Shown one piece after another: positions 1 to 64,000 of a stretch of DNA of 64,000 bases. Below the pieces are notes generated by a model. That model was given only the letters and a program-made list of their open reading frames with translations, did not search any database and was not told the DNA's origin. The position numbers were made by a program, and so were the translations under genes. Source of the DNA: Ilex aquifolium (Eukaryota > Streptophyta > Magnoliopsida > Aquifoliales > Aquifoliaceae); NCBI GenBank assembly GCA_951799425.1, contig OX637391.1, positions 18,462,551-18,526,550 on the forward strand. Reading direction: 5' to 3'. Every line of letters starts with the position of its first letter. The first letter of the stretch is position 1.

Positions 1-936
1 CATTGACCTCCTCCCGGGGTTGGGAGTGGGTGATGCAGGTCTCCACTGAATGACCTAAATGCCGACACCCAGTACAATACTGCGGAACATCATCGTAAAG
101 CACATCCTGCCAAAATCCGGTCTCTTGTCTGCCTATCCTAATCCTCGACACTCGTCGCCATGTGACATCATACTCAACCAGCACCCTGGCAACTGAGGGC
201 CGACTCAAACTCATTGTGGCCTAATCAACCCGTGAAGGTGTCCCAATCGCCGAGGCTATCGAGAATAATGCATCCTGGGAACGCACAAAGTGGACTAGTA
301 AATATGGGAATGAAACCCAGATAGGAACTATGAGTGACTCCTCGGTATAACGAAACTACGGAGTCCACTTGAACATGCGCATCTCTCTGCCATAAACCGA
401 CCAAGCCTGCTTCACCCAGAGACGGGTGTAATCCTCATCAAGGTCGCACATTATGAGCACGTGTCGGCTATCTAACAAAGAGGCACTAACCTGCCCCCTC
501 AATCTAATCAGCTGCAAGAATCTCCTGATCATTTCCATCGGAGGGCGGCCTCGGGTAAACTTGCCCACTAGGGCCAACTTGAAAGGAGCTATGATACTCT
601 CAATCTCCTCGTCAGAAAAGTCCACTGCCGGGGCACCCTTGTACTGTGTGACGGGGCGGGGAACTCGATGAGTGAGGGCGACGGAGTCAGGGGTGGTAGA
701 TCCCCTCAAAACATCTATGAATGAATTGTGTGGTCGAGTCGAGTCCGGGGCGGAACCGGGTGGTCGGGTCCAAGAATTATGGGTGGTGTGTACGACTGGT
801 TTGGGAGCACCAGGTTGTGTTGGGTTTCGGCCGGGTTAGTGTTTAGCTTGTGGAGGTTGGCGAATAGTCTTAGTTTTGGGTAGTGGGCCGGATTTGATGA
901 TGAGATGGGCAGTGGTCGGCTGAGTTTGATCTCCAT
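1..936 (-). pseudogene. LINE ORF1 protein (DUF4283 + CCHC knuckle), broken
   Basis: ORF1 of plant L1 elements makes a nucleic-acid-binding protein that coats the LINE RNA. The minus-strand frame 709-356 encodes a DUF4283 domain (around DEEIESIIAPFKLALVGKFT, later HVLIMCDLDEDYTRLWVKQA). Downstream, below position 355, the same protein continues past a TAG stop with sequence typical of the family (SLSRPSVARV) and ends in a zinc knuckle of form CX2CX4HX4C near 55-100 (YCTGCRHLGHSVETC). Upstream, 936-715 and 1140-946 hold Pro/Ser-rich stretches that look like the variable N-terminal part in shifted frames. It has several stops and frame changes, so it is not functional. DUF4283 identity is from recognition of the family, not from a search. 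Confidence 0.72.
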
Positions 937-1131
937 TGGAGCCGCCTATAGACTTGGAAATGTGATGCAAGTCACTGGCAGTGGGGTGGTGGATAACTCC
1001 GTCGGTATAGGTGTGTGCACCGGGAGGAGGAGGTCAGGTGGTGGGTTTAGGCCGGCGGTTGGGTCATCATCGGCAGCCAGATTGGCCATGGGATTCGGTG
1101 AACTGGTGGAAGTGGGTTTGTTGGTGTGGTT
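1..1131 (-). mobile_element. L1-type LINE, inverted 5' segment
   Basis: This stretch reads as LINE on the minus strand, while the LINE sequence directly to its right reads on the plus strand. It holds ORF1, including a DUF4283 region and a CCHC zinc knuckle, and proline/serine-rich sequence upstream of it. The order (ORF1 C-terminus leftmost, upstream sequence rightmost, then plus-strand ORF2) is what twin priming during target-primed reverse transcription produces. The left end runs off the window, so neither the outer target-site duplication nor the full length can be seen. The alternative is two independent LINE copies placed head to head. Confidence 0.7.
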
Positions 1132-1167
1132 GTTGGCGGTTTGATGTTTGTTGGCGGTTTGATGTTT
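1132..1167. repeat. 18-bp tandem duplication at the LINE inversion junction
   Basis: The motif gttggcggtttgatgttt occurs twice in direct succession (1132-1149 and 1150-1167), exactly where the minus-strand ORF1 part gives way to the plus-strand endonuclease part. Short duplications at the breakpoint are a known by-product of twin priming. Confidence 0.75.
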
Positions 1168-4100
1168 GTTTCTTTTATGTATGCTAGTTGCGTAGCTTCT
1201 GTTCGACAGGGTTTGTGGGATTTTTTGACACAGTTTGAGAGAATTCATGATGGTCTATAGATGGTTGGTGGGGATTTCAACGTTGTTGAGTCCCATTCTG
1301 AGATCCGAGGGGGTCATACACAGTCTCAGTCTGCTATTGATGCCTTTTCCCTAGCTTTGATGTCCAGTGGTTTGGAGGATGCTGGGTTTGAGGGTACTCC
1401 CTTCACATGGACGAATTGACGTACTTGGAGGAGATTGGATAGAGTAGTAGTGAATGCTCAGTGAAGTTCTTATTTTTCTGTATTTCAGGTGGCTCACTTG
1501 AACTGGACTTGTTCAGATCATTCACCACTACTGATTTCTGGAGATCAGCGTCAGAGTAGAGGGCCGAGCTGGTTCAAGTTTCTTCACACGTGGACCAGAC
1601 ATAGAGATTTTTTGGAGGTTGTGCAGTAGAGCTGGATCATTCCTGTGTTCGCTTCGGGGATGTTTGCATTTCAATCGAAGCTTATTCGGTTGAAACAAAC
1701 CTTGAAGGTCTGGAACAAGGAAGTGTTCGGCAATGTGTTTCAGCGAGTTCAGGAGGCCGAGGCCGAGGTTAGTAGGAGAGAGGTGGCACATGATCAGTCA
1801 GGGTCTCCTTCAGATCGGGCTGCCCTTCATCAGGCCAGGGCTGAGTTACAGCAGGTTTTACAGTGTGAGGAGTCCTTTATGAGACAGCAGTCCTGTGTCC
1901 ACTGGCTTCGAGAGGGGGATTGGAACACCCGCTTCTTTCATGCTTCAATGAGGAAGAAATGGCATGTTCTTTCAATCCATCGGATTAGGGGTGATGATGC
2001 AGAGTGGATTACTGAGCCTAGAACTATTAGTGCTTCAGCAGTTTCCTTTTTTCAGGGATTGTTCTCTGTGGGGGCTGGTCAGGTTGAGATTGCAGACTTT
2101 TCGGCTATTCCAGCTATTGTGACTGATGCAGATGATGTTGGGTTGTGTGCTATGCCGACTTTGGAGGAAGTGCGACAGGTCGTGTTCTCTATTGATTCAG
2201 ATAGTGCGCCGGGGCCGGATTAGTTTTGCAATCACTTTTATCAGTTTTGCTGGGACATTGTGGGAGCAGATTTGCTAGCTGCAGTTTAGGATTACTTCCG
2301 GGGTTCTCTTATGCCTCGAGGATTCATGAGTACATTGGTAGTACTTTTACCCAAGAAGGAGTCACCTTCGACTTTGGCAGATTTTCGGCCGATCAGTTTA
2401 TGTAACCTGAGCAACAAGGTGTTGACGAAGATCCTCGTTTCTCGTCTGTCGTCCTTTTTGCCGCATATCATATCACCGACGCAGAGTGGGTTTGTGTCGG
2501 GTTGAGTATTGCAGGACATTATACTTTTGGCTCAAGAGTTGGTTCATGATTTGGGGAGAGGTTCCCGGGGTGGGAACGTCGTGCTGAAGCTAGATATGGC
2601 TAAGGCATATGACATGATGTCTTGGACATTCATTCTCCAGATGTTGCGGGCTTTTGGGTTCTCTGAGGGCTGGATTTCTTTGGTTCGGCGGGCTATCTGG
2701 GGGCTGTGGTTTTCTGTGATGGTGAATGGGGTCAGTCAGGGCTTTTTCTAGTCGCATGGAGGCTACAGCAGGGTGACCCCCTTTCTCCTTGTTTGTTCAT
2801 CATTGCTACAAAGTATCTATTTCGAGGCTTGGACTCATTGTATGCTTGGTTTCCAAGGGTGGCTTATAGTACTGGAGTTGGGGTTTCGGTTTCCCATTTG
2901 GCTTTTGCTGATGACAGTATTATTTTTGTTAATGGGTGCCGGTCGAGCTTGCAGCGAGCTATGAATTTTCTTCATCACTATGAGGCTGCTTTTGGTCAGT
3001 TAGTTAGTCAGGCCAAGAGCAGTTTCTATATCCGTTCACGAGCCTCGCATTCTAGAGAGGTGATTGCACGACAGACCACTAGTTTTCAGAGGCGTAACCT
3101 TCCGTTTATTTATCTGCGGTGCCCTATCTACTTGGGTCATCTCCGGATCTCGTACTTTGGTGAGATGATACGGAAGGTGCGCGAGCGGATTTTTGGATGG
3201 GCAAATCGCTTGCTCTCCTTTGGAGGTAAGCTCACTCTGATTCGTCATGTGCTCGTGTCGGTGCCTATTCACTTGTTTCACGTGTTGAGGCCTCCTGCGG
3301 ATGTTTTTCACCAGTTAGAGAGGTTGTTCACTCGTTTCTTGTGGGGTGATACAACTACTCATCGGAGGATTCACTGGTGTCACTGGGCTGAGGTATGTTC
3401 CCCTGTAGAGGAGGGCGACTTAGGGGTCCGTTCTTTTTCTGACTTAGTAGAGGCTTGTGAGGTGAAGCTCTGGTGGAGTTTTCGTGCTCAACAGTCACTT
3501 TGGTCCACTTTTATGAGGGCCAAGTACTGTAGGTCCACCCATCCTGGGCTAATTGAGTTTCGTTACCCAGCTTCACCTCTTTGGAGGCGGTTGTGTGGGA
3601 TTCGATCCGTGACTGAGCCGATGATCAGATGGTTAGTACGGTCTGGTGAGGTCAGCTTCTGATATGATTGTTGGTTGGGGGATTGCCCATTGGCTTTAGT
3701 GTATCCAGGGGTAGCTTCTGGGGTTCCTGTTTCTACTTACTGGGAGGGTCGGTAGTGGGACAGAGGCCGATTGTTGGGGGTTTTACCTTCTTTAGTTGTT
3801 GAGCATATTATGCAGATTCTGATTCCAGAGCAGGGGGTTGATCAGGTGTGGTGGAGGTTGTCTTTGGATGGAGATTTTTCATTGAGGACTGTTTGGGTTG
3901 ATATTCGGGGTGTGGCTCCAGTTTGGGCTGGGGTTTTCTTGTGTTTGGCAGAGGCATATTCCGACTCAGATCTCCTTCTTTATGTGGCGGTTGTTTCATG
4001 GTTTCCTGGCCACAGATGATGGCTTAGAGAGACGGGGTTTCCATGTAGTATCCCGGTATGTGTGTGGTGGGGCTGTTGAGACTCTTAGGCATCTTTTTCT

Positions 4101-4860
4101 GGATTATCCGCTTGCAGTTCAAGTGTGGGGTCACTTTGATCGGATGTTTGGGATTAGATGTCGGCCGTTTTAGTCTCCTTATGCTTTGATGCTTCATTGG
4201 CGGCGTTGTGCTCCTTCTGTAGGTCACGTGCGGGTACTACTACCGTGCTTCATTCTGTGGCACTTATGGAAGGCGCGTAATGCTTATAGGTTCGATGGCC
4301 AGGCCTTTCAGGTGCCCGTTGTGATTCAGAGGGTTATGATCAATATGCAGTTGGTTGGGCTTGCTTTTGGGTTTACTCCGAGTCAGTTGCGTCAAGATGA
4401 GTCAGTTGAGTTTGTAGGTTCTCTTAGGGTCTTGGTTCCTCGGCCTCGACCTCTTCGCTTGGTTGCTTGGACTCGTCCTGTAGTGGGTTGCCTGAAGATC
4501 AGCGTTGACGGTTGTTCTAAAGGTAATCCGGCGCTGTCTGCGGCAGGGGGTGTTATTCGGCACCACCAGGGTCGGGTACTTAGGGCTTTTGGCTTGTTTC
4601 TGGGGCATCAGCCTATTCTGTATGCGGAGTTGTAGGCTGTTTGTGCTGGGTTGGATTTGGCCGCAGATTTGGGAGCTTCAGAGTTGGTAGTGGAGTCAGA
4701 CTCAGCTACAGTGGTTTCTTGGGTTTCTTCTCAGGGTACTGGGTGTTGGATTTATGCTTACCTGCTTGCTCGGATTCGACTTCTGTGTGCTTCTCTCTCG
4801 GCTCGTGTCTGCCATGTCCTGCGGGAGGTGAATCAAGCTGCAGACTTCATGGCTAATTAG
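1150..4860 (+). pseudogene. LINE ORF2: endonuclease (partial), RT, zf-RVT, RNase H
   Basis: ORF2 makes the enzyme that nicks the target and reverse-transcribes the LINE RNA. Domains in order: the C-terminal half of the APE-type endonuclease at 1150-1560 (MYASCVASVRQGLW, VGGDFNVVESHSE, GTPFTWTN); a linker to about 2220; RT at 2311-3100 with LVVLLPKKE, LKLDMAKAYDMMSW, GDPLSPCLFI and the catalytic FADD at 2904-2915; zf-RVT at about 3940-4170; and RNase H at 4495-4860 with D (VDGCSKGN), E (YAEL), D (VESDS) and the terminal AD (NQAADF). Breaks include in-frame stops near 1418, 1628, 2221, 2503 and 4633 and a frame change near 2745. The RT, zf-RVT and RNase H blocks are otherwise well preserved. 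Confidence 0.9.
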
Positions 4861-5054
4861 GCTTGCTCTCAGCAGCTCAATCAGCGATTCCCTGATTCGT
4901 CATCCCTTCCTTCTGGGATTGCTGACATCCTCGCCTTGAACGCTCGACAGACTCCTCACGTCCATCGTTGGGTTTTTATTTTAATTGATGTTTTCTGTTA
5001 TTTTGTTCTGTGGGGATTCCCCACTTTGCTTTTCTATTTATTTATTTTTCATGC

Positions 5055-5100
5055 TTTTGGTGGTGAGTCACCACCAAAATTTTGCTTAAAAAAAAAAAAA
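5055..5100 (+). other. LINE 3' hairpin and poly(A) tail
   Basis: TTTTGGTGGTGA at 5055-5066 is followed after one base by its perfect reverse complement (5068-5079). That gives a 12-bp stem 8 bases before the poly(A) run at 5088-5100. A 3' hairpin close to the tail can be the RNA recognised by LINE reverse transcriptase. Its role here is inference. Confidence 0.7.
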
Positions 5101-5102
5101 CT

Positions 5103-5275
5103 TTAGAGAGTCTGAATGTAATTTACTAAAAGATATACTAACGGACATTGACTGCAAGGGTCTAAATGTTACGTACGTACAAATCTCAGGGGGTCTGTAT
5201 GTAATATTTCAAATTTCAGGGAGTCTGAGTGATTAAGTGACAAAAATCAGCGGGTCTGAGTGTAATTCTACCTAT
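5103..5275. repeat. Imperfect short repeats after the LINE tail
   Basis: Five degenerate copies of a motif like gggtctgagtgtaat occur near 5107, 5158, 5191, 5220 and 5254, with spacings of about 30-50 bases. No coding capacity or transposon ends are visible, and I cannot assign the repeat to a family. Confidence 0.5.
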
Positions 5276-5301
5276 ACTAACCATGTAACTTTAATATGTA
5301 T

Positions 5302-6352
5302 TGTTGGACATAGTTAGACATGCATGGAGACTTATGAGTGTACAACATGGAATCTATCACCCTTAGTAAAATAAAAAGAGAATGTCCTATATGATCTTCT
5401 AGGATATGACTCAATGAATCCTTAACCAAGGCAGAATGACAATTATAAAAAGAGTTTCTAATTAATCATTAAGAGCCATAATCCTAAGATCAAACACATA
5501 AGATTGAATTAGGGGTTTGACAGTAATTTCATACCCTAGTAATCCAATTGGGGCATTATGTGATAGAAAGATTGAATTGCATGACAACTATAGACTGAAT
5601 GAGTTCTTTACTTATTTTGTGTTATCCGGAGGTTGATCGTGATATGCTGTTAGGTGTCACTCATGATTAATAGAAGCCCGAAGAATGAAATTAATGTATT
5701 AATTGTTCTTCATAAAGGGAGAATTAGAAGAGTTCTGATTCAAGTTAAATTAGAAAGAATTTTAATTTGATATGCTATTTGTAGTTAGTATCGAATGCCT
5801 ACAACCGGTTATGCTTGAACCTATAGGGTCACACATAATAGAATTGATTGGAAACTAAAGGATTAAGGAAAGAAAACCAATTAAGAGTTCATTGAGATGA
5901 AAACCTAATTAAGAGTTAATTAGGAGTTTTATTATAATAAATGGTTAATAAATGAGTTATATGTAATTATGAGATAATTGCAAGTAGACCCAAAATATGA
6001 TTAGAGTCTTCTAAGGCTCAATAAATGCCTATAGGAGGTGGATATATGATATAATAACTCTTTTGCTAGCACAAGAAAACCCACCCATCATGCTCTCTTT
6101 CTACTAGTTTATCAAATGTTTAGGTAGATCATTCCCGTTTATCAATTCGTGTGGATATTGATAGAAGCCAAACGATTGTGAGGTTTGGGGTAAAGATCAA
6201 ATTCAAATTTAAAGATTCAAAGTTTTTGAGAAAACTTGAAGATTGTTAAAAGCACACTTAAAGAGATAACTCTTAATCTTTTCTATACATCTAAGGTTTC
6301 TCGATTTCTATTAAACATGAGGAATCAATATTTATTTTTATATTCCGCTACA
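5302..6352 (+). mobile_element. Candidate copia-type solo LTR
   Basis: The stretch starts TGTTGGACATAG and ends attccgctaca, which are typical start and end forms of copia LTRs. It carries no coding frame, and its last 250 bases resemble the leader side of such LTRs (gtgtggatattgatagaagcc). About 1050 bp fits a solo LTR. I do not see a convincing 5-bp target-site duplication (flanks tgtat and ttttt), so the boundaries and class are tentative. Confidence 0.45.
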
Positions 6353-6398
6353 TTTTTTATTATATGACTCCTTTTAGGCCTATGAGTGACTCCGCCAC

Positions 6399-6406
<8 letters not shown>

Positions 6407-6433
<27 letters not shown>
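6407..6433. repeat. (TA)n microsatellite
   Basis: An uninterrupted TA run of 27 bases, preceded by a short TG run. It adjoins the truncated left edge of the old gypsy LTR. Confidence 0.9.
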
Positions 6434-6437
<4 letters not shown>

Positions 6438-6970
6438 CGAGGGACAAGTGCTAAAAAGAGAAGAAAAAACAAGGTAACAATGCTTAAATGAAGACAAGTA
6501 CGTCCAAAAAAAAAAGTAGAATGCTTGGACAATGCATGGACGGCTAGCCATTCTTGCACCACCAAAACGTCACCCATCTGACATAGCCAAGGAAATTTGG
6601 CTATAAAGAGCCATCAGCCACGCGGTGGGGAAGAAAAAGAGGAAAAAGTGAGAGGGAGGAAGAGAGGAGAAAAAGGGTAAAAATTTTGTCAGTCTAAGAG
6701 TTCTTGTTTACGATAAAAAATTTGTGTAAGATTTTGGAGTTATTATTTAGTAGTTCTATAGGTTTAAGTTACTTGAATTTGATCCTCATTAAATAATTTT
6801 GTATCAAATTCGGGCATTATTATTTTTCTTTATTCACTCTAAAAATTATTTTTAGTTTAACTAAGTCATTATGACTTAGTTCTATTTTAAAATATTACTC
6901 TATTTGTTTTGCCACAGTGTATGGTATCTAGTCGACGTAACATCGAAAGTAGGATTTCTTTTATCTTTAC
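6434..6970 (+). repeat. 5' LTR of the old gypsy element, left piece
   Basis: The first 65 bases or so (gagggacaa through aatgcttaaatgaagacaag) match the 3' LTR at about 25797-25862. A TATA-like ctataaagag lies near 6601 and is followed by a purine-rich leader. The piece ends where the younger element inserted, after tttac (6966-6970). Confidence 0.7.
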
Positions 6971-7713
6971 TGAAGGGGTTAAACCCCATCGTTACACGTG
7001 TCGTGGCATTAATTATGCTCACGTGATATTGACAAGACTTGACACGTGACTCAGAAGGAAAGAAGCTTCAACTCTCTTACCCGAGCCGTGCAAACTTTAG
7101 TTCGGCAGGCAAAGGAATAGTTCGGACAAAGCTCATCGGCAATGCAATATGAGAGCACGGCTTGTACCAAGCCGAGATACCCACATTGATCGGCACGGTA
7201 ATTGAAGGAGGACGGTTTGTGCCAAACCGACTCCCTCGTTCGGTTCGGCAAAGAACCATGTGTGTTCGGCATTAGTCATGACCGAGCTGTTACAGAGAAA
7301 TACAGAAAGATTTGCCTAAAACTTAGGCAATCAGATAAACGAGATCTGCGAGAATAAAGATACAGAGAAATTATTGGAGAAGAATCAGAAACCTCCCAAA
7401 CTCAAACACTGAAAGAAAGGAAGGTGTGCCACCTTGCCTCTGAATTAACGGAAACCCTAAGGGGAATGCAAGCTATAAAAGAAACACGGGACCAAGGCGA
7501 AAAGGTACGCTGAACTCTCCTTGTCTTCGTGAAACACATATCATTCATCTACTGACTTAAGCATCGGAGTGCCTTCGATCGAAGCACTTCGATCTTGGGC
7601 AGTTTGCTCGTTTTGCAGGAAAAGAGGCCGGGAGATCAAGTTCAGAGATTACCATGAAATCACAATTCCTAACTTCATATTGTCAGAGGTAAACCTTATT
7701 TTTTGCCTCTACA
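6971..7713 (+). repeat. 5' LTR of young Tat element
   Basis: 743 bp, starting TGAAGGGGTT and ending GCCTCTACA. A TATA-like ctataaaag lies near 7472-7480. The U5 part contains actgacttaagcatcggag, a phrase also recognisable in the other Tat-type LTRs at the right end of the window, and a perfect 12-bp palindrome cttcgatcgaag near 7578. Confidence 0.95.
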
Positions 7714-7715
7714 TT

Positions 7716-7731
7716 TTGGCGCCGTCTGTGG
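7716..7731 (+). other. Primer-binding site of young Tat element
   Basis: TTGGCGCCGTCTGTGG follows the LTR end by two bases. This form of tRNA primer site is usual for Tat/Athila-group gypsy elements. The same 16 bases occur, inverted, at 42361-42376 in the minus-strand Tat element. Confidence 0.85.
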
Positions 7732-7763
7732 GAAGATCTTAATCTTTTGAACAAAAAGCTACA

Positions 7764-9980
7764 ATGTCAAGGCTCAGAAGCGCAATTGGATCACCTAGAG
7801 GCAGTCCTCCCCTAGGCGATTCCAATCCTGCGTACGTTCCGTCTGACAACGACGAGAGGTTGCATGCAGCCGGAAACCCATCTGGGACCCCCGAAAGAGA
7901 CGAAGCTTCTTCTGCAAGTTTCAAACCCTCGAAAAGCCGGAACCATGATGTTGAAAACCAAGGTGCTGAGGGGGGGAACCGTTCGTTAGCAAAGCTGATC
8001 CAATCGTTCCAGGACCGTTTGGATGCTCACGACAAACTCTTTAAAAAGTCGTACGCCAAGGAAAAGGATCTGATCAAGGAAAACGAGGAGTTGAAAGCCA
8101 GACTGAACGAGATGACTAAAAAGGAGAAGCGCCCAAGAGAAGGCCGGCGTGAGAGCCCTGAGAGAAAGCCTAGCCGTATCGCGACAGCTGACGATGACAG
8201 ACATCAACCGAAGAAGCCGAGGGTCCACGAAGTGGACGCGTGGAAACAATATATTGACGATGAGCTCAACAGCCGTTTGAGAAGACCAGAGCAAAGGTCG
8301 GCTAGGGACCTAGCCAGGAGAGCAACAGGCGAGTATGGAGACGGATGAGAGTCATCTCCATTCACCGCATGGATTGAAAAGGGGCGAATTCCGAGTAAAT
8401 TCACCGTCCCGAGCTTCAGACTGTACGACGGAAAGACAAATCCGTCCTCCCATATCAGGCACTTCAGACAGCTTATGACCGTCCATAGAAGAAACGAGCC
8501 ACTGTTGTGCACTATCTTCCCTAGCAGCCTTGGGGAGTCGGCCATGAAGTGGTTTGACAGCCTGCCAAGGGGAACAATTGATGGCTGGGCTCAGCTAGCC
8601 GAGCAATTCACAGCTCGGTTCATCACCAGTAGCAAGCAGCCGAAGGATGTTGGAGCTTTGCTCACGTTAAAGAAAAGCAACACCGAGACACTGCGTGAAT
8701 ACGCTCATCGATACTGGGAGACAATGAATGAGGTCGAGGGATGCAATCCTGAAATTGCAGTCGCATCATTCAAAATGAGATTGCCAAAGGAGAACCCACT
8801 CTATCAGTCGCTTACCAGGAGGCCGGCAACAGACTTAGAAGAACTCATGGCGAGAATTGAGAAATACGCCAAGGTCGATGACGACCTGACCAGGGAAGTG
8901 GTGAAGGACCAACCGAGTAGGAGGCAGTTCGGCCGAGATAGGCAATCCGAGCCGAACAGAGAAAATGGAAGGAAGGCCGAAAAGGATGGCTTTCCCCAAA
9001 GGTCGTCCTTCCTAGGAGTGAACACAGTGTTCAAGGAGCCTATTTACAAAATATTGGGTCAGATCAAAGAAAAGCCTTTTTTCAAATGGCCGAGCAAGCT
9101 GATGGGAGACCCCTCTAAAAGGAACCCTAGTTTTAGGTGTTCATATCATAAGGATGTGGGCCATAAGACAGAAAACTGCCGACACTTGAAACAGCATTTG
9201 GAGGAGTTGGTGCAGGCTGGGCACCTCGCAGAGTTCATTGAGAGCGGACGAAAGGCAGACGATGGTAGGACAGAGCAAGCCAGGGAGCACAACACCCCGG
9301 CAGGGGTAATTGATGTGATCCACGCCGCAACTAACCCTCAGATGACCACTAACAACTCTGCTCGGGCATATATTCAAAAGGCAGCAAAGGAAAGAGAGGT
9401 CTACGAGCTGAGAATGACACCCGAGGTCACCAACAAAAGAATCAAATTAGAGGAATCAGCCGAGGCGATATGTTTTACCGAGTAGGATTTGGTCGGCGTT
9501 CACCAGCCACATAACGATGCCTTAGTCGTCACCCTTCGGATTGCTAACTATGATGTCAAAAGAGTTCTGATCGATCCAGGGAGTTCTTCAGAGATAATGT
9601 ATTGGGACTTGTTCCAGAAGCTCGGCCTCAAGAACCAGGATCTCAAGCCGTCAAACACGCCACTCATCGGCTTTAGCGGTAAAACAGTACTTCCTAAGGG
9701 GAAGATAACGCTTCCTGTAAAAACAGGACCAGTTTGTGTGATGACCGAGTTCCTGGTGGTGGACACAGTCTCGGCATACAATGCGATAATGGGGAGATCC
9801 TGGCTGCATGAGATGAGGGCCGTGCCGTCAACATACCACCAGATGCTAAGATTCCCGTCGGCTGATGGAATAGTGAATGTTCGTGGTGACCAAGTCAGTT
9901 CCAGAACCTGCCTTTTGACCTCGGTTAAGACAAAGGATCCGTGCCGAGAACTTGGCTCGGTCGAGGAAAATGAAAAATAG
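7764..9980 (+). pseudogene. gag-protease region of young Tat element
   Basis: This is the capsid and protease part of the element. A charged N-terminal coiled region (7764-8350) is followed by the retrotransposon gag domain at about 8460-8900 (GESAMKWFDSLPRGTIDGW, then LTLKKSNTETLREYAHRY). A CCHC-like knuckle lies near 9140-9185 (CSYHKDVGHKTENC). An aspartic protease follows at about 9490-9830, with the catalytic DPGSSS in place of the usual DTG/DSG and the flap region LIGFSGKTVLPKG. The region is nearly whole and part of the element's overall count of about five breaks. Confidence 0.88.
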
Positions 9981-10046
9981 CAATTAACTACTGACAGCTC
10001 GGTCAAACTCGATGACGTAGCTGTCAAAGAAAGTCCTGACGTACCT

Positions 10047-13000
10047 TTGGGAGCAGAAAAGGAAATTACAGAGCGAATCATCGAAGACCTGACGAAAGTA
10101 CCTCTAGACAAGAATGGAGACCCGGAAAAGTATTTTATGGTGGGGGCAGCACTCAGTCCCGAACAGAAGATAGAGTTGGTAGAGCTGTTGCAGTCATATG
10201 CCGATGTATTCGCATGGAATACTAATGATATGCTCGGAGTACCTCCCGAGTTGGCGTGTCACCATTTGAATATAAATCCGAGTTATAGGCCGGTCAGCCA
10301 GAAACTGAGAAGATCGTCGCCACAGCACCAGGAGGCAGTAAAAGAGGAGGTGGCACGGTTGCTGGAATCCAAAACGATAAGGGAAGTTAAATACCCGACT
10401 TGGTTGTCAAACAAAGTGGTGGTGAAGAAAAAGAATGGTAAATGGAGGGTGTGCGTCGATTTTACAGATCTGAATAAAGCTTGTCCAAAGGATAACTTTC
10501 CACTGCCAAAGATAGATCAGATGGTGGATGCAACAGCAGGGCACGAGCAGATGAGTTTCCTAGACGCTTTCAGAGGATATCATCAGATCCCACTCGCCGA
10601 GGAGTACCAGGAGAAAACTGCCTTCATAACCCCGGAAGGGACATATTGCTATAGAGTGATGCCGTTCGGACTAAAGAACGCCGGAGCAACATATCAAAGG
10701 TTAGTAACCCGAATGTTTTCAAATATGCTTAGCCGGTACCCATTGTGCCGACCTCAAGGAGACTTTTGAGGTCCTCCGAAAGTACAACATGAAGTTGAAC
10801 GCATCCAAGTGCGCGTTCGGTGTCGGCTCCGGGAAGTTTTTAGGATTTCTTGTTACACACCGCGATATAGAAGTGAATCCCGAGCAGGTGAAGGCAATTA
10901 CTGAATTACAATCACCTCGGACCGTTAAAGAAGTCCAGTAACTCACTGGAATGGCTGCAGCAGTTGGGAGATTTATTTCCCGAGCATCTGACAAATGCAG
11001 ACCCTTCTTTCAGTCCATTAAAGGGAAAAAAGGGGCACTCTGGACCCAGGAATGTGAAGATGCTTTTGCAAAACTGAAGGAATATTTGGCGTCCACGCCG
11101 ATCTTATCCACCCCCTCACCCGAGGAGAATCTCTTCCTTTATTTGGCTGTATCTGAACAGGCCGTCAGCGGTGCTTTAATGAGGAAGGATGAGGGAAAAT
11201 TCAAACCTATTTACTATGTGAGTAAGGTGCTCTTAGACGCAGAATTAAGATACACGTCACTGGAGAAACTAGCATTGGCACTGGTTAGCTCGGCAAGGAA
11301 GCTCAGACATTACTTCCAGGCCCATCAAATTACGGTCCTCACTGACCAACCGCTTAGGTCCCTCTTCCAGAAAGCTGACCTGTCAGGACGTATCGCCAAA
11401 TGGGCAGTTGAGCTCGGGGAGTTTGACATCCGATTCGAGCCAAGGAAAGCCATCAAGGGGCAGATAATTGCAGACTTTATTCCTGAATTTCAGCAAGAGA
11501 GATCCCAGGAAGGAGTCAATGATAATCAACTAGCGGACGGCGGTTGGACACTATCAGTTGATGGGTCCTCAAACCAGAAAGGTGTAGGAGTTGGCATCAT
11601 TCTTGTAAGTCCAGACGGGTGCACACTGGAGAAAGCAATAAGGTTAGGATTTGGGGCTTCCAATAACGAGGCAGAGTACGAAGCCTTGATAGCAGGTGTC
11701 AGGCTGGCAATTGAGCTCGGTGCAATGAGGCTTCAAATATTTTCTGATTCACAGTTAGTGGTGAATCAGATAATAGGGGAGTATATAGCTAAAGATGAAA
11801 GGATGATAGCATATCAGGCTGTTGCGGAGAAAGAATTGAGCAAGATACCAGAATACTCAATCCAGCAAGTGGGTAGAGCTAGGAACTCTCACGCGGACGC
11901 TTTAGCTTCGTTGGCTTCGGCGGTAGAGCAGGAATCTGAGAGATCAATCACTGTTGAGTTTCTCGCAGAGCCGAGCATCCATTTGTCCAGCACGGACGAA
12001 ATTTTATGCAACATGGTTGGACCGAGCTGGATGGATCAGATTGTTGGTTTTTTAAAGACTGGTGAATTGCCCGAGGACGAAAAGGAGGCTCGCAAACTAC
12101 GATTAAAAGCAACCAGATTTTGGTTGTCTCCAAAAGACGAGCTATATAGACGTTCATTTGGGGGTCCGTACTTGAAGTGCGTACACCCCAGCCTAGTGCC
12201 GGACTTTTTGTCAGAAATACATGAAGGAAGTTGTGGAGCACATACTGGTGGCAGGTCTTTAGCTCACCGAGCCATCTCACAAGGATACTGGTGGCCTTAC
12301 ATGCAGAAGGACGCTCAGCAGTTCGTTCGGCGATGTGATAAATGTCAAAAATTCTCCCCAATCCCTAGGAAGCCATCAAACGAGCTCCATCCTTTGTCAA
12401 GCCCATGGTCGTTCGCCTAATGGGGATTGGATATTGTTGGTCCTTTGCCCCGGGCCCCGAGCAATAAAAGGTACCTGTTGGTGGCTACGGACTATTTCAC
12501 GAAGTGGATCGAAGCCGAGCCTTTGGCTAACATCCGGGACACAGATACAAGAAAATTCGTCTGGAAGAACATTATTACCAGGTTCGGCATTCCATACGCA
12601 CTTAAATCGGATAATGGCACTCAGTTCGATAGTGGGCCTTTCAAAGCATTCTGTCAGCAGTATGGTATTCGTAACTACTACTCCACCCCGGCCTATCCTC
12701 AAAGTAATGGGCAAGCCGAAATCTCCAACAAAACGATTTTGGATGGAATCAAGAAGAAGCTGGAGAGTGCCAAAGGAAGGTGGGTAGAGAAGCTGCCTAG
12801 TGTTCTGTGGTCATACCGAACCACACCTCGGCGTTCAACTGGAGAGACCCCCTTCGCCTTGGCGTATGGTATGGAGGCTGTTATTCCACTAGAAATTGGC
12901 TTACCAACTTTAAGAGCCGAGCTGGTAGAAGGTGGTAGCAACGATGCTGTTATCAGAGGAGACTTGGATCTAGCCGAGGAGAAGAGGGACCAGGCGGCAA

Positions 13001-13266
13001 TAAGAATGGCCTCGTATCGAAGTCAGATGTCCCGAGCCTATAACAAGAATGTGAGCCCACGCTCTTTTGTGGTGAGGGATCTAGTGCTCAGACGTGTGCT
13101 GGGATCGGCAAAAAACCCAGCAGACGGAAAGCTTGGAGCAAACTGGGAAGGTCCGTACAGAGTCACCAGAGTTGGAGGCAGCGGATACTACGAGCTTGAG
13201 ACGCCTGACCAAAAGGCCGTACCACGCTCTTGGAACACGGCAAACCTCAGAAAATTCTATTTCTAA
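10047..13266 (+). pseudogene. pol region of young Tat element (RT, RNase H x2, integrase)
   Basis: Reverse transcriptase begins near 10330 with KVVVKKKNGKWRVCVDFTDL, then FLDAFRGYHQIPL and VMPFGLKNAGATYQRL. RNase H follows with the DQPLRSLF and AKWAVELGEFDI phrases. A second, archaeal-type RNase H lies at about 11540-11930 (LSVDGSSNQKGVGVGII, NNEAEYEALIAG, FSDSQLVVNQI, ARNSHADALASL), the hallmark of the Tat lineage. The integrase zinc finger is near 12230-12350 (HRAISQGYWWPYM, CDKCQKF) and the DDE core is at 12427-12900 (WDIVGPLP, KSDNGTQF, AYPQSNGQAE). Integrase is not followed by a chromodomain. Part of a young, lightly broken element. Confidence 0.92.
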
Positions 13267-13354
13267 TGTACTAGCACCAATTGTGCCATTCGAAGTATCT
13301 AATAAAAAGTTTGGATTTCTTCCGGATCGCATGTTTATCTTATTGCAAAAAATT

Positions 13355-13876
13355 GAACAAGTGAACAGTTCCTACAGGAAACCGAACTCTAGTAAGAAAG
13401 TGCCGAGCAGGCCATAACTTCTAGAGAATCGAAGTAGACGGTTCCTACAGGGAACCGAACTCTAGTAAAAAAGTGCCGAGCAGGCCATAACTTCTAGAGA
13501 ATCGAACATGTAGACGGTTCCTACAGGTAACCGAACTCTAGTAAGAAAGTGCCGAGCAGGCCATAACTTCTAGAGAATCGATGTAGACGGTTCCTACAGG
13601 TAACCGAACTCTAGTAAGAAAGTGCCGAGCAGGCCATAACTTCTAAAGAATCGAAGTAGACGGTTCCTACAGGGAACCGAACTCTAGTAAGAAAGTGCCG
13701 AGCAGGCCATAACTTCTAGAGAATCGAACATGTAGTCGGTTCCTACAGGGAACCGAACTCTAGTAAAAAGTGCCGAGCATGCCATAACTTCTAAGGAATC
13801 GAACAAGTAAATAATTCCTAACTGGAACCGATCTCTAGGAAGAAAGAGCCAAATAGGCCATAACTTCAAGAGATTC
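13355..13876. repeat. Tandem array, about 7 units of 73-76 bp, in the Tat 3' region
   Basis: Seven head-to-tail copies of a unit containing cggttcctacaggg, aaccgaactctagtaag and gtgccgagcaggccataac. Units differ mainly in a short linker (gaagtagac, gatgtagac or gaacatgtagac), which makes unit length alternate between about 73 and 76 bp. Central copies are almost identical and the outer copies are more diverged, the pattern left by unequal exchange or slippage. The array sits between integrase and the antisense ORF. Confidence 0.93.
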
Positions 13877-13929
13877 AGTTTGATGCCGAACTAATTGACA
13901 TGGCAAATCAAGGCCACAAACTTTTGAAC

Positions 13930-14185
13930 CAAAGTATTTCTAAGGGTTGACTTCCTGTTGAGGATCCGAGCTTTTTGAAGTAGGACCGATCCGGGCCAAA
14001 ACTTCGGAAGCAACATTTTTCTAAGTATCAAAGGGATCCAGCCGAGGATCCGAGCTTCCTGAAGATTGACCGAGCAAGGGCCAAAACTTCAGGAGTAACA
14101 TATTTTTCTATGTATTGAAGGGATCTTGCAGAGGATCCGACCTCTTCGAATAAAGGCCGAACTAAAGCCATAACTTGGACAAGTT
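13930..14185. repeat. Degenerate second tandem array in the Tat 3' region
   Basis: Three diverged units of about 80 bp, each with gaggatccgagctt, a variant of gaccgagcaagggcc and aaaacttc. The shared gccataacttc ending suggests it is an older relative of the neighbouring 73-76-bp array. Confidence 0.7.
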
Positions 14186-14356
14186 GACTATCTAAACTAC
14201 AAGTTTTCAGGACATACAACGAAGTAAATCAAGGCAGAAAGTGCAAGTACGTTGTAGAAAAGGGAAACAGGGCAACTGATTTCATTTCATTACAAAAAGA
14301 TCTATTACATCTTGAAATCACAAAAGCAATTACATCTTTAGGATTATCAAATGAAA

Positions 14357-16299
14357 TCAAGCTGCTGGTTGGGAAGAGCTCGGAAGAGTGTGCTTGGAGT
14401 ATAGCTCGGATGAAGCATCCACTCCGGTAGCGGACAAAGCTGCCTGCCACCCTCTGGAGAAGAACCCTTCTTGCAGTTGAGGGATTTGTTGGGCTAGGTC
14501 TTCCTCGGCCTTGCCTAACCCTTCATTGTAGGCAACATCTTCCCTTTCTTGGGCCCCCGCCTTAAAATCATCAAACTCCTCGAGCAGGGAGGTGTGCTCA
14601 AGTTGAATTTTGGTTAGTTCCATGTTGGCCTCCTGCTCGGCCTCTTTTAACTTGTTGTTTTCTGAAGAAAGTCTTTGGTTCTCCTCTGAAAGGCTCTGAT
14701 TTTTAGCCTTCAGAACCTCGACTTCCTCACATAACCGTGCATACTCCTCATCCATACTCTCTTTCTTGGCCATGGCCGAAGTTTGGGCGTGAATGGCATC
14801 CTTCATGGCCCTATCTTTTCTAGCAATCCGGGCTCCGACCTCGTGCACTTTTTGCAGACCCTTCAAACGAAAGAATAAAGAAGTTAAAAGGCAGAAAAAC
14901 TTTGTGAAACATCAAAACGAAATGTTGCAGTCTTACCAAGACCATGTGTTGGATGGCTTGACGGGAGACTTCATCATCAGTCATCGCCTCATTCATTACG
15001 AGGTCTCGAGGAAGAATGACCCCTCTGGCTAGGCCCACAGCCACATTAAAATCTTCTATTGCAGAATCCTTAACTGTAATCTCTTTTCTTTTTTCTCGGA
15101 GGATGGGTCGGAATGGAGGATTTGTCGATCGGGGAGATAAGCTCTCTTCGGGTTCGACCCGTCGCCTTTTATGGGCTGGGTCCTCGGCAATCTCAAAAAT
15201 TGAGTCATCTTCAAAAGGCGAAGGCAGAGATTCTGGAAGACTTGATTCTGGAGGGATTGGAAGATCTGTCGGTGGAGGTGATGCTTCACGTTCGGAGCTC
15301 GGGAGGGCCGAAGTTGAAGGCACAACATCATCAGGTACTTCGGCCTCCGGCTCATCAAACACTGTGATTGTTGGGGTTGAAGTTGCAGCAACTGATGGCA
15401 CAGGTTCTGATGGAAGGCTCGGCTCACCCATGGACAGATAGTCCAAAAAATTCCTCACCACCCGACGACCCGAGCTCCCTGAAGAGGCCCTTTTCTTGCC
15501 CCGAGGAGTTTTCTCCCGAAAAGTTTGTAGTTCCTCCCGATCTGTTGCGAGTGCAGCGTTTGGACGTGGTGGCACCGCTGTAAAAGATGTATAGCTCGGC
15601 ACATATCCAAGCAAGGTATGCGCTGCTCGGCAGAAGAGGGATTCGTTGAAATCCCAAACCTTCTGAAGTTGCTCCAGCTTAACTGCAGAATCATGGACTT
15701 TGCCCTTGACAGTCTCTCCTACACGAATAGATCATATTAGAAGCCAAGAGTAAAAAATGAACAAAATCAAGATCAAGAAGTTCTAGGAAGATTTTGCTAC
15801 CTGGTGCACCCTCTTCGTAGGGGCAGCGATAGGTCGGGTTCGCCCCAGCAACATACTCCCAGTTCCCTTTGACAAAAACAATGTCATTCTCATGACCTTT
15901 GTTCGAGTCTGGTAGGTGGGTCACCAGGTATCTATCTTTCTTCCTCACAGAGAGATAGTAGCTGTCTCCGGCAGGTTTAATGATGTAGCAATACAAGATT
16001 TCCCATAGGCCTAATGAGAGACCCAGGATCTTGTTCAGAGCTGCTACCCCCATTATTATTCTGAAGACGTTCAAGCAGCATTGCAGGGGGCACAGCTTCG
16101 TGGCAGAAAGAACCCACAGCAGGAGAGGGTCGAGTGGGAATCGAACCCCACCCTCAGTAATGGCCCTAGTTGGAATTGGGATAGACTCCCTAGTGCCAAC
16201 CAGGGGCTCATCCTTCCTAGCGACTCTGATTTCAACGTCATCTGGGATCTGATACTTGGTCCTAAAAGCCAGAATATCGGGGGGAGTCAAAGGGGCCAT
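14357..16299 (-). CDS. Antisense ORF of the young Tat element (Transposase_28-like)
   Basis: Opposite to gag-pol, three coding blocks lie between the tandem array and the 3' LTR. The first (from a Met at 16299, or 16431 if extended) has a conserved globular region (ILAFRTKYQIPDDVEIRVAR, later FPLDPLLLWVLSATKLCPLQ). I recognise this as the plant 'putative gypsy type transposon' family (Pfam Transposase_28). The second block is Ser/Pro/Glu-rich with a basic KRRR stretch. The third is a long coiled coil (SLSEENQRLSSENNKLKEAE) ending in a stop at 14357. The two gaps have GT...AG ends and lengths of about 80 bp, as expected for introns. Antisense ORFs at this place are known in Tat-group elements; their function is unknown. 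Confidence 0.75.
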
Positions 16300-16563
16300 T
16301 GAAGAAGACGAGTTGCAGAAAGAGGGGAAGAGGAATTGCAGAAACTGAACTTTGAAAGCAAGAATGCACAGAGGAGGATAAAGTGGAGAGAAGTCAAAAT
16401 AAAGGCAGTTTATATAGAGAGTGAATTTCAAAAGGCAAAATGCAGTGAATGAACCGCCAAAAATAGGGGGGGATTCACTTAGTACGAAGCAATGATGATG
16501 ATTAGAGGAGAAGGCGAGAAAACGGTTGACAGAGGCGTCTGTCAGACGTTTTCGGTGGGCAAA

Positions 16564-17306
16564 TGAAGGGGTTAAACCCCATCGTTACACGTGTCGTGGC
16601 ATTAATTATGCTCACGTGATATTGACAAGACTTGACACGTGACTCAGAAGGAAAGAAGCTTCAACTCTCTTACCCGAGTCGTGCAAACTTTAGTTCGGCA
16701 GGCAAAGGAATAGTTCGGACAAAGCTCATCGGCAATGCAATATGAGAGCACGGCTTGTACCAAGCCGAGATACCCACATTGATCGGCACGGTAATTGAAG
16801 GAGGACGGTTTGTGCCAAACCGACTCCCTCGTTCGATTCGGCAAAGAACCATGTGTGTTCGACATTAGTCATAACCGAGCTGTTACAGAGAAATACAGAA
16901 AGATTTGCCTAAAACTTAGGCAATCAGATAAACGAGATCTGCGAGAATAAAGATACAGAGAAATTATTGGAGAAGAATCAGAAACCTCCCAAACTCAAAC
17001 ACTGAAAGAAAGGAAGGTGTGCCACCTTGCCTCTGAATTAACGGAAACCCTAAGGGGAATGCAAGCTATAAAAGAAACACGGGACCAAGGCGAAAAGGTA
17101 CGCTGAACTCTCCTTGTCTTCGTGAAACACATATCATTCATCTACTGACTTAAGCATCGGAGTGCCTTCGATCGAAGCACTTCGATCTTGGGCAGTTTGC
17201 TCGTTTTGCAGGAAGAGAGGCCGGGAGATCAAGTTCAGAGATTACCATGAAATCACAATTCCTAACTTCATATTGTCAGAGGTAAACCATATTTTTTGCC
17301 TCTACA
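16564..17306 (+). repeat. 3' LTR of young Tat element
   Basis: 743 bp, colinear with the 5' LTR and differing at about 6 positions without length changes. It is preceded by a short purine-rich tract (ggtgggcaaa) and followed by the tttac duplication at 17307-17311. Confidence 0.95.
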
Positions 17307-17311
17307 TTTAC

Positions 17312-18230
17312 AGTCATTGATGCATTTCATGCATATTCGGGGGTTCTATGTCAAACCTATGTTAATTATATAATACTAAATATTAGTTTGCATTATCCAT
17401 GGGGTTGAATTTGGGTTTTACCAATAAATTTTGGTTCCTGCACATGTTATATTTTTGGAGCAAAACACTAATTATCTTTTGGAAACAATTTACATATAAA
17501 ATATTTTGGATTTTATTTTGACATAATTATTTACTATTTGACATCTTACTTAATATTGGATCTGAATACGATGTGACTCTATTTTATGATTTTTTTACAG
17601 ATTTATCTTGAATGTGCACAATTGATGGCAGAAGGTTAGTAGACGGGTGGTCCTTGTAAGGATTCATGGGATTCTTATTGTAGTAATATCGGTTGTCGTG
17701 GGTAGCTTATGTGACACCACATAATTTTCAATATTAATATTCCCAGAAAAGAAAGAAGGGCATCAGCTTCCCTAGGGTGCAAGACTCCTAATTTTTCACC
17801 AGAGACGGTTCATGCGTGGATTAAAAAATTGATGAATTGTGATTTTCGATATTTGTTGCTTTCTTGTTATTTTAATTTAACCTATTGTTGTGCTTATTTG
17901 TTTTTTAATTGTATATATGTATGATTTTAAAACCTTGATAGTTATTGATAAAAGTTATCCTACTAGGTTAGTAAGCTCACCCTAATTAATATTTTTTAGA
18001 GATAGGACGGAATCCAGAGGAGTGAGCGGGGAGGATGCAACTAGAAGCTATTATTATTATTGTTTTTTATATCGTACCAAAGAGATTTACTATGTTTTGA
18101 TCATGTTGTATGTATCAGTTTAGGAATGTAAACTTATTCAGAATATATTTTAGTGGTAACATAAGGAAGTTATTATGTGACTTATTCATTAATCACGCCC
18201 GATTATATTAGAAAAAATTAGAAAGTGACA
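17312..18230 (+). repeat. 5' LTR of the old gypsy element, right piece
   Basis: Continuation of the LTR interrupted by the young Tat element. It holds the leader-like text gttagtaagctcaccc and a gggaggatgcaac phrase, typical of chromovirus LTR 3' halves. It ends in gaca just before the primer-binding site. No gene is present. Confidence 0.7.
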
Positions 18231-18233
18231 GAG

Positions 18234-18245
18234 TGGTATCAGAGC
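18234..18245 (+). other. Primer-binding site (tRNA-iMet) of the old gypsy element
   Basis: TGGTATCAGAGC is complementary to the 3' end of plant initiator tRNA-Met, the usual primer of chromoviruses and copia elements. It is three bases past the LTR end. Confidence 0.9.
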
Positions 18246-18393
18246 CTATGAATTATGTCTTATATGAAAATTATAGGAAATAGATTAGCCAAAATAAACA
18301 CTCTACATCAACTTATTATCTTGTTTGATTAATACTATTACTAATAGTTTATTTTATTTCTATAAAACTAACTGTTTCATTTATATAGGTATG

Positions 18394-21300
18394 TCATCAT
18401 GGGACGATATTTATATAGCTCACAGTAAGATAGGTTCAGCGACAACTAATGAAGCCCAAAGCAATAGGGTCGATCTAGAACCATACAATATGATAGAGAG
18501 GATAATTCAGGATGTGTCCAATACCTGACCATTCATGCCCCTAGCTGACCAAAAAAGACTAGTGCAATTGATGTCACAGTTAAGGGCGGTCCGCAAAGCA
18601 CTTAGTATTGAGAGAAACCTCGAATTGTATCAGGAAATTTTAGATGGGAAGGCAATACAAAATATCCAGTGGCCACCTGTGGGGGTTAATGCAGGGCAAC
18701 CAATTGGGATCCCCAGCCCAAATAATAATAACAGATGGCTTAACCCAGAGCCTAATGAACCCAATGTGGCCCCTGTAGCCGTACAACCTAAAGTGAACCA
18801 ACATACTCCTTTTGTTGGTTCAGCGAATGTGCCTCTGGGCGGGGCGTGCAATTGTGATCCCCTAATTCTCTGCTAGCATCATTATCCTAGGAAATTTTGT
18901 CTATAATAGTGGTACACCTGGGATAGCGAAAAATGTATATAATAACTGCATAACTTAGTAATGACCATGTTATCCTAGATCCTTTTTGCTTGTACATATT
19001 AGTGGTATTTGGGATAGTGAAGCAAAATGTATATATGTTGTCAACTACATGAAAATTAAAGTGGTTTTTGGGCTTTTGAATGTGATAGTAATTAGTAAAT
19101 TCACTCATAATATTATGAACTATGAATTGTTATGTTATCGGATGGAGGAAAATAGATCTCAAGATCATCAAGAGAGGTCCACCAACAACCAATCACCTCC
19201 AGCACCGCAAGACACCATGAGTGACATTTACCAGTGCCTGAGAGAACTGGCTACTTTGGTTCGACAACAGGCAAGGAACAATAACCATACTACATAATAC
19301 AGCTAGCAGGTCAAGAACAAGCAAACGTTGCTGAAGCACGAAGAATGACGGTACTCAAAGAATTTTTGAAGCAACGACCCCTGCCTTTCAGGGAAGTCAG
19401 AGCCACTTGATGCAAAAAGGTGGCTTCACCAAGTAAGAAAGTGATGGATGGCATGGACATTGCCATTGAATTACGTGTTACACTTGCCTATTATTTTTTT
19501 GAGGGTGAAGTCGACCACTGGTGCGATACAGTCAAAAGAATGAGAAACGTGGACCAAATGACTTGGACCACATTTGGAAGGATGTTCAGTGAAAAATATT
19601 TTCTAGAATCCATAAGGGATAAGATGTTCTCTGATTTTATGGGATTTCAACAATGCAACATGACAGCTGGGCAGTATAAGTCAAAATTTGCAGAACTCTC
19701 ACACTTTGCCACTGAATCAAACTTCTAATGATACAAGACGATGTTTTGGGTGTGGGCGTACAAGTTATTATAGGAATTAGTGTCCCTTCACGTCATCCCA
19801 AGGGCAAGCTAACCAGGGTGTTTATTATCAATTCCATCAATCACAACCACATCAATGTTCTTACCCTACTTAGTCACCAGGACCATAACCTCAAGCAAGT
19901 CCTTCGCAGTCATTTCCAAACCAATCAAAGTAGAAAAATCCTGGAAGTAAAGCAGTAGTTATTGAAGCTCAACCTCTGATCTACGCTATGACCATACCAT
20001 ATAGCAATGCTTCTAACGAAGTGATTGAATGTATCGTTCTTCTTTATAATTCTTGGGCACATATTCTGTTTGATCCGAGGGCGACCCATTCCTTCATTCG
20101 CACTTCATATGCTAATGCTTTAGGATTAGAATTTGAACCTTTGGCTCGCAAATTGTGTGTAAACCTACCACAGGGGATTTCTTGGAAACGGCTAAGGTAT
20201 GCAAGAATTGTGTGATCCGAATTGAGGACCATGAATTGATTGTGAACTTAGTTGCCTTAGAGATAATCGAATATGACATAATCTTCATAATGGACGTATT
20301 TTCTTCCTATCATGCTATCATAGATTGTCACCATAAGAAAATCATGTTCCATACCTCGAGAAATATAGAGTTCAATTTCGTGTGTGAGCGTCACTCCTCA
20401 CATCCATTCCCTATGGTGGGCAATCGTTGTTTGAAAACTAAAGCAGAAAATAGTCTAAAATTCCTTGCCAATTTAATTGGGGAAAATAGTTTGAGACCTC
20501 ATCTAACATCATTTTAGTGGTTTGTGATTTTTATGACGTATTTCCTAATGAATTACCTGGACTACCCCCACAAAGAGAGGTAGAATTTACTATCAAGGTA
20601 TCTGGTACTGAACCAATCTCCATTTTCCCTTACTGTATGGCACCATTAGAGTTGAAGTAGTTAAGAACAACTGGATGAACTTCTTCCTATTGGATCCGTT
20701 CGACTAAGTACTTCACTTTGTGTGCTCCTGTCCTATTTGTGAAAAAGAAAGATAACACACTTAGGCTTTGCATTGACTACCGAAATCTGAACCGTGTGAC
20801 AATAAAGAAAAAAAATCCTCTGCCTCGCATCAATGATCTTTTTTATCAACTGAGAGATTCTCATTACTATTTCAAGATTGATCTTCAAATTGGATACCAT
20901 CAATTAAGAATCAGGTAGGAGGATATCCCCAAAATAGTTTTTTGTACTCGATATGGACACTTTGAATTTTTGGTAATGTCATTTGGTCTTACAAATGCAC
21001 ATGCTGCTTTTAAGGATTTGATGCATCAAGTATTTAGGCCCTATCTCAATCGGTTTGTGTAAACCCTCATATGTTCATCTTAATATAATGGCATAATTAT
21101 TTTGTACTACTTATTTAAGTAATAAAGTAAGAATGAACCATATAAGTTGTAATAGTAGAAATAAATAATTTGGAGGAGATATATTGATTATTCTTGGTAG
21201 AAGTTAGGAGAAGATTTCCTTGATATCTTTTGGGAAAATTTAATTATAACTTGATGTTCTAATATTGGATTGACATGAGATTTGGAAAGTAGAAACTAGA

Positions 21301-24300
21301 TTCAAAATACTACAAAGATGTATTTCACAAAGATTTTGTGAAACGACTTCAAAATAGGTCAAAACTAGAGTCGAAGTTGAGTCAGGAACTGGAATCACGT
21401 TCAAATGCCATCCACGTTCGAATGGAGCTTAGTTATAGTACTTTGGTCTCTAACAGAAAGTCTGACAAAAATCGAGATGCTGGGAGCAAGTCACGTTCGA
21501 ATGTCAGTTCACGTTCAAACGCAAATATTCATTCGAACGCAAACGTAATTTTTATAGTGATTAGGCTCACGCCGACTATTAAGTGTTTAGACCCTATAAA
21601 TACCTAAGGATGTCTTTTAAGTTAGAATTCATCAGTTTTTAACCCTAGGCAACCCTAGAGAGTGAGGGAGAAGGAGAAAACACAAGATTCAAATGGGATC
21701 TTCAAGTTGAAATGGATCAAAACACTAGATTTATACACCAACGTTGGATTGAAGGTAGAGGATTATTCTTGAGTTCTTTTATTGAGACTTAGGGTAATAT
21801 ATATGTATGTTTTCAATCTTATTGATAATTATATGATAGATAAACGTTGTTTTTTGATTCCTTTTCAGCATGAAAGTTGTTGTACCCAAAATACATGTTT
21901 ATGTTCAAAAAAATTCTTGTTCTTGATTTCCAAAACTCTAGTTTTGCTAAGTACATATTTTTATGCAAAAAAAATACATTAGTTCTTGGTTTCTAAATTC
22001 CAATTCTTGCATAAATCATGTTTATATCCAAATACTTTTAGTATCTTTAAGAAATTGAGATTTTTTGCAAAACCCTAAAATTTTGATATTGTATGAAACT
22101 TTTCTTGATATGATCTCTTTTATATTCCAATTCCATTATTATCGTACCTTGAAAATTGTGAAAGTTCTGATATACGAATCTTAATGGAAATTGTAATTGG
22201 TTAAGTATACGATTTTGATAAAGTTGTGGTTTTTATGTCTTGTATGGTTTGGGTGTGACAGACTTGGATTACCTTCGAAAGTTGTCGTAGAGTGTTACAG
22301 GTTAGCCTATCCCAGTGGGGTGATATGGCTGCCTAACGCTCGTAGGGGTTGTTTCCTTGAGAGATGAATCACTATTGTTCACGTAGGTTAGAGGCTGAGA
22401 GATTGTATACTTCTTCTTTGAATGATTCGTCAATGTAGTGTGAGACGGTATACGCTATTTCTAAAGTGGTTTGTGATGTGGCCCTACGAGGAATGATAGA
22501 GATTGTTTATGTTTTTGGTGGGTGAACAAGGTAGGATCGTTGTGTTGATTCCTTAGAAGCAACCAACCTACATAAGACAAATGAGATTATGTTATTGAAT
22601 TATTTGTTGAATATTTTGACCCCTTAATGTTTATTCCTATTATTGATTTATGGTATTCCGTACACTTGAGATCATTATGACTGTCATTGTTTTACTTTCA
22701 AAAAAGTATATATGTTATTTTCCAAAAGAAACTTGTCTTCTTTATATTATTTTAAAACCTTATCTAGATTTGAGAGGGATTTTCTACGGGCTTTTACTCA
22801 CCCCCTATAACAGCGCATTTACAGATTTTGGCATAGAAGGGAATATCGATATGGATGAGTAGGTTGACTACGAGGCAGTGACGAATCAAGAAGTTAATCC
22901 CGACTTGGAGGAGTAGAGATGTTTTTTTGTTGACTAGAGTTTGAGAGACTTTTATGAAATAATGTTTTAGTCCAATTTAATTATTCCGCTGCTAGATACA
23001 TTTTAGTTTTGACTTGTAAGTTAGAAAAGTTACATTATTTTATTGACTTTAGTATTTATTCCTTATCGAATGGATGAATAGTTTAGTATTTAAATGATTA
23101 TTTTTAGTTGCTCTCATGATTGAATGGTTTATAGATAATAATGTTTTCTAAGGTGAATTTTGGGGTGTTACAGTTTGTCACTGTCTTCATAGACAACATT
23201 CTTATTTATTTGAAGACGCATGAAGAGCATGTACAACAGCTTCGCCAAGTACTGCAAACATTAAAGGAGCACAAGCTATATAGTAACAAAAGTAAGTGTG
23301 AGTTCTAGATGAAAGAAGTATCCGAAGAAGGAGTGGTAGTGGATCTAACAAAGGTGGAGGCTGTAATGAATTGGGATCAACCTAAGAATGTGACTGAAGT
23401 CCAGAGTTTTCTAGAATTAGTAGGTTACCATCGAAGGTTTCTGGAAAGATTTTCCCATATAGTTATGCCCATTACCCGACTCACCCGAAAGGGAGAAAGA
23501 TTTGAATGGACCAAAGAATGTGAACGTGCCTTTAACATCTTAAAGGAGAAGTTGGCCACGACACTTATTCTTACTATAGCCGAAAGTAATGATGGATATA
23601 ATATCTATACGAATGCATCATTAATAGGATGTGGGTGTGGGTTAATGCAAAATAATAAGGTGGTTGCTTATGGATCAAGACAACTAAAGGTTCATGAACG
23701 AAATTAAATTATCCTACCCATGACTTGCAATTGACAATTGTTGTATTTGCTCTGAAGTTATGGCGTTGTAACATATACAGAGAAAAATTCTAGATTTACT
23801 CATATCACAAAATTCTTAGATATATTTTTCACTCAAAAAGATCTAAATTTCTGATAGTGATGCTAGATACAATATCTTAAAGATTATAACTTCAAACTAC
23901 AATACCAATTGAGGAAAGCTAATATGGTATTAGATGCATTGAGTAGAAAGTCACGAAGTAAAGTAGTCAACAAGATGATTGGTAAGTAGAAACTAGTAGA
24001 GGCATTGGGAGATTATGACCTCTAGATTGGGGAAAATGAAGGTCAACACGTATGTTTAATCTCATAGCTCAACTTGTTCTCTGGAAAAAAGTTGTTGAAT
24101 TACAACGTCAGACTCTCACCTATAATCCATCCGAATCCAATTGGAGGATGGAAACATTCTTGAGGACTAGAGTCTATAGAATGGTGCATTATTATATCAA
24201 GGAGGGTTATGTGTACCCAATAATGTTCAGCTGAAAGAAGAGATACTCGAGGAATGCCACCATTCTAAGGCTTTCATTTATTCCAGTGACACTAAAATGT

Positions 24301-25460
24301 ATAAAGATATGAAGCGTCAATATTGGTGGAAGGGAATGAAGAATGATGTGACAAAATTCGTAAGTTGATGCACAATATGCCAACAGGTGAAATTAGAGCA
24401 TTAGAAACCTGATGGGTTATTAAAATCCTTACCTATCCCAGAGTGGAAATGGGATCATATCACCATGGATTTTGTAATTGGACTACCTAGGACCTCTAAA
24501 GGATAAAATGACATATGGGTTGTAGTGGATCGACTCACTAAATCAGCTCACTTCTTAGCCATGAAGAGTACTAATACTCTAGCTACATTGAGTTAACTTC
24601 TTTATAATCGGGAGATTGTGAGATTACGTGGAGTGTCATTATCAATCGTGTTAGACCGTGATTATTGCTTTGTGGCTCAATTTTGGCAAAGTTCATAAAA
24701 AATAATGGGAATAGAATTGAACTTTAGTACTGCTTATCATCCTTCGGAAGATGGTTAATTTGAGAGAGTGACCCAAATATTAGAAGATATTTTACGAGCT
24801 TGCACTTTGGATTTCAAAGGTAGTTGGAGTGAACATCTTCCATTGGAAGAATTTGCTTATAACAATAGCTATCAAGCCAACATTGGTATGACACAGTATG
24901 AAGCTTTGTACGGACGACCATGTAGATCACCTCTATGTTGGGCCAAGAGTGGAGAAAGTACTTTGTTTGGTCCAAAAATTGTTAGAGAAACCACAGAAAA
25001 GATTCAAATAATTTAGGATCAACTACGCACAGCTCAAAGCCGGCAAAAAAGCTATGTCGATCAAAGGAGAAGACCATTGGAAATCCAAGCGGGTGATTAT
25101 GAGTTTTTAAAGGTATCCCTTAGGAAAGGAGTATCTCGATTTAGGAGAAAGGATAAGCTGGCTCCCAAATACATTGGACCTTTTCAGATATTACAACGTG
25201 TTGGAAATGTAGCTTATCAACTTGCCCTGCCAGCTCAATTGTCGAGAGTACATGGCGTATTCCATGTATCCATGTTAAGGAAATGTGAGCCAAATGTTTC
25301 GCACTTTATTAACTGGAAGGATGTTCAAATTCAAGAAAATGGAACTTACAAAGAGCCACCTATGCAAATTCTCGATATAAAGGAGAAAGTATTACATAAT
25401 AAGGTCATACTACTTGTGAAAGTATTATGGCAACAACATGGTGTTCAGGAAGTCATGTGA
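18394..25460 (+). pseudogene. gag-pol remains of the old chromovirus-like element
   Basis: Recognisable parts in order: gag capsid at about 19430-19730 (YFFEGEVDHWCDTVKRM, MTWTTFGRMFSEKYF), protease at about 20050-20480, RT from about 20690 ([20 protein letters not shown]) continuing after the nested solo LTR at 23173 (VFIDNILIY), RNase H at about 23480-23900, integrase zinc finger and core at about 24230-24930 (QYWWKGMKND, AYNNSYQANIGMTQYEALYG), and the C-terminal tail at 25080-25460 (KLAPKYIGPFQILQRVG, VFHVSMLRKCEP), as in chromoviruses of the Tekay/Del type. It is decayed throughout with many breaks. Confidence 0.85.
21058..23172. mobile_element. Solo LTR, 2.1 kb, nested in the old element's RT
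   Basis: The insert starts TGTAAACCC and ends GGGTGTTACA, is flanked by the 5-bp duplication gtttg (21053-21057 and 23173-23177), and contains no retroviral coding region, PBS or purine tract. That is the signature of a solo LTR left by recombination between the two LTRs of a former full element. Length, terminal sequence and an internal tttactcacccc phrase suggest a large chromovirus LTR. It cuts RT cleanly: RT text resumes directly after the second gtttg. Confidence 0.9.
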
Positions 25461-25558
25461 GAATTAAAAGCAGATATACGTGCAAGATATCCATATCCAT
25501 TTGACTCTCGAGATTAGTGTCGAATTTTGGAGACAAAATTCTTCTTAAGGAGGGTAAA

Positions 25559-25865
25559 TTGTGACGACCCGTTTAAATATTAATCACTAACACGTTAATT
25601 AGGTCATAATTATGGTTCTATATAATTAGCGGTTATTTTTAGAAATTTTAAATAAATAAATGGACCCTAAATATGGATTTTTTACGTAAAAACGTGTCAT
25701 ATGACTATAATATAGGTAATATATTTCATGTGAAAATAAAAATGTCATAATGTTTGAATGATATAATAGATGTGTAATACATGTGAGGGACTGGTTGTAG
25801 AGGGACAAATGTCAAAAAGAGAAGAAAAAAAAGGGGGCCACAATGCTTAAATGAAGACAAGTGTC
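25559..25865 (+). repeat. 3' LTR (partial) of the old gypsy element
   Basis: Begins TGTGACGACCC after the purine-rich tract taaggagggtaaat (polypurine tract). Near 25797-25862 it matches the 5' LTR piece at 6438-6500. It is cut off where an unrelated repeat starts at about 25866, and I do not see it resume. Confidence 0.75.
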
Positions 25866-26105
25866 TAGGGATGACAATGGATCGGGGAAAAATGGGCATT
25901 CGTCGAAACCTGTCCTGTTTAGATTGGAGATGGATCATACGTATTGGACGGTGCACATATATAGGGATACTCGTATAAACTCATGCGGGGATGGAAACAG
26001 GGATGAACTGAAACTCATCCCCGCCCAGAATCCGCCCCTCCCCTCCCCGCCCTGCCCCGCTCCGCGCCGCTAAACTCGTTTGACTATTTATATATACTAA
26101 CATAG
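25866..26105. repeat. Unclassified interspersed repeat (GC-rich, 'gggatgacaatgg' type)
   Basis: Starts tagggatgacaatgg and contains gcggggatggaaac and a run of ccccgccc-like text near 26020-26070. I know this kind of sequence as a widespread short plant repeat, and its start resembles a hAT-type terminus. No matching right terminus is visible, so class and right edge are uncertain. Confidence 0.45.
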
Positions 26106-26134
26106 ATGAGAGATAAAAAAATTTAAGCACCGAT

Positions 26135-26695
26135 TGTAGTGGGGGTGAGCGGTGGTAGTGGTGGTGAGCGACAGTGGTGATGGTGGGAGACGGTGATGGT
26201 TGTGGTGGGTAAAACAATGACTGTGATAGTGGTAGCAGTCATGGGTAGCAATGGTGATGGTGGTGGTAGATTTTGAGTGGTGGCGGTGGTGGTGGCGGCG
26301 ACGAGTGATGATGGCAATGGTGGTGGCGGAGGTGGTGATGGAGGTGGTGGTGGTGGCGGTGGTGATGGCGGTAGCGGTGGCGGTGGTGATGGTAGTGGTG
26401 GTGGGGGTGGTGGTGGTGGTGGCGATGGTGGTGGTGGCGGCGGTGGTGGTGGTAATGGCGGCTGTGGCGGCGACGGCAACGACGGTGGTGGTGGCGATGG
26501 TGGTGGTGGTGGCGGTGGTGGCGATGATGGTGGTGGTGGTTGTCGGGGTAGAGGTGGTGGTTGTGGCGGTGGTGGAGGTGGTGATGGTGGGGGTGGTGGC
26601 GGGGGCGACGGCGGTGGTGGTGGGGGCGACGGCGGTGGTGGTGGCGGGGGTAATGGCCGTGGTGGTGGTGGTGGTAGATGTAGTTGTGGGGCGGT
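26135..26695. repeat. GGT/GGC-rich minisatellite, 0.56 kb
   Basis: A strand-asymmetric array of GGT, GGC and GAT triplets with no fixed longer period. Every frame is open because of the composition (poly-Gly on plus; poly-Pro or poly-His on minus), so the long frames here are not evidence for genes. The G-rich plus strand has many G-runs that could fold into quadruplexes. Confidence 0.9.
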
Positions 26696-27093
26696 TTCAT
26701 ACACTATTTTTTTTTAAAGTACTTATGAAAAATAATTCCTATAAGTACTTTTAAAAAGTCACTCAAAACACACCCTTAGAGGCCTATTTTTCATATTAAA
26801 TATAAGATATTAATATTAACCGTTAGATTAACTTTAAAGTAAAATTTCAAGCGATCTCAACCGCGAATAGCAAAAGTCATTTTCTTTATCTTTTGAGATT
26901 TGAATTGTATTGTACTTTATTATATAGATATTATTTGAACGTTGTCAATTTCATTCAATTAAAAAATTGAAGAAGATTTTATTATATTTTATAATTTAAT
27001 TAAAAAAGTATTTTATCTTTATTTTGTGGTTTAATTAAGATTTATTTTTTTAATTTATTTACGATTTTAGTTTTCTAATTGCTTTAGGTTTAT

Positions 27094-27094
<1 letters not shown>
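26696..27094. other. AT-rich spacer with a short inverted repeat
   Basis: No gene seen. AAAGTACTTAT at 26716-26726 is followed by its reverse complement at 26741-26751, and acacacccttagagg at about 26766-26780 resembles a MITE terminus. The element, if any, is not delimited. Confidence 0.4.
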
Positions 27095-27134
<40 letters not shown>

Positions 27135-27355
27135 CTGAAGCTCTAATTTGGCTGCTTTTCCTCCACAATTTTGTGTGGTATGTGAAGAGAGAGAGAGAGA
27201 TAGAGAAGGGGGGGGGGGGGGGGGGGGGTTACTTCTTAAGCTCTAATTTGGCTGTTTTTCCTCATAGTTTTGCATGGTATGTGAAAAGAGAGAGGGGGAG
27301 GGGGGGATAGTTTTGCATGGTATGAGAAAAGAGAGAGAGAGGGGGGAACTTCTTA
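27095..27355. repeat. GA microsatellites and G21 run in a tandem-duplicated segment
   Basis: Two to three copies of a segment of about 110 bp (gctctaatttggctg, tttcctc, catggtatgtgaa) are each joined to a GA run: 27100-27131, 27186-27200 and later shorter ones. The second copy contains an uninterrupted run of about 21 G at 27208-27228. Confidence 0.85.
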
Positions 27356-28858
27356 AGTGGACTTAAAAATTAGATTTAATAATCATAATTATTTAATAGG
27401 TAGTGAGTTTCAATAAATATTAAGACTTATAGTCAAATTAATAATTGTAATTATTAAGTCTACTTTTTAACTCTATATAACATTGATCTATGTGAATACA
27501 TAATACATGAAGGGTTACTCCACGTCAGTAATGCTACATAGTGTAATCGCCCAATAATAAATAAATAACTAGGCAAAATAGAACCCACTTCTTCAAATAA
27601 ACACCCCTCCATGTAAGATAATAACCGTCACATATTAAAAAAGTGGGGTTAACTTGTTCATTTGTTTGTTCATCATCGAAGGGTTACACTACATTACAAT
27701 ACTGACGGTGCAATTGTTACACCCAATATTTTACCAGAATACATGAGGGTATGCAGAAAAATACTTCTGAATATTGAATATACTACGAGTCAAGGTCTAA
27801 GATTGTGCAAATATAGCTTATTAGCCTGCAAAAAAAGTGTTTCAGCCTTCTTTCATTTTGGTCAAGTAAGTCTTGGTTTCTCACACATTCTATTTTCCGG
27901 AAGAAGGAACAGTCCAAAAACCAAAAAATTATTCAAAACACGTGATTTCATCTTGGCTCTTTGAGTAGCATTCTTGTTCAAATCTTTTAGAGTAATTCGT
28001 AGATAAATAATTCTCTTGATACAATTTGTTACTTGCCTTTTTCTGTTGTACGAACCGCAATTTTTTAATCATATGATAAATATAATATAGAAGAGACATT
28101 GAAACATCAGTCAATTAATGTTTTTCTTCATCTTTGGAACTCATAAAAAAAGCTTTTCATCTTGGATTTTTCTTCTTTAAACTACAAACCCCTAGTTAAA
28201 GAAATACATTTAGTCATTAGTTTGCTTGAAACAACAAAAAAGGAATCATTGAATCAGTCTCTATTGTCTTCATCTCTATGGATAACAAACAAAATGGTAT
28301 AGATATATGTCTCTCTCCCCTTAATGAAGTAGAACAAGACATGATTGCTCCTGTTCAGTTGTAACCCAAACTGTACCAAATGTTTTGAAGGTTCAAACAA
28401 TTACCCATAATTCAATATCATTAATTTGTAAAAGTTCTAAACAATTACAAATGATCAGATACGAATATTGAAATAATTACGTAGAATCAAAGCCGGTTTC
28501 AAAAGTGGAATATATTTCCGGTTCTTCTCTCGTGTAGTTGGAATTTCATGGATGAAAATTGGAAATATCATCAGGCATAGGTACATACATTACACCCGTA
28601 TCAATCTTTGTTAAAAATATCATTAGCATCTTGAGCTCGGAATAGATTAAAAGATACCCTCAAGCAAACTAGTTAGTGTCTCCTTTTAAACTTGTTAGTA
28701 TGTGTGATAGCTTGCCTAAACTGCCTAAAAATTTCATAGATCCATGGAGGTACAAATATGTTGGAAATTCAAACTAATCTATCTAATTAGTTGATTGCAA
28801 TGTGTTTTGAGCACTTTTGTATGATGACTTCACAAGAGATCCACTACCCATAAACAGC
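27356..28858. other. AT-rich intergenic stretch, no gene seen
   Basis: The only longer frame (27662-27964, plus, 100 codons) has no recognisable domain and no convincing context. There is no transposon terminus that I can delimit. It may be downstream flank of the minus-strand TIR gene. Confidence 0.5.
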
Positions 28859-28987
28859 TTTTTAGCTACGAAATTTAGTGATGAGATGACAAATTCATCT
28901 CTAAAAATAACCTCAGTTATGGATCCCCATTGAAATTGAGCGTGAACCATCTTTTAGCGAATCGAATATAAATTTTGTCGCTAAAAA
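28859..28987. mobile_element. Small MITE with 19-bp terminal inverted repeats
   Basis: TTTTTAGCTACGAAATTTA at 28859-28877 and the reverse complement of 28969-28987 agree at 17 of 19 positions. The 129-bp unit resembles plant MITEs ending in tttagcgacaaaattt. No clear target-site duplication remains. Confidence 0.5.
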
Positions 28988-29399
28988 TGGTAGAAACAAG
29001 TTTTTCAGTTTTATTTATTTTTTTGACAAGAATTTTTGGTATCGGATTTAATAGAAACATTGATATTTTATTGCATTAACAGAATAATTGAATACAAACA
29101 AATGCTTGGTTACAAACAACAAAACTAAAATCAAACATTCTTGGAGTACAACATTATTATTGATGCATCTACGTCATACAGCAGCACTGAAAATAATTGA
29201 TAATTATCAACTTAGGTTATAACTGTTGTTGTAAACTTTTATTTCTCTATACAAACGAGCAACTGAGTTATCTTAAAAAAATTTGACAAATACATTAAAG
29301 TTTTATTAGTGAGGTAAATAATATAAAACCTGAAAAGGATCATATTAAAAAAATGGATGATATAAACCAGAAACAATTTGTTAATTTCTTCATGTGTCC
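28988..29399. other. AT-rich flank downstream of the TIR gene
   Basis: No coding region or repeat terminus is visible. It lies 3' of the minus-strand TIR gene. Confidence 0.5.
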
Positions 29400-29405
29400 T
29401 TTATT
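29400..29405 (-). terminator. Poly(A) signal of the TIR gene
   Basis: AATAAA on the minus strand, 26 bases after the TAA stop of the TIR gene. Its position fits a near-upstream element for polyadenylation. Confidence 0.6.
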
Positions 29406-29431
29406 ATTGGTGCAGCATTAGTAGTGAGTAT

Positions 29432-30790
29432 TTAAGGGCCATTTTCATCCTCAATTTCCATCAAGCTGTCTATGACAATGTCAGCAGAACTTGTTACCAC
29501 ATCCGACCAGTTCCTGCAAACATAAATATGTGAATATTAATGTAAGCTTTTGAAATCTAGAAAACTCAGAACTCATGCAGATTCAACTTGGTTCTCAATG
29601 TAATTATGCTTGAGAATGGCTTTTCTTTTAGATATCGATTACAAATCTTTGGTTGAAATTAGTAGACTAAATAAATATGTGCAGCTGATTTCCTCGGGTT
29701 GTGAGGGTAGTTGCCTTATCTATACCTATATCATCTCTTACGAAAACTTAAATATTTTGAATCTCTCGAGGGACATGAAAGATGTAGTTATTCAGTATCA
29801 AAAGTACTATTAAACTCTTATACTACATAATTTTCTTTTCCTTTGAGTAGCTCATTGTGAGTATACTTGTGAAATTTTCGATCATGTCTTGAATGATATT
29901 GACTATTTATGGTTTTTTCAAAATAATATTTTATTTACACAAAGTAAAAATATATAGGTGTATAGCTGAACATTTAAGTGGAAAGTAATGTTTTCCTGAA
30001 ATTCATCCCTTGCATGTAATAGATTGGTTTACATAAACAAACGTTGTTAAGTGAAATGGCATTAAATGTTAAATATGTTTGGAGAAATGTAGATGGATAT
30101 AAAAATTCTTTAAAATCAACCCTAAAGGGCATACCCAGTGGCTACCGTTATTGCGAGATTTAGAGAGGCTTACCCTGCAAGTAGAAAGACTATTTCCGCA
30201 ACTCGAATATAATACTAGGCAAATCAAGATATGAAATTTATTTAAAAAAAGAGAGATATATAGAAACAAAGGTGATATATAAGTAATTACCCTTTTAAGG
30301 AGTCGAATGTGAGCCCTACGGTGTACTTAGCCTCTTCAATGGCTGACTTGAACCTCTGAATCTCCATTTGTGTACAAGTTCCATTGTCTACAACACGAAG
30401 CTCAGAGGGCTTGACGTCGCAAAAAATGGGAATAACCTTCTTCTTAGACTCCATTATCAGAGCAAGTTCATGAAGGCAAAAGTACGACTCACAATAACGG
30501 CGTGACAAGACCGCAACGCCTACCTTGCACCCCTTTATCGCGTCGTCGATCTTCTCAAACAGTTTGTCACCGGGCTTCATGTTCTTGTTGTCCAAGAAAG
30601 GTCGAAACCCAAGACGAGAAAGATGATCATAGAGCAATGAAGCCACGGTACGCTTCGTGTCGGTTCCTCTATGGTTGATGAAGACATCACAGGCAGGTCG
30701 AATCACTTTGTTAGTCATCGAAGGAGGTGTTCGGCTCCGGTGACTGATTATTTGGCGTTTTAGGATGTTCATGGCTGATGACCGCTGCAT
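29432..30790 (-). CDS. TIR-only protein, two exons, about 193 aa
   Basis: A plant Toll/interleukin-1-receptor domain protein without NB-ARC or LRR. Such TIR proteins act in immune signalling, and many cleave NAD+. Exon 1 (30790-30291) encodes residues 1-166 with DVFINHRG (35-42), the BB-loop region FRPFLDNKNMKPGD, AVLSRRYCESYFCLHEL with the expected catalytic Glu (residue 108), and VIPIFCDVKPSELR. GT at 30290-30289 and AG at 29515-29514 bound an intron of 776 bp. Exon 2 (29513-29432) adds a split Gly codon and NWSDVVTSSADIVIDSLMEI before a TAA stop, which is the standard tail of this family (LKG/NWSD). The frame is clean and both splice sites are canonical, so it looks intact. The start is the first Met; Met-7 and Met-25 are alternatives. 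Confidence 0.88.
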
Positions 30791-30833
30791 TCTTATGTTT
30801 AAAAAAAAACCCTAGTTCGCCCTAATTCATTCT

Positions 30834-30841
30834 CTTTTATA
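30834..30841 (-). promoter_or_regulatory. TATA box of the TIR gene
   Basis: TATAAAAG on the minus strand, about 45 bases upstream of the first ATG at 30790. Between them lies the telo-box-like aaaccctag (read on plus) near 30807-30815. The short gap implies a very short 5' UTR or use of a later Met. Confidence 0.6.
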
Positions 30842-31047
30842 TTTGTGAGTCGCAACGAGTTGGAATGTTAATTGTGTGTGTATATATATATATATATAGG
30901 TGCTTGGATTTCTCTATGTTTTTTGTCTTAGTAATTCTTTTCATGTTTGAATTCAGAATGTTATGAGTTTACTATACCATTTTTTTTTAAGTACTCAAAG
31001 TTGATTTTGAAGAAAAGTGGACCTTTTCTCCTATGAGAAAATATGGA

Positions 31048-31340
31048 TTTTTTTTTTTGTATTTTATACGTTAAAAGATTTTAAGATTTTTATTTTGTAC
31101 CTTTAAAAATTAAATTTCTTACATTATACACTTAATATATCAAAATATTATAATGTGACTCTGTTATTAGTTTCTGTTATTTTTTTCGTCAAAACTCACC
31201 CATTGACACTGATGAAAAAACGAACAGAAGAGACACATTATAATATTTTTGATATATTGAGAGTGTAATATAAAAAATTTAATATTTGACGATATAAAAT
31301 AATAATTTTAAAAGATTTTAAGTTATAAAATGTAATTCAC
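31048..31340. mobile_element. Foldback MITE with long imperfect arms
   Basis: Left arm about 31048-31165 and right arm about 31215-31340 are imperfect reverse complements of each other over roughly 110 bases. For example, atatatcaaaatattataatgtg on the left pairs with cacattataatatttttgatatat on the right. No coding capacity. The termini are approximate. Confidence 0.75.
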
Positions 31341-31991
31341 CCAAAAAAATGTTGAACGTACGTCAAGTAATAACCGAGTGATTTGACAGAAGAAGTAAAC
31401 AAAGAGAGATCTTTGAACGGTTCGACGCCTCGTGGCTCTTTGGAAACATTGGAAATTCTGTTGACCCTTCAAACACGTTATTTGACTATTTTCTCTCTTG
31501 CACATGTGTACACATACGTAGTAAAACACCCATAAGACCTATCTATGTATTGGTCGATAAATATTCCTCTTTTTCAAAGTTGATGCTGGAGATTCAACAT
31601 AATAAACTTTTGTAAACTATAATGACATTTGTATCTGATTTCGGGACTATAATATAAAAAGGGCAATACTATTTAAATTTAAAATGTTGAGATAATTTAT
31701 TGATTTAATTATTTTTGTCATTAATTTAATGGGGTTGTTTCTACCTACTTTCGTTTTGAGGTTAACGGGCTCTTTATTTACTTAATTGATTGCTAGAGAA
31801 TTATCAGAATATCTAAATAATATAATATGACTCAGTCGCCCCAGTTAGGCATCGACAAAGGTTTAATCATTCTTTTAGCTCAGCTTGGGTATGTACAACC
31901 TAACTTCATCTTAGTTTTTAGCATTTCTAGGTTTATGGACTTCATCTTCCCTTTATCCCTTTGTATTCCTAACAACTCAACATTTCAAAGG
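31341..31991. other. AT-rich spacer, no gene seen
   Basis: I see no coding frame with recognisable content and no delimitable repeat in this stretch. Confidence 0.5.
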
Positions 31992-32455
31992 GTTCCATCA
32001 ACTTTTTTAATTGGGACCCATTAATCCAACCATATTTATTGATTTGTGATGCATATTTGGGATGCAAATTTGGGATATATAGCATTGCTCTTTAACTTTG
32101 GGAAACACTATGTAACCCAAATTTATAACCCAAATTTGCATCCTAAATGAATGGAAACCATTGGATGAGTGAGTTCCATTAACTTTTTTAATTGGGACCC
32201 ATTGATCCAACCATCCTTATTGATTTGTGATGCATATTTGTGATACAAATTTGGGATATATAGCATTGCTATTTAACTTTGGGAAACACTATATAACCCA
32301 AATTTGCATATCCCAAATGAATGGAAACCATTGGATGAGTGGGTTCCATCAATTTTTTTAATTGGGACCCATTTATCCAACCATCCTTATTGATTTGTGA
32401 TGCATATTTGGAATACAAATTTAAGATATATAGCATTGCTCTTTAACTTTAGGTC
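31992..32455. repeat. Three-copy tandem array of a palindromic MITE-like unit
   Basis: Units start at 31992, 32173 and 32343 (periods 181 and 170 bp). Each contains gttccatcaac, ttgggacccatt, tttgtgatgcatattt and tatagcattgct. Within the first unit ggatgcaaatttggg is matched by cccaaatttgcatcc about 70 bases later, so each unit can fold back. The third copy is cut short. The tagcattgct text recurs at 32702 (agcattgct) and resembles a MITE terminus. Confidence 0.8.
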
Positions 32456-32745
32456 CCCGAATTTATTAGGTCTATTACTTATTCAATGATTGTGATAATC
32501 AAATCAACAAATCATGTTAATATTTTAAATCCAAATAACATTGCTTATATAGAAAATATAACAACAATATTATTTTAACTTAATTTGTTGACATGTTTTA
32601 CTGACCTAATACATCACAACCACTGGTTTAGTAGCGGGTCCCGACGAATAATTACGAGTGATTAAGTCAGCAAATTAAGTCAGTAAAATAAGTACTAAGT
32701 AGCATTGCTCAAAATATAACACCTTGTGTTTATTATATGGGTATT
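32456..32745. other. AT-rich spacer in the MITE cluster
   Basis: No gene. It contains a phrase (attaagtcagcaaattaagtcag) that recurs in variant form near 33055-33080, so it may belong to a further degenerate repeat. Confidence 0.4.
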
Positions 32746-32905
32746 GCTATACTTACTAAATTTTCTTAGCAAATCTCCATTTCAAAAGATATGACACAAT
32801 TTTTTACTATCAAATAAGTGGATCCCATTAATATTTAATGATGAAGATTGTGTCACATCATTTGAGATGAGAGCTTAATTCAATACTGATACACTAATAA
32901 ACATA
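32746..32905. mobile_element. Foldback MITE family X, uninterrupted copy
   Basis: Arms such as ttcaaaagatatgacacaat and attgtgtcacatcatttgag pair with each other across a loop of about 45 bases. The same unit occurs at 33749-33859 and resumes at 43168, where an LTR element interrupts it. Confidence 0.75.
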
Positions 32906-33748
32906 ATGGTCACAACTTTGAATAATGCTATTTGGATCTAAAAATCTGACCTGATTTACTGACATAATGATGTGGCTTCATAGGAATTATTGGATCAACA
33001 ACAAGTTTCAATGTTTGATGAGGCCTGCAGTCAGTCCAAATGTCACAGTGAATTAGGTCAGCAAATTATGTCAATAAATTATGTCCTAGTAACATTGTTC
33101 GTCATTAAATCATCACATTAGATTCAAATTAAATTCTATTAACATTTCTCGTTTGTAAAACCTGTAAAAAAAGGCATGCATCAACTACGTACGGAGAAAT
33201 TAAATAAAAATTTATGGGACATAAATGTATACGGTTGGACTTAGAAATAAGATTTCAACTCAACACACTCACTAAGAATCTTCATTTTCAACGGAAAAGT
33301 ATCACTTATAACAAGAGAAATTGTTGCTAGACTTGTCAATTGGAGAATTTTTTCGCATAGCCTTGGGATGCAATTAAATTTTGAAATGCATGGTAGATTC
33401 CTCCCCAAGAAAAAGATGAGAAATTGTAAAATTTTGTGCAATTTACAAGAAAAGACTAGACATACATGATATAAAGGATATTAAAATGATATATTATTAA
33501 AACTTTTATAAGTACAGTACCAAGTTACAACATCACAATAGATTGTTTAATTCTGCTTTAATCTCAACATTTCGAATTTGATCGCATGGAAACGGACTCT
33601 TTGTACAAAAGAATATATATGTAAGACGTCTAATGTTCCCTATGTCCTACAATAACAGAAGTCTCATGCACAAAATGATTTGTTTTATCCCGATTTGATA
33701 TACTCTAATTAACATAACACAACCCTAATCCTGATAATTGAAATAACA
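32906..33748. other. AT-rich spacer, no gene seen
   Basis: It contains a degenerate relative (32930-33105) of the repeat text at 32456-32720 and nothing with coding character. Confidence 0.45.
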
Positions 33749-33859
33749 ATGCTATACTGATTAAGATTTCTTATAACAAATTTCATCGCAAATGATGTGA
33801 CACAGTTTTTACCATTAAATAAGTGAGTTCCATTAATATTCAATGATGGAGATTGTGTT
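33749..33859. mobile_element. Foldback MITE family X, left half of an interrupted copy
   Basis: Matches 32746-32860 closely (gacacagtttttaccattaaataagtg). It breaks off at gattgtgtt, and the missing half (gtgtcacatcac...) appears at 43168-43220 behind the minus-strand Tat element. Confidence 0.75.
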
Positions 33860-34657
33860 TGATGGTGCTCGAAAATAGTGGCCCAAGTTCAGTTTCCCTA
33901 TCAGTTGTCCCAGAAAGGGCTCAGAGTAAATATGTAGAACAGTGGAATGAATGGAACAGTGAGGGAAGGATGAAAACACAGTGTAAGTGGTTCACCTTAG
34001 TCGAGAGACTTAGGCTACATCCACTGTAAGGGAGTCTCTTGCTCATTTGGGGTATATTGCTCAACTTGCGGGGGTTACAATGGTGTAGCTGGCTCAGAGC
34101 CTTTTACAATGTTTAAGTGTATTGAAGACTTGATAGAGCAAGGGAAGAAGATGATTTCCTACTATAGTAGAACAATATTCTATGTATACGAGTCACCTCT
34201 TCTAGGGTTTCCTGCAGCTCCCTTCTCATTTCTGTTGATTCTGTGGGCCCTCTTTTGTCCTGTAACAATCTTTGCCATGTGACGCCACTACGCCCGCAAC
34301 CTTTGAATGGTTATACGCACCAATACACTCAGTACCAGGGAGTGCATGTTTGTTATGAGTGTCAGAAATGGTCTCCTGGTCCTTAGGACACGTGGCGCGG
34401 TGATGGAGCTTTAAGACAAGCATTAGGCCGAGCTTCCTCGTCGGGCTGACATATGGCTGAGCTGGACCGGGGTTGGGCTGGGCTGGAACCCAGATCCATT
34501 AGTACCATTGGGCCTTTTTCTTTGGGCTCGGTCCATTCTGCTCTTGGTATGGACAGGCTGTGGGTGCTTCACTCTGGCCAATACGCGAGTTGTGATTTTT
34601 TGGGCTCGTTGTGCTCTTTGATTATGGCAACCCATGCCCTAAATCCCATCCTTATCA
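33860..34657 (-). repeat. 3' LTR of the minus-strand Tat element
   Basis: 798 bp, beginning TGATAAGGATGG and ending CACCATCA on the minus strand. A polypurine tract (minus strand GGGGTTGGGGGGCAAC) abuts it at 34658-34673. Confidence 0.92.
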
Positions 34658-34929
34658 GTTGCCCCCCAACCCCAGGTCACGAGGATGACGTCAGCTCAGA
34701 CCGAGGGTTAAAATCGTCTTTTTTGAATTTGACATGGTTTTCCTGAGCGGCGGTTGTGCTTGATTGTCGGTTTTGACCTGAGTTGTGCTGTGTCAACCTT
34801 TGCCGGCTGTGATGAGATGGTTATCGCCCACGTGTCACCCACAAGAACGCCTGTTGGTAAAGTTTTTTTTGCGTGTTTTGTTATATGTCTGTCACAAATT
34901 AAATGCTATGCACATAAAAGAGGGAAAAA

Positions 34930-36490
34930 CCCTTCGCCTTTCCCACCTTGTGGTTTTTGAATTCTCATCTATTCGTGCTCTCTTTTTCTTCCTTCGACTT
35001 CTGAGGCGTCTTGTTCAAAGCTCTTCGGCGATTTAGGGTTTTCGCGTTTTCAATCCCTTTCTGCTTCTAGCGTTTGACTAGGTACGTTTCTTTCCCTTCT
35101 TTCTTTTTGCGCAATCTGGATCCCTTCAACCTTACTTGGTGGGGCTTTGGGTTCCGTTTTCTGGTTTGGAGATTTAGCTACTTCAGGAATCGTTCCGATG
35201 ATTTTTCTTCCCTTTCGCAGTTTGTAGGTCACTCTATGTTGTTGAAGTTATCCTTCTTCAGGAACTGGTGTCTGAAACCCTTGTTCTTAACGGACTGTGT
35301 CTTGCATTTTCCCTCTCTTCATTCTGATTTGCGATCGGATCCATTGATGGGGAGGGTTGTAGTTTCTTCTTCTGAATTCGAGTTCGAGGACCAGGGAGAT
35401 GAGAATGTTTCTGCGGCCTCCACTAGTGGATGTTCTAAGGAGCTGGCGATGTAATAGTCGGTGGTGATAGGCTTTCTTTTTCCCCGTCAGAAAATTTAGA
35501 GTTCCTTCCTAGGGGATCTACCGAGGAGGCTTCCGGGTTGGTCCTTGAGGTTCCAGCTTCGGCCCCATTAGTAGAGGTCCAGGTTCCCTTGGCGTTACCC
35601 TCCTCTTCCTCTGGTTAATCTAAGAAGAGGAAGTCTACGGCGGCTCTGCCTTCTAAACTCAAGAAGAAGTCCCGTCGGGATCTGTTAGACCTAACTTGCT
35701 GTGCTGAGTCGACTCCTAGTCACCTTGATGACGAGGATCTAAAGGAGTTGAGGCAGGAATACCATTTTCCTGACTCTGTGGTATTACATTCTCCTGAGGA
35801 CCACGAGAGGTGTAACTCCTCCATCCCTGGGCTGACCTGTTTCTTTGAGTCTGCATTCTGAGTTGGCCTTCGATTCTCTGTTCATCCCTTCATTCGGGAT
35901 ATTCTTGCTTTTTACCAAATCTGCCCAACCTGATTTTCTCCAAATGGGTGGGGTCTTCTGATCGGTTTTCTTGTTCACTGGTTCGAGAGTGGGAATGACT
36001 CTCGTCCCACCATTCGAGAATTTGTCTCTCTTTTTCAACTCAAGTCTTCCCCTTCTATGGGCTTTTTGTACTTCGCCAAGAGGGTGAAAGCGAAGAACTT
36101 GATTTCTGGGCTTCCTTCTTCCAATAAAGGTGGAAACCGAGGTTTTTCTTCGTTAAAGGTGACTCCTAGGAGTTATCGGGGGAGCCTGGTGACGTTCCTC
36201 GTATTCCCAGGTTTTAGGGAATCCCTAGGAACATTAGTAAGCCTAGTCTTTAAACACTTTCTTTCCTTGTTCGTTTTCACCGTTATCTGCTAATTTCTGA
36301 CTCGTCTTGTAGGCTTTTGTCCCACACTTAACGCGGAGGAGGCCGCCAGAGTTGCTAGAACCAAGGCCTTGGGATTGCAATCTTTTTTCGAGCTTGTAAT
36401 TGACGAGAATCTTGCAAAGCACGAGCTCGGGACACCCGTCGATCCTGCTTTGGATACAACACTATCTCTTGCCCCCAGCCTGAATCCATG
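34930..36490 (+). pseudogene. Antisense ORF of the minus-strand Tat element
   Basis: On the strand opposite gag-pol, between integrase and the 3' LTR, plus-strand coding text is visible. An acidic/serine-rich N-terminal part (SSSEFEFEDQGDENVSAAST) is followed by a basic stretch (KKRKS) and a conserved-looking region near 35740-36110 (YHFPDSVVLHSPEDHE, HPFIRDILAFYQICP). It ends in a helical part near 36320-36490. Layout and the HPF...LAFYQI phrase resemble plant gypsy-type Transposase_28 antisense proteins, as in the 6971-17306 element. Broken several times. Confidence 0.6.
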
Positions 36491-36536
36491 AACCAAGATC
36501 TAATCATGGCTGTTTTTTTGGATACCGAGAAGACGA

Positions 36537-36680
36537 GCTGAAAAGCTCTTAGGCTGAAAAGCCTAGTAGTCTCAAGCTGAGAAGCTCGTAGGCTGAAAAG
36601 CCTAGTAGTCCTGAGCTGAAAAGCTCTTAAGCTGAAAAGCCTAGTCGTTCTGCGCAATTGAAGAGCTCGCGGTTTTTTCG
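36537..36680. repeat. Short tandem repeats in the Tat 3' region
   Basis: About three units of 45 bp, each made of two related halves built on gctgaaaagctctt and aggctgaaaagcctagtag. The position matches the tandem array of the 6971-17306 element although the sequence is different. Confidence 0.85.
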
Positions 36681-36846
36681 AGCAGAAATGCTTGTGGGCT
36701 GATTTAAGTGCAAAATTTCTATTTCACGAGAACCTCATAAATTTTATTGATCTAAAAAATGGGGTGTTACAATGGTCCTCTATTATAGTGGTTTTTAGAG
36801 GACTTTACTAGTAGTAACGCTTCAGGTGATCTGCATTCCAAGAATG

Positions 36847-39800
36847 TTATGAGTCCCTTCCTTCTTCTGTTTGTAACTCGTAATTTCCAGGTCGGATCAC
36901 CCTTTTCACGATGTAGGGCCCTTCCCTGTTTGGGCCAAGCTTTCCATGGGTTGGATCCTTCCTAGCTGGGAGCAGCTTTTTCAGCACCAAGTCGTCTGGC
37001 TTGAAACTCCTCCTCCTCACTCGCTTGTTATAGTATTTGGTTTTGTTCCTTTGGTACGAGAATATCCGTTGGAGTGCTTCTTCTCTCTTTTCATCTAGGA
37101 GGTCAAGATTGACCAATAGGGACCTCTCGTTCTGCTCGGGATCGAAGAGTTTGGCCCTTGCGGAAGGCAAGCTAACTTCAACTAGGGGCATCGCCTCTGT
37201 TCCTTACGCAAGGCTGAAAGGAGTCTCGCATGTCGTGGTCCGATATGCCCACAATACCGTCGAGAGATGGTCCACCCATTGGGACTTAGACGTTTTCAGT
37301 CTTGTCTTTAGAGCGAGCTTGATGGTTCTAATGGTGACCTCGGCTTGCCCATTGGATTACGGATGTGCGAGCGCCGAGAAGTAGTTCTTGATTCCCCGCT
37401 CGGCGCAGAAACCCGTGAATTTCGGATTATCGAACTGCTTCCCATTATCTGAAACCAACGCCCTAGGGACACCGAAAAGGCAGACCATTGATTTCCAAAC
37501 AAAGTTCTTAACCTTCTGCGCGGTGATTTTGGCCAATGGCTCAGCCTTTTGCCCACTTGGTGAAATAATCCACTGCGACTACAACAAATTTGCACTGTCC
37601 AACACCGATCGGCAGAGGCCCCAGGATGTCTAATCCCCATTGCTGGAAAGGCCATGGGCTGACGACGGGTGTGAGTTGTTCCTGCGGGCAGTGTGGCAGA
37701 TTGCCGTGAATCTGGCAGACCTGACATTTTTTCACCATCTCCTTCGCGTCTTTGGCCATGGTGAGCCAAAAGTATCCTTGTCGTAGTGTCTTGCTTGCCA
37801 AAGTTCTCGCACCGATGTGGTTTCCGCATATGCCTTCGTGAATTTTTCTCAGAATGTAATCTGCCTCCATTCTAGACACACATTTCATTAGAGGAAACGA
37901 AAAACCTTTTTTATATAGGTTACCTTAGACACACAAAGCTCTGGACCTTAGCTTTGACACTTCTTTCAGGTCATTAGGGAGTACCCCATCTTGTAGGAAA
38001 GATATGATGGGATCCATCCACGAAACGATTTCTTGGATTGGCATGACTTGGTTTTCCCTGGCCTAATCCTCATCGAGCTGGATACTGGGCTCGGCAAGGA
38101 TTTTAATGGAAACCTTCCCTGAAGAATCTTGTTGGGAGGTTGTGGCTAACTTGGCCAGTGCGTCGGCTCAGACATTGGCTTCTCGGGGTACTTGGACTAG
38201 CTCAGCCAAAACAAACTTAATCAGCAAGCTGCGCACTTTCATCACGTAAAGTGCCATCTTGTCATCCCTAGCGGCATACTCCTCTTCGACCTGCCTGACC
38301 ACCAACTGCGAGTCGCTGTGGATCACGATCTACTATGCATCCATTGACAAGGCCAGGTTGAGGCCGAAAATGAGGGCTTCATACTCTGTTTCGTTGTTGG
38401 ATGCTTGAAATTCGAATCTCAAAGCGTACTCCAAGTCGTACCCCTTGGGCTATGTTAGGATCAGGCCGACCCCACTTCCTTGGGCGTTTGATGCTCCATC
38501 TATGTACAAATTCCAGGTTGGGATATCAAGGACGCAGTCTTGGTTTTCTGTACTCTCTTCAGGTGGTGAGGTAAATTCGGCAAGGAAGTCTGCTAGGACT
38601 TGTCCCTTGATCGCAGTTCTAGGCTTGAAATTGATGTCGAATTCGCTAAGCTCCATTGCCCACTTTACCAATCTCCCTGAGGCTTTCGGCTTATGCAGGA
38701 CCTGTCTCATCGGCTGGTCCATTGGACTCTCGATGGTGTGTGCTTGGAAGTAAGGCCTCAGCATCTGAGCTGATACTAAGAGGGCTAGCACGAGTTTCTC
38801 CATCTTTGGGTACCTCTCTTTGGCCTTCGTAAGGGCTTTGCTGCAGAAGTAAACTGGTTGCTGGACTTTTTCCTTATCCTTTACCAAGGCGGCGCTGACT
38901 GAGAACTCAAACACAGCCAGGTAGAGGGTTAGAACCCCTCCTTCCCGAGGGCTCGCAAGTACTAGTGGTGAGGCCAAATATGCCTTGAGGGCTTGGAAAA
39001 CCTTCTCACATTTCTCGTCCCACCGAAAGGCTTCCTTCAAGACCTTGAAGAATGGTTGGCACTTGTCAATGGAGGGTGAAACAAACCGATTGAGAGCCGT
39101 TATTCTTTCGGTCAGGCGTTGTATTTCCGAGTGCTGGTGGGGGACTTCATTTCGAGGACGGCCTTCACTTTCTCGAGGTTGGCCTCAATGCCCTTGCTGT
39201 TGACTATGAATCTCAAGAATTTCCTTGTCGACACCCTAAAGGCACACTTTGCTGGGTTTAGCTTCATCCTATACTGCCGCATAATTTTGAACGCCTCCTC
39301 AAGGTGCTGAATATGGGATTCGGCTTTAAGGGACTTCACGAGCATGTCGTCTATATATACCTCCATAGTTGAGCTGAGCTTCTCGCAGAACATCCTATTA
39401 ACCAACCTCTGGTAGGTGGCCCTGGCGTAATTCAATCTGAAAGGCATGATCTGATAACAAAAGATCCCTTGCTCTGTAATGAACGAAGTTCTGGTCGTTC
39501 AGATCCTTTCTGATCTGGTTATACCCTGAGAAGGCATCCATGAAGCTGAGGAGCTCATGGCTAACTGTGGCATCGACTATTAGGTTGATCTGGGGTAGAG
39601 GAAAACTGTTTTTGGGGCATGCTCGGTTCAAATCAGTGAAGTCGATGCATAGCCGCCACTTGCCATTCACTTTCTTCACGAGCACGACATTAGCCAACCA
39701 GGTTTGATAATCTACCTCCCGGATGGCTTTTGCCCGTAGCAGCTTGGCCACCTCCTCATTAATAGCTCTCTGCCTTTCTGGTGAGAAGCTTCTCCTATTT

Positions 39801-40140
39801 TGTCTCACTGGTTGCAGTTCGGATCAACACTAAGCTGGTGTACAATCACTACGGGTTCTATTCCTTCCATATCTTCTTGTTTCCAGGCGAAGACATATGT
39901 GTTCTCCTTCAAGAACGAGATAAATTTTTCCTTGATGTCTGTGAGCAGCATAGTGCCTACGAAGACCACGTGCCCCCGGTCGTCGCCCATTTGCACAGGC
40001 TCCAGCTGCTCTGTGGGGGTGGGCCGCGTCTCCAACTCGTCCCTCATGTCCAAATCCTCTAGCTGGGCTGACTCTACCCCCTTCTGCCTCATTGATGCCA
40101 CATAGCATTCCCTGGCAAGGCGTTGATCCCCCCTGACCAT
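36847..40140 (-). pseudogene. pol region of the minus-strand Tat element
   Basis: Read leftwards: a leader into RT (about 39110-39810: VVLVKKVNGKWRLCIDFTDL, SFMDAFSGYNQI, YIDDMLVKS), RNase H (38640-39040: AFRWDEKCEKVFQALKAYL, DQPMRQVLHK), archaeal-type RNase H (about 38170-38510: WNLYIDGASNAQGSGVGLIL), integrase zinc finger and core (37300-37890: GNHIGARTLASKTLRQGYFW, CQVCQIHG, WGLDILGPLPIG), and a C-terminal part (36847-37190: KLGPNREGPYIVKRV). Two RNase H domains place it in Tat. Decayed. Confidence 0.9.
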
Positions 40141-40236
40141 GCCGACCCCATTCTCAGTGGGGAACTTTATTACTAAGTGGTATGCCGAAGGTATTGCTTT
40201 GATAGAATTGAGAGACGGTCTTCCGAGAAGGACGTT

Positions 40237-42291
40237 TTAGGCAGAGGGGGCGTCAACCACTATGAAACAGATAGTGGTTGTAACTTGACAGGGTTGGTCC
40301 CCCATAGTGAGGATGAGCTGGATAGGTCCGATCGGCAACACTCTCTCACCCGAGAAGCTTAGGAGATGCGTCTTTACGGGTTCAAGCCTTGATCTCTCTA
40401 TGTTGAGCTGATCAAAGGCCGACAGGAAGATGATATCTACCAAACTGCCATTGTCGATGAGCACTTGATGTATGGTCTTATTCGCGATGATTGCCTTTAT
40501 AACCAGGGGGTCGTCATGCGAGTGTTGGCATCTTGTAAGATCTGCGTTAGAAAAGGTAATCTCCACATCCCGACGAGGGGCTTTTCGAATTACCTGGACC
40601 TCAAGGAAATCTTTTGATCTTGCTCGTTTGGCGTACACCCTTCGTGTCGAGCTGGACTCACCTCCTCCTGCAAAACCCCCCAAGATGACCTGAATCTCTC
40701 CAAGGGCCTGCTGGTGTTGTTGTGGGGGTTGAGGGGCACCTCGGGAGTGTCGCCTCTGGTTGTTATGCTCTCTTCCTTCTCTTGCCACATAGTGGCGTAG
40801 GTGACCCTTTTGGATAAGGTATTCTATTTCCTTCTTGAGTTGGATGCAGTCGTTCGTCTCGTGGCCGGTGTCCTTGTGGAATTCACAGTACTTTGCGGGG
40901 TCCCTCCTCCTAGGATCAGATTTCATCCGAGGTGGCCATCGGATGAACCTTTCATTCTGGACCTGATGGAGGACCTATGCAATAGAGGTGACCAAGGGCG
41001 AAAGTCGCACTGGGGCGTATCGGGGCTGTAATTCTTGTGGCGGGGGCCCTAGGCGGTCTCTGACGTTGCCTCTTCTCTTAGGAGATGACTCTCTTCCCAT
41101 TCTCAAAGAGCAACCCCTCCTCGGTGACCGATCATGTTTTCTCTCCTTTCTGGGACTACGATCCCTCTTCTTTTTTCCTTTTTCTGTCGATGTCGAACCC
41201 CCTTTAAGGTGAAGGGCCTCCTCGTCGTTGATGCATTTTTTGGCTTTCGTCAGTACCTCGGCCATAGTGGCTTGAGGATTTTTTGCGATTGAGAACAGGA
41301 GATCCTTGGATTGAACTCCGAGCCCAGACATGAAAGTGGTCAGCTTGAACTTGTCATCCACACTTTCCACCTTCAGGCATTCTTGGTTGAAACGTTGTAC
41401 ATAGCTCCGGAGGGACTCGTTGGGCCCCTGTTTGACGGTTAAAAGGTGGTAGGACGGCTTCCTGTACGTCCTTGCTCCGATGAAGTGCGATACGAATTGT
41501 ATGGATAGCTCCCTGAAGGAGGAGATTGATGCTGGCTGTAGTCTATTGAACCAAGCAATTGCCGACCCTTTGAGGGTGATGGCAAAAGCTCGGCATTGTA
41601 TGGGGTCTGGGTACCCCTGGAGTTCTATCTAATTTTTGTAAGAGTTCAAGTAGTCAACCGGATCTTTGGTCCCGTCGAATGCCTCTATCGATGGCATCCG
41701 AAATTTCTGAGGGAGGGGGAAATCAAGGATCTCTGGGGCTAATGGTGACTCAGTTTGCTGGACCAGAGCGTCCATGGTGTTGGGAGTCTTCCCTTTAACC
41801 ATTTATTTCATATTAGCCAGCTCTCGTTGGAGCTCGCGAAGTTTCTGCTCCAAAAGGTGATCCATGACATCTGGCGGGGGAAGGGGTTTGTCTTCTCGAT
41901 AGGCGGCTCGGGCCCGATTGTGGGCTTCATCCTCAATGTGTTCCTCCCAATGTCTCCTCTAGTTATTTTCCCTAGAGTGGTTGTGCTCATGAAGCTCCGT
42001 GACCCCATTAGGCAGAGCTTGGCGTTCTTGAGGAGAAGCGTTGTGTTGTGCCGGAGGTGGAGGAGGTTCCTGATGGGCTGGTGGGAAGTATAGAAGCTGG
42101 TGTGTCTGTATCCACATCATCAACTCTTGGTTCTACTTTATCAATTGCATCGTGGTTCGAAGATAGGCTTCCAATTCGTTGAGCGGAGGGAGGTTTGCCG
42201 CTGGAGGGTGGTTCCTGACGTCCTCTTCGGGGGCCGGGAGATTCTCAGGTAAGTTCTGGAGAACTTGGGGATTGGTATGAGATTTACTCAT
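40237..42291 (-). pseudogene. gag-protease region of the minus-strand Tat element
   Basis: Starts at a Met at 42291 shortly after the primer-binding site. The gag capsid lies at about 41380-41700 (AITLKGSAIAWFNRLQPASI, LRSYVQRFNQECLKV), then a basic Arg/Ser-rich stretch (KKRDRSPRKERKHDRSPRRG). A CCHC knuckle lies near 40860-40890 (CEFHKDTGHETNDC), and the aspartic protease at about 40240-40540 has LIDNGSLVDIIF and LLSFSGERVLPIGP. The same knuckle form occurs in the 6971-17306 element. Broken. Confidence 0.85.
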
Positions 42292-42360
42292 ATTCCGAGT
42301 CGAAACCATCAAACTAACAAGGATGTAACAGATTCGAAGGAAAACGATGAAAATCGTTTC

Positions 42361-42376
42361 CCACAGACGGCGCCAA
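42361..42376 (-). other. Primer-binding site of the minus-strand Tat element
   Basis: The minus strand reads TTGGCGCCGTCTGTGG one base inside the 5' LTR, identical to the primer site of the young Tat element. Confidence 0.85.
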
Positions 42377-42377
42377 C

Positions 42378-43167
42378 TGATAGTACCTGAAAATAGTGGC
42401 CCAAGTTCAGTTTCCCTATCAATTGTCCCAGAAAGGGCTCAGAGTAAATATGTAGAACAGTGGAATGAATGGAACAGTGAGGGGAGGAAGAAAACACAGT
42501 GTAAGTGGTTCACCTTAGTCGAGAGACTTAGGCTACGTCCACTGTAAGGGAGTCTCTTGCTCCTTGAGGGTATATTGCTCAACTTGCGGGGGTTATAATG
42601 GTGTAGCTGGCTCAGAGCCTTTTACAATGTTTAAGGGTATTGAAGACTTGATAAAGCAAGGGAAGAAGATGATTTCCTACTGTAGTAGAACAGTATTCTA
42701 TTTATACGAGTCACCTCTTCTAGGGTTTCCGGCGGCTCCCTTCTCCTTTCTGTTGATTCTGTGGGCCCTTTTTTGTCCTGCAACAATCCCTGCCACGCGA
42801 CGCCACTACGCCCGCAGCCTTTGAATGGTTATATGCACCAATACACTCAGTACCAGGGAGTGCGTGTTTGTTATGAGTGTCAACAATGGTCTCCTTGTCC
42901 TTAGGACAGGTGGCGGGGTGATGGAGCTTTAAGACAGGCATTGGGCCGAGCTTCCTCCTCGGGCTGATATATGGTTGTAGACTGGGGCTGGGCTGGAACC
43001 CAGATCCACTGGTACCGTTGGACCTTTCCCTTTGGGCTCGATCCATTCTGCTCTTGGTATGGACAGACTGTGGGTGCTTCACTCGGGCCAATACGCGAGT
43101 TGTGGTTTCCTGGGCTCATTGGGCTCTTTGATTATGGCGGCCCATGCTTGAAGTCCCATCCTTATCA
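42378..43167 (-). repeat. 5' LTR of the minus-strand Tat element
   Basis: 790 bp, same ends as the 3' LTR. Differences are mostly transitions plus a few short indels. Confidence 0.92.
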
Positions 43168-43526
43168 GTGTCACATCACTTAGGATGAAAAAATTTATAA
43201 AAAACTTGGTAAACATAACATTACTATAATTGAAAGGTACATAAGTTGGCTCCTTTTGGCATTTTCGTCTTACCAGTGTCTGAAAACTTGGGTAAGCGTA
43301 TACAAAACTCCTCGGATGCAGCTATCATTTTCAGAGGTCTACTCTCTACATGGTTTACGAGTTTCAACCCTTCATATCACTAGATTTTCAACTCTTTTTT
43401 TTATATATTGATGAGAAGCTTCGGTTAGACACAAATTCAATAGATTGTGTCTTCAAGTATTGGTTCCCTTGACCATATGAGCAGAGACTAAACCAGAATA
43501 TCTATATCTGTATTTATATCTATATT
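43168..43526. other. Right half of interrupted MITE X, then spacer
   Basis: 43168-43220 completes the MITE split by the Tat element (gtgtcacatcacttagg). The rest is AT-rich without a gene. Confidence 0.6.
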
Positions 43527-44150
43527 TCTGTACTACTTATAAATGTCATGATATCTGAAAAACTTTTGATTTCTTATTTTATCCCTAATTATTGTACTAA
43601 AGTCAATTATACCCACTTATATACTTTCATCTAATTTTTATTTTTTACTCATATTTGACTTTTAACTTATTTTGGACTCTTTTATAAGAACTTTTAAATT
43701 CTTTTAAACTCATTTATTAGTAGCACAATTACATACAATTTTCTATATGTATATAAAGAAGTAAAGTTCTATATATGTTAAATTATTATACACGTGTAAT
43801 TATCAATTGAAATTACACGGTCCAATATATATTATATTTTATTTTTTAGTATGAAATAATATAATAATATTATAAGCGATCTAATTAATCTATTTAACAA
43901 AAGAAAAATTAATAATTCTATAATATAATTAGATAGACAAATGACTAAAGGAATTGGAGAGATACCTAAATAAATGACAGATTAGTTATTCAAAGACTTA
44001 TAGAATAAATGAATAATTAAATTTAGTAATAATTAAAATATGAATTAATTATTCAGCACTTAATTTATTCTTTAATTTAATTACTCATATAACTCAAGTG
44101 TTCTATAAAAAAAATATTATTTAAATTTGTTTACGTGCAACACACGCCGA
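43527..44150 (+). mobile_element. Non-autonomous Helitron, uninterrupted copy
   Basis: Starts TCTGTACTACTTATAAATG and ends near ttacgtgcaacacacgcc, without a clean CTAG end. It aligns along its length with 45351-45686 plus 59796-60075. It is therefore the empty-site reference for the larger Helitron insertion: the text aataatataataatattata is continuous here near 43852-43872. Confidence 0.75.
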
Positions 44151-45350
44151 TTATGACTCCACTTATAATTTCTTGAATAAAATAAAAGTAATTATTAATA
44201 TACTAATCACATTACTGTAATTAGGAATTAGTTAGATCAATTGAGATAAGGTTTAATATACTACTCTACAATATATATTATCAAGTAAATTAAAATTCTA
44301 AAACATTCAAGTTTTACTTAAAAATACACTACAATATCAATTTTTACATAAAATTTGAGTACAACTTAAAAAGTTTATTGTGATTGAAAAATTGTACTAA
44401 TATAACATAAATTGATTTTAAAAAACTATACATACGATTATTTGGTTAAACTTTTCGACGAAAAAAAAAATACATATATGTAGGAATTATGTTATTTTTC
44501 CGTATGAGATGAGTAATATTAGATTGATGAAGTTTTTGAAGGTTTTTTGAACATTTTATTTAAAATATAATGGTGTATATTTTTTCAAGGGTAATATGGT
44601 CAATCAATATTTTTTTATAGAAATTGATATTTATATATAGAGAATAGATAATTAAAAGAGATATGATAGAGAATTTGGAGATTTAAATACATAAGGATAA
44701 TATGATAATTTAGATATTTAATTGTGAAAGGATAGAGTGGTCTTTATAATTTTCTATAAGGGTAAAATAGAGATTTAAAAAGTTTTTCATCTTAAGGTAT
44801 TTTTATTAGTAGTATATATATGGATAGTTGGTATACACGTGCGTTGCACGTAAACCATTTTATATTATAATATTTTTATTTCTAATGGTTTGTGACTTTG
44901 TGGTATGTATTTGTTAAGATTGGAGTAACTTGAAAAAATAACTTTTGATGTGATTTTCTGCTATTTGTTCTTTAAAAAAAACGTAAAAAGGATTTATAAA
45001 AATAAAATAAAATATGGAAAGTAGTATCTGACTCGTGTATTAGGGATAAAGAAACAAAGTACATAATTTATATACCACTCATATAATTTATTAATTCCAA
45101 ATCAAAGGTAGGCATTTGAGGATGTGACTGTTTGGATGGTATTGATGAAAGTCAAATTGAAAAAAAAAAAAAAAAAGGTAAGGTTGTTTTAGAGGATATG
45201 ATTAAATTGAAAATCAAAAGTTTTCTCAATCTAACTCTAAACACTATAGCTCATAACAATTACTACCAACCATCCTAACCAATCCACACATATTTAGCAC
45301 ACCAATCAAAAGTTGATTTGGAATAAGGTAAAACAAATAATTCAAAATAA
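44151..45350. other. AT-rich stretch with further Helitron-like ends
   Basis: No gene. A reversed Helitron-like start lies near 44760-44823 (minus strand: tactactaataaaaatacc, gatgaaaaactttttaaatc). A reversed 3'-end-like palindrome acacgtgcgttgcacgt lies at about 44836-44852. These look like remnants of minus-oriented relatives of the 43527 and 45351 Helitrons. The boundaries are not resolved. Confidence 0.45.
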
Positions 45351-45779
45351 TCTATACTACTTATAAAGATCAGCATTTACGAAATTTTTTTGATTTCCTA
45401 TTTTATCTCTAATTATTATAATAAAATCAATTATACTCACGTATATACTTTTATCTAATTTATGTTTTTTTTACACATATTTGACTTTTAACTTGTTTTG
45501 AACTCTTATATAAGGATTTCTAAATTCTTTTGAACTCATTTATTAGTAATACAACTACTTATAATTATATATCTCTATATGAAGAAATAAAATTTTTTAT
45601 ATGTTAAATTATTATACACATATAGTTATCAGATTAAATTTCACTGTCCAATATATATTATATTTTTTTTTTATATAATAATATAATTTATATAATAAAG
45701 TAGCTAGGAAAGTTTGTCTTGAGCTTTTCGCAGCTCAGATTACTGGACGATTCTTGATCCGACGGTGATCATCATAGAT

Positions 45780-48101
45780 TTTCCTAACACTCCTATCTCT
45801 CATCTAACTCTCTCCCCTTATATCCTACTAACTGATACAAAAGACTCATATATCTCATCTAACTCTATCTCCCTATCACATACTATAATTCTCTCCGTTA
45901 CTCCCTGCCTCACCCATTTTTAAAAATATCCTATCTACCTCTACCCAGACTCCTCCTCTAACTCTCTCTCATTTTTTTAAAAAAATAACCCATCTATCCC
46001 TTGTCTTAATTGCTATCTCACCCGACACACCTCCAGCAAGTCTATCTCACGATACCCCTCTCTCTCCCCCTTCCTCTCTGTCTCTAACTTGCCCCTGCAA
46101 CACACACCACACCAGAGACCTCCAGCAAGTCTAACTATCTCACGATACCCCTCTCTCTCCCCCTTCCTCTATGTCTCTACCTTGCCTCTGAAACACACAC
46201 CACACTGGAGTAACACCCACTGCAACACATACCACATTGGAGTAACACCCACTGCAACACAACGCCAGGAGTCCAGGTATTCTAGGTTTTTTGTGTGAGT
46301 GTGTATTCTGGGTTTTTTGTGTCTTTGTGTTCTGGGTTTCTTCAACTCTCTCCCTCTCTCTATATCTCGCTCTCTCTTTCTCTGTGTTCTGGGTTTTTTG
46401 TGTGTGTGTGTGCTTGTGTGTTTATGTGTGTGTGATTGAAATATGTCATGTCTACGATACGTTGGAGGTTCTATTGTGCCTTTCGTGTAGGTTTCTCTTT
46501 CATTTTGTGTGTTTGTTGTAAAAATCTATTAACACATTGTAGGTGGATATAGAGTGATCGAATAATTCCTAGAGATGCTACACATGACAGTGGAATCAAA
46601 TATAGTGTCTGATGTCAATATCTGATTTTGCATTAGGTTTTACGATGTAAAATGCACTTCGATGTGTTCTCTGTGCCCTTAACTAGGTATTAGCAAATGA
46701 CAATTGCAGTCCTGCAAATGGCAGTTTCATACAAGATAAAGTGGGAAGTGGAAGTCTAAGGTGAACCTAAATTTCCATTCTCTTTACTGACATTACTGAA
46801 GTATTTGAGTCCTTTATTTATAGCCTTTATTTCAGCTCTTCTCCCCTCCTTAAAGTTACTTCTTACTTACAATCATAATTTATCTTTGTACTGTAACTTG
46901 TATCTGCATCACAAACCTAACCACTGTAATCTGATGATGCCACAATTACATGTCAATAAGATACAACAATATCTAGCATGTCTAAAAAATTTCTGAATAG
47001 GCTAGGTAATCCATGAAATTATAGACTGCAGGAAAAGATTTGGCCTTATTTTATGAGAATAACTTACCGATGGAGGAGTTGCATCCAAGGAAGAAAAATG
47101 GCATTTTGGAATTATGAGAGAGTGCCTATGAAATAAAGGTTTGAAACAGTTATTTTACAACAAAACAACAGAAGACATGAGAAATCAAGGAGAAAAGGGA
47201 ACAATAGATGCCTTTATGACTACTATTTAACATAGTAATTACATTCTAAACAACTACTATTACGTGCAAGATGATAAGTCCAGTTAGTTGAGGTCTGCCT
47301 GAACAGTGATGCAGTATAGCATTGTGTGTGTGCCTTTGTGTGTTATGGGTTTGTGTGTGTGTGTGTGTGTATGTGTGTGTTCATGTCTGTCTTCATGTGT
47401 GTGTTCATGTCTGTCTTCATGTGTGTTCATGTCTGTCTAATTTTTTTTTTTGTGTGTTCATGTGTGTTTTGGTTTCGGGTTTCTTCTCTCTCTAAATTTT
47501 TTATAATTATAAGCCCTCTCTTTCTTGCTTGCTTACTTTCTATTGTAATTGAATCTATTTCAATTATGGTGTATGTGATATTTTGACTAATTATTTTTGT
47601 CAATTTAATTACTATTTTCTCACAGAGCTACACATTTCCAAAATACGCATTTTCTTCATCACCAGGTAAGTTGTAATGAATTTGTTCTTTTTAATTCATA
47701 TGAAAAAATTTTTGTGTGATTATCATTAAATATTTGTTCTTTTTAATTAATTTTTGTCTTGGTTTAGTTGTGCATGCTTTGACATGAATTTATCATTATA
47801 TATTGGTTTTAATTTTTAATGTTGGTATTGGTTTAGTTGTGGATGTTTTGACATGAGCTGATTGCTGTTAAATGTTATATGTTACAGCTTTATTGTTTAT
47901 ATCTTGATTTAGGTTGGTTTTATTACATTTTGTAATTTACGATTCAACTTTGCATAAATTTGAAAATTTCTATTAATTAAACACACATAAAACACTCCAT
48001 TTCACCAAGTTCAGTGTTTTTTTTTTAAGGTTTGCATGTTTAACATTTGACACCAATAACCGCGTACAAATCATCACTTCAACACCAAAACCAATATCCA
48101 A
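45780..48101 (+). other. Helitron 5' region: CT-rich and TG-rich low complexity
   Basis: Pyrimidine-rich text at 45780-46260 includes an imperfect duplication (accagagacctccag, ctctctcccccttcctct). TG-rich runs lie at 46288-46440 and 47318-47470. It has no supported gene and appears to be the promoter and leader side of the Helitron gene. Confidence 0.6.
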
Positions 48102-48920
48102 ATGGACAATGTCACCATTTTTGGACATGTAAGTTATTTATTATATAGAATTTATCAAAGTCTTTAGTATAATATTTCAGTAAAAACCATGTCATACTTA
48201 CTATATAATTTTTCCTCCTTATTACAGACTAATTCAGATCTAGAGTACACTGTAAGTTGATCTTCTTATCATGCATCTTATTACCGGTGCTTCATGTTTA
48301 CTTCTTACTTCTTATCTATCAATTCAATTTAAAATGTCTACACATTTCTAGGTCAATTTGCTCCGACAAAATAATGTAGGCATTGTGATTCGTGATGAGC
48401 GTGATCTTAATCACATAATTGAGGTGGTGTCATGTCACATTTTTTGATTTGACATTACTCAATTTATTATGTGCTCATCCGTATTGTATTCTTAAAGGAG
48501 AACAAAAAATCAAAGGCAATGGCAAATGGTAGAAGTAAAGGAAAAGAAAAGGCAAGTTATTCAAGCAAAGGAAAGGAAAAAGTAGTATGTGAAGTGGTAT
48601 GATTTATTGATTTCTCGTGTAATAAATACGCAATTATTTCATATCATTCAGAACGATATTATTAAATTCAAAATTTAAGAAACCACCGGTGGTGTTATAT
48701 CAAACCGCCAATTGGCACAACGTGCACGTCGTGAATGTGAGAGGTCATCACATCCACCCATTCAGCCAAGATTTTTTCCTTCTATAACACCGAGCCGCCG
48801 TCATCAAGCTCAATTAGACCTAACAGCAACCAAAAGAGCTCGCAGTCAAGAAAACTTGGTGTCTATGAAAATTCCCGAATTTGTGCCAGAACAAATAAAT
48901 GTATCTGGGTCATCATCCAG
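48102..48920 (+). pseudogene. Helitron Rep gene, 5' exons
   Basis: Small exons with canonical sites can be read: 48102-48128 (MDNVTIFGH), 48228-48251 (TNSDLEYT), 48352-48423 (VNLLRQNNVGIVIRDERDLN...) and 48498-48596 (Lys-rich, KGKEKASYSSKGKEK). The first four are each a multiple of three in phase 0. A fifth, about 48680-48920, encodes ISNRQLAQRARRECERS and further basic text typical of the N-terminal part of plant Helitron proteins, and ends CCAG before GT. The acceptor of the fifth exon does not fit the phase of the fourth, so one site has changed or I chose it wrongly. The next exon is 7.9 kb away because a viral array occupies the intron. Confidence 0.65.
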
Positions 48921-49036
48921 GTGTTTGTTATAAATTTGAAATTCTAATGCTTATGCAATTGAACTGTTACAAAATATATATATATATATATAATCAGATA
49001 AACCTGATTTCTCGGATAAATCCGGCCCGGAAGAAG

Positions 49037-49221
49037 TGACGCACGCCATGACGTCACTTCAAGATATTTTGAAGATGTAAATAATGAGCACAGTGCTTGT
49101 ACAGTTTTGCTGACGTATGGTATGACGTCATTGTTTTTTATTAAAGTTTGGTACAGTATAAAGTTGTGAATAGTATAGGTTTGTTTTGAAATCCGGATTT
49201 CATGTCCGGCTCTATTTAAGG
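49037..49221 (+). promoter_or_regulatory. 35S-like promoter: two as-1-like elements and TATA
   Basis: TGACG pairs separated by exactly 7 bases occur at 49037-49053 (TGACGcacgccaTGACG) and 49111-49127 (TGACGtatggtaTGACG). This is the arrangement of the as-1 element of the cauliflower mosaic virus 35S promoter, bound by TGA-type bZIP factors. A TATA-like ctatttaagg follows at 49212-49221. Function is inferred from layout. Confidence 0.8.
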
Positions 49222-49452
49222 ATGCAGCCTCAGCCTGTTGGGGACATCCTTCGCTTTGCAATCCTTCGTTTTGGAATCCTTCTTTCAACCCACTTACCTA
49301 CTCCCTTCTTTGTCTTTCTTACATCCTCTCTGAACCCTTCCCTTGTATATTACCTTCCATCTTCTACCTTCCACACTAGTACTGTAAGTAGACTCTTGTA
49401 CATAAGCTTTTAAGCTTTCAGCACTTTGTATATATACAAGCTTTCAGCATTA

Positions 49453-49458
49453 AATAAA
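49453..49458 (+). terminator. Viral poly(A) signal
   Basis: AATAAA about 235 bases after the TATA box. In caulimovirids a signal placed this way lies in the part of the RNA present at both ends. Confidence 0.65.
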
Positions 49459-49508
49459 AGCTTTGTTTGTACATATTCCTTGTACATACACCGATCCTTC
49501 CCCCTTGT

Positions 49509-49520
49509 TGGTATCAGAGC
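49509..49520 (+). other. Viral primer-binding site (tRNA-iMet)
   Basis: TGGTATCAGAGC, complementary to initiator tRNA-Met, used by caulimovirids to prime reverse transcription. It lies 50 bases after the poly(A) signal and 507 bases before the movement-protein start. Confidence 0.9.
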
Positions 49521-49881
49521 CAAGTAATGGTAGCTTAAGTATATTCTGTTGATTTATATGCGGATCTATTACTAATTCTGGTTGCTTTTGTAATGGTGAT
49601 TTAATTCTGTTAGACTACTGTTATTATGAAATTGTTACTTTAATTCTGTTATAATGATGTTCCTCGTTTGCTTCTATGCTTGGTGTAATTTTGTTTGTGA
49701 TGATTTTTCTCTGTATGCTTTCTATGGTGCTGTGGGGCGTAAGGGATGTTGTTGGCCGCTTTTCCGCTGTTAGGAGTTTAGGCCGTTTTGGGTAGATTCC
49801 CATTTCTGTCCCGCCAGAAACGTTGACAGTTTGTAGGAGGTGGGAAAATCATTGTAGCAAGATGAAACTAATTATAGTTAG

Positions 49882-51607
49882 TTGGGAGGTCATTATACTA
49901 GAATTATGGTAATAATATTCCTGATAATGGTACTGTAGTAGAATTAAAAGACATATTACACTTGCAACTAGATGATGGTAATAGTAAAGCATATGAGTCA
50001 ACAGAAACACTTTCGAGTCTACCTCTATGGCACTAAGTCTTTTTAAATTTAAAAATAATCATAAAGAAGATTATGTTAAAAATATGGAAGAAATAGAATT
50101 CTCTGATATTGAAAATAAATTGCAGAACTGGGATATACCCCAGTACCCCACTAAGAAAATCTATAATATTGGTACTTTTGATTTTAAATCGAGTTTGACA
50201 ATTAAAACGATTGAAAGGACTGTTCCTTTTGATCAAAATGGAGATATTCTTCAACTATTAACTGAACGAGAAGTCTTAAAGACTCAAGAAAATTATAAAT
50301 TTTTACATATCGGTTTGGTCCAAGTTGCTTTAAAACCTTTGACCCTTAAAGGGTGTAATTCCTCTTTTTTGTTAACTTTAAGAGACGCTAGGTGTCTTGC
50401 TTTTGATCAATCCTTAATGGGAGTTATGCAGTCTAGTTTAAGTACTGGCCCTGTTTATTTTAACTGTTTTCCAGATCTATCTGTTTCTTTAACTGATAAA
50501 AATATTTTGGATGTTTTAACATGCAATATTAAAACCTTTGGTTATAATTTCAAAGAAGGAACTGATATAATGACTTTTATATATAGAGTCTATTATAAAG
50601 TTATGAACACTTTAAGTCCCGAAGCTAAGCTTCATAATCATAAAGGTAAAACAACTTTAATTGAAACTAATGCAATTAAGAATAAAATTGAAATTCCTAA
50701 AACCATTAAATGGTCAGAAATTCAGTTTCCAGAAACCTGGAAATTGGAATCAGTGGTTCATAAAAAACCAGAGATAAATGAAGAAATAACTCAAATTACC
50801 CAGTCAACCCAGGGTGATGTTTTGATATCTTTTGCTAGAAATAATTTCTCTAGTTTAAAAATCTTTGATAAATCAGAAACTTCTTCAGATTATTCTACTC
50901 CTATAAGAAGATCTACTTCTTCGGTCTTAAATCGAAGAAAAGGTAAAGAACCCATAATTGAAGGTATAAAAACTTCTCATAATCAAATTCCCCATGGAAT
51001 TTACAGACAAGATAAAGAAATTTTTAATGATGAGGATTTTATTGATCCTACTCCATCCGAGATCGGATTTCAAATATAGTTTTTATGGATATACACCAAA
51101 AAGAATTTGTTGTTAATCGACAAGAAATTAATGATGAGTTTTATCTCCCTAAATATAAAGAATTTAGAGATTGGTATTTTGGGACTATGAGTCCGGATGA
51201 CCTCAAAAATTATAAAGAAATGTTTTATCTTTATATAGAAAGAGAAAAAAGAATAATTCCTTTTGTTAGTTGGTTTTTAACCTATCATGCTCCATCAAAT
51301 CTAAATCAGCTCAAGGAACTTAAAAATTTCCTTCCAGATATTGAGGATAAAGAGTTCATAAATGAACTCAAAAATAAGTTACCACCAATAATTGTTGAAT
51401 CCTCTAAGCTTGAAATCAACACCTTAAGTAATAGTCCACAAGATAAAGATTCAACATCTTTAAAAGATTTACCGGACAATTCTTGCTATAACAAGAATCT
51501 TGAAAAGGACATAGACTATAAAGGCTATAAAGACAGGTCTAAAACTTTTCAAGAACAAGACAAAAGATTTATTAAATGTTTTAAATGTAGCAAAAAGGGA
51601 CATGTTG
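49882..51607 (+). repeat. Viral inverted arm, left
   Basis: 1726 bp, the reverse complement of 55031-56756 with only two or three visible differences and no length difference. The spacer between the arms is about 3.4 kb. Confidence 0.92.
50027..51079 (+). CDS. Caulimovirid movement protein, left copy (fossil)
   Basis: A 350-residue frame that looks whole. It matches the 30K-superfamily movement proteins of Caulimoviridae, which line plasmodesmata and let virus pass between cells. Typical text includes the stretch around residues 114-150 (LTLRDARCLAFDQSLMGVMQ) and NIKTFGYNFKEGTDIMTFIY. The C-terminal third is Ser/Lys-rich and probably flexible. It is translated identically in the minus-strand copy at 55559-56611. 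A stop and a gap of five bases separate it from the next frame. It is part of a broken array. Confidence 0.87.
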   Translation: MALSLFKFKNNHKEDYVKNMEEIEFSDIENKLQNWDIPQYPTKKIYNIGTFDFKSSLTIKTIERTVPFDQNGDILQLLTEREVLKTQENYKFLHIGLVQVALKPLTLKGCNSSFLLTLRDARCLAFDQSLMGVMQSSLSTGPVYFNCFPDLSVSLTDKNILDVLTCNIKTFGYNFKEGTDIMTFIYRVYYKVMNTLSPEAKLHNHKGKTTLIETNAIKNKIEIPKTIKWSEIQFPETWKLESVVHKKPEINEEITQITQSTQGDVLISFARNNFSSLKIFDKSETSSDYSTPIRRSTSSVLNRRKGKEPIIEGIKTSHNQIPHGIYRQDKEIFNDEDFIDPTPSEIGFQI

Positions 51608-51723
51608 GAATAATTATAACACTGATGATAAGTGTCAAATTATTGAAGAATGTCTTAAAGACATGGGAAAAGAGGGCGAGGAACCTACCACCTCAAACTC
51701 TATTATTCCCACTTCCAGTATAA
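51085..51723 (+). pseudogene. Caulimovirid coat-region frame, left copy (partial fossil)
   Basis: Begins MDIHQKEFVVNRQEINDEFY like the long frame of the minus-strand unit and agrees with it as far as the CCHC finger (KCFKCSKKGHV, near 51575-51606), after which the text differs. This N-terminal part should correspond to the capsid region, which in this family ends in a CCHC finger. Broken copy. Confidence 0.8.
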
Positions 51724-52067
51724 ACACTGGCCCTAATTTCAATCTTATTGAAGTTCTTAAAGAACAAATTAACAAAGAAAAACCCCATTTAAATACTGAG
51801 CAGCTTAAAGCTGCAGTTATGGAGGAAATGCGTCTTCAGGTGATGTCTACCTTTGGAATGGGCAAAACCGAGAAGATGGATCTCGCTAATACTCCAACAG
51901 TTGCCATAAAAGGCAAAGAGAAAGATAAAGTCGAGGAAGACGATGGGAAAATTCCAACTCCTATTGACTCTGATGAAGACTTTATGGATTCTCAGGGATA
52001 TACCCCTCTTAAAGGAAATAATCAGATAAACCTGATTTCTCGGATAAATCCGGCCCGGAAGAAGTGA
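51663..52067 (+). pseudogene. Acidic/lysine-rich viral frame of unknown role
   Basis: A charged frame (KGKEKDKVEEDDGKIPTPID) that runs into the 475-bp repeat. It is not recognisable as capsid, protease or RT, and by position it would be the 3'-most viral gene. I cannot assign a function. Confidence 0.45.
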
Positions 52068-52492
52068 CGCACGCCATGATGTCACTTCAAGATATTTTGA
52101 AGATGTAAATAATGAGCACAGTGCTTGTACAGTTTTGCTGACGTATGGTATGACGTCATTGTTTTTTATTAAAGTTTGGTACAGTATAAAGTTGTGAATA
52201 GTATAGGTTTGTTTTGAAATCCGGATTTCATGTCCGGCTCTATTTAAGGATGCAGCCTCAGCCTGTTGGGGACATCCTTCGCTTTGCAATCCTTCGTTTT
52301 GGAATCCTTCTTTCAACCCACTTACCTACTCCCTTCTTTGTCTTTCTTACATCCTCTCTGAACCCTTCCCTTGTATATTACCTTCCATCTTCTACCTTCC
52401 ACACTAGTACTGTAAGTAGACTCTTGTACATAAGCTTTTAAGCTTTCAGCACTTTGTATATATACAAGCTTTCAGCATTAAATAAAAGCTTT
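52018..52492 (+). repeat. 475-bp viral promoter/terminal repeat, copy 2
   Basis: Same extent as copy 1, with the TATA text at 52239-52248 and AATAAA at 52481-52486. It ends at the junction with the minus-oriented unit. Confidence 0.85.
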
Positions 52493-52583
52493 AAGCTTCA
52501 AAGATTCAGTTAAAGGAGGATAATATGCATTGACCTGGGCTCTACCACCGGGTCTTATTCTACCGCGGCCACGGCCACGATAA

Positions 52584-55553
52584 CTACTCTGGCCTCGATT
52601 CATGAGAACCCTGCAAAAATTCCCTAGTTAGAAAGTCGGGAAGAGAATTTAATTCTTCTTTAACATAATCAATTTTAAAATCAAAGACTGATAAAATAGC
52701 CTGCCATCTTGCAAAAATTTGTTTAGATGCAATATTTTTTACATCTTGTTCAAGAACATTTTTGGCAGAACTACAATCAATTCTTAATAAAAATTCTTGA
52801 TTTAACAAGTCATCTTGAAATTTACTGATACACTTAACAATAGATAAAATCTCCTTTTTAATAGTGGAATAATTGAATTGAGTAGATCCCCATTTACCAG
52901 AGGTAAATCTGACAAGTAATTCTTTTTTAGTATTGGGATCTTGCTGTTTTAAAATACCTCCATAGCCTATATCTGAGGCATCAGTTTCAACAATTTTATA
53001 CCAGTCAGGTTTTACCAAAGAAAGACATGGTAAAAGCTTAGCTTTAAGTTTAATTTTTCTTACGGCTTCAGTATGAAGATCTGTCCAAGGAGATGGATTC
53101 TTTTTAAGTCTAGAGTGTAAAATAACAGTATCTTTAGCGAGATTTTGATAAAAATCTGTCAAATAATTTAAACTGCCCAAAAATCTTTGCAATTGCCTTT
53201 TATCTTTAATTTCATCCGGAAATTTGGATGCAAATTCAATACTTCTTTCGATTGGGACTATATTTCCATGTTCAATATAATGTCCTAAAAACCTGACTTT
53301 TAATTGAAATAATTTCATTTTTATTGCTGATAGGACTAATCCATTTTGTTTAACAATATGAATGAATTTATTCAGATGTTTAAAATGCTGATCAATAGAT
53401 TCAGAAAAGATGAGTATATCATCAATATATACAATACAAAATGCATAGAAAGCATAGAATATATCATTCATAATATTCTGAAATTCTGATGGAGCATTTT
53501 TAAGTCCAAAAGGCATAACATTCCATTCATAATGTCCGAAAGGTACTGTGAAAGCAGTCTTATACCTGTCTTCCTCAGCAATTTGGATCTGCCAATAACC
53601 TGACTTTAAGTCAAACTTAGAAAAGATTTTAGCGTTATATAATCGAGATAATAAATCTTTTTTATTGGGGATGGGATATCGAATCCATTGCAATACCTTA
53701 TTTAAAGGTTTATAATTTATAACCAATCTAGGAACTCCACGTTCCTTTTCGGCAGCGTTATTAACATAAAAGGCTGCACAACTCCATGGGGAATAACTTT
53801 TTCGAATTAAAGATTTATCAAGTAAGGAATCAATTTCCTTTTTACAAAGTTCCAAATATTCTTTATTCATTTGGGTAGGTCTGGCCTTAGTAGGAATATC
53901 CTTTTCATTAAACTTTTTAACATAGGGAAGAGTTACGATATGTTTTTTCCTATTCCAAAAAGCAGTAGGAATAGTGTTACATATTTCTTTAGTTATTTTT
54001 TCTTCAATTTCTTTTATCCTATGTTTATATTCAGGGGAGTTAAGTTTATTAGATAAACTTAAGATTTTTATATCTTCTTTAAGAAAATTTAATTGATTTT
54101 CTTTATAAAACAAATTTTCTTTTATTTGATTTATCATTTTGATTTGAGGTGGAGTTATAAACTCAAATAATATATGTTGACCATTTATGGTAGTCAAAAT
54201 TCCTTTAGAATCAATTTTTTCTATAGGTTGAATCATAGATAAAAATGGTGTTCCCAAAATCACCAATTGATTCAAATTATCGATAAGCATAAAAGTAGTA
54301 GGAATACAAATTCCTTGGTTACAAACATAAACTTTGGAAAGTTTAAAGTTTATATTTAATTTCGAACCATCAGCAGTACTTATCGACTGAGTAATTTTTT
54401 CAAAATATTTGGTAGGAATTAATCCTGCTTTGATGCAGTTCATATCTGCTCCGCTATCAATTAAAGCAGTTGTTTCAACCACAAAATCTTGATTTATTAC
54501 CAGAGTAAGTTTAACATACCATTTCTGATAAGTGATTTTGTCTAAAACATTTAAGTTTTTAATATCAGAATTGTTAGTTTCTGTAATGTCAGAATTGTTA
54601 GTTTCTGTAATGTCAGAAGAGTTATCAACTTTTATGTCTGCATCCTTTATGTCACTATTCTTAACAAGACTTGAAAGTTTTTGCTTTATGATTTTTATAT
54701 CATTTTTGATGTAATTAATCTCCTTTTGAAGATCTGACTTTGTGGTAGGTGATACGTCTTTAAGGTGAGAATCTTCAAATGACATATTTTTTGTCCTATT
54801 AAGGACTTCATTAAATAACTCTGATTGAGACATTGTGGATTTATTTTCTTCTAGATTTGTCTTTAGATATTGTTCAATGGCTTTTCGTTTAGAAGAAGGA
54901 TCTTGAATTTTATCAATAAGATCAAGAATTAAAGTTTGAGACTTAGTCAAAGTATTTATACTTAATTCGTTCATATTTATACTGAACTTAGTCATGGCCT
55001 TCTTAGCATGATAATAATAGCATGTGGAAGCAACATGTCCCTTTTTGCTACATTTAAAACATTTAATAAATCTTTTGTCTTGTTCTTGAAAAGTTTTAGA
55101 CATGTCTTTATAGCCTTTATAGTCTATGTCCTTTTCAAGATTCTTGTTATAGCAAGAATTGTCCGGTAAATCTTTTAAAGATGTTGAATCTTTATCTTGT
55201 GGACTATTACTTAAGGTGTTGATTTCAAGCTTAGAGGATTCAACAATTATTGGTGGTAACTTATTTTTGAGTTCATTTATGAACTCTTTATCCTCAATAT
55301 CTGGAAGGAAATTTTTAAGTTCCTTGAGCTGATTTAGATTTGATGGAGCATGATAGGTTAAAAACCAACTAACAAAAGGAATTATTCTTTTTTCTCTTTC
55401 TATATAAAGATAAAACATTTCTTTATAATTTTTGAGGTCATCCGGACTCATAGTCCCAAAATACCAATCTCTAAATTCTTTATATTTAGGGAGATAAAAC
55501 TCATCATTAATTTCTTGTCGATTAACAACAAATTCTTTTTGGTGTATATCCAT
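52584..55553 (-). CDS. Caulimovirid polyprotein: coat/zinc finger, protease, RT, RNase H (fossil)
   Basis: A 989-residue frame that looks whole. The N-terminal coat-like region ends in a CCHC finger (KCFKCSKKGHVASTC, about residues 170-185). A long linker carries a small repeat (SDITETNN twice). The aspartic protease has DSG at 54450-54458. RT follows with FDLKSGYWQI, VMPFGLKNAPSEFQ and the catalytic YIDD at 53418-53429. RNase H has VETDASDIGYGGIL, KKEIL, RIDCSS and LPDFL. No integrase follows, which separates it from gypsy elements. Having coat region and polymerase in one frame while the movement protein is separate is a useful character for placing the genus. A short Arg/Gly-rich frame overlaps its end. 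Confidence 0.88.
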   Translation of the reverse strand: MDIHQKEFVVNRQEINDEFYLPKYKEFRDWYFGTMSPDDLKNYKEMFYLYIEREKRIIPFVSWFLTYHAPSNLNQLKELKNFLPDIEDKEFINELKNKLPPIIVESSKLEINTLSNSPQDKDSTSLKDLPDNSCYNKNLEKDIDYKGYKDMSKTFQEQDKRFIKCFKCSKKGHVASTCYYYHAKKAMTKFSINMNELSINTLTKSQTLILDLIDKIQDPSSKRKAIEQYLKTNLEENKSTMSQSELFNEVLNRTKNMSFEDSHLKDVSPTTKSDLQKEINYIKNDIKIIKQKLSSLVKNSDIKDADIKVDNSSDITETNNSDITETNNSDIKNLNVLDKITYQKWYVKLTLVINQDFVVETTALIDSGADMNCIKAGLIPTKYFEKITQSISTADGSKLNINFKLSKVYVCNQGICIPTTFMLIDNLNQLVILGTPFLSMIQPIEKIDSKGILTTINGQHILFEFITPPQIKMINQIKENLFYKENQLNFLKEDIKILSLSNKLNSPEYKHRIKEIEEKITKEICNTIPTAFWNRKKHIVTLPYVKKFNEKDIPTKARPTQMNKEYLELCKKEIDSLLDKSLIRKSYSPWSCAAFYVNNAAEKERGVPRLVINYKPLNKVLQWIRYPIPNKKDLLSRLYNAKIFSKFDLKSGYWQIQIAEEDRYKTAFTVPFGHYEWNVMPFGLKNAPSEFQNIMNDIFYAFYAFCIVYIDDILIFSESIDQHFKHLNKFIHIVKQNGLVLSAIKMKLFQLKVRFLGHYIEHGNIVPIERSIEFASKFPDEIKDKRQLQRFLGSLNYLTDFYQNLAKDTVILHSRLKKNPSPWTDLHTEAVRKIKLKAKLLPCLSLVKPDWYKIVETDASDIGYGGILKQQDPNTKKELLVRFTSGKWGSTQFNYSTIKKEILSIVKCISKFQDDLLNQEFLLRIDCSSAKNVLEQDVKNIASKQIFARWQAILSVFDFKIDYVKEELNSLPDFLTREFLQGSHESRPE

Positions 55554-56756
55554 AAAAACTATATTTGAAATCCGATCTCGGATGGAGTAGGATCAATAAA
55601 ATCCTCATCATTAAAAATTTCTTTATCTTGTCTGTAAATTCCATGGGGAATTTGATTATGAGAAGTTTTTATACCTTCAATTATGGGTTCTTTACCTTTT
55701 CTTCGATTTAAGACCGAAGAAGTAGATCTTCTTATAGGAGTAGAATAATCTGAAGAAGTTTCTGATTTATCAAAGATTTTTAAACTAGAGAAATTATTTC
55801 TAGCAAAAGATATCAAAACATCACCCTGGGTTGACTGGGTAATTTGAGTTATTTCTTCATTTATCTCTGGTTTTTTATGAACCACTGATTCCAATTTCCA
55901 GGTTTCTGGAAACTGAATTTCTGACCATTTAATGGTTTTAGGAATTTCAATTTTATTCTTAATTGCATTAGTTTCAATTAAAGTTGTTTTACCTTTATGA
56001 TTATGAAGCTTAGCTTCGGGACTTAAAGTGTTCATAACTTTATAATAGACTCTATATATAAAAGTCATTATATCAGTTCCTTCTTTGAAATTATAACCAA
56101 AGGTTTTAATATTGCATGTTAAAACATCCAAAATATTTTTATCAGTTAAAGAAACAGATAGATCTGGAAAACAGTTAAAATAAACAGGGCCAGTACTTAA
56201 ACTAGACTGCATAACTCCCATTAAGGATTGATCAAAAGCAAGACACCTAGCGTCTCTTAAAGTTAACAAAAAAGAGGAATTACACCCTTTAAGGGTCAAA
56301 GGTTTTAAAGCAACTTGGACCAAACCGATATGTAAAAATTTATAATTTTCTTGAGTCTTTAAGACTTCTCGTTCAGTTAATAGTTGAAGAATATCTCCAT
56401 TTTGATCAAAAGGAACAGTCCTTTCAATCGTTTTAATTGTCAAACTCGATTTAAAATCAAAAGTACCAATATTATAGATTTTCTTAGTGGGGTACTGGGG
56501 TATATCCCAGTTCTGCAATTTATTTTCAATATCAGAGAATTCTATTTCTTCCATATTTTTAACATAATCTTCTTTATGATTATTTTTAAATTTAAAAAGA
56601 CTTAGTGCCATAGAGGTAGACTCGAAAGTGTTTCTGTTGACTCATATGCTTTACTATTACCATCATCTAGTTGCAAGTGTAATATGTCTTTTAATTCTAC
56701 TACAGTACCATTATCAGGAATATTATTACCATAATTCTAGCATAATGACCTCCCAA
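55031..56756 (-). repeat. Viral inverted arm, right
   Basis: Partner of 49882-51607. It ends at the right TA repeat. Confidence 0.92.
55559..56611 (-). CDS. Caulimovirid movement protein, right copy (fossil)
   Basis: 350 residues, identical in translation to the copy at 50027-51079. It starts 145 bases from the right edge of the array, so this copy has lost its own leader, primer site and promoter context. It is followed by the polyprotein after five bases, the same spacing as in the left copy. Confidence 0.87.
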   Translation of the reverse strand: MALSLFKFKNNHKEDYVKNMEEIEFSDIENKLQNWDIPQYPTKKIYNIGTFDFKSSLTIKTIERTVPFDQNGDILQLLTEREVLKTQENYKFLHIGLVQVALKPLTLKGCNSSFLLTLRDARCLAFDQSLMGVMQSSLSTGPVYFNCFPDLSVSLTDKNILDVLTCNIKTFGYNFKEGTDIMTFIYRVYYKVMNTLSPEAKLHNHKGKTTLIETNAIKNKIEIPKTIKWSEIQFPETWKLESVVHKKPEINEEITQITQSTQGDVLISFARNNFSSLKIFDKSETSSDYSTPIRRSTSSVLNRRKGKEPIIEGIKTSHNQIPHGIYRQDKEIFNDEDFIDPTPSEIGFQI

Positions 56757-56836
56757 TTATATATATATATATGTATATGTATGTATATATTAAGTACATA
56801 ATTTTTAACTTAGTCATTTGAATTTGATCTATGTAG

Positions 56837-58655
56837 TGCTTATGAATTAGAAGAAAGTTCATTTACGAGTTTTGGAGTTGCTTCTCAAACATGTGTATCG
56901 GAAGTTCGACATTCACTCGGGAGTATGACGACAAAATGTTCTCATTGTTCAGCCTTACACTGGAAGGATGAAAAATTAGCCATTTCAACTTCATCACGTG
57001 TTTTGTTTGGAACATGTTGTTTGCAAGGAAAGATTAGGTTACCTTCACTTTTTACACCCCCTTCAGCACTTAAAGAATTGTATGATGACAATGATGATAA
57101 ATCAAAGTCGTTTCGGCAACATGTATGAGAATATAATGTAACTAATGCTTTTACGAATCTTGGTGCTACATTGGATCCAAGATTACTAAGTAGAAGGGGT
57201 CCTACATCATTCACTATCCATGGAGAATTACGTCATCGAACAGGATCGCTCATATCACAAGGAGGTCATGAACCAATGTATAGTCAATTGTACATTTATG
57301 ATCCTAATTCAGCTTTAGATTTTCTCAGTAGCAGAAGTCCCCAGTTGCAAAGGGATGTTTTGAAAATTATTCGAGACTGTTTGTCTCATGTAAATCCATT
57401 CCCAGATAAATTTCATCAAGCTTATGAGATTTTAAGTTAATCAGAATTGGCAGGTCAAAGTTTACCTGCTTATCTTCGTTATAATCCAACACTAGATAGA
57501 CGGCGATATAATCTCCCTACGACAAATGAGCTTGCAGTAATATTACCCGGAGATAGAAGTGAGTCAAGTGGTATGAGAGATATTGTTTTACATCTGAGAG
57601 GAAATAATGAATTGTTGTAGATCAATGAATGCCACCCAGCATATTTACCATTGCATTATGTATTATGTTCCCTTACGGCGAGCTTGGATGGGAACCTGAG
57701 TTGAGGCAGTGGGACCCTTCTGTTATTTACTGTTATCGTTTGTTTGAACATCTAACTGAATATTCAACAATTTTTTTTGGGAGGGGGGGGGGGGGAATTA
57801 TTCCAAAAGTGTTTAGTAGATGATTGGGCCTCAACGGAACAAAATTGGTTGACATACTATAAGCTTAATCAAGCAAAACTCCATGCAGAACTTTACAAAG
57901 GCCTTACAGATGTTTGTGCAGATGAGCTGGGTCCTGAACAAATTGGTCAACGGATGATTTTGTCATCTTCCTTCACTGGGAGCGCAAGACATATGTTTGA
58001 AATCTTTCAAGATTCAATGGCTATTACACAATACAATCAACACCCATATATATTTCTCACCATGACCGTAAATCCCAATTGGCCTGAAATTTCTTCAGCT
58101 ATATTATCGCATCAAACAGTTTATGACCATTTTGATTTAGTTGCCCGAGTTTTTGAGTTAAAGAGAAAATTTTTGATGAAGGAGATAGAAACGAAACAAC
58201 TATTTGGAAAAAAAGTAGCACATGTTTTTACAATCGAATTCCAAAAACGGGGTTTGCCACATATGCATGCACTTTTGTTCCTTCATGGGCCGGACAAAGC
58301 ACGAACATGTGCCCAGGTAGACAATCTGGAATGCGCTGAATTTCCAGATTCTTACGATAATCCTATTTTTTTTTATACAATCAAGAGTTGCATGATATAT
58401 GGATCATGTGGTACCCGAAATCCGAATGCATCATGTATGAAAAATGGACATTTTAATTATTCTATTCTTTTTGATACAATCAAGAGTTGCATGTTTAAGA
58501 TTATCAAGAATAATATTGCAGCAACGAATAATAACATGAACATTTTAATTATTCTATTTCTCTTATTGTTGTTGGTGTGTTGTTGTTATTATTCTTACAC
58601 TATTAGATCACACGTGTTAGTAAAAAAAATATTTTATTCTTGTAATATTGGTTAA
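56837..58655 (+). pseudogene. Helitron Rep (HUH) region, 3' exon
   Basis: Helitron Rep nicks and joins single-stranded DNA during rolling-circle transposition. After an AG at 56835-56836 the frame reads AYELEESSFTSFGVASQTCV and a Cys pair (CSHCSALHW...CCLQGKIRLP). Helitron N-terminal domain text follows (PTSFTIHGELRHR, PYGELGWEPELR, EQNWLTYYKLNQAKLHAEL, QRMILSSSFTGSARHMFEIF) and then the HUH core EFQKRGLPHMHALLFLHG, with HMH at 58260-58268. The start phase (2) fits the exon ending at 48920. In-frame stops at 57126, 57438 and near 57618 and frame changes near 57665 and at a 13-G run (57783-57795) make it a pseudogene. The catalytic tyrosines and the helicase domain were not found. Confidence 0.85.
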
Positions 58656-58901
58656 CTGTTGCTAATTTTATTATTATCAATTTAATTTGTAACTTTCATA
58701 TTATGTATAGATAACATGGAATGCCCTTCTATCTATGTACATCATAGTATGCATTTGACAGTATCAAACACAAACATAGTAGATAAATTTGAAAATGATT
58801 CTTTTGAAGATGGAACCCCAATCTCAGAGTTTGGGTTGAAAAAAATTAGATTATGTCGTATGCAGTAAAACGTAGGGAAAAACATAAGTGAAGATTATAT
58901 T

Positions 58902-59351
58902 ATGCAGAAAATAGCAGAGACTCTTCCCACCACCTGGGATTATGCAAAGGAAAAAAATTTCAATCACGACCGACCAACTTGTGCAGTACGATTTATACAA
59001 TTATTTGCGGAAGCGGAGCGCAATATCCATCCATTGTGGATACAATTTGAGACAGAGAAAATGGATCCACAATCAAGTGTCATTGACCATATAAAAAAGA
59101 AAGATTTATTATTTTATGAACTGAAACAAAAAATTTTCGGTCCGAATAATCCAATTATGTTGTATGCTGTTGTTAGCACACTTCCATCTTCTTGGCCGAT
59201 TGACTTCATTCATACGAAGTTCGAGAATGACTTCCTAGATATGATAGAATTGGAAGATCTGTTAGAGGATATCGAAAATGACTTAATTTATTTACGAGCA
59301 TTAGAAGACGTTGAGGCTCAACTGACAAACAATGAACATCAGAACCTATGA
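58902..59351 (+). CDS. Unrecognised 149-aa frame inside the Helitron
   Basis: It lies where a Pif1-type helicase would be expected but does not resemble one. The frame is free of stops and predicted helical, with acidic text at its end (MIELEDLLEDIENDLIYLRALEDVEAQL) and a Trp/Pro-rich middle (LPSSWPIDFIHTKF). A preceding stretch (58710-58870) has related composition in open frames. It could be a captured host fragment, since Helitrons often carry such pieces, or a remnant of another element. I do not recognise it. Confidence 0.35.
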   Translation: MQKIAETLPTTWDYAKEKNFNHDRPTCAVRFIQLFAEAERNIHPLWIQFETEKMDPQSSVIDHIKKKDLLFYELKQKIFGPNNPIMLYAVVSTLPSSWPIDFIHTKFENDFLDMIELEDLLEDIENDLIYLRALEDVEAQLTNNEHQNL

Positions 59352-59768
59352 AGCAATACTTTTCAGGTAAATATGTTTTTTCGATCTTTTTATTATTTGA
59401 ATGTGGATGAATTGAAAAAAATATTTGTATGTTTTTAGAGAATGGAAAAACATCTAAATATAATTTTTTTTTTACAGGTTGTATTCATTCTTTTGGAAGC
59501 TGGTGAAATTTCAAATGGCAAAACTTATTTTTTTTACAACATTTGTGAACTTATTTTTATTATATATATGATTGCATTTGTGGGCAGTTTTTTGTTTGAG
59601 ATATTTATTACTTGGGTGGATTGAGTTATAATTATGTTATGTTTTGAATTGATTTTATTGATTTCATTTATTGTTTAAAGATTGTAAATTTGATTTGGTT
59701 CTGTCAGTATTTGTTTTTTCCTGATGTTGCTTTGGAGAATTTTTTGTTCATTTTTTATGAGTAACGCA
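59352..59768 (+). other. Helitron 3' non-coding region
   Basis: T-rich text leading to the terminal hairpin. One weak 60-codon frame at 59442 looks hydrophobic by composition and is not supported. Confidence 0.5.
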
Positions 59769-59796
59769 GTGCCTTCAGGCACGGGCAATTACTAGT
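59769..59796 (+). other. Helitron 3' terminus (hairpin + CTAG|T)
   Basis: A five-base-pair stem with TTCA loop, nine bases, CTAG, then host T. This defines the right end of the 14.1-kb Helitron. Confidence 0.9.
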
Positions 59797-60075
59797 AATA
59801 TTATAAACGATCTAATCAATCTATTTAATAAAATAAAAATTAGTAATTGTATAATATAATTAGATGTGCAAATGCCTAAAAGTGTCGAAGAGATATCAAA
59901 ATAAATGACAAATTGGGTATTTAAAAACTTATAAAATAAATCAATAATTAAAATATGAATTAATTATTTGACACATAATTTATTATTTAATTTAATTATA
60001 CATATAATTCATACTTTCTATAAAAATAATATTATTTAAATTTATTTACGTGCAACGCATGACGTGCAATACTAG

Positions 60076-61065
60076 TAAAATAAAGGATTTGTTAGCACTA
60101 CAGATCGTTTGAATCAAATTGACTTGTTTTACAATTTATATTTTAATCTTCTAACCATGATAAATATTTTAACCATATTTAGCTTTTAATCACAATAAAT
60201 ATTTTAGCTACATAAAATATTTGGACCCAAGTAAAAAATAATAGTGTTATGCATGGGATATCTCAGTTCTTTAGGCAAACATTCAGAATTCTGACAAAGT
60301 ATTGCAATAAATTGGTTTTAACATCTCTTCGTTCGTTTCTATGACATGAAGCTTAATGAATGTAAGCTTGCAATAAATTAACCTTTTTTGGCCAACAGAC
60401 CTAATAGCTGATCACTTGTACATATTCAATGGGATCCACAGTCCACTATATTTAAATAGATCCCATACAAATGCATGGTGAATGACTACAATCGAATAAT
60501 CTTTTTTTTTAAAAAAAAAAAGTGAATTGGAGGGATCTGGACCCCGCAAATCGAATTATTAATATAATTAAATATTGATTTTAATTAGCACATGTTCGCC
60601 TTAAAGCACACAACTACTTCAATAAACTTGACGATTCTCATGTTATTCTTGATATGATATCTTTTTCTTCCTTTTCTTTTTTGTATTTCTTTTTATATCA
60701 AGTCCAACAATCAAACACCATGCTTAGAGGTTCTATGGATGATCCTAAAACTTATCAGTGTTGCGTTTGGAAGTAGAATTTCCAAAATTTTCCATGGTGT
60801 ATTATAAAAAAACAAAGCAACATCTCCCCTGAAAGTTTAAAAAAAAACCCACTTTATAATTTTTTTCTATCTCTAACAAAAAATCAATCAGTAAAAATTT
60901 ATATAGATCATATGAAATTTTCCATGGAATCGTTGGCATAGAGAATTTTGTCATTTAAAAAAAAAAGGTGTTTTGGATGTAGCCCATAAGCATATGTACT
61001 TTTTGAAATCTGACATAAAATATTGCATACAACTAAATATTAGAAAGAAAAAAAAATCGATAAAC
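60076..61065. other. AT-rich spacer, no gene seen
   Basis: No coding region or delimitable repeat is visible. Confidence 0.5.
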
Positions 61066-61310
61066 CAGAAACCATTTAATCCAAAGGACCTAAAGCAGTA
61101 CTAAATCTCAATAAACTGATTCATCCATAATATCCTTAGTCAATCACTTCGTAAACAGTAAAGAATACCACCATGCAACCATGAATAACAATAACAAAGA
61201 GAGACACAGGAACACGCCTCAAAAAGCATTGAAGGGAAAACCATGGGAAACTGTGCTGTAAAACCCAAAAAAAACAGTGCTTTGGGTCCTTTGGATTAAA
61301 ATGGTTTCAG
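61066..61310. mobile_element. Foldback element with arms of about 35 bp
   Basis: Cagaaaccatttaatccaaagg at 61066-61087 and its continuation to 61101 pair with 61277-61310 read in reverse. The loop is about 175 bp and non-coding. MITE-like; no target-site duplication was identified. Confidence 0.6.
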
Positions 61311-61861
61311 ATGATCAATTACAACAAGCTGACTTGGATGCTGTACACAATTTTGCATCAACATTAGGCTTGCTTTTTTGAATCTCAATTTCAAGGCGGG
61401 GCGAGAAGAGGTCGTGCCTGCTTCTTGAAGGAATACCTTTCCTCGTACTAGAAAAAATAACAGTCACTTGGTAATAAACATCTAAATCTTTCTGTCATGA
61501 AAACATGTCAGAAACTTACTGAAAAAAAAAATAAATAAAAAATCTCAGAATGGAACTACAATTGCATGTAATTATGTTCCTTTTTGAAATCGAAATTGAT
61601 TAAATTTAAGAGTTGAAACGTTCCAAAGTAAAAGACTTGATCTGAAACATGAAAAAAGAAAAGAAAAAAGTATGACCATATGAAATGGATGCTTGTAATT
61701 CATGTAGCTGCCTAGTTGGCTTGCAATCCCTTTAGCAAGAAAATAAACCATTGTCGTGGTTTTATGATTCAACTACTCGAGGCAAAGCGCTCCGGCCTTG
61801 ATTTGAGTATTGACAAAACTCGCCTTTGACCCCATAAAAATGGCCACTAAATTAATATTAT
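61311..61861. other. Spacer with a possible terminal exon on the minus strand
   Basis: 61447-61315 (minus) is open for about 43 codons after TTTTCTAG (TRKGIPSRSRHDLFSPRLEI) and ends in TGA. No partner exon is recognised, so this stays a possibility only. Confidence 0.25.
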
Positions 61862-62359
61862 TGATGGACCATATTTTGCATCAAAGGAGAGGGTCCCACA
61901 TCACATGAGTATATCATAATAGGATTCAAGATTTATCTTCTCAAGACAACTCAGAGCTGACAGCCTTATTGATTGCCAATTGGAGTCGAGCACAATTTTT
62001 AATACCTGCAGAGACATATCTTAAGGTGGTATCAACTCAAGAAGTACGACCTCTCCACGGTAACTCTCCACTTTCTTTATAAAGATGGGTGAAGACCCAA
62101 TGGTAGGAGGGCCTCAAGTATGAGCACCTCGGCTCCATACTCCACACACACACCTATATTATTTTCCTAGTTTTGTACACTAGCATATTCATGTGTTGAT
62201 TGCAATACTAACTTAGGCATCGGAGGGGCCTCCCCTGGCGCTATGTCGGGGGTCCCTCTAACCTCTCTTTGATTTTGTAGCTCATGGATTTGGTGATACT
62301 CGATGACCAGGGGTGCACCTCAACTCATTTCATTGATTGTGCAAATTTTTGCCCGTACA
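61862..62359 (+). repeat. LTR of another Tat-type gypsy element (plus orientation)
   Basis: About 500 bp ending gcccgtaca, with TATA-like ctttataaag near 62075 and the U5 phrase ctaacttaggcatcggaggg that parallels the young Tat LTR. The left edge (TGATGGACC at 61862) is tentative. Only this LTR and the start of the leader are present before unrelated sequence begins. Confidence 0.65.
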
Positions 62360-62361
62360 AT

Positions 62362-62376
62362 TTGGCGCCGCCTGTG
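62362..62376 (+). other. Primer-binding site after the plus-strand LTR
   Basis: TTGGCGCCGCCTGTG, one base different from the primer sites of the two other Tat elements in the window. Confidence 0.75.
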
Positions 62377-62745
62377 AGAAACGAAGCAAGTGTGTCCTCA
62401 AAATCTTTGTATCTCCAGTCCATGAGCACTGCCTAGTCCTTGTTATTATTCGTCCATCCTCGTACCTTCAGACTTGTTCAATACATGAAGCTTGGATTCA
62501 ATTTTCTTGTGTCTATGGTACTCGGTCTTTGCTGCAAAATGATTGACTACACTAGTTCAATCTTGCAAAACCCCACCATAAAGAAATGGTACACACAAAA
62601 AGGACATGCCATGGACTTTTTACAGTAAGTTGTGTTGACTTGTCCTCTAGTGCAAGGGGACATCCTGCCACTACAATGCTCAGTCCCTATCAAAGCTAGT
62701 GCATGGGAGAATTCCTGCAATGAATAGAGATAGCGATCCGCTGAG
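62377..62745. other. Leader-like stretch, no gene seen
   Basis: It lies between the plus-strand primer site and the next LTR, with no gag text. It is probably the interrupted leader of the plus-strand element. Confidence 0.4.
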
Positions 62746-63435
62746 TGATGAACCTGAAACAACCAAAAGGTTAGGAAAGGGGCCGGGTGAACACCCAGCT
62801 GATCCCCTCCGAAGCTTAAATCAGTAGGCGTTGGAGGCTTTAGCACAATTTTTCTCAGTTTAGTTTGCGTACCTTTGTTCATCTTTCTGAGGAGTATTTA
62901 TACCTAGACTAGCAATGAGTGCATGAGCTTTGAGTCTCTTCACGACATTTAATGACTTGCACTCTTATATATGCACGATGAGTGTCATCCACTCAGATTC
63001 TTATGACTGATTCACTCAGGCGATAGAATGATTGCTCGGGGCACGCTGAGTACTTATAACCCTATCTCTGGTCATTTAAGTACATCTGATCGGTGCTTGA
63101 CACCTATTCCCGAGTGTTTACTGCTCGGGACCAAAGACCTCGGGGTTTCCCGAGAACATCGGGTCAGCGTAATAGCCATTAATGCTTTGTAATGATGCCT
63201 ATCAGTGCGGGTCTCGAGGACACAGAGGCTCATTAATAGTCCTGTCACAGTCACTCAAGTTCTCATTAATGAGCAGTCACATCCTCTTTAATGTTGGGTT
63301 CAATCGGCTATCCTCGGCTTCTCTGAGTCATTACTCCTCGGCGCCTTCTCCCGGCGCTTTTTGAATTCCATAACGGCTGCATCTATCCATGTGTCAGCTT
63401 GGGGGCTGCTGAGCCGCCTGACGTCCCCGTCAACT
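62746..63435 (-). repeat. 3' LTR of a minus-strand Tat-type element at the window edge
   Basis: About 690 bp. On the minus strand it starts TGACGGGGACG after a polypurine tract (63436-63450, minus strand GGCTGGGGGGCAGT). It contains ctgatttaagcttcggagg, the recurring U5 phrase, and ends ...aggttcatca near 62746. The body of the element continues right of the window. Confidence 0.65.
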
Positions 63436-63809
63436 GCCCCCCAGCCTCCATTTTCCTTGCGACGTGGGACAAGTGGCGCATGGGGGGTGGAGGCTTCCTG
63501 AGCACGCTTGGATTATAGGGGCGGTTACTTGCAAGTCTGGCGCTGTTTTTTTCAAATTTCCACTTGATGATCTGCCTCTTCGATTCCCGCCCTGTTGCAG
63601 TGTATAAATAGGGGATTGCTTGGCTGTTTATAGACTTTGAATCCTCAAATTCTTGATCAACAATCAACTCTCGAGCGCTTCTTTACTCCTCCGCGCGACC
63701 ATTCTTATTCCCTCGAGCACTTCCTTCGAAGATCTTCAGCCTATAAGTACTTCCCACAATTTCTCCTTCATCTTCCCATTCTTCTTCTACATTTCTTCAA
63801 AACTTATCT

Positions 63810-63995
63810 ATGGCTAGAATACGAAGAATCTTAGTGAAAGAAACTGTTAGGCCTAGGGATACTGGTAGGTTGAGGAGAACCGAAGTAAAATATAGTAATC
63901 TCCAATGTTTTAGGGCTAGGTACAACATTCCTGAGCTTGTTTATACATTCGTCTTCGATTCTAGGTTCCACATGACTGATATAGGGAGTGTATAA
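63810..63995 (+). CDS. Start of an antisense ORF of the edge Tat-type element
   Basis: Begins MARIRRILVKETVRPRDTGR and reaches LQCFRARYNIPELVY, which parallels LAFRTKYQIPDDVEI in the antisense ORF of the 6971-17306 element. It lies on the strand opposite the LTR's reading direction and 375 bases past the polypurine tract, the same relative place as in the other Tat elements. It has run into a stop just before the window end (at 63993), which may be a first exon boundary or a break. Confidence 0.5.
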   Translation: MARIRRILVKETVRPRDTGRLRRTEVKYSNLQCFRARYNIPELVYTFVFDSRFHMTDIGSV

Positions 63996-64000
63996 CTCAT

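What the first reader, a model, noticed from the sequence alone, without database searches (positions are those of the whole stretch)
48990..56756. Inverted endogenous caulimovirid array with near-identical arms
Two partial pararetroviral units lie tail to tail, with 1726-bp inverted arms (49882-51607 and 55031-56756) that differ at only two or three visible sites and have equal length, plus a 475-bp direct repeat with about one difference. That implies very recent duplication, integration or conversion. Movement protein is in its own frame, while coat region, protease, RT and RNase H share one 989-residue frame. I cannot match this layout to a named genus with confidence, so it may be an undescribed lineage.
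Basis: partly seen in the sequence, partly recalled or inferred. Interest (0 to 1): 0.9.

Follow-up and report, generated by a model that had tools for sequence, protein, structure and literature searches.

The report
Inverted plant-virus fossil lacking coat core
A stretch of what is likely a plant chromosome carries two broken, mirror-image copies of a plant DNA virus between two TA repeats; where they overlap the copies are almost identical, so the capture was likely recent, neither shows a recognisable coat-protein core, and the mirrored arms are predicted to make double-stranded RNA.

Summary
Arms 49882-51607(+) and 55031-56756(-) are 1726 bp with 2 mismatches; direct repeats 48990-49464 and 52018-52492 are 475 bp with 1 mismatch. 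It is an endogenous caulimovirid: RT-RNase H scores 316 bits against cauliflower mosaic virus, 208 against Ty3. Both outer ends lie in (TA)n, 2 of only 4 such runs in the window, so one insertion of rearranged viral DNA is likely. The direct repeats look like the viral promoter/poly(A) region; a Met-tRNA primer site and a 493-nt leader stem-loop follow the first. Unit 1 lacks protease-RT-RNase H; unit 2 lacks promoter and primer site. The 'unmatched' layout is in print: Glycine max virus, a florendovirus, has ORF1 split after the movement protein. Unusual: no coat-core Pfam model hits and ORF1+ORF2 weigh 156 kDa against 205-216 kDa for florendovirus ORF1, as in component A of bipartite florendoviruses. 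The movement protein is a deep branch, at most 46% identical to 53 relatives in a tree. RT placement among endogenous genera, copy number, host and expression could not be tested.

The parts
48974..48992 (.). (TA)n at the left end of the insertion (taken as host)
   Evidence: one of only 4 (TA)>=6 runs in 64 kb
48990..49464 (+). Direct repeat copy 1: probable viral promoter / poly(A) region (TATTTAAG 49213, TGACGTCA 49049 and 49123, AATAAA 49453)
   Evidence: promoter role inferred from motifs and position
49509..49521 (+). Met-tRNA primer-binding site TGGTATCAGAGCC
   Evidence: consensus as quoted in PMC13308828
49530..50022 (+). Predicted leader stem-loop of 493 nt, 186 pairs; 17 upstream ATGs in the leader (49245-50026, start site assumed), first short uORF 49527-49538 at its foot
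   Evidence: (z -9.6; 0 of 20 shuffles as stable)
49882..51607 (+). Inverted arm, unit 1
50027..51079 (+). ORF1, movement protein, unit 1 (350 aa, open)
   Evidence: PF01107, 2.2e-20
51085..51607 (+). ORF2 5' part, unit 1: DUF7588, broken inside the zinc knuckle by the deletion junction 51607/51608
51609..52067 (+). Probable C-terminal end of ORF3 (152 codons to stop), no confident Pfam family
52018..52492 (+). Direct repeat copy 2: probable promoter / poly(A) region (TATTTAAG 52241, AATAAA 52481)
52493..52603 (-). Probable start of ORF3 (ATG 52603), overlapping the end of ORF2 in another frame, cut at the junction with repeat copy 2
52584..55553 (-). ORF2, unit 2 (989 aa, open): DUF7588, CCHC, aspartic protease, RT, RNase H; no coat-core model hit
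55031..56756 (-). Inverted arm, unit 2
55559..56611 (-). ORF1, movement protein, unit 2 (350 aa, open, same protein as unit 1)
56612..56756 (-). 3' part of the leader, unit 2; no promoter, no primer site
56758..56772 (.). (TA)n at the right end of the insertion (taken as host)

Best explanation
The locus holds two partial, oppositely oriented copies of one caulimovirid (plant pararetrovirus) genome, nearly identical where they overlap, between two TA runs, likely captured together as filler DNA when a chromosome break inside a single TA repeat was repaired. Shown: family, gene order, arms, repeats, TA flanks, the deletion in unit 1 and the missing coat-core match. Inferred: viral DNA of more than unit length, one piece with an internal deletion and one reversed, was joined by end joining; the virus was florendovirus-like, with ORF1 split after the movement protein; its genome already lacked the coat core, since the stretch from DUF7588 into the zinc knuckle is the same in both units. 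Predicted activity: repeat copy 1 would drive a sense RNA of unit 1 ending at the poly(A) signal in copy 2; copy 2, same orientation, would drive RNA antisense to unit 2. Over the 1.7-kb arm these would pair, or a read-through RNA would fold back, and feed Dicer-like enzymes, so the locus would more likely be a source of silencing RNA than of virus.
For: Arms and repeats. (TA)n at both ends, 2 of 4 runs in the window; 0.19% of the window lies within 5 bp of a run; TA flanks and capture during break repair are the published pattern (PMC10377300 section 3.1; PMC4241990 passages). RT-RNase H: CaMV 316 bits vs Ty3 208, 42% vs 33% identity on fold alignment. MP PF01107. Split-ORF layout known in one florendovirus. 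Coat core: PF24925 is found in relatives P0078 and P0080, and PF22909 in P0078, but neither in window pieces at E up to 10. dsRNA from reverse-oriented copies is a published model (PMC8256270, figure legend), and inverted tomato copies are reported to make 22-nt siRNA (PMC10377300, passage).
Against: No RNA or small-RNA data. Whether promoter and poly(A) work was not tested. A single capture event is not proven: the second unit could have been added later, or conversion could have evened out the arms. Florendovirus membership rests on layout, not on an RT tree; the primer site just before the leader stem is the arrangement reported for badnaviruses and sweet potato vein clearing virus, while florendovirus PpersV-sc1 has it on the ascending arm. 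The coat core could be too diverged for Pfam rather than absent; the relatives used as a yardstick are fragments, and PF22909 in P0078 is itself below its curated cut-off.
Confidence: 0.7

Rival explanations
1. Two steps: an older insertion, then a second viral molecule or segmental inversion-duplication at the same place, with gene conversion keeping the arms alike.
For: Long near-identical inverted arms can convert (general knowledge). Arm edges are sharp.
Against: Arms (0.12%) and direct repeats (0.21%) show similar, low divergence; TA runs stand only at the outer ends and no evident host DNA lies between the units.
Confidence: 0.2
2. Assembly artefact: one unit wrongly duplicated in reverse.
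For: Near-identical inverted copies are a known assembly risk; no reads were available.
Against: The two arms differ at two sites and run into different, non-mirrored sequence (one ends at a deletion junction, the other continues through protease and RT; one has promoter and primer site upstream, the other a TA run).
Confidence: 0.06
3. An LTR retrotransposon (Ty3 type): unit 1 with its 475-bp direct repeats is an LTR element.
For: Direct repeats around unit 1 and a Met-tRNA site downstream of the first.
Against: The primer site lies 44 nt past the repeat, not adjacent; a movement protein is present; no integrase in the array pieces scanned while the same library finds one in the neighbouring Ty3-type element; RT closer to CaMV than to Ty3.
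Confidence: 0.03
4. The coat core is present but too diverged for Pfam; the genome is an ordinary full one.
For: A zinc knuckle and DUF7588 remain; Pfam sensitivity is finite.
Against: Only 91 residues lie between DUF7588 and the knuckle; of 8 relatives with DUF7588, none has a knuckle in the 2-200 residues that follow it; ORF1+ORF2 is 49-60 kDa short of florendovirus ORF1.
Confidence: 0.2

Closest known systems
Glycine max virus (Florendovirus, endogenous; Geering et al. 2014, PMC4241990)
   Same: Three ORFs, ORF1 split after the MP domain; MP-CP-AP-RT-RH1 order; downstream ORF of unknown function; TA-repeat flanks are frequent in florendoviruses.
   Different: No coat core detected here; RT relatedness could not be tested.
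Bipartite florendovirus component A (Vitis vinifera, Oryza; PMC4241990)
   Same: Florendovirus layout with partial or complete loss of the coat domain; components measure 5.5-6.9 kb.
   Different: MP is a separate ORF here; no coat-bearing partner could be sought; unit 1 is not a component B, because its join to ORF3 is out of frame and the protease is gone.
Endogenous banana streak virus and tomato inverted ECV loci (reviewed in PMC10377300, passages)
   Same: Viral pieces repeated in opposite directions; inverted copies reported as siRNA sources.
   Different: Expression not tested here; RT 34% identical to a banana streak virus.
Cauliflower mosaic virus RT (PDB 8r0s)
   Same: Best solved relative of the RT-RNase H, 42% identity over 395 columns.
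   Different: Caulimoviruses have seven ORFs, with the coat in an ORF of its own (recalled).

Membership tests
Caulimoviridae | Caulimovirid-type RT-RNase H rather than Ty3 | tested here: met
   CaMV 316 bits / 42%; Ty3 208 bits / 33%
Caulimoviridae | 30K-type movement protein | tested here: met
   PF01107 2.2e-20; 107 proteins, the organism names shown are all of plants
Caulimoviridae | Met-tRNA primer site and structured leader with uORFs | tested here: met
Caulimoviridae | Coat protein with conserved domain and zinc knuckle | tested here: inconclusive
   knuckle present; no coat-core model at E up to 10 though the models work on relatives. The copies are partial; read as loss in this element
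Florendovirus (tentative genus) | MP-CP-AP-RT-RH1 order plus a downstream ORF in another frame with no known domain | tested here: inconclusive
   order met except the coat core; ORF3 only as two probable ends
Florendovirus (tentative genus) | Primer site on the ascending arm of the leader stem (PpersV-sc1), not downstream of the stem | tested here: inconclusive
   site 49509-49521, stem from about 49530: not downstream, but just before the stem rather than on its arm; literature
Florendovirus (tentative genus) | RT-RH1 in the florendovirus clade | not testable with these tools
   no florendovirus or petuvirus RT appeared in the matches shown
Petuvirus | One polyprotein ORF; primer site downstream of the stem | tested here: not met
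   separate MP ORF; site before the stem; criteria
Wendovirus (proposed) | Zinc-finger ORF before MP; two aspartic proteases, one after MP in the same ORF | tested here: not met
   one protease found, in ORF2; zinc knuckle after MP; criteria
Metaviridae (Ty3) | Integrase | tested here: not met
   no rve in the array pieces scanned; rve found in neighbouring element by the same library
Bipartite florendovirus component | Partner component with matching intergenic region in the same genome | not testable with these tools
   own-genome search did not complete (16 tries)

The most novel reading that the evidence does not exclude
The captured molecule is the coat-less segment of a divided or helper-dependent pararetrovirus of an undescribed, genus-level lineage that split its movement protein off on its own. 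It entered this chromosome within roughly the last 0.1-0.3 million years, so a coat-bearing partner may still exist, and the mirror-image array now works as a natural silencing locus against that virus.
Probability: 0.15. Interest if true: 0.7.

Novelty: new member of a known kind. Interest (0 to 1): 0.36.

Why it matters
Divided genomes in reverse-transcribing viruses are reported by the papers seen here only from endogenous florendoviruses (PMC4241990, PMC10377300). A young, open-frame, coat-less copy with a stand-alone movement protein would be a clean test of whether such components are real. A near-perfect inverted array with two same-direction probable viral promoters is also a clear case for asking whether captured viruses become silencing loci.

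Tried and rejected
LTR retrotransposon, Wendovirus and Petuvirus were rejected by layout and domain tests (see membership test). Unit 1 as a 'component B' was rejected: the join to ORF3 is out of frame and the protease is missing. The single-sequence AlphaFold model of RT-RNase H was useless (pLDDT 38). A second with 18 retroelement rows gave 83.6; one of the 19 fetched loci (L019, 11 stops) was left out. IMG/VR scans found no relative; I did not check whether that collection holds caulimovirids, so this says little. The one genome-contig scan gave 19 RT loci, 18 of them titled as metagenome-assembled genomes; I take them as Ty3-type without a test.

Limits of counts. The MP search lists only proteins of 0.55-1.75 times the query length, so full polyproteins are missed. 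The first tree used 62 rows: the window MP and 61 of 107 hits; the other 46 are under 300 aa (recounted). The second used 54 rows: 8 more dropped, as long-branched (P0022, P0039, P0043, P0080, P0081, P0097, P0106) or on a long branch within its group (P0078). In both, the window MP falls in one supported set (23 rows at SH-aLRT 98; 19 rows at 100/98) where it is the only row classed as split; its own branch is long in both, so its exact place is unsure. The classes are mine: split = 320-380 aa with a C-terminal S-x-x-x-F-like motif (17 of 107 hits); fused = Pfam-fused or over 400 aa; many rows in the class 'other' may be cut fragments. The 10 relatives scanned were chosen from the 11 of 107 whose listing shows DUF7588 or DUF7746 (P0028 not scanned), so they are no random sample.

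Full report
Observation. A self-comparison confirms every repeat claim: inverted arms 49882-51607(+) and 55031-56756(-), 1726 bp, 2 mismatches; direct repeats 48990-49464 and 52018-52492, 475 bp, 1 mismatch. The frames are as described, and a 989-codon open frame at 28.9% GC has a chance of about 3e-37. Domains: MP (PF01107) in ORF1; DUF7588, zinc knuckle, retropepsin, RT and RNase H in ORF2.

Family. The RT-RNase H piece scores 316 bits against PDB 8r0s, the CaMV RT, and 208 against Ty3. A model with mean pLDDT 83.6 gives 42% identity to CaMV and 33% to Ty3. In BFVD it gives 40% to a vaccinivirus, 37% to Rose yellow vein virus, 35% to Agapanthus tungrovirus, 34% to a banana streak virus, 32% to soybean chlorotic mottle virus and 30-33% to three other badnavirus-type entries (the 50 best of 1471 matches were shown; two unnamed entries also at 40%; short fragments run higher, up to 50% over 138 columns). 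No integrase was found in the array pieces scanned, although the same library finds one in the neighbouring Ty3-type element. It is a caulimovirid. That the host is a plant follows from the family, not from a test of the host.

Anatomy. On the + strand: (TA)n; repeat copy 1 with TATA-like, TGACGTCA and AATAAA motifs; Met-tRNA primer site 49509-49521, 44 nt past the repeat; a predicted 493-nt leader stem-loop, the leader more stable than 20 of 20 shuffles, z -9.6, with 17 upstream ATGs; ORF1; ORF2 as far as the zinc knuckle; a deletion junction at 51607/51608; 152 codons that end at 52067, read here as the end of ORF3; repeat copy 2. There the - strand unit abuts: leader remnant, ORF1, whole ORF2, and the first codons of an ORF that starts at 52603 in another frame and is cut at 52493. 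Then (TA)n again. Unit 1 thus lacks protease, RT and RNase H; unit 2 lacks promoter and primer site; the middle of ORF3 is in neither. That the two ORF3 ends belong to one gene is inferred from position.

Integration. Only four (TA)>=6 runs occur in the window, and two are the two outer ends of the array. TA flanks, multicopy rearrangement and capture during double-strand-break repair are the published picture (PMC10377300, first parts of its sections 2 and 3, and passages; PMC4241990, section on bipartite genomes, and passages). No evident host DNA lies between the units, so one event is the simplest reading. Three differences in 2201 bp give about 97,000 years (20,000-285,000) at 7e-9 per site per year, or 52,000 at 1.3e-8; both rates are recalled, not from a call. 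Conversion would make this too young; variation already present among the viral molecules would make it too old. For scale, LTR pairs of the two neighbouring elements differ at 6 of 746 positions and by 8.2%.

Layout and placement. Geering et al. describe Glycine max virus, a florendovirus with three ORFs through division of ORF1 after MP. [quoted passage not shown] section 7). Here it lies about 8 nt before the predicted stem: this speaks against Petuvirus and is close to, but not the same as, PpersV-sc1. ICTV gives one ORF for petuviruses (PMC7660458, whole text). So florendovirus-like is the best fit, on layout only.

MP relatives. One answered search gave 107 proteins, among them proteins named as from Trifolium, Rhododendron, Lonicera, Helianthus and Solanum. 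Hits covering at least 89% of the query are 35-45% identical; shorter matches reach 62% over 26% of the query. In a careful tree of 54 rows the window MP has a long branch (0.70), highest identity 46%, and sits in a 100/98-supported set of 19 rows, 8 of them classed as fused, in which it is the only one classed as split; the other 17 rows classed as split lie elsewhere. The division after MP therefore may have arisen more than once, and this virus looks like a separate lineage. Polyproteins above the search's length limit were not seen, so closer kin may exist.

Coat core. Relatives P0078 and P0080 show DUF7746 (PF24925), and P0078 also the caulimovirid coat domain (PF22909, 7.3e-5, 23.5 bits, below its curated cut-off of 27), after MP. 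In 8 of 10 scanned relatives, chosen for their listed domains, DUF7588 follows MP. The window has DUF7588 at ORF2 13-73 and the knuckle at 165-178, 91 residues apart, with no coat model between them at E up to 10. None of the 107 hits contains a knuckle, and P0099 runs 200 residues past DUF7588 without one. ORF1+ORF2 weigh 156.0 kDa against 205-216 kDa for florendovirus ORF1. Both units share the stretch from DUF7588 into the knuckle, so the loss likely predates capture. This resembles component A of bipartite florendoviruses. Whether a partner exists could not be tested: the own-genome search did not complete in 16 tries.

Likely activity. The two probable promoter regions point the same way. 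The first would read unit 1 sense and stop at the poly(A) signal in the second; the second would read unit 2 antisense. The products share the 1.7-kb arm. A review models dsRNA from transcripts of reverse-oriented endogenous copies (PMC8256270, figure legend), and another reports inverted endogenous caulimovirids in tomato as sources of 22-nt siRNA (the primary paper is not held). For this locus the step is prediction.

Verdict. A well-made observation of an ordinary kind of thing, an endogenous caulimovirid array, with two worthwhile twists: a genome without a detectable coat core, with a split-ORF florendovirus-like layout and a deep MP branch; and a young inverted array built as a potential silencing locus.

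Noticed in passing
window 6971-17309: Ty3-type LTR element with gag, RNase H and integrase domains; the 746-bp terminal repeats differ at 6 positions.
   Followed up: partly
window 33871-43169: Older LTR-type element with an RNase H frame on the minus strand, repeats 91.8% identical over 789 columns.
   Followed up: partly
window 57777-58655: ORF with Helitron_like_N domain (2e-44) about 1 kb right of the array.
   Followed up: no
window 26246-26710: Dense minisatellite with copy spacings of 9-15 bp, largely inside an open frame.
   Followed up: no
L003-L005, L007-L011, L016: Open RT(-RNase H) frames in contigs binned as methanogen, Bacillota, Bacilli or Erysipelotrichaceae genomes; possibly eukaryotic retroelements in metagenome bins.
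   Followed up: no
L001: Protease, RT and RNase H-like genes on a record listed as a 5.3-kb circular Wolbachia plasmid from Corcyra cephalonica; may be a host retroelement.
   Followed up: no
L020 1501-2628: Open RT frame in a contig titled Streptomyces clavifer.
   Followed up: no
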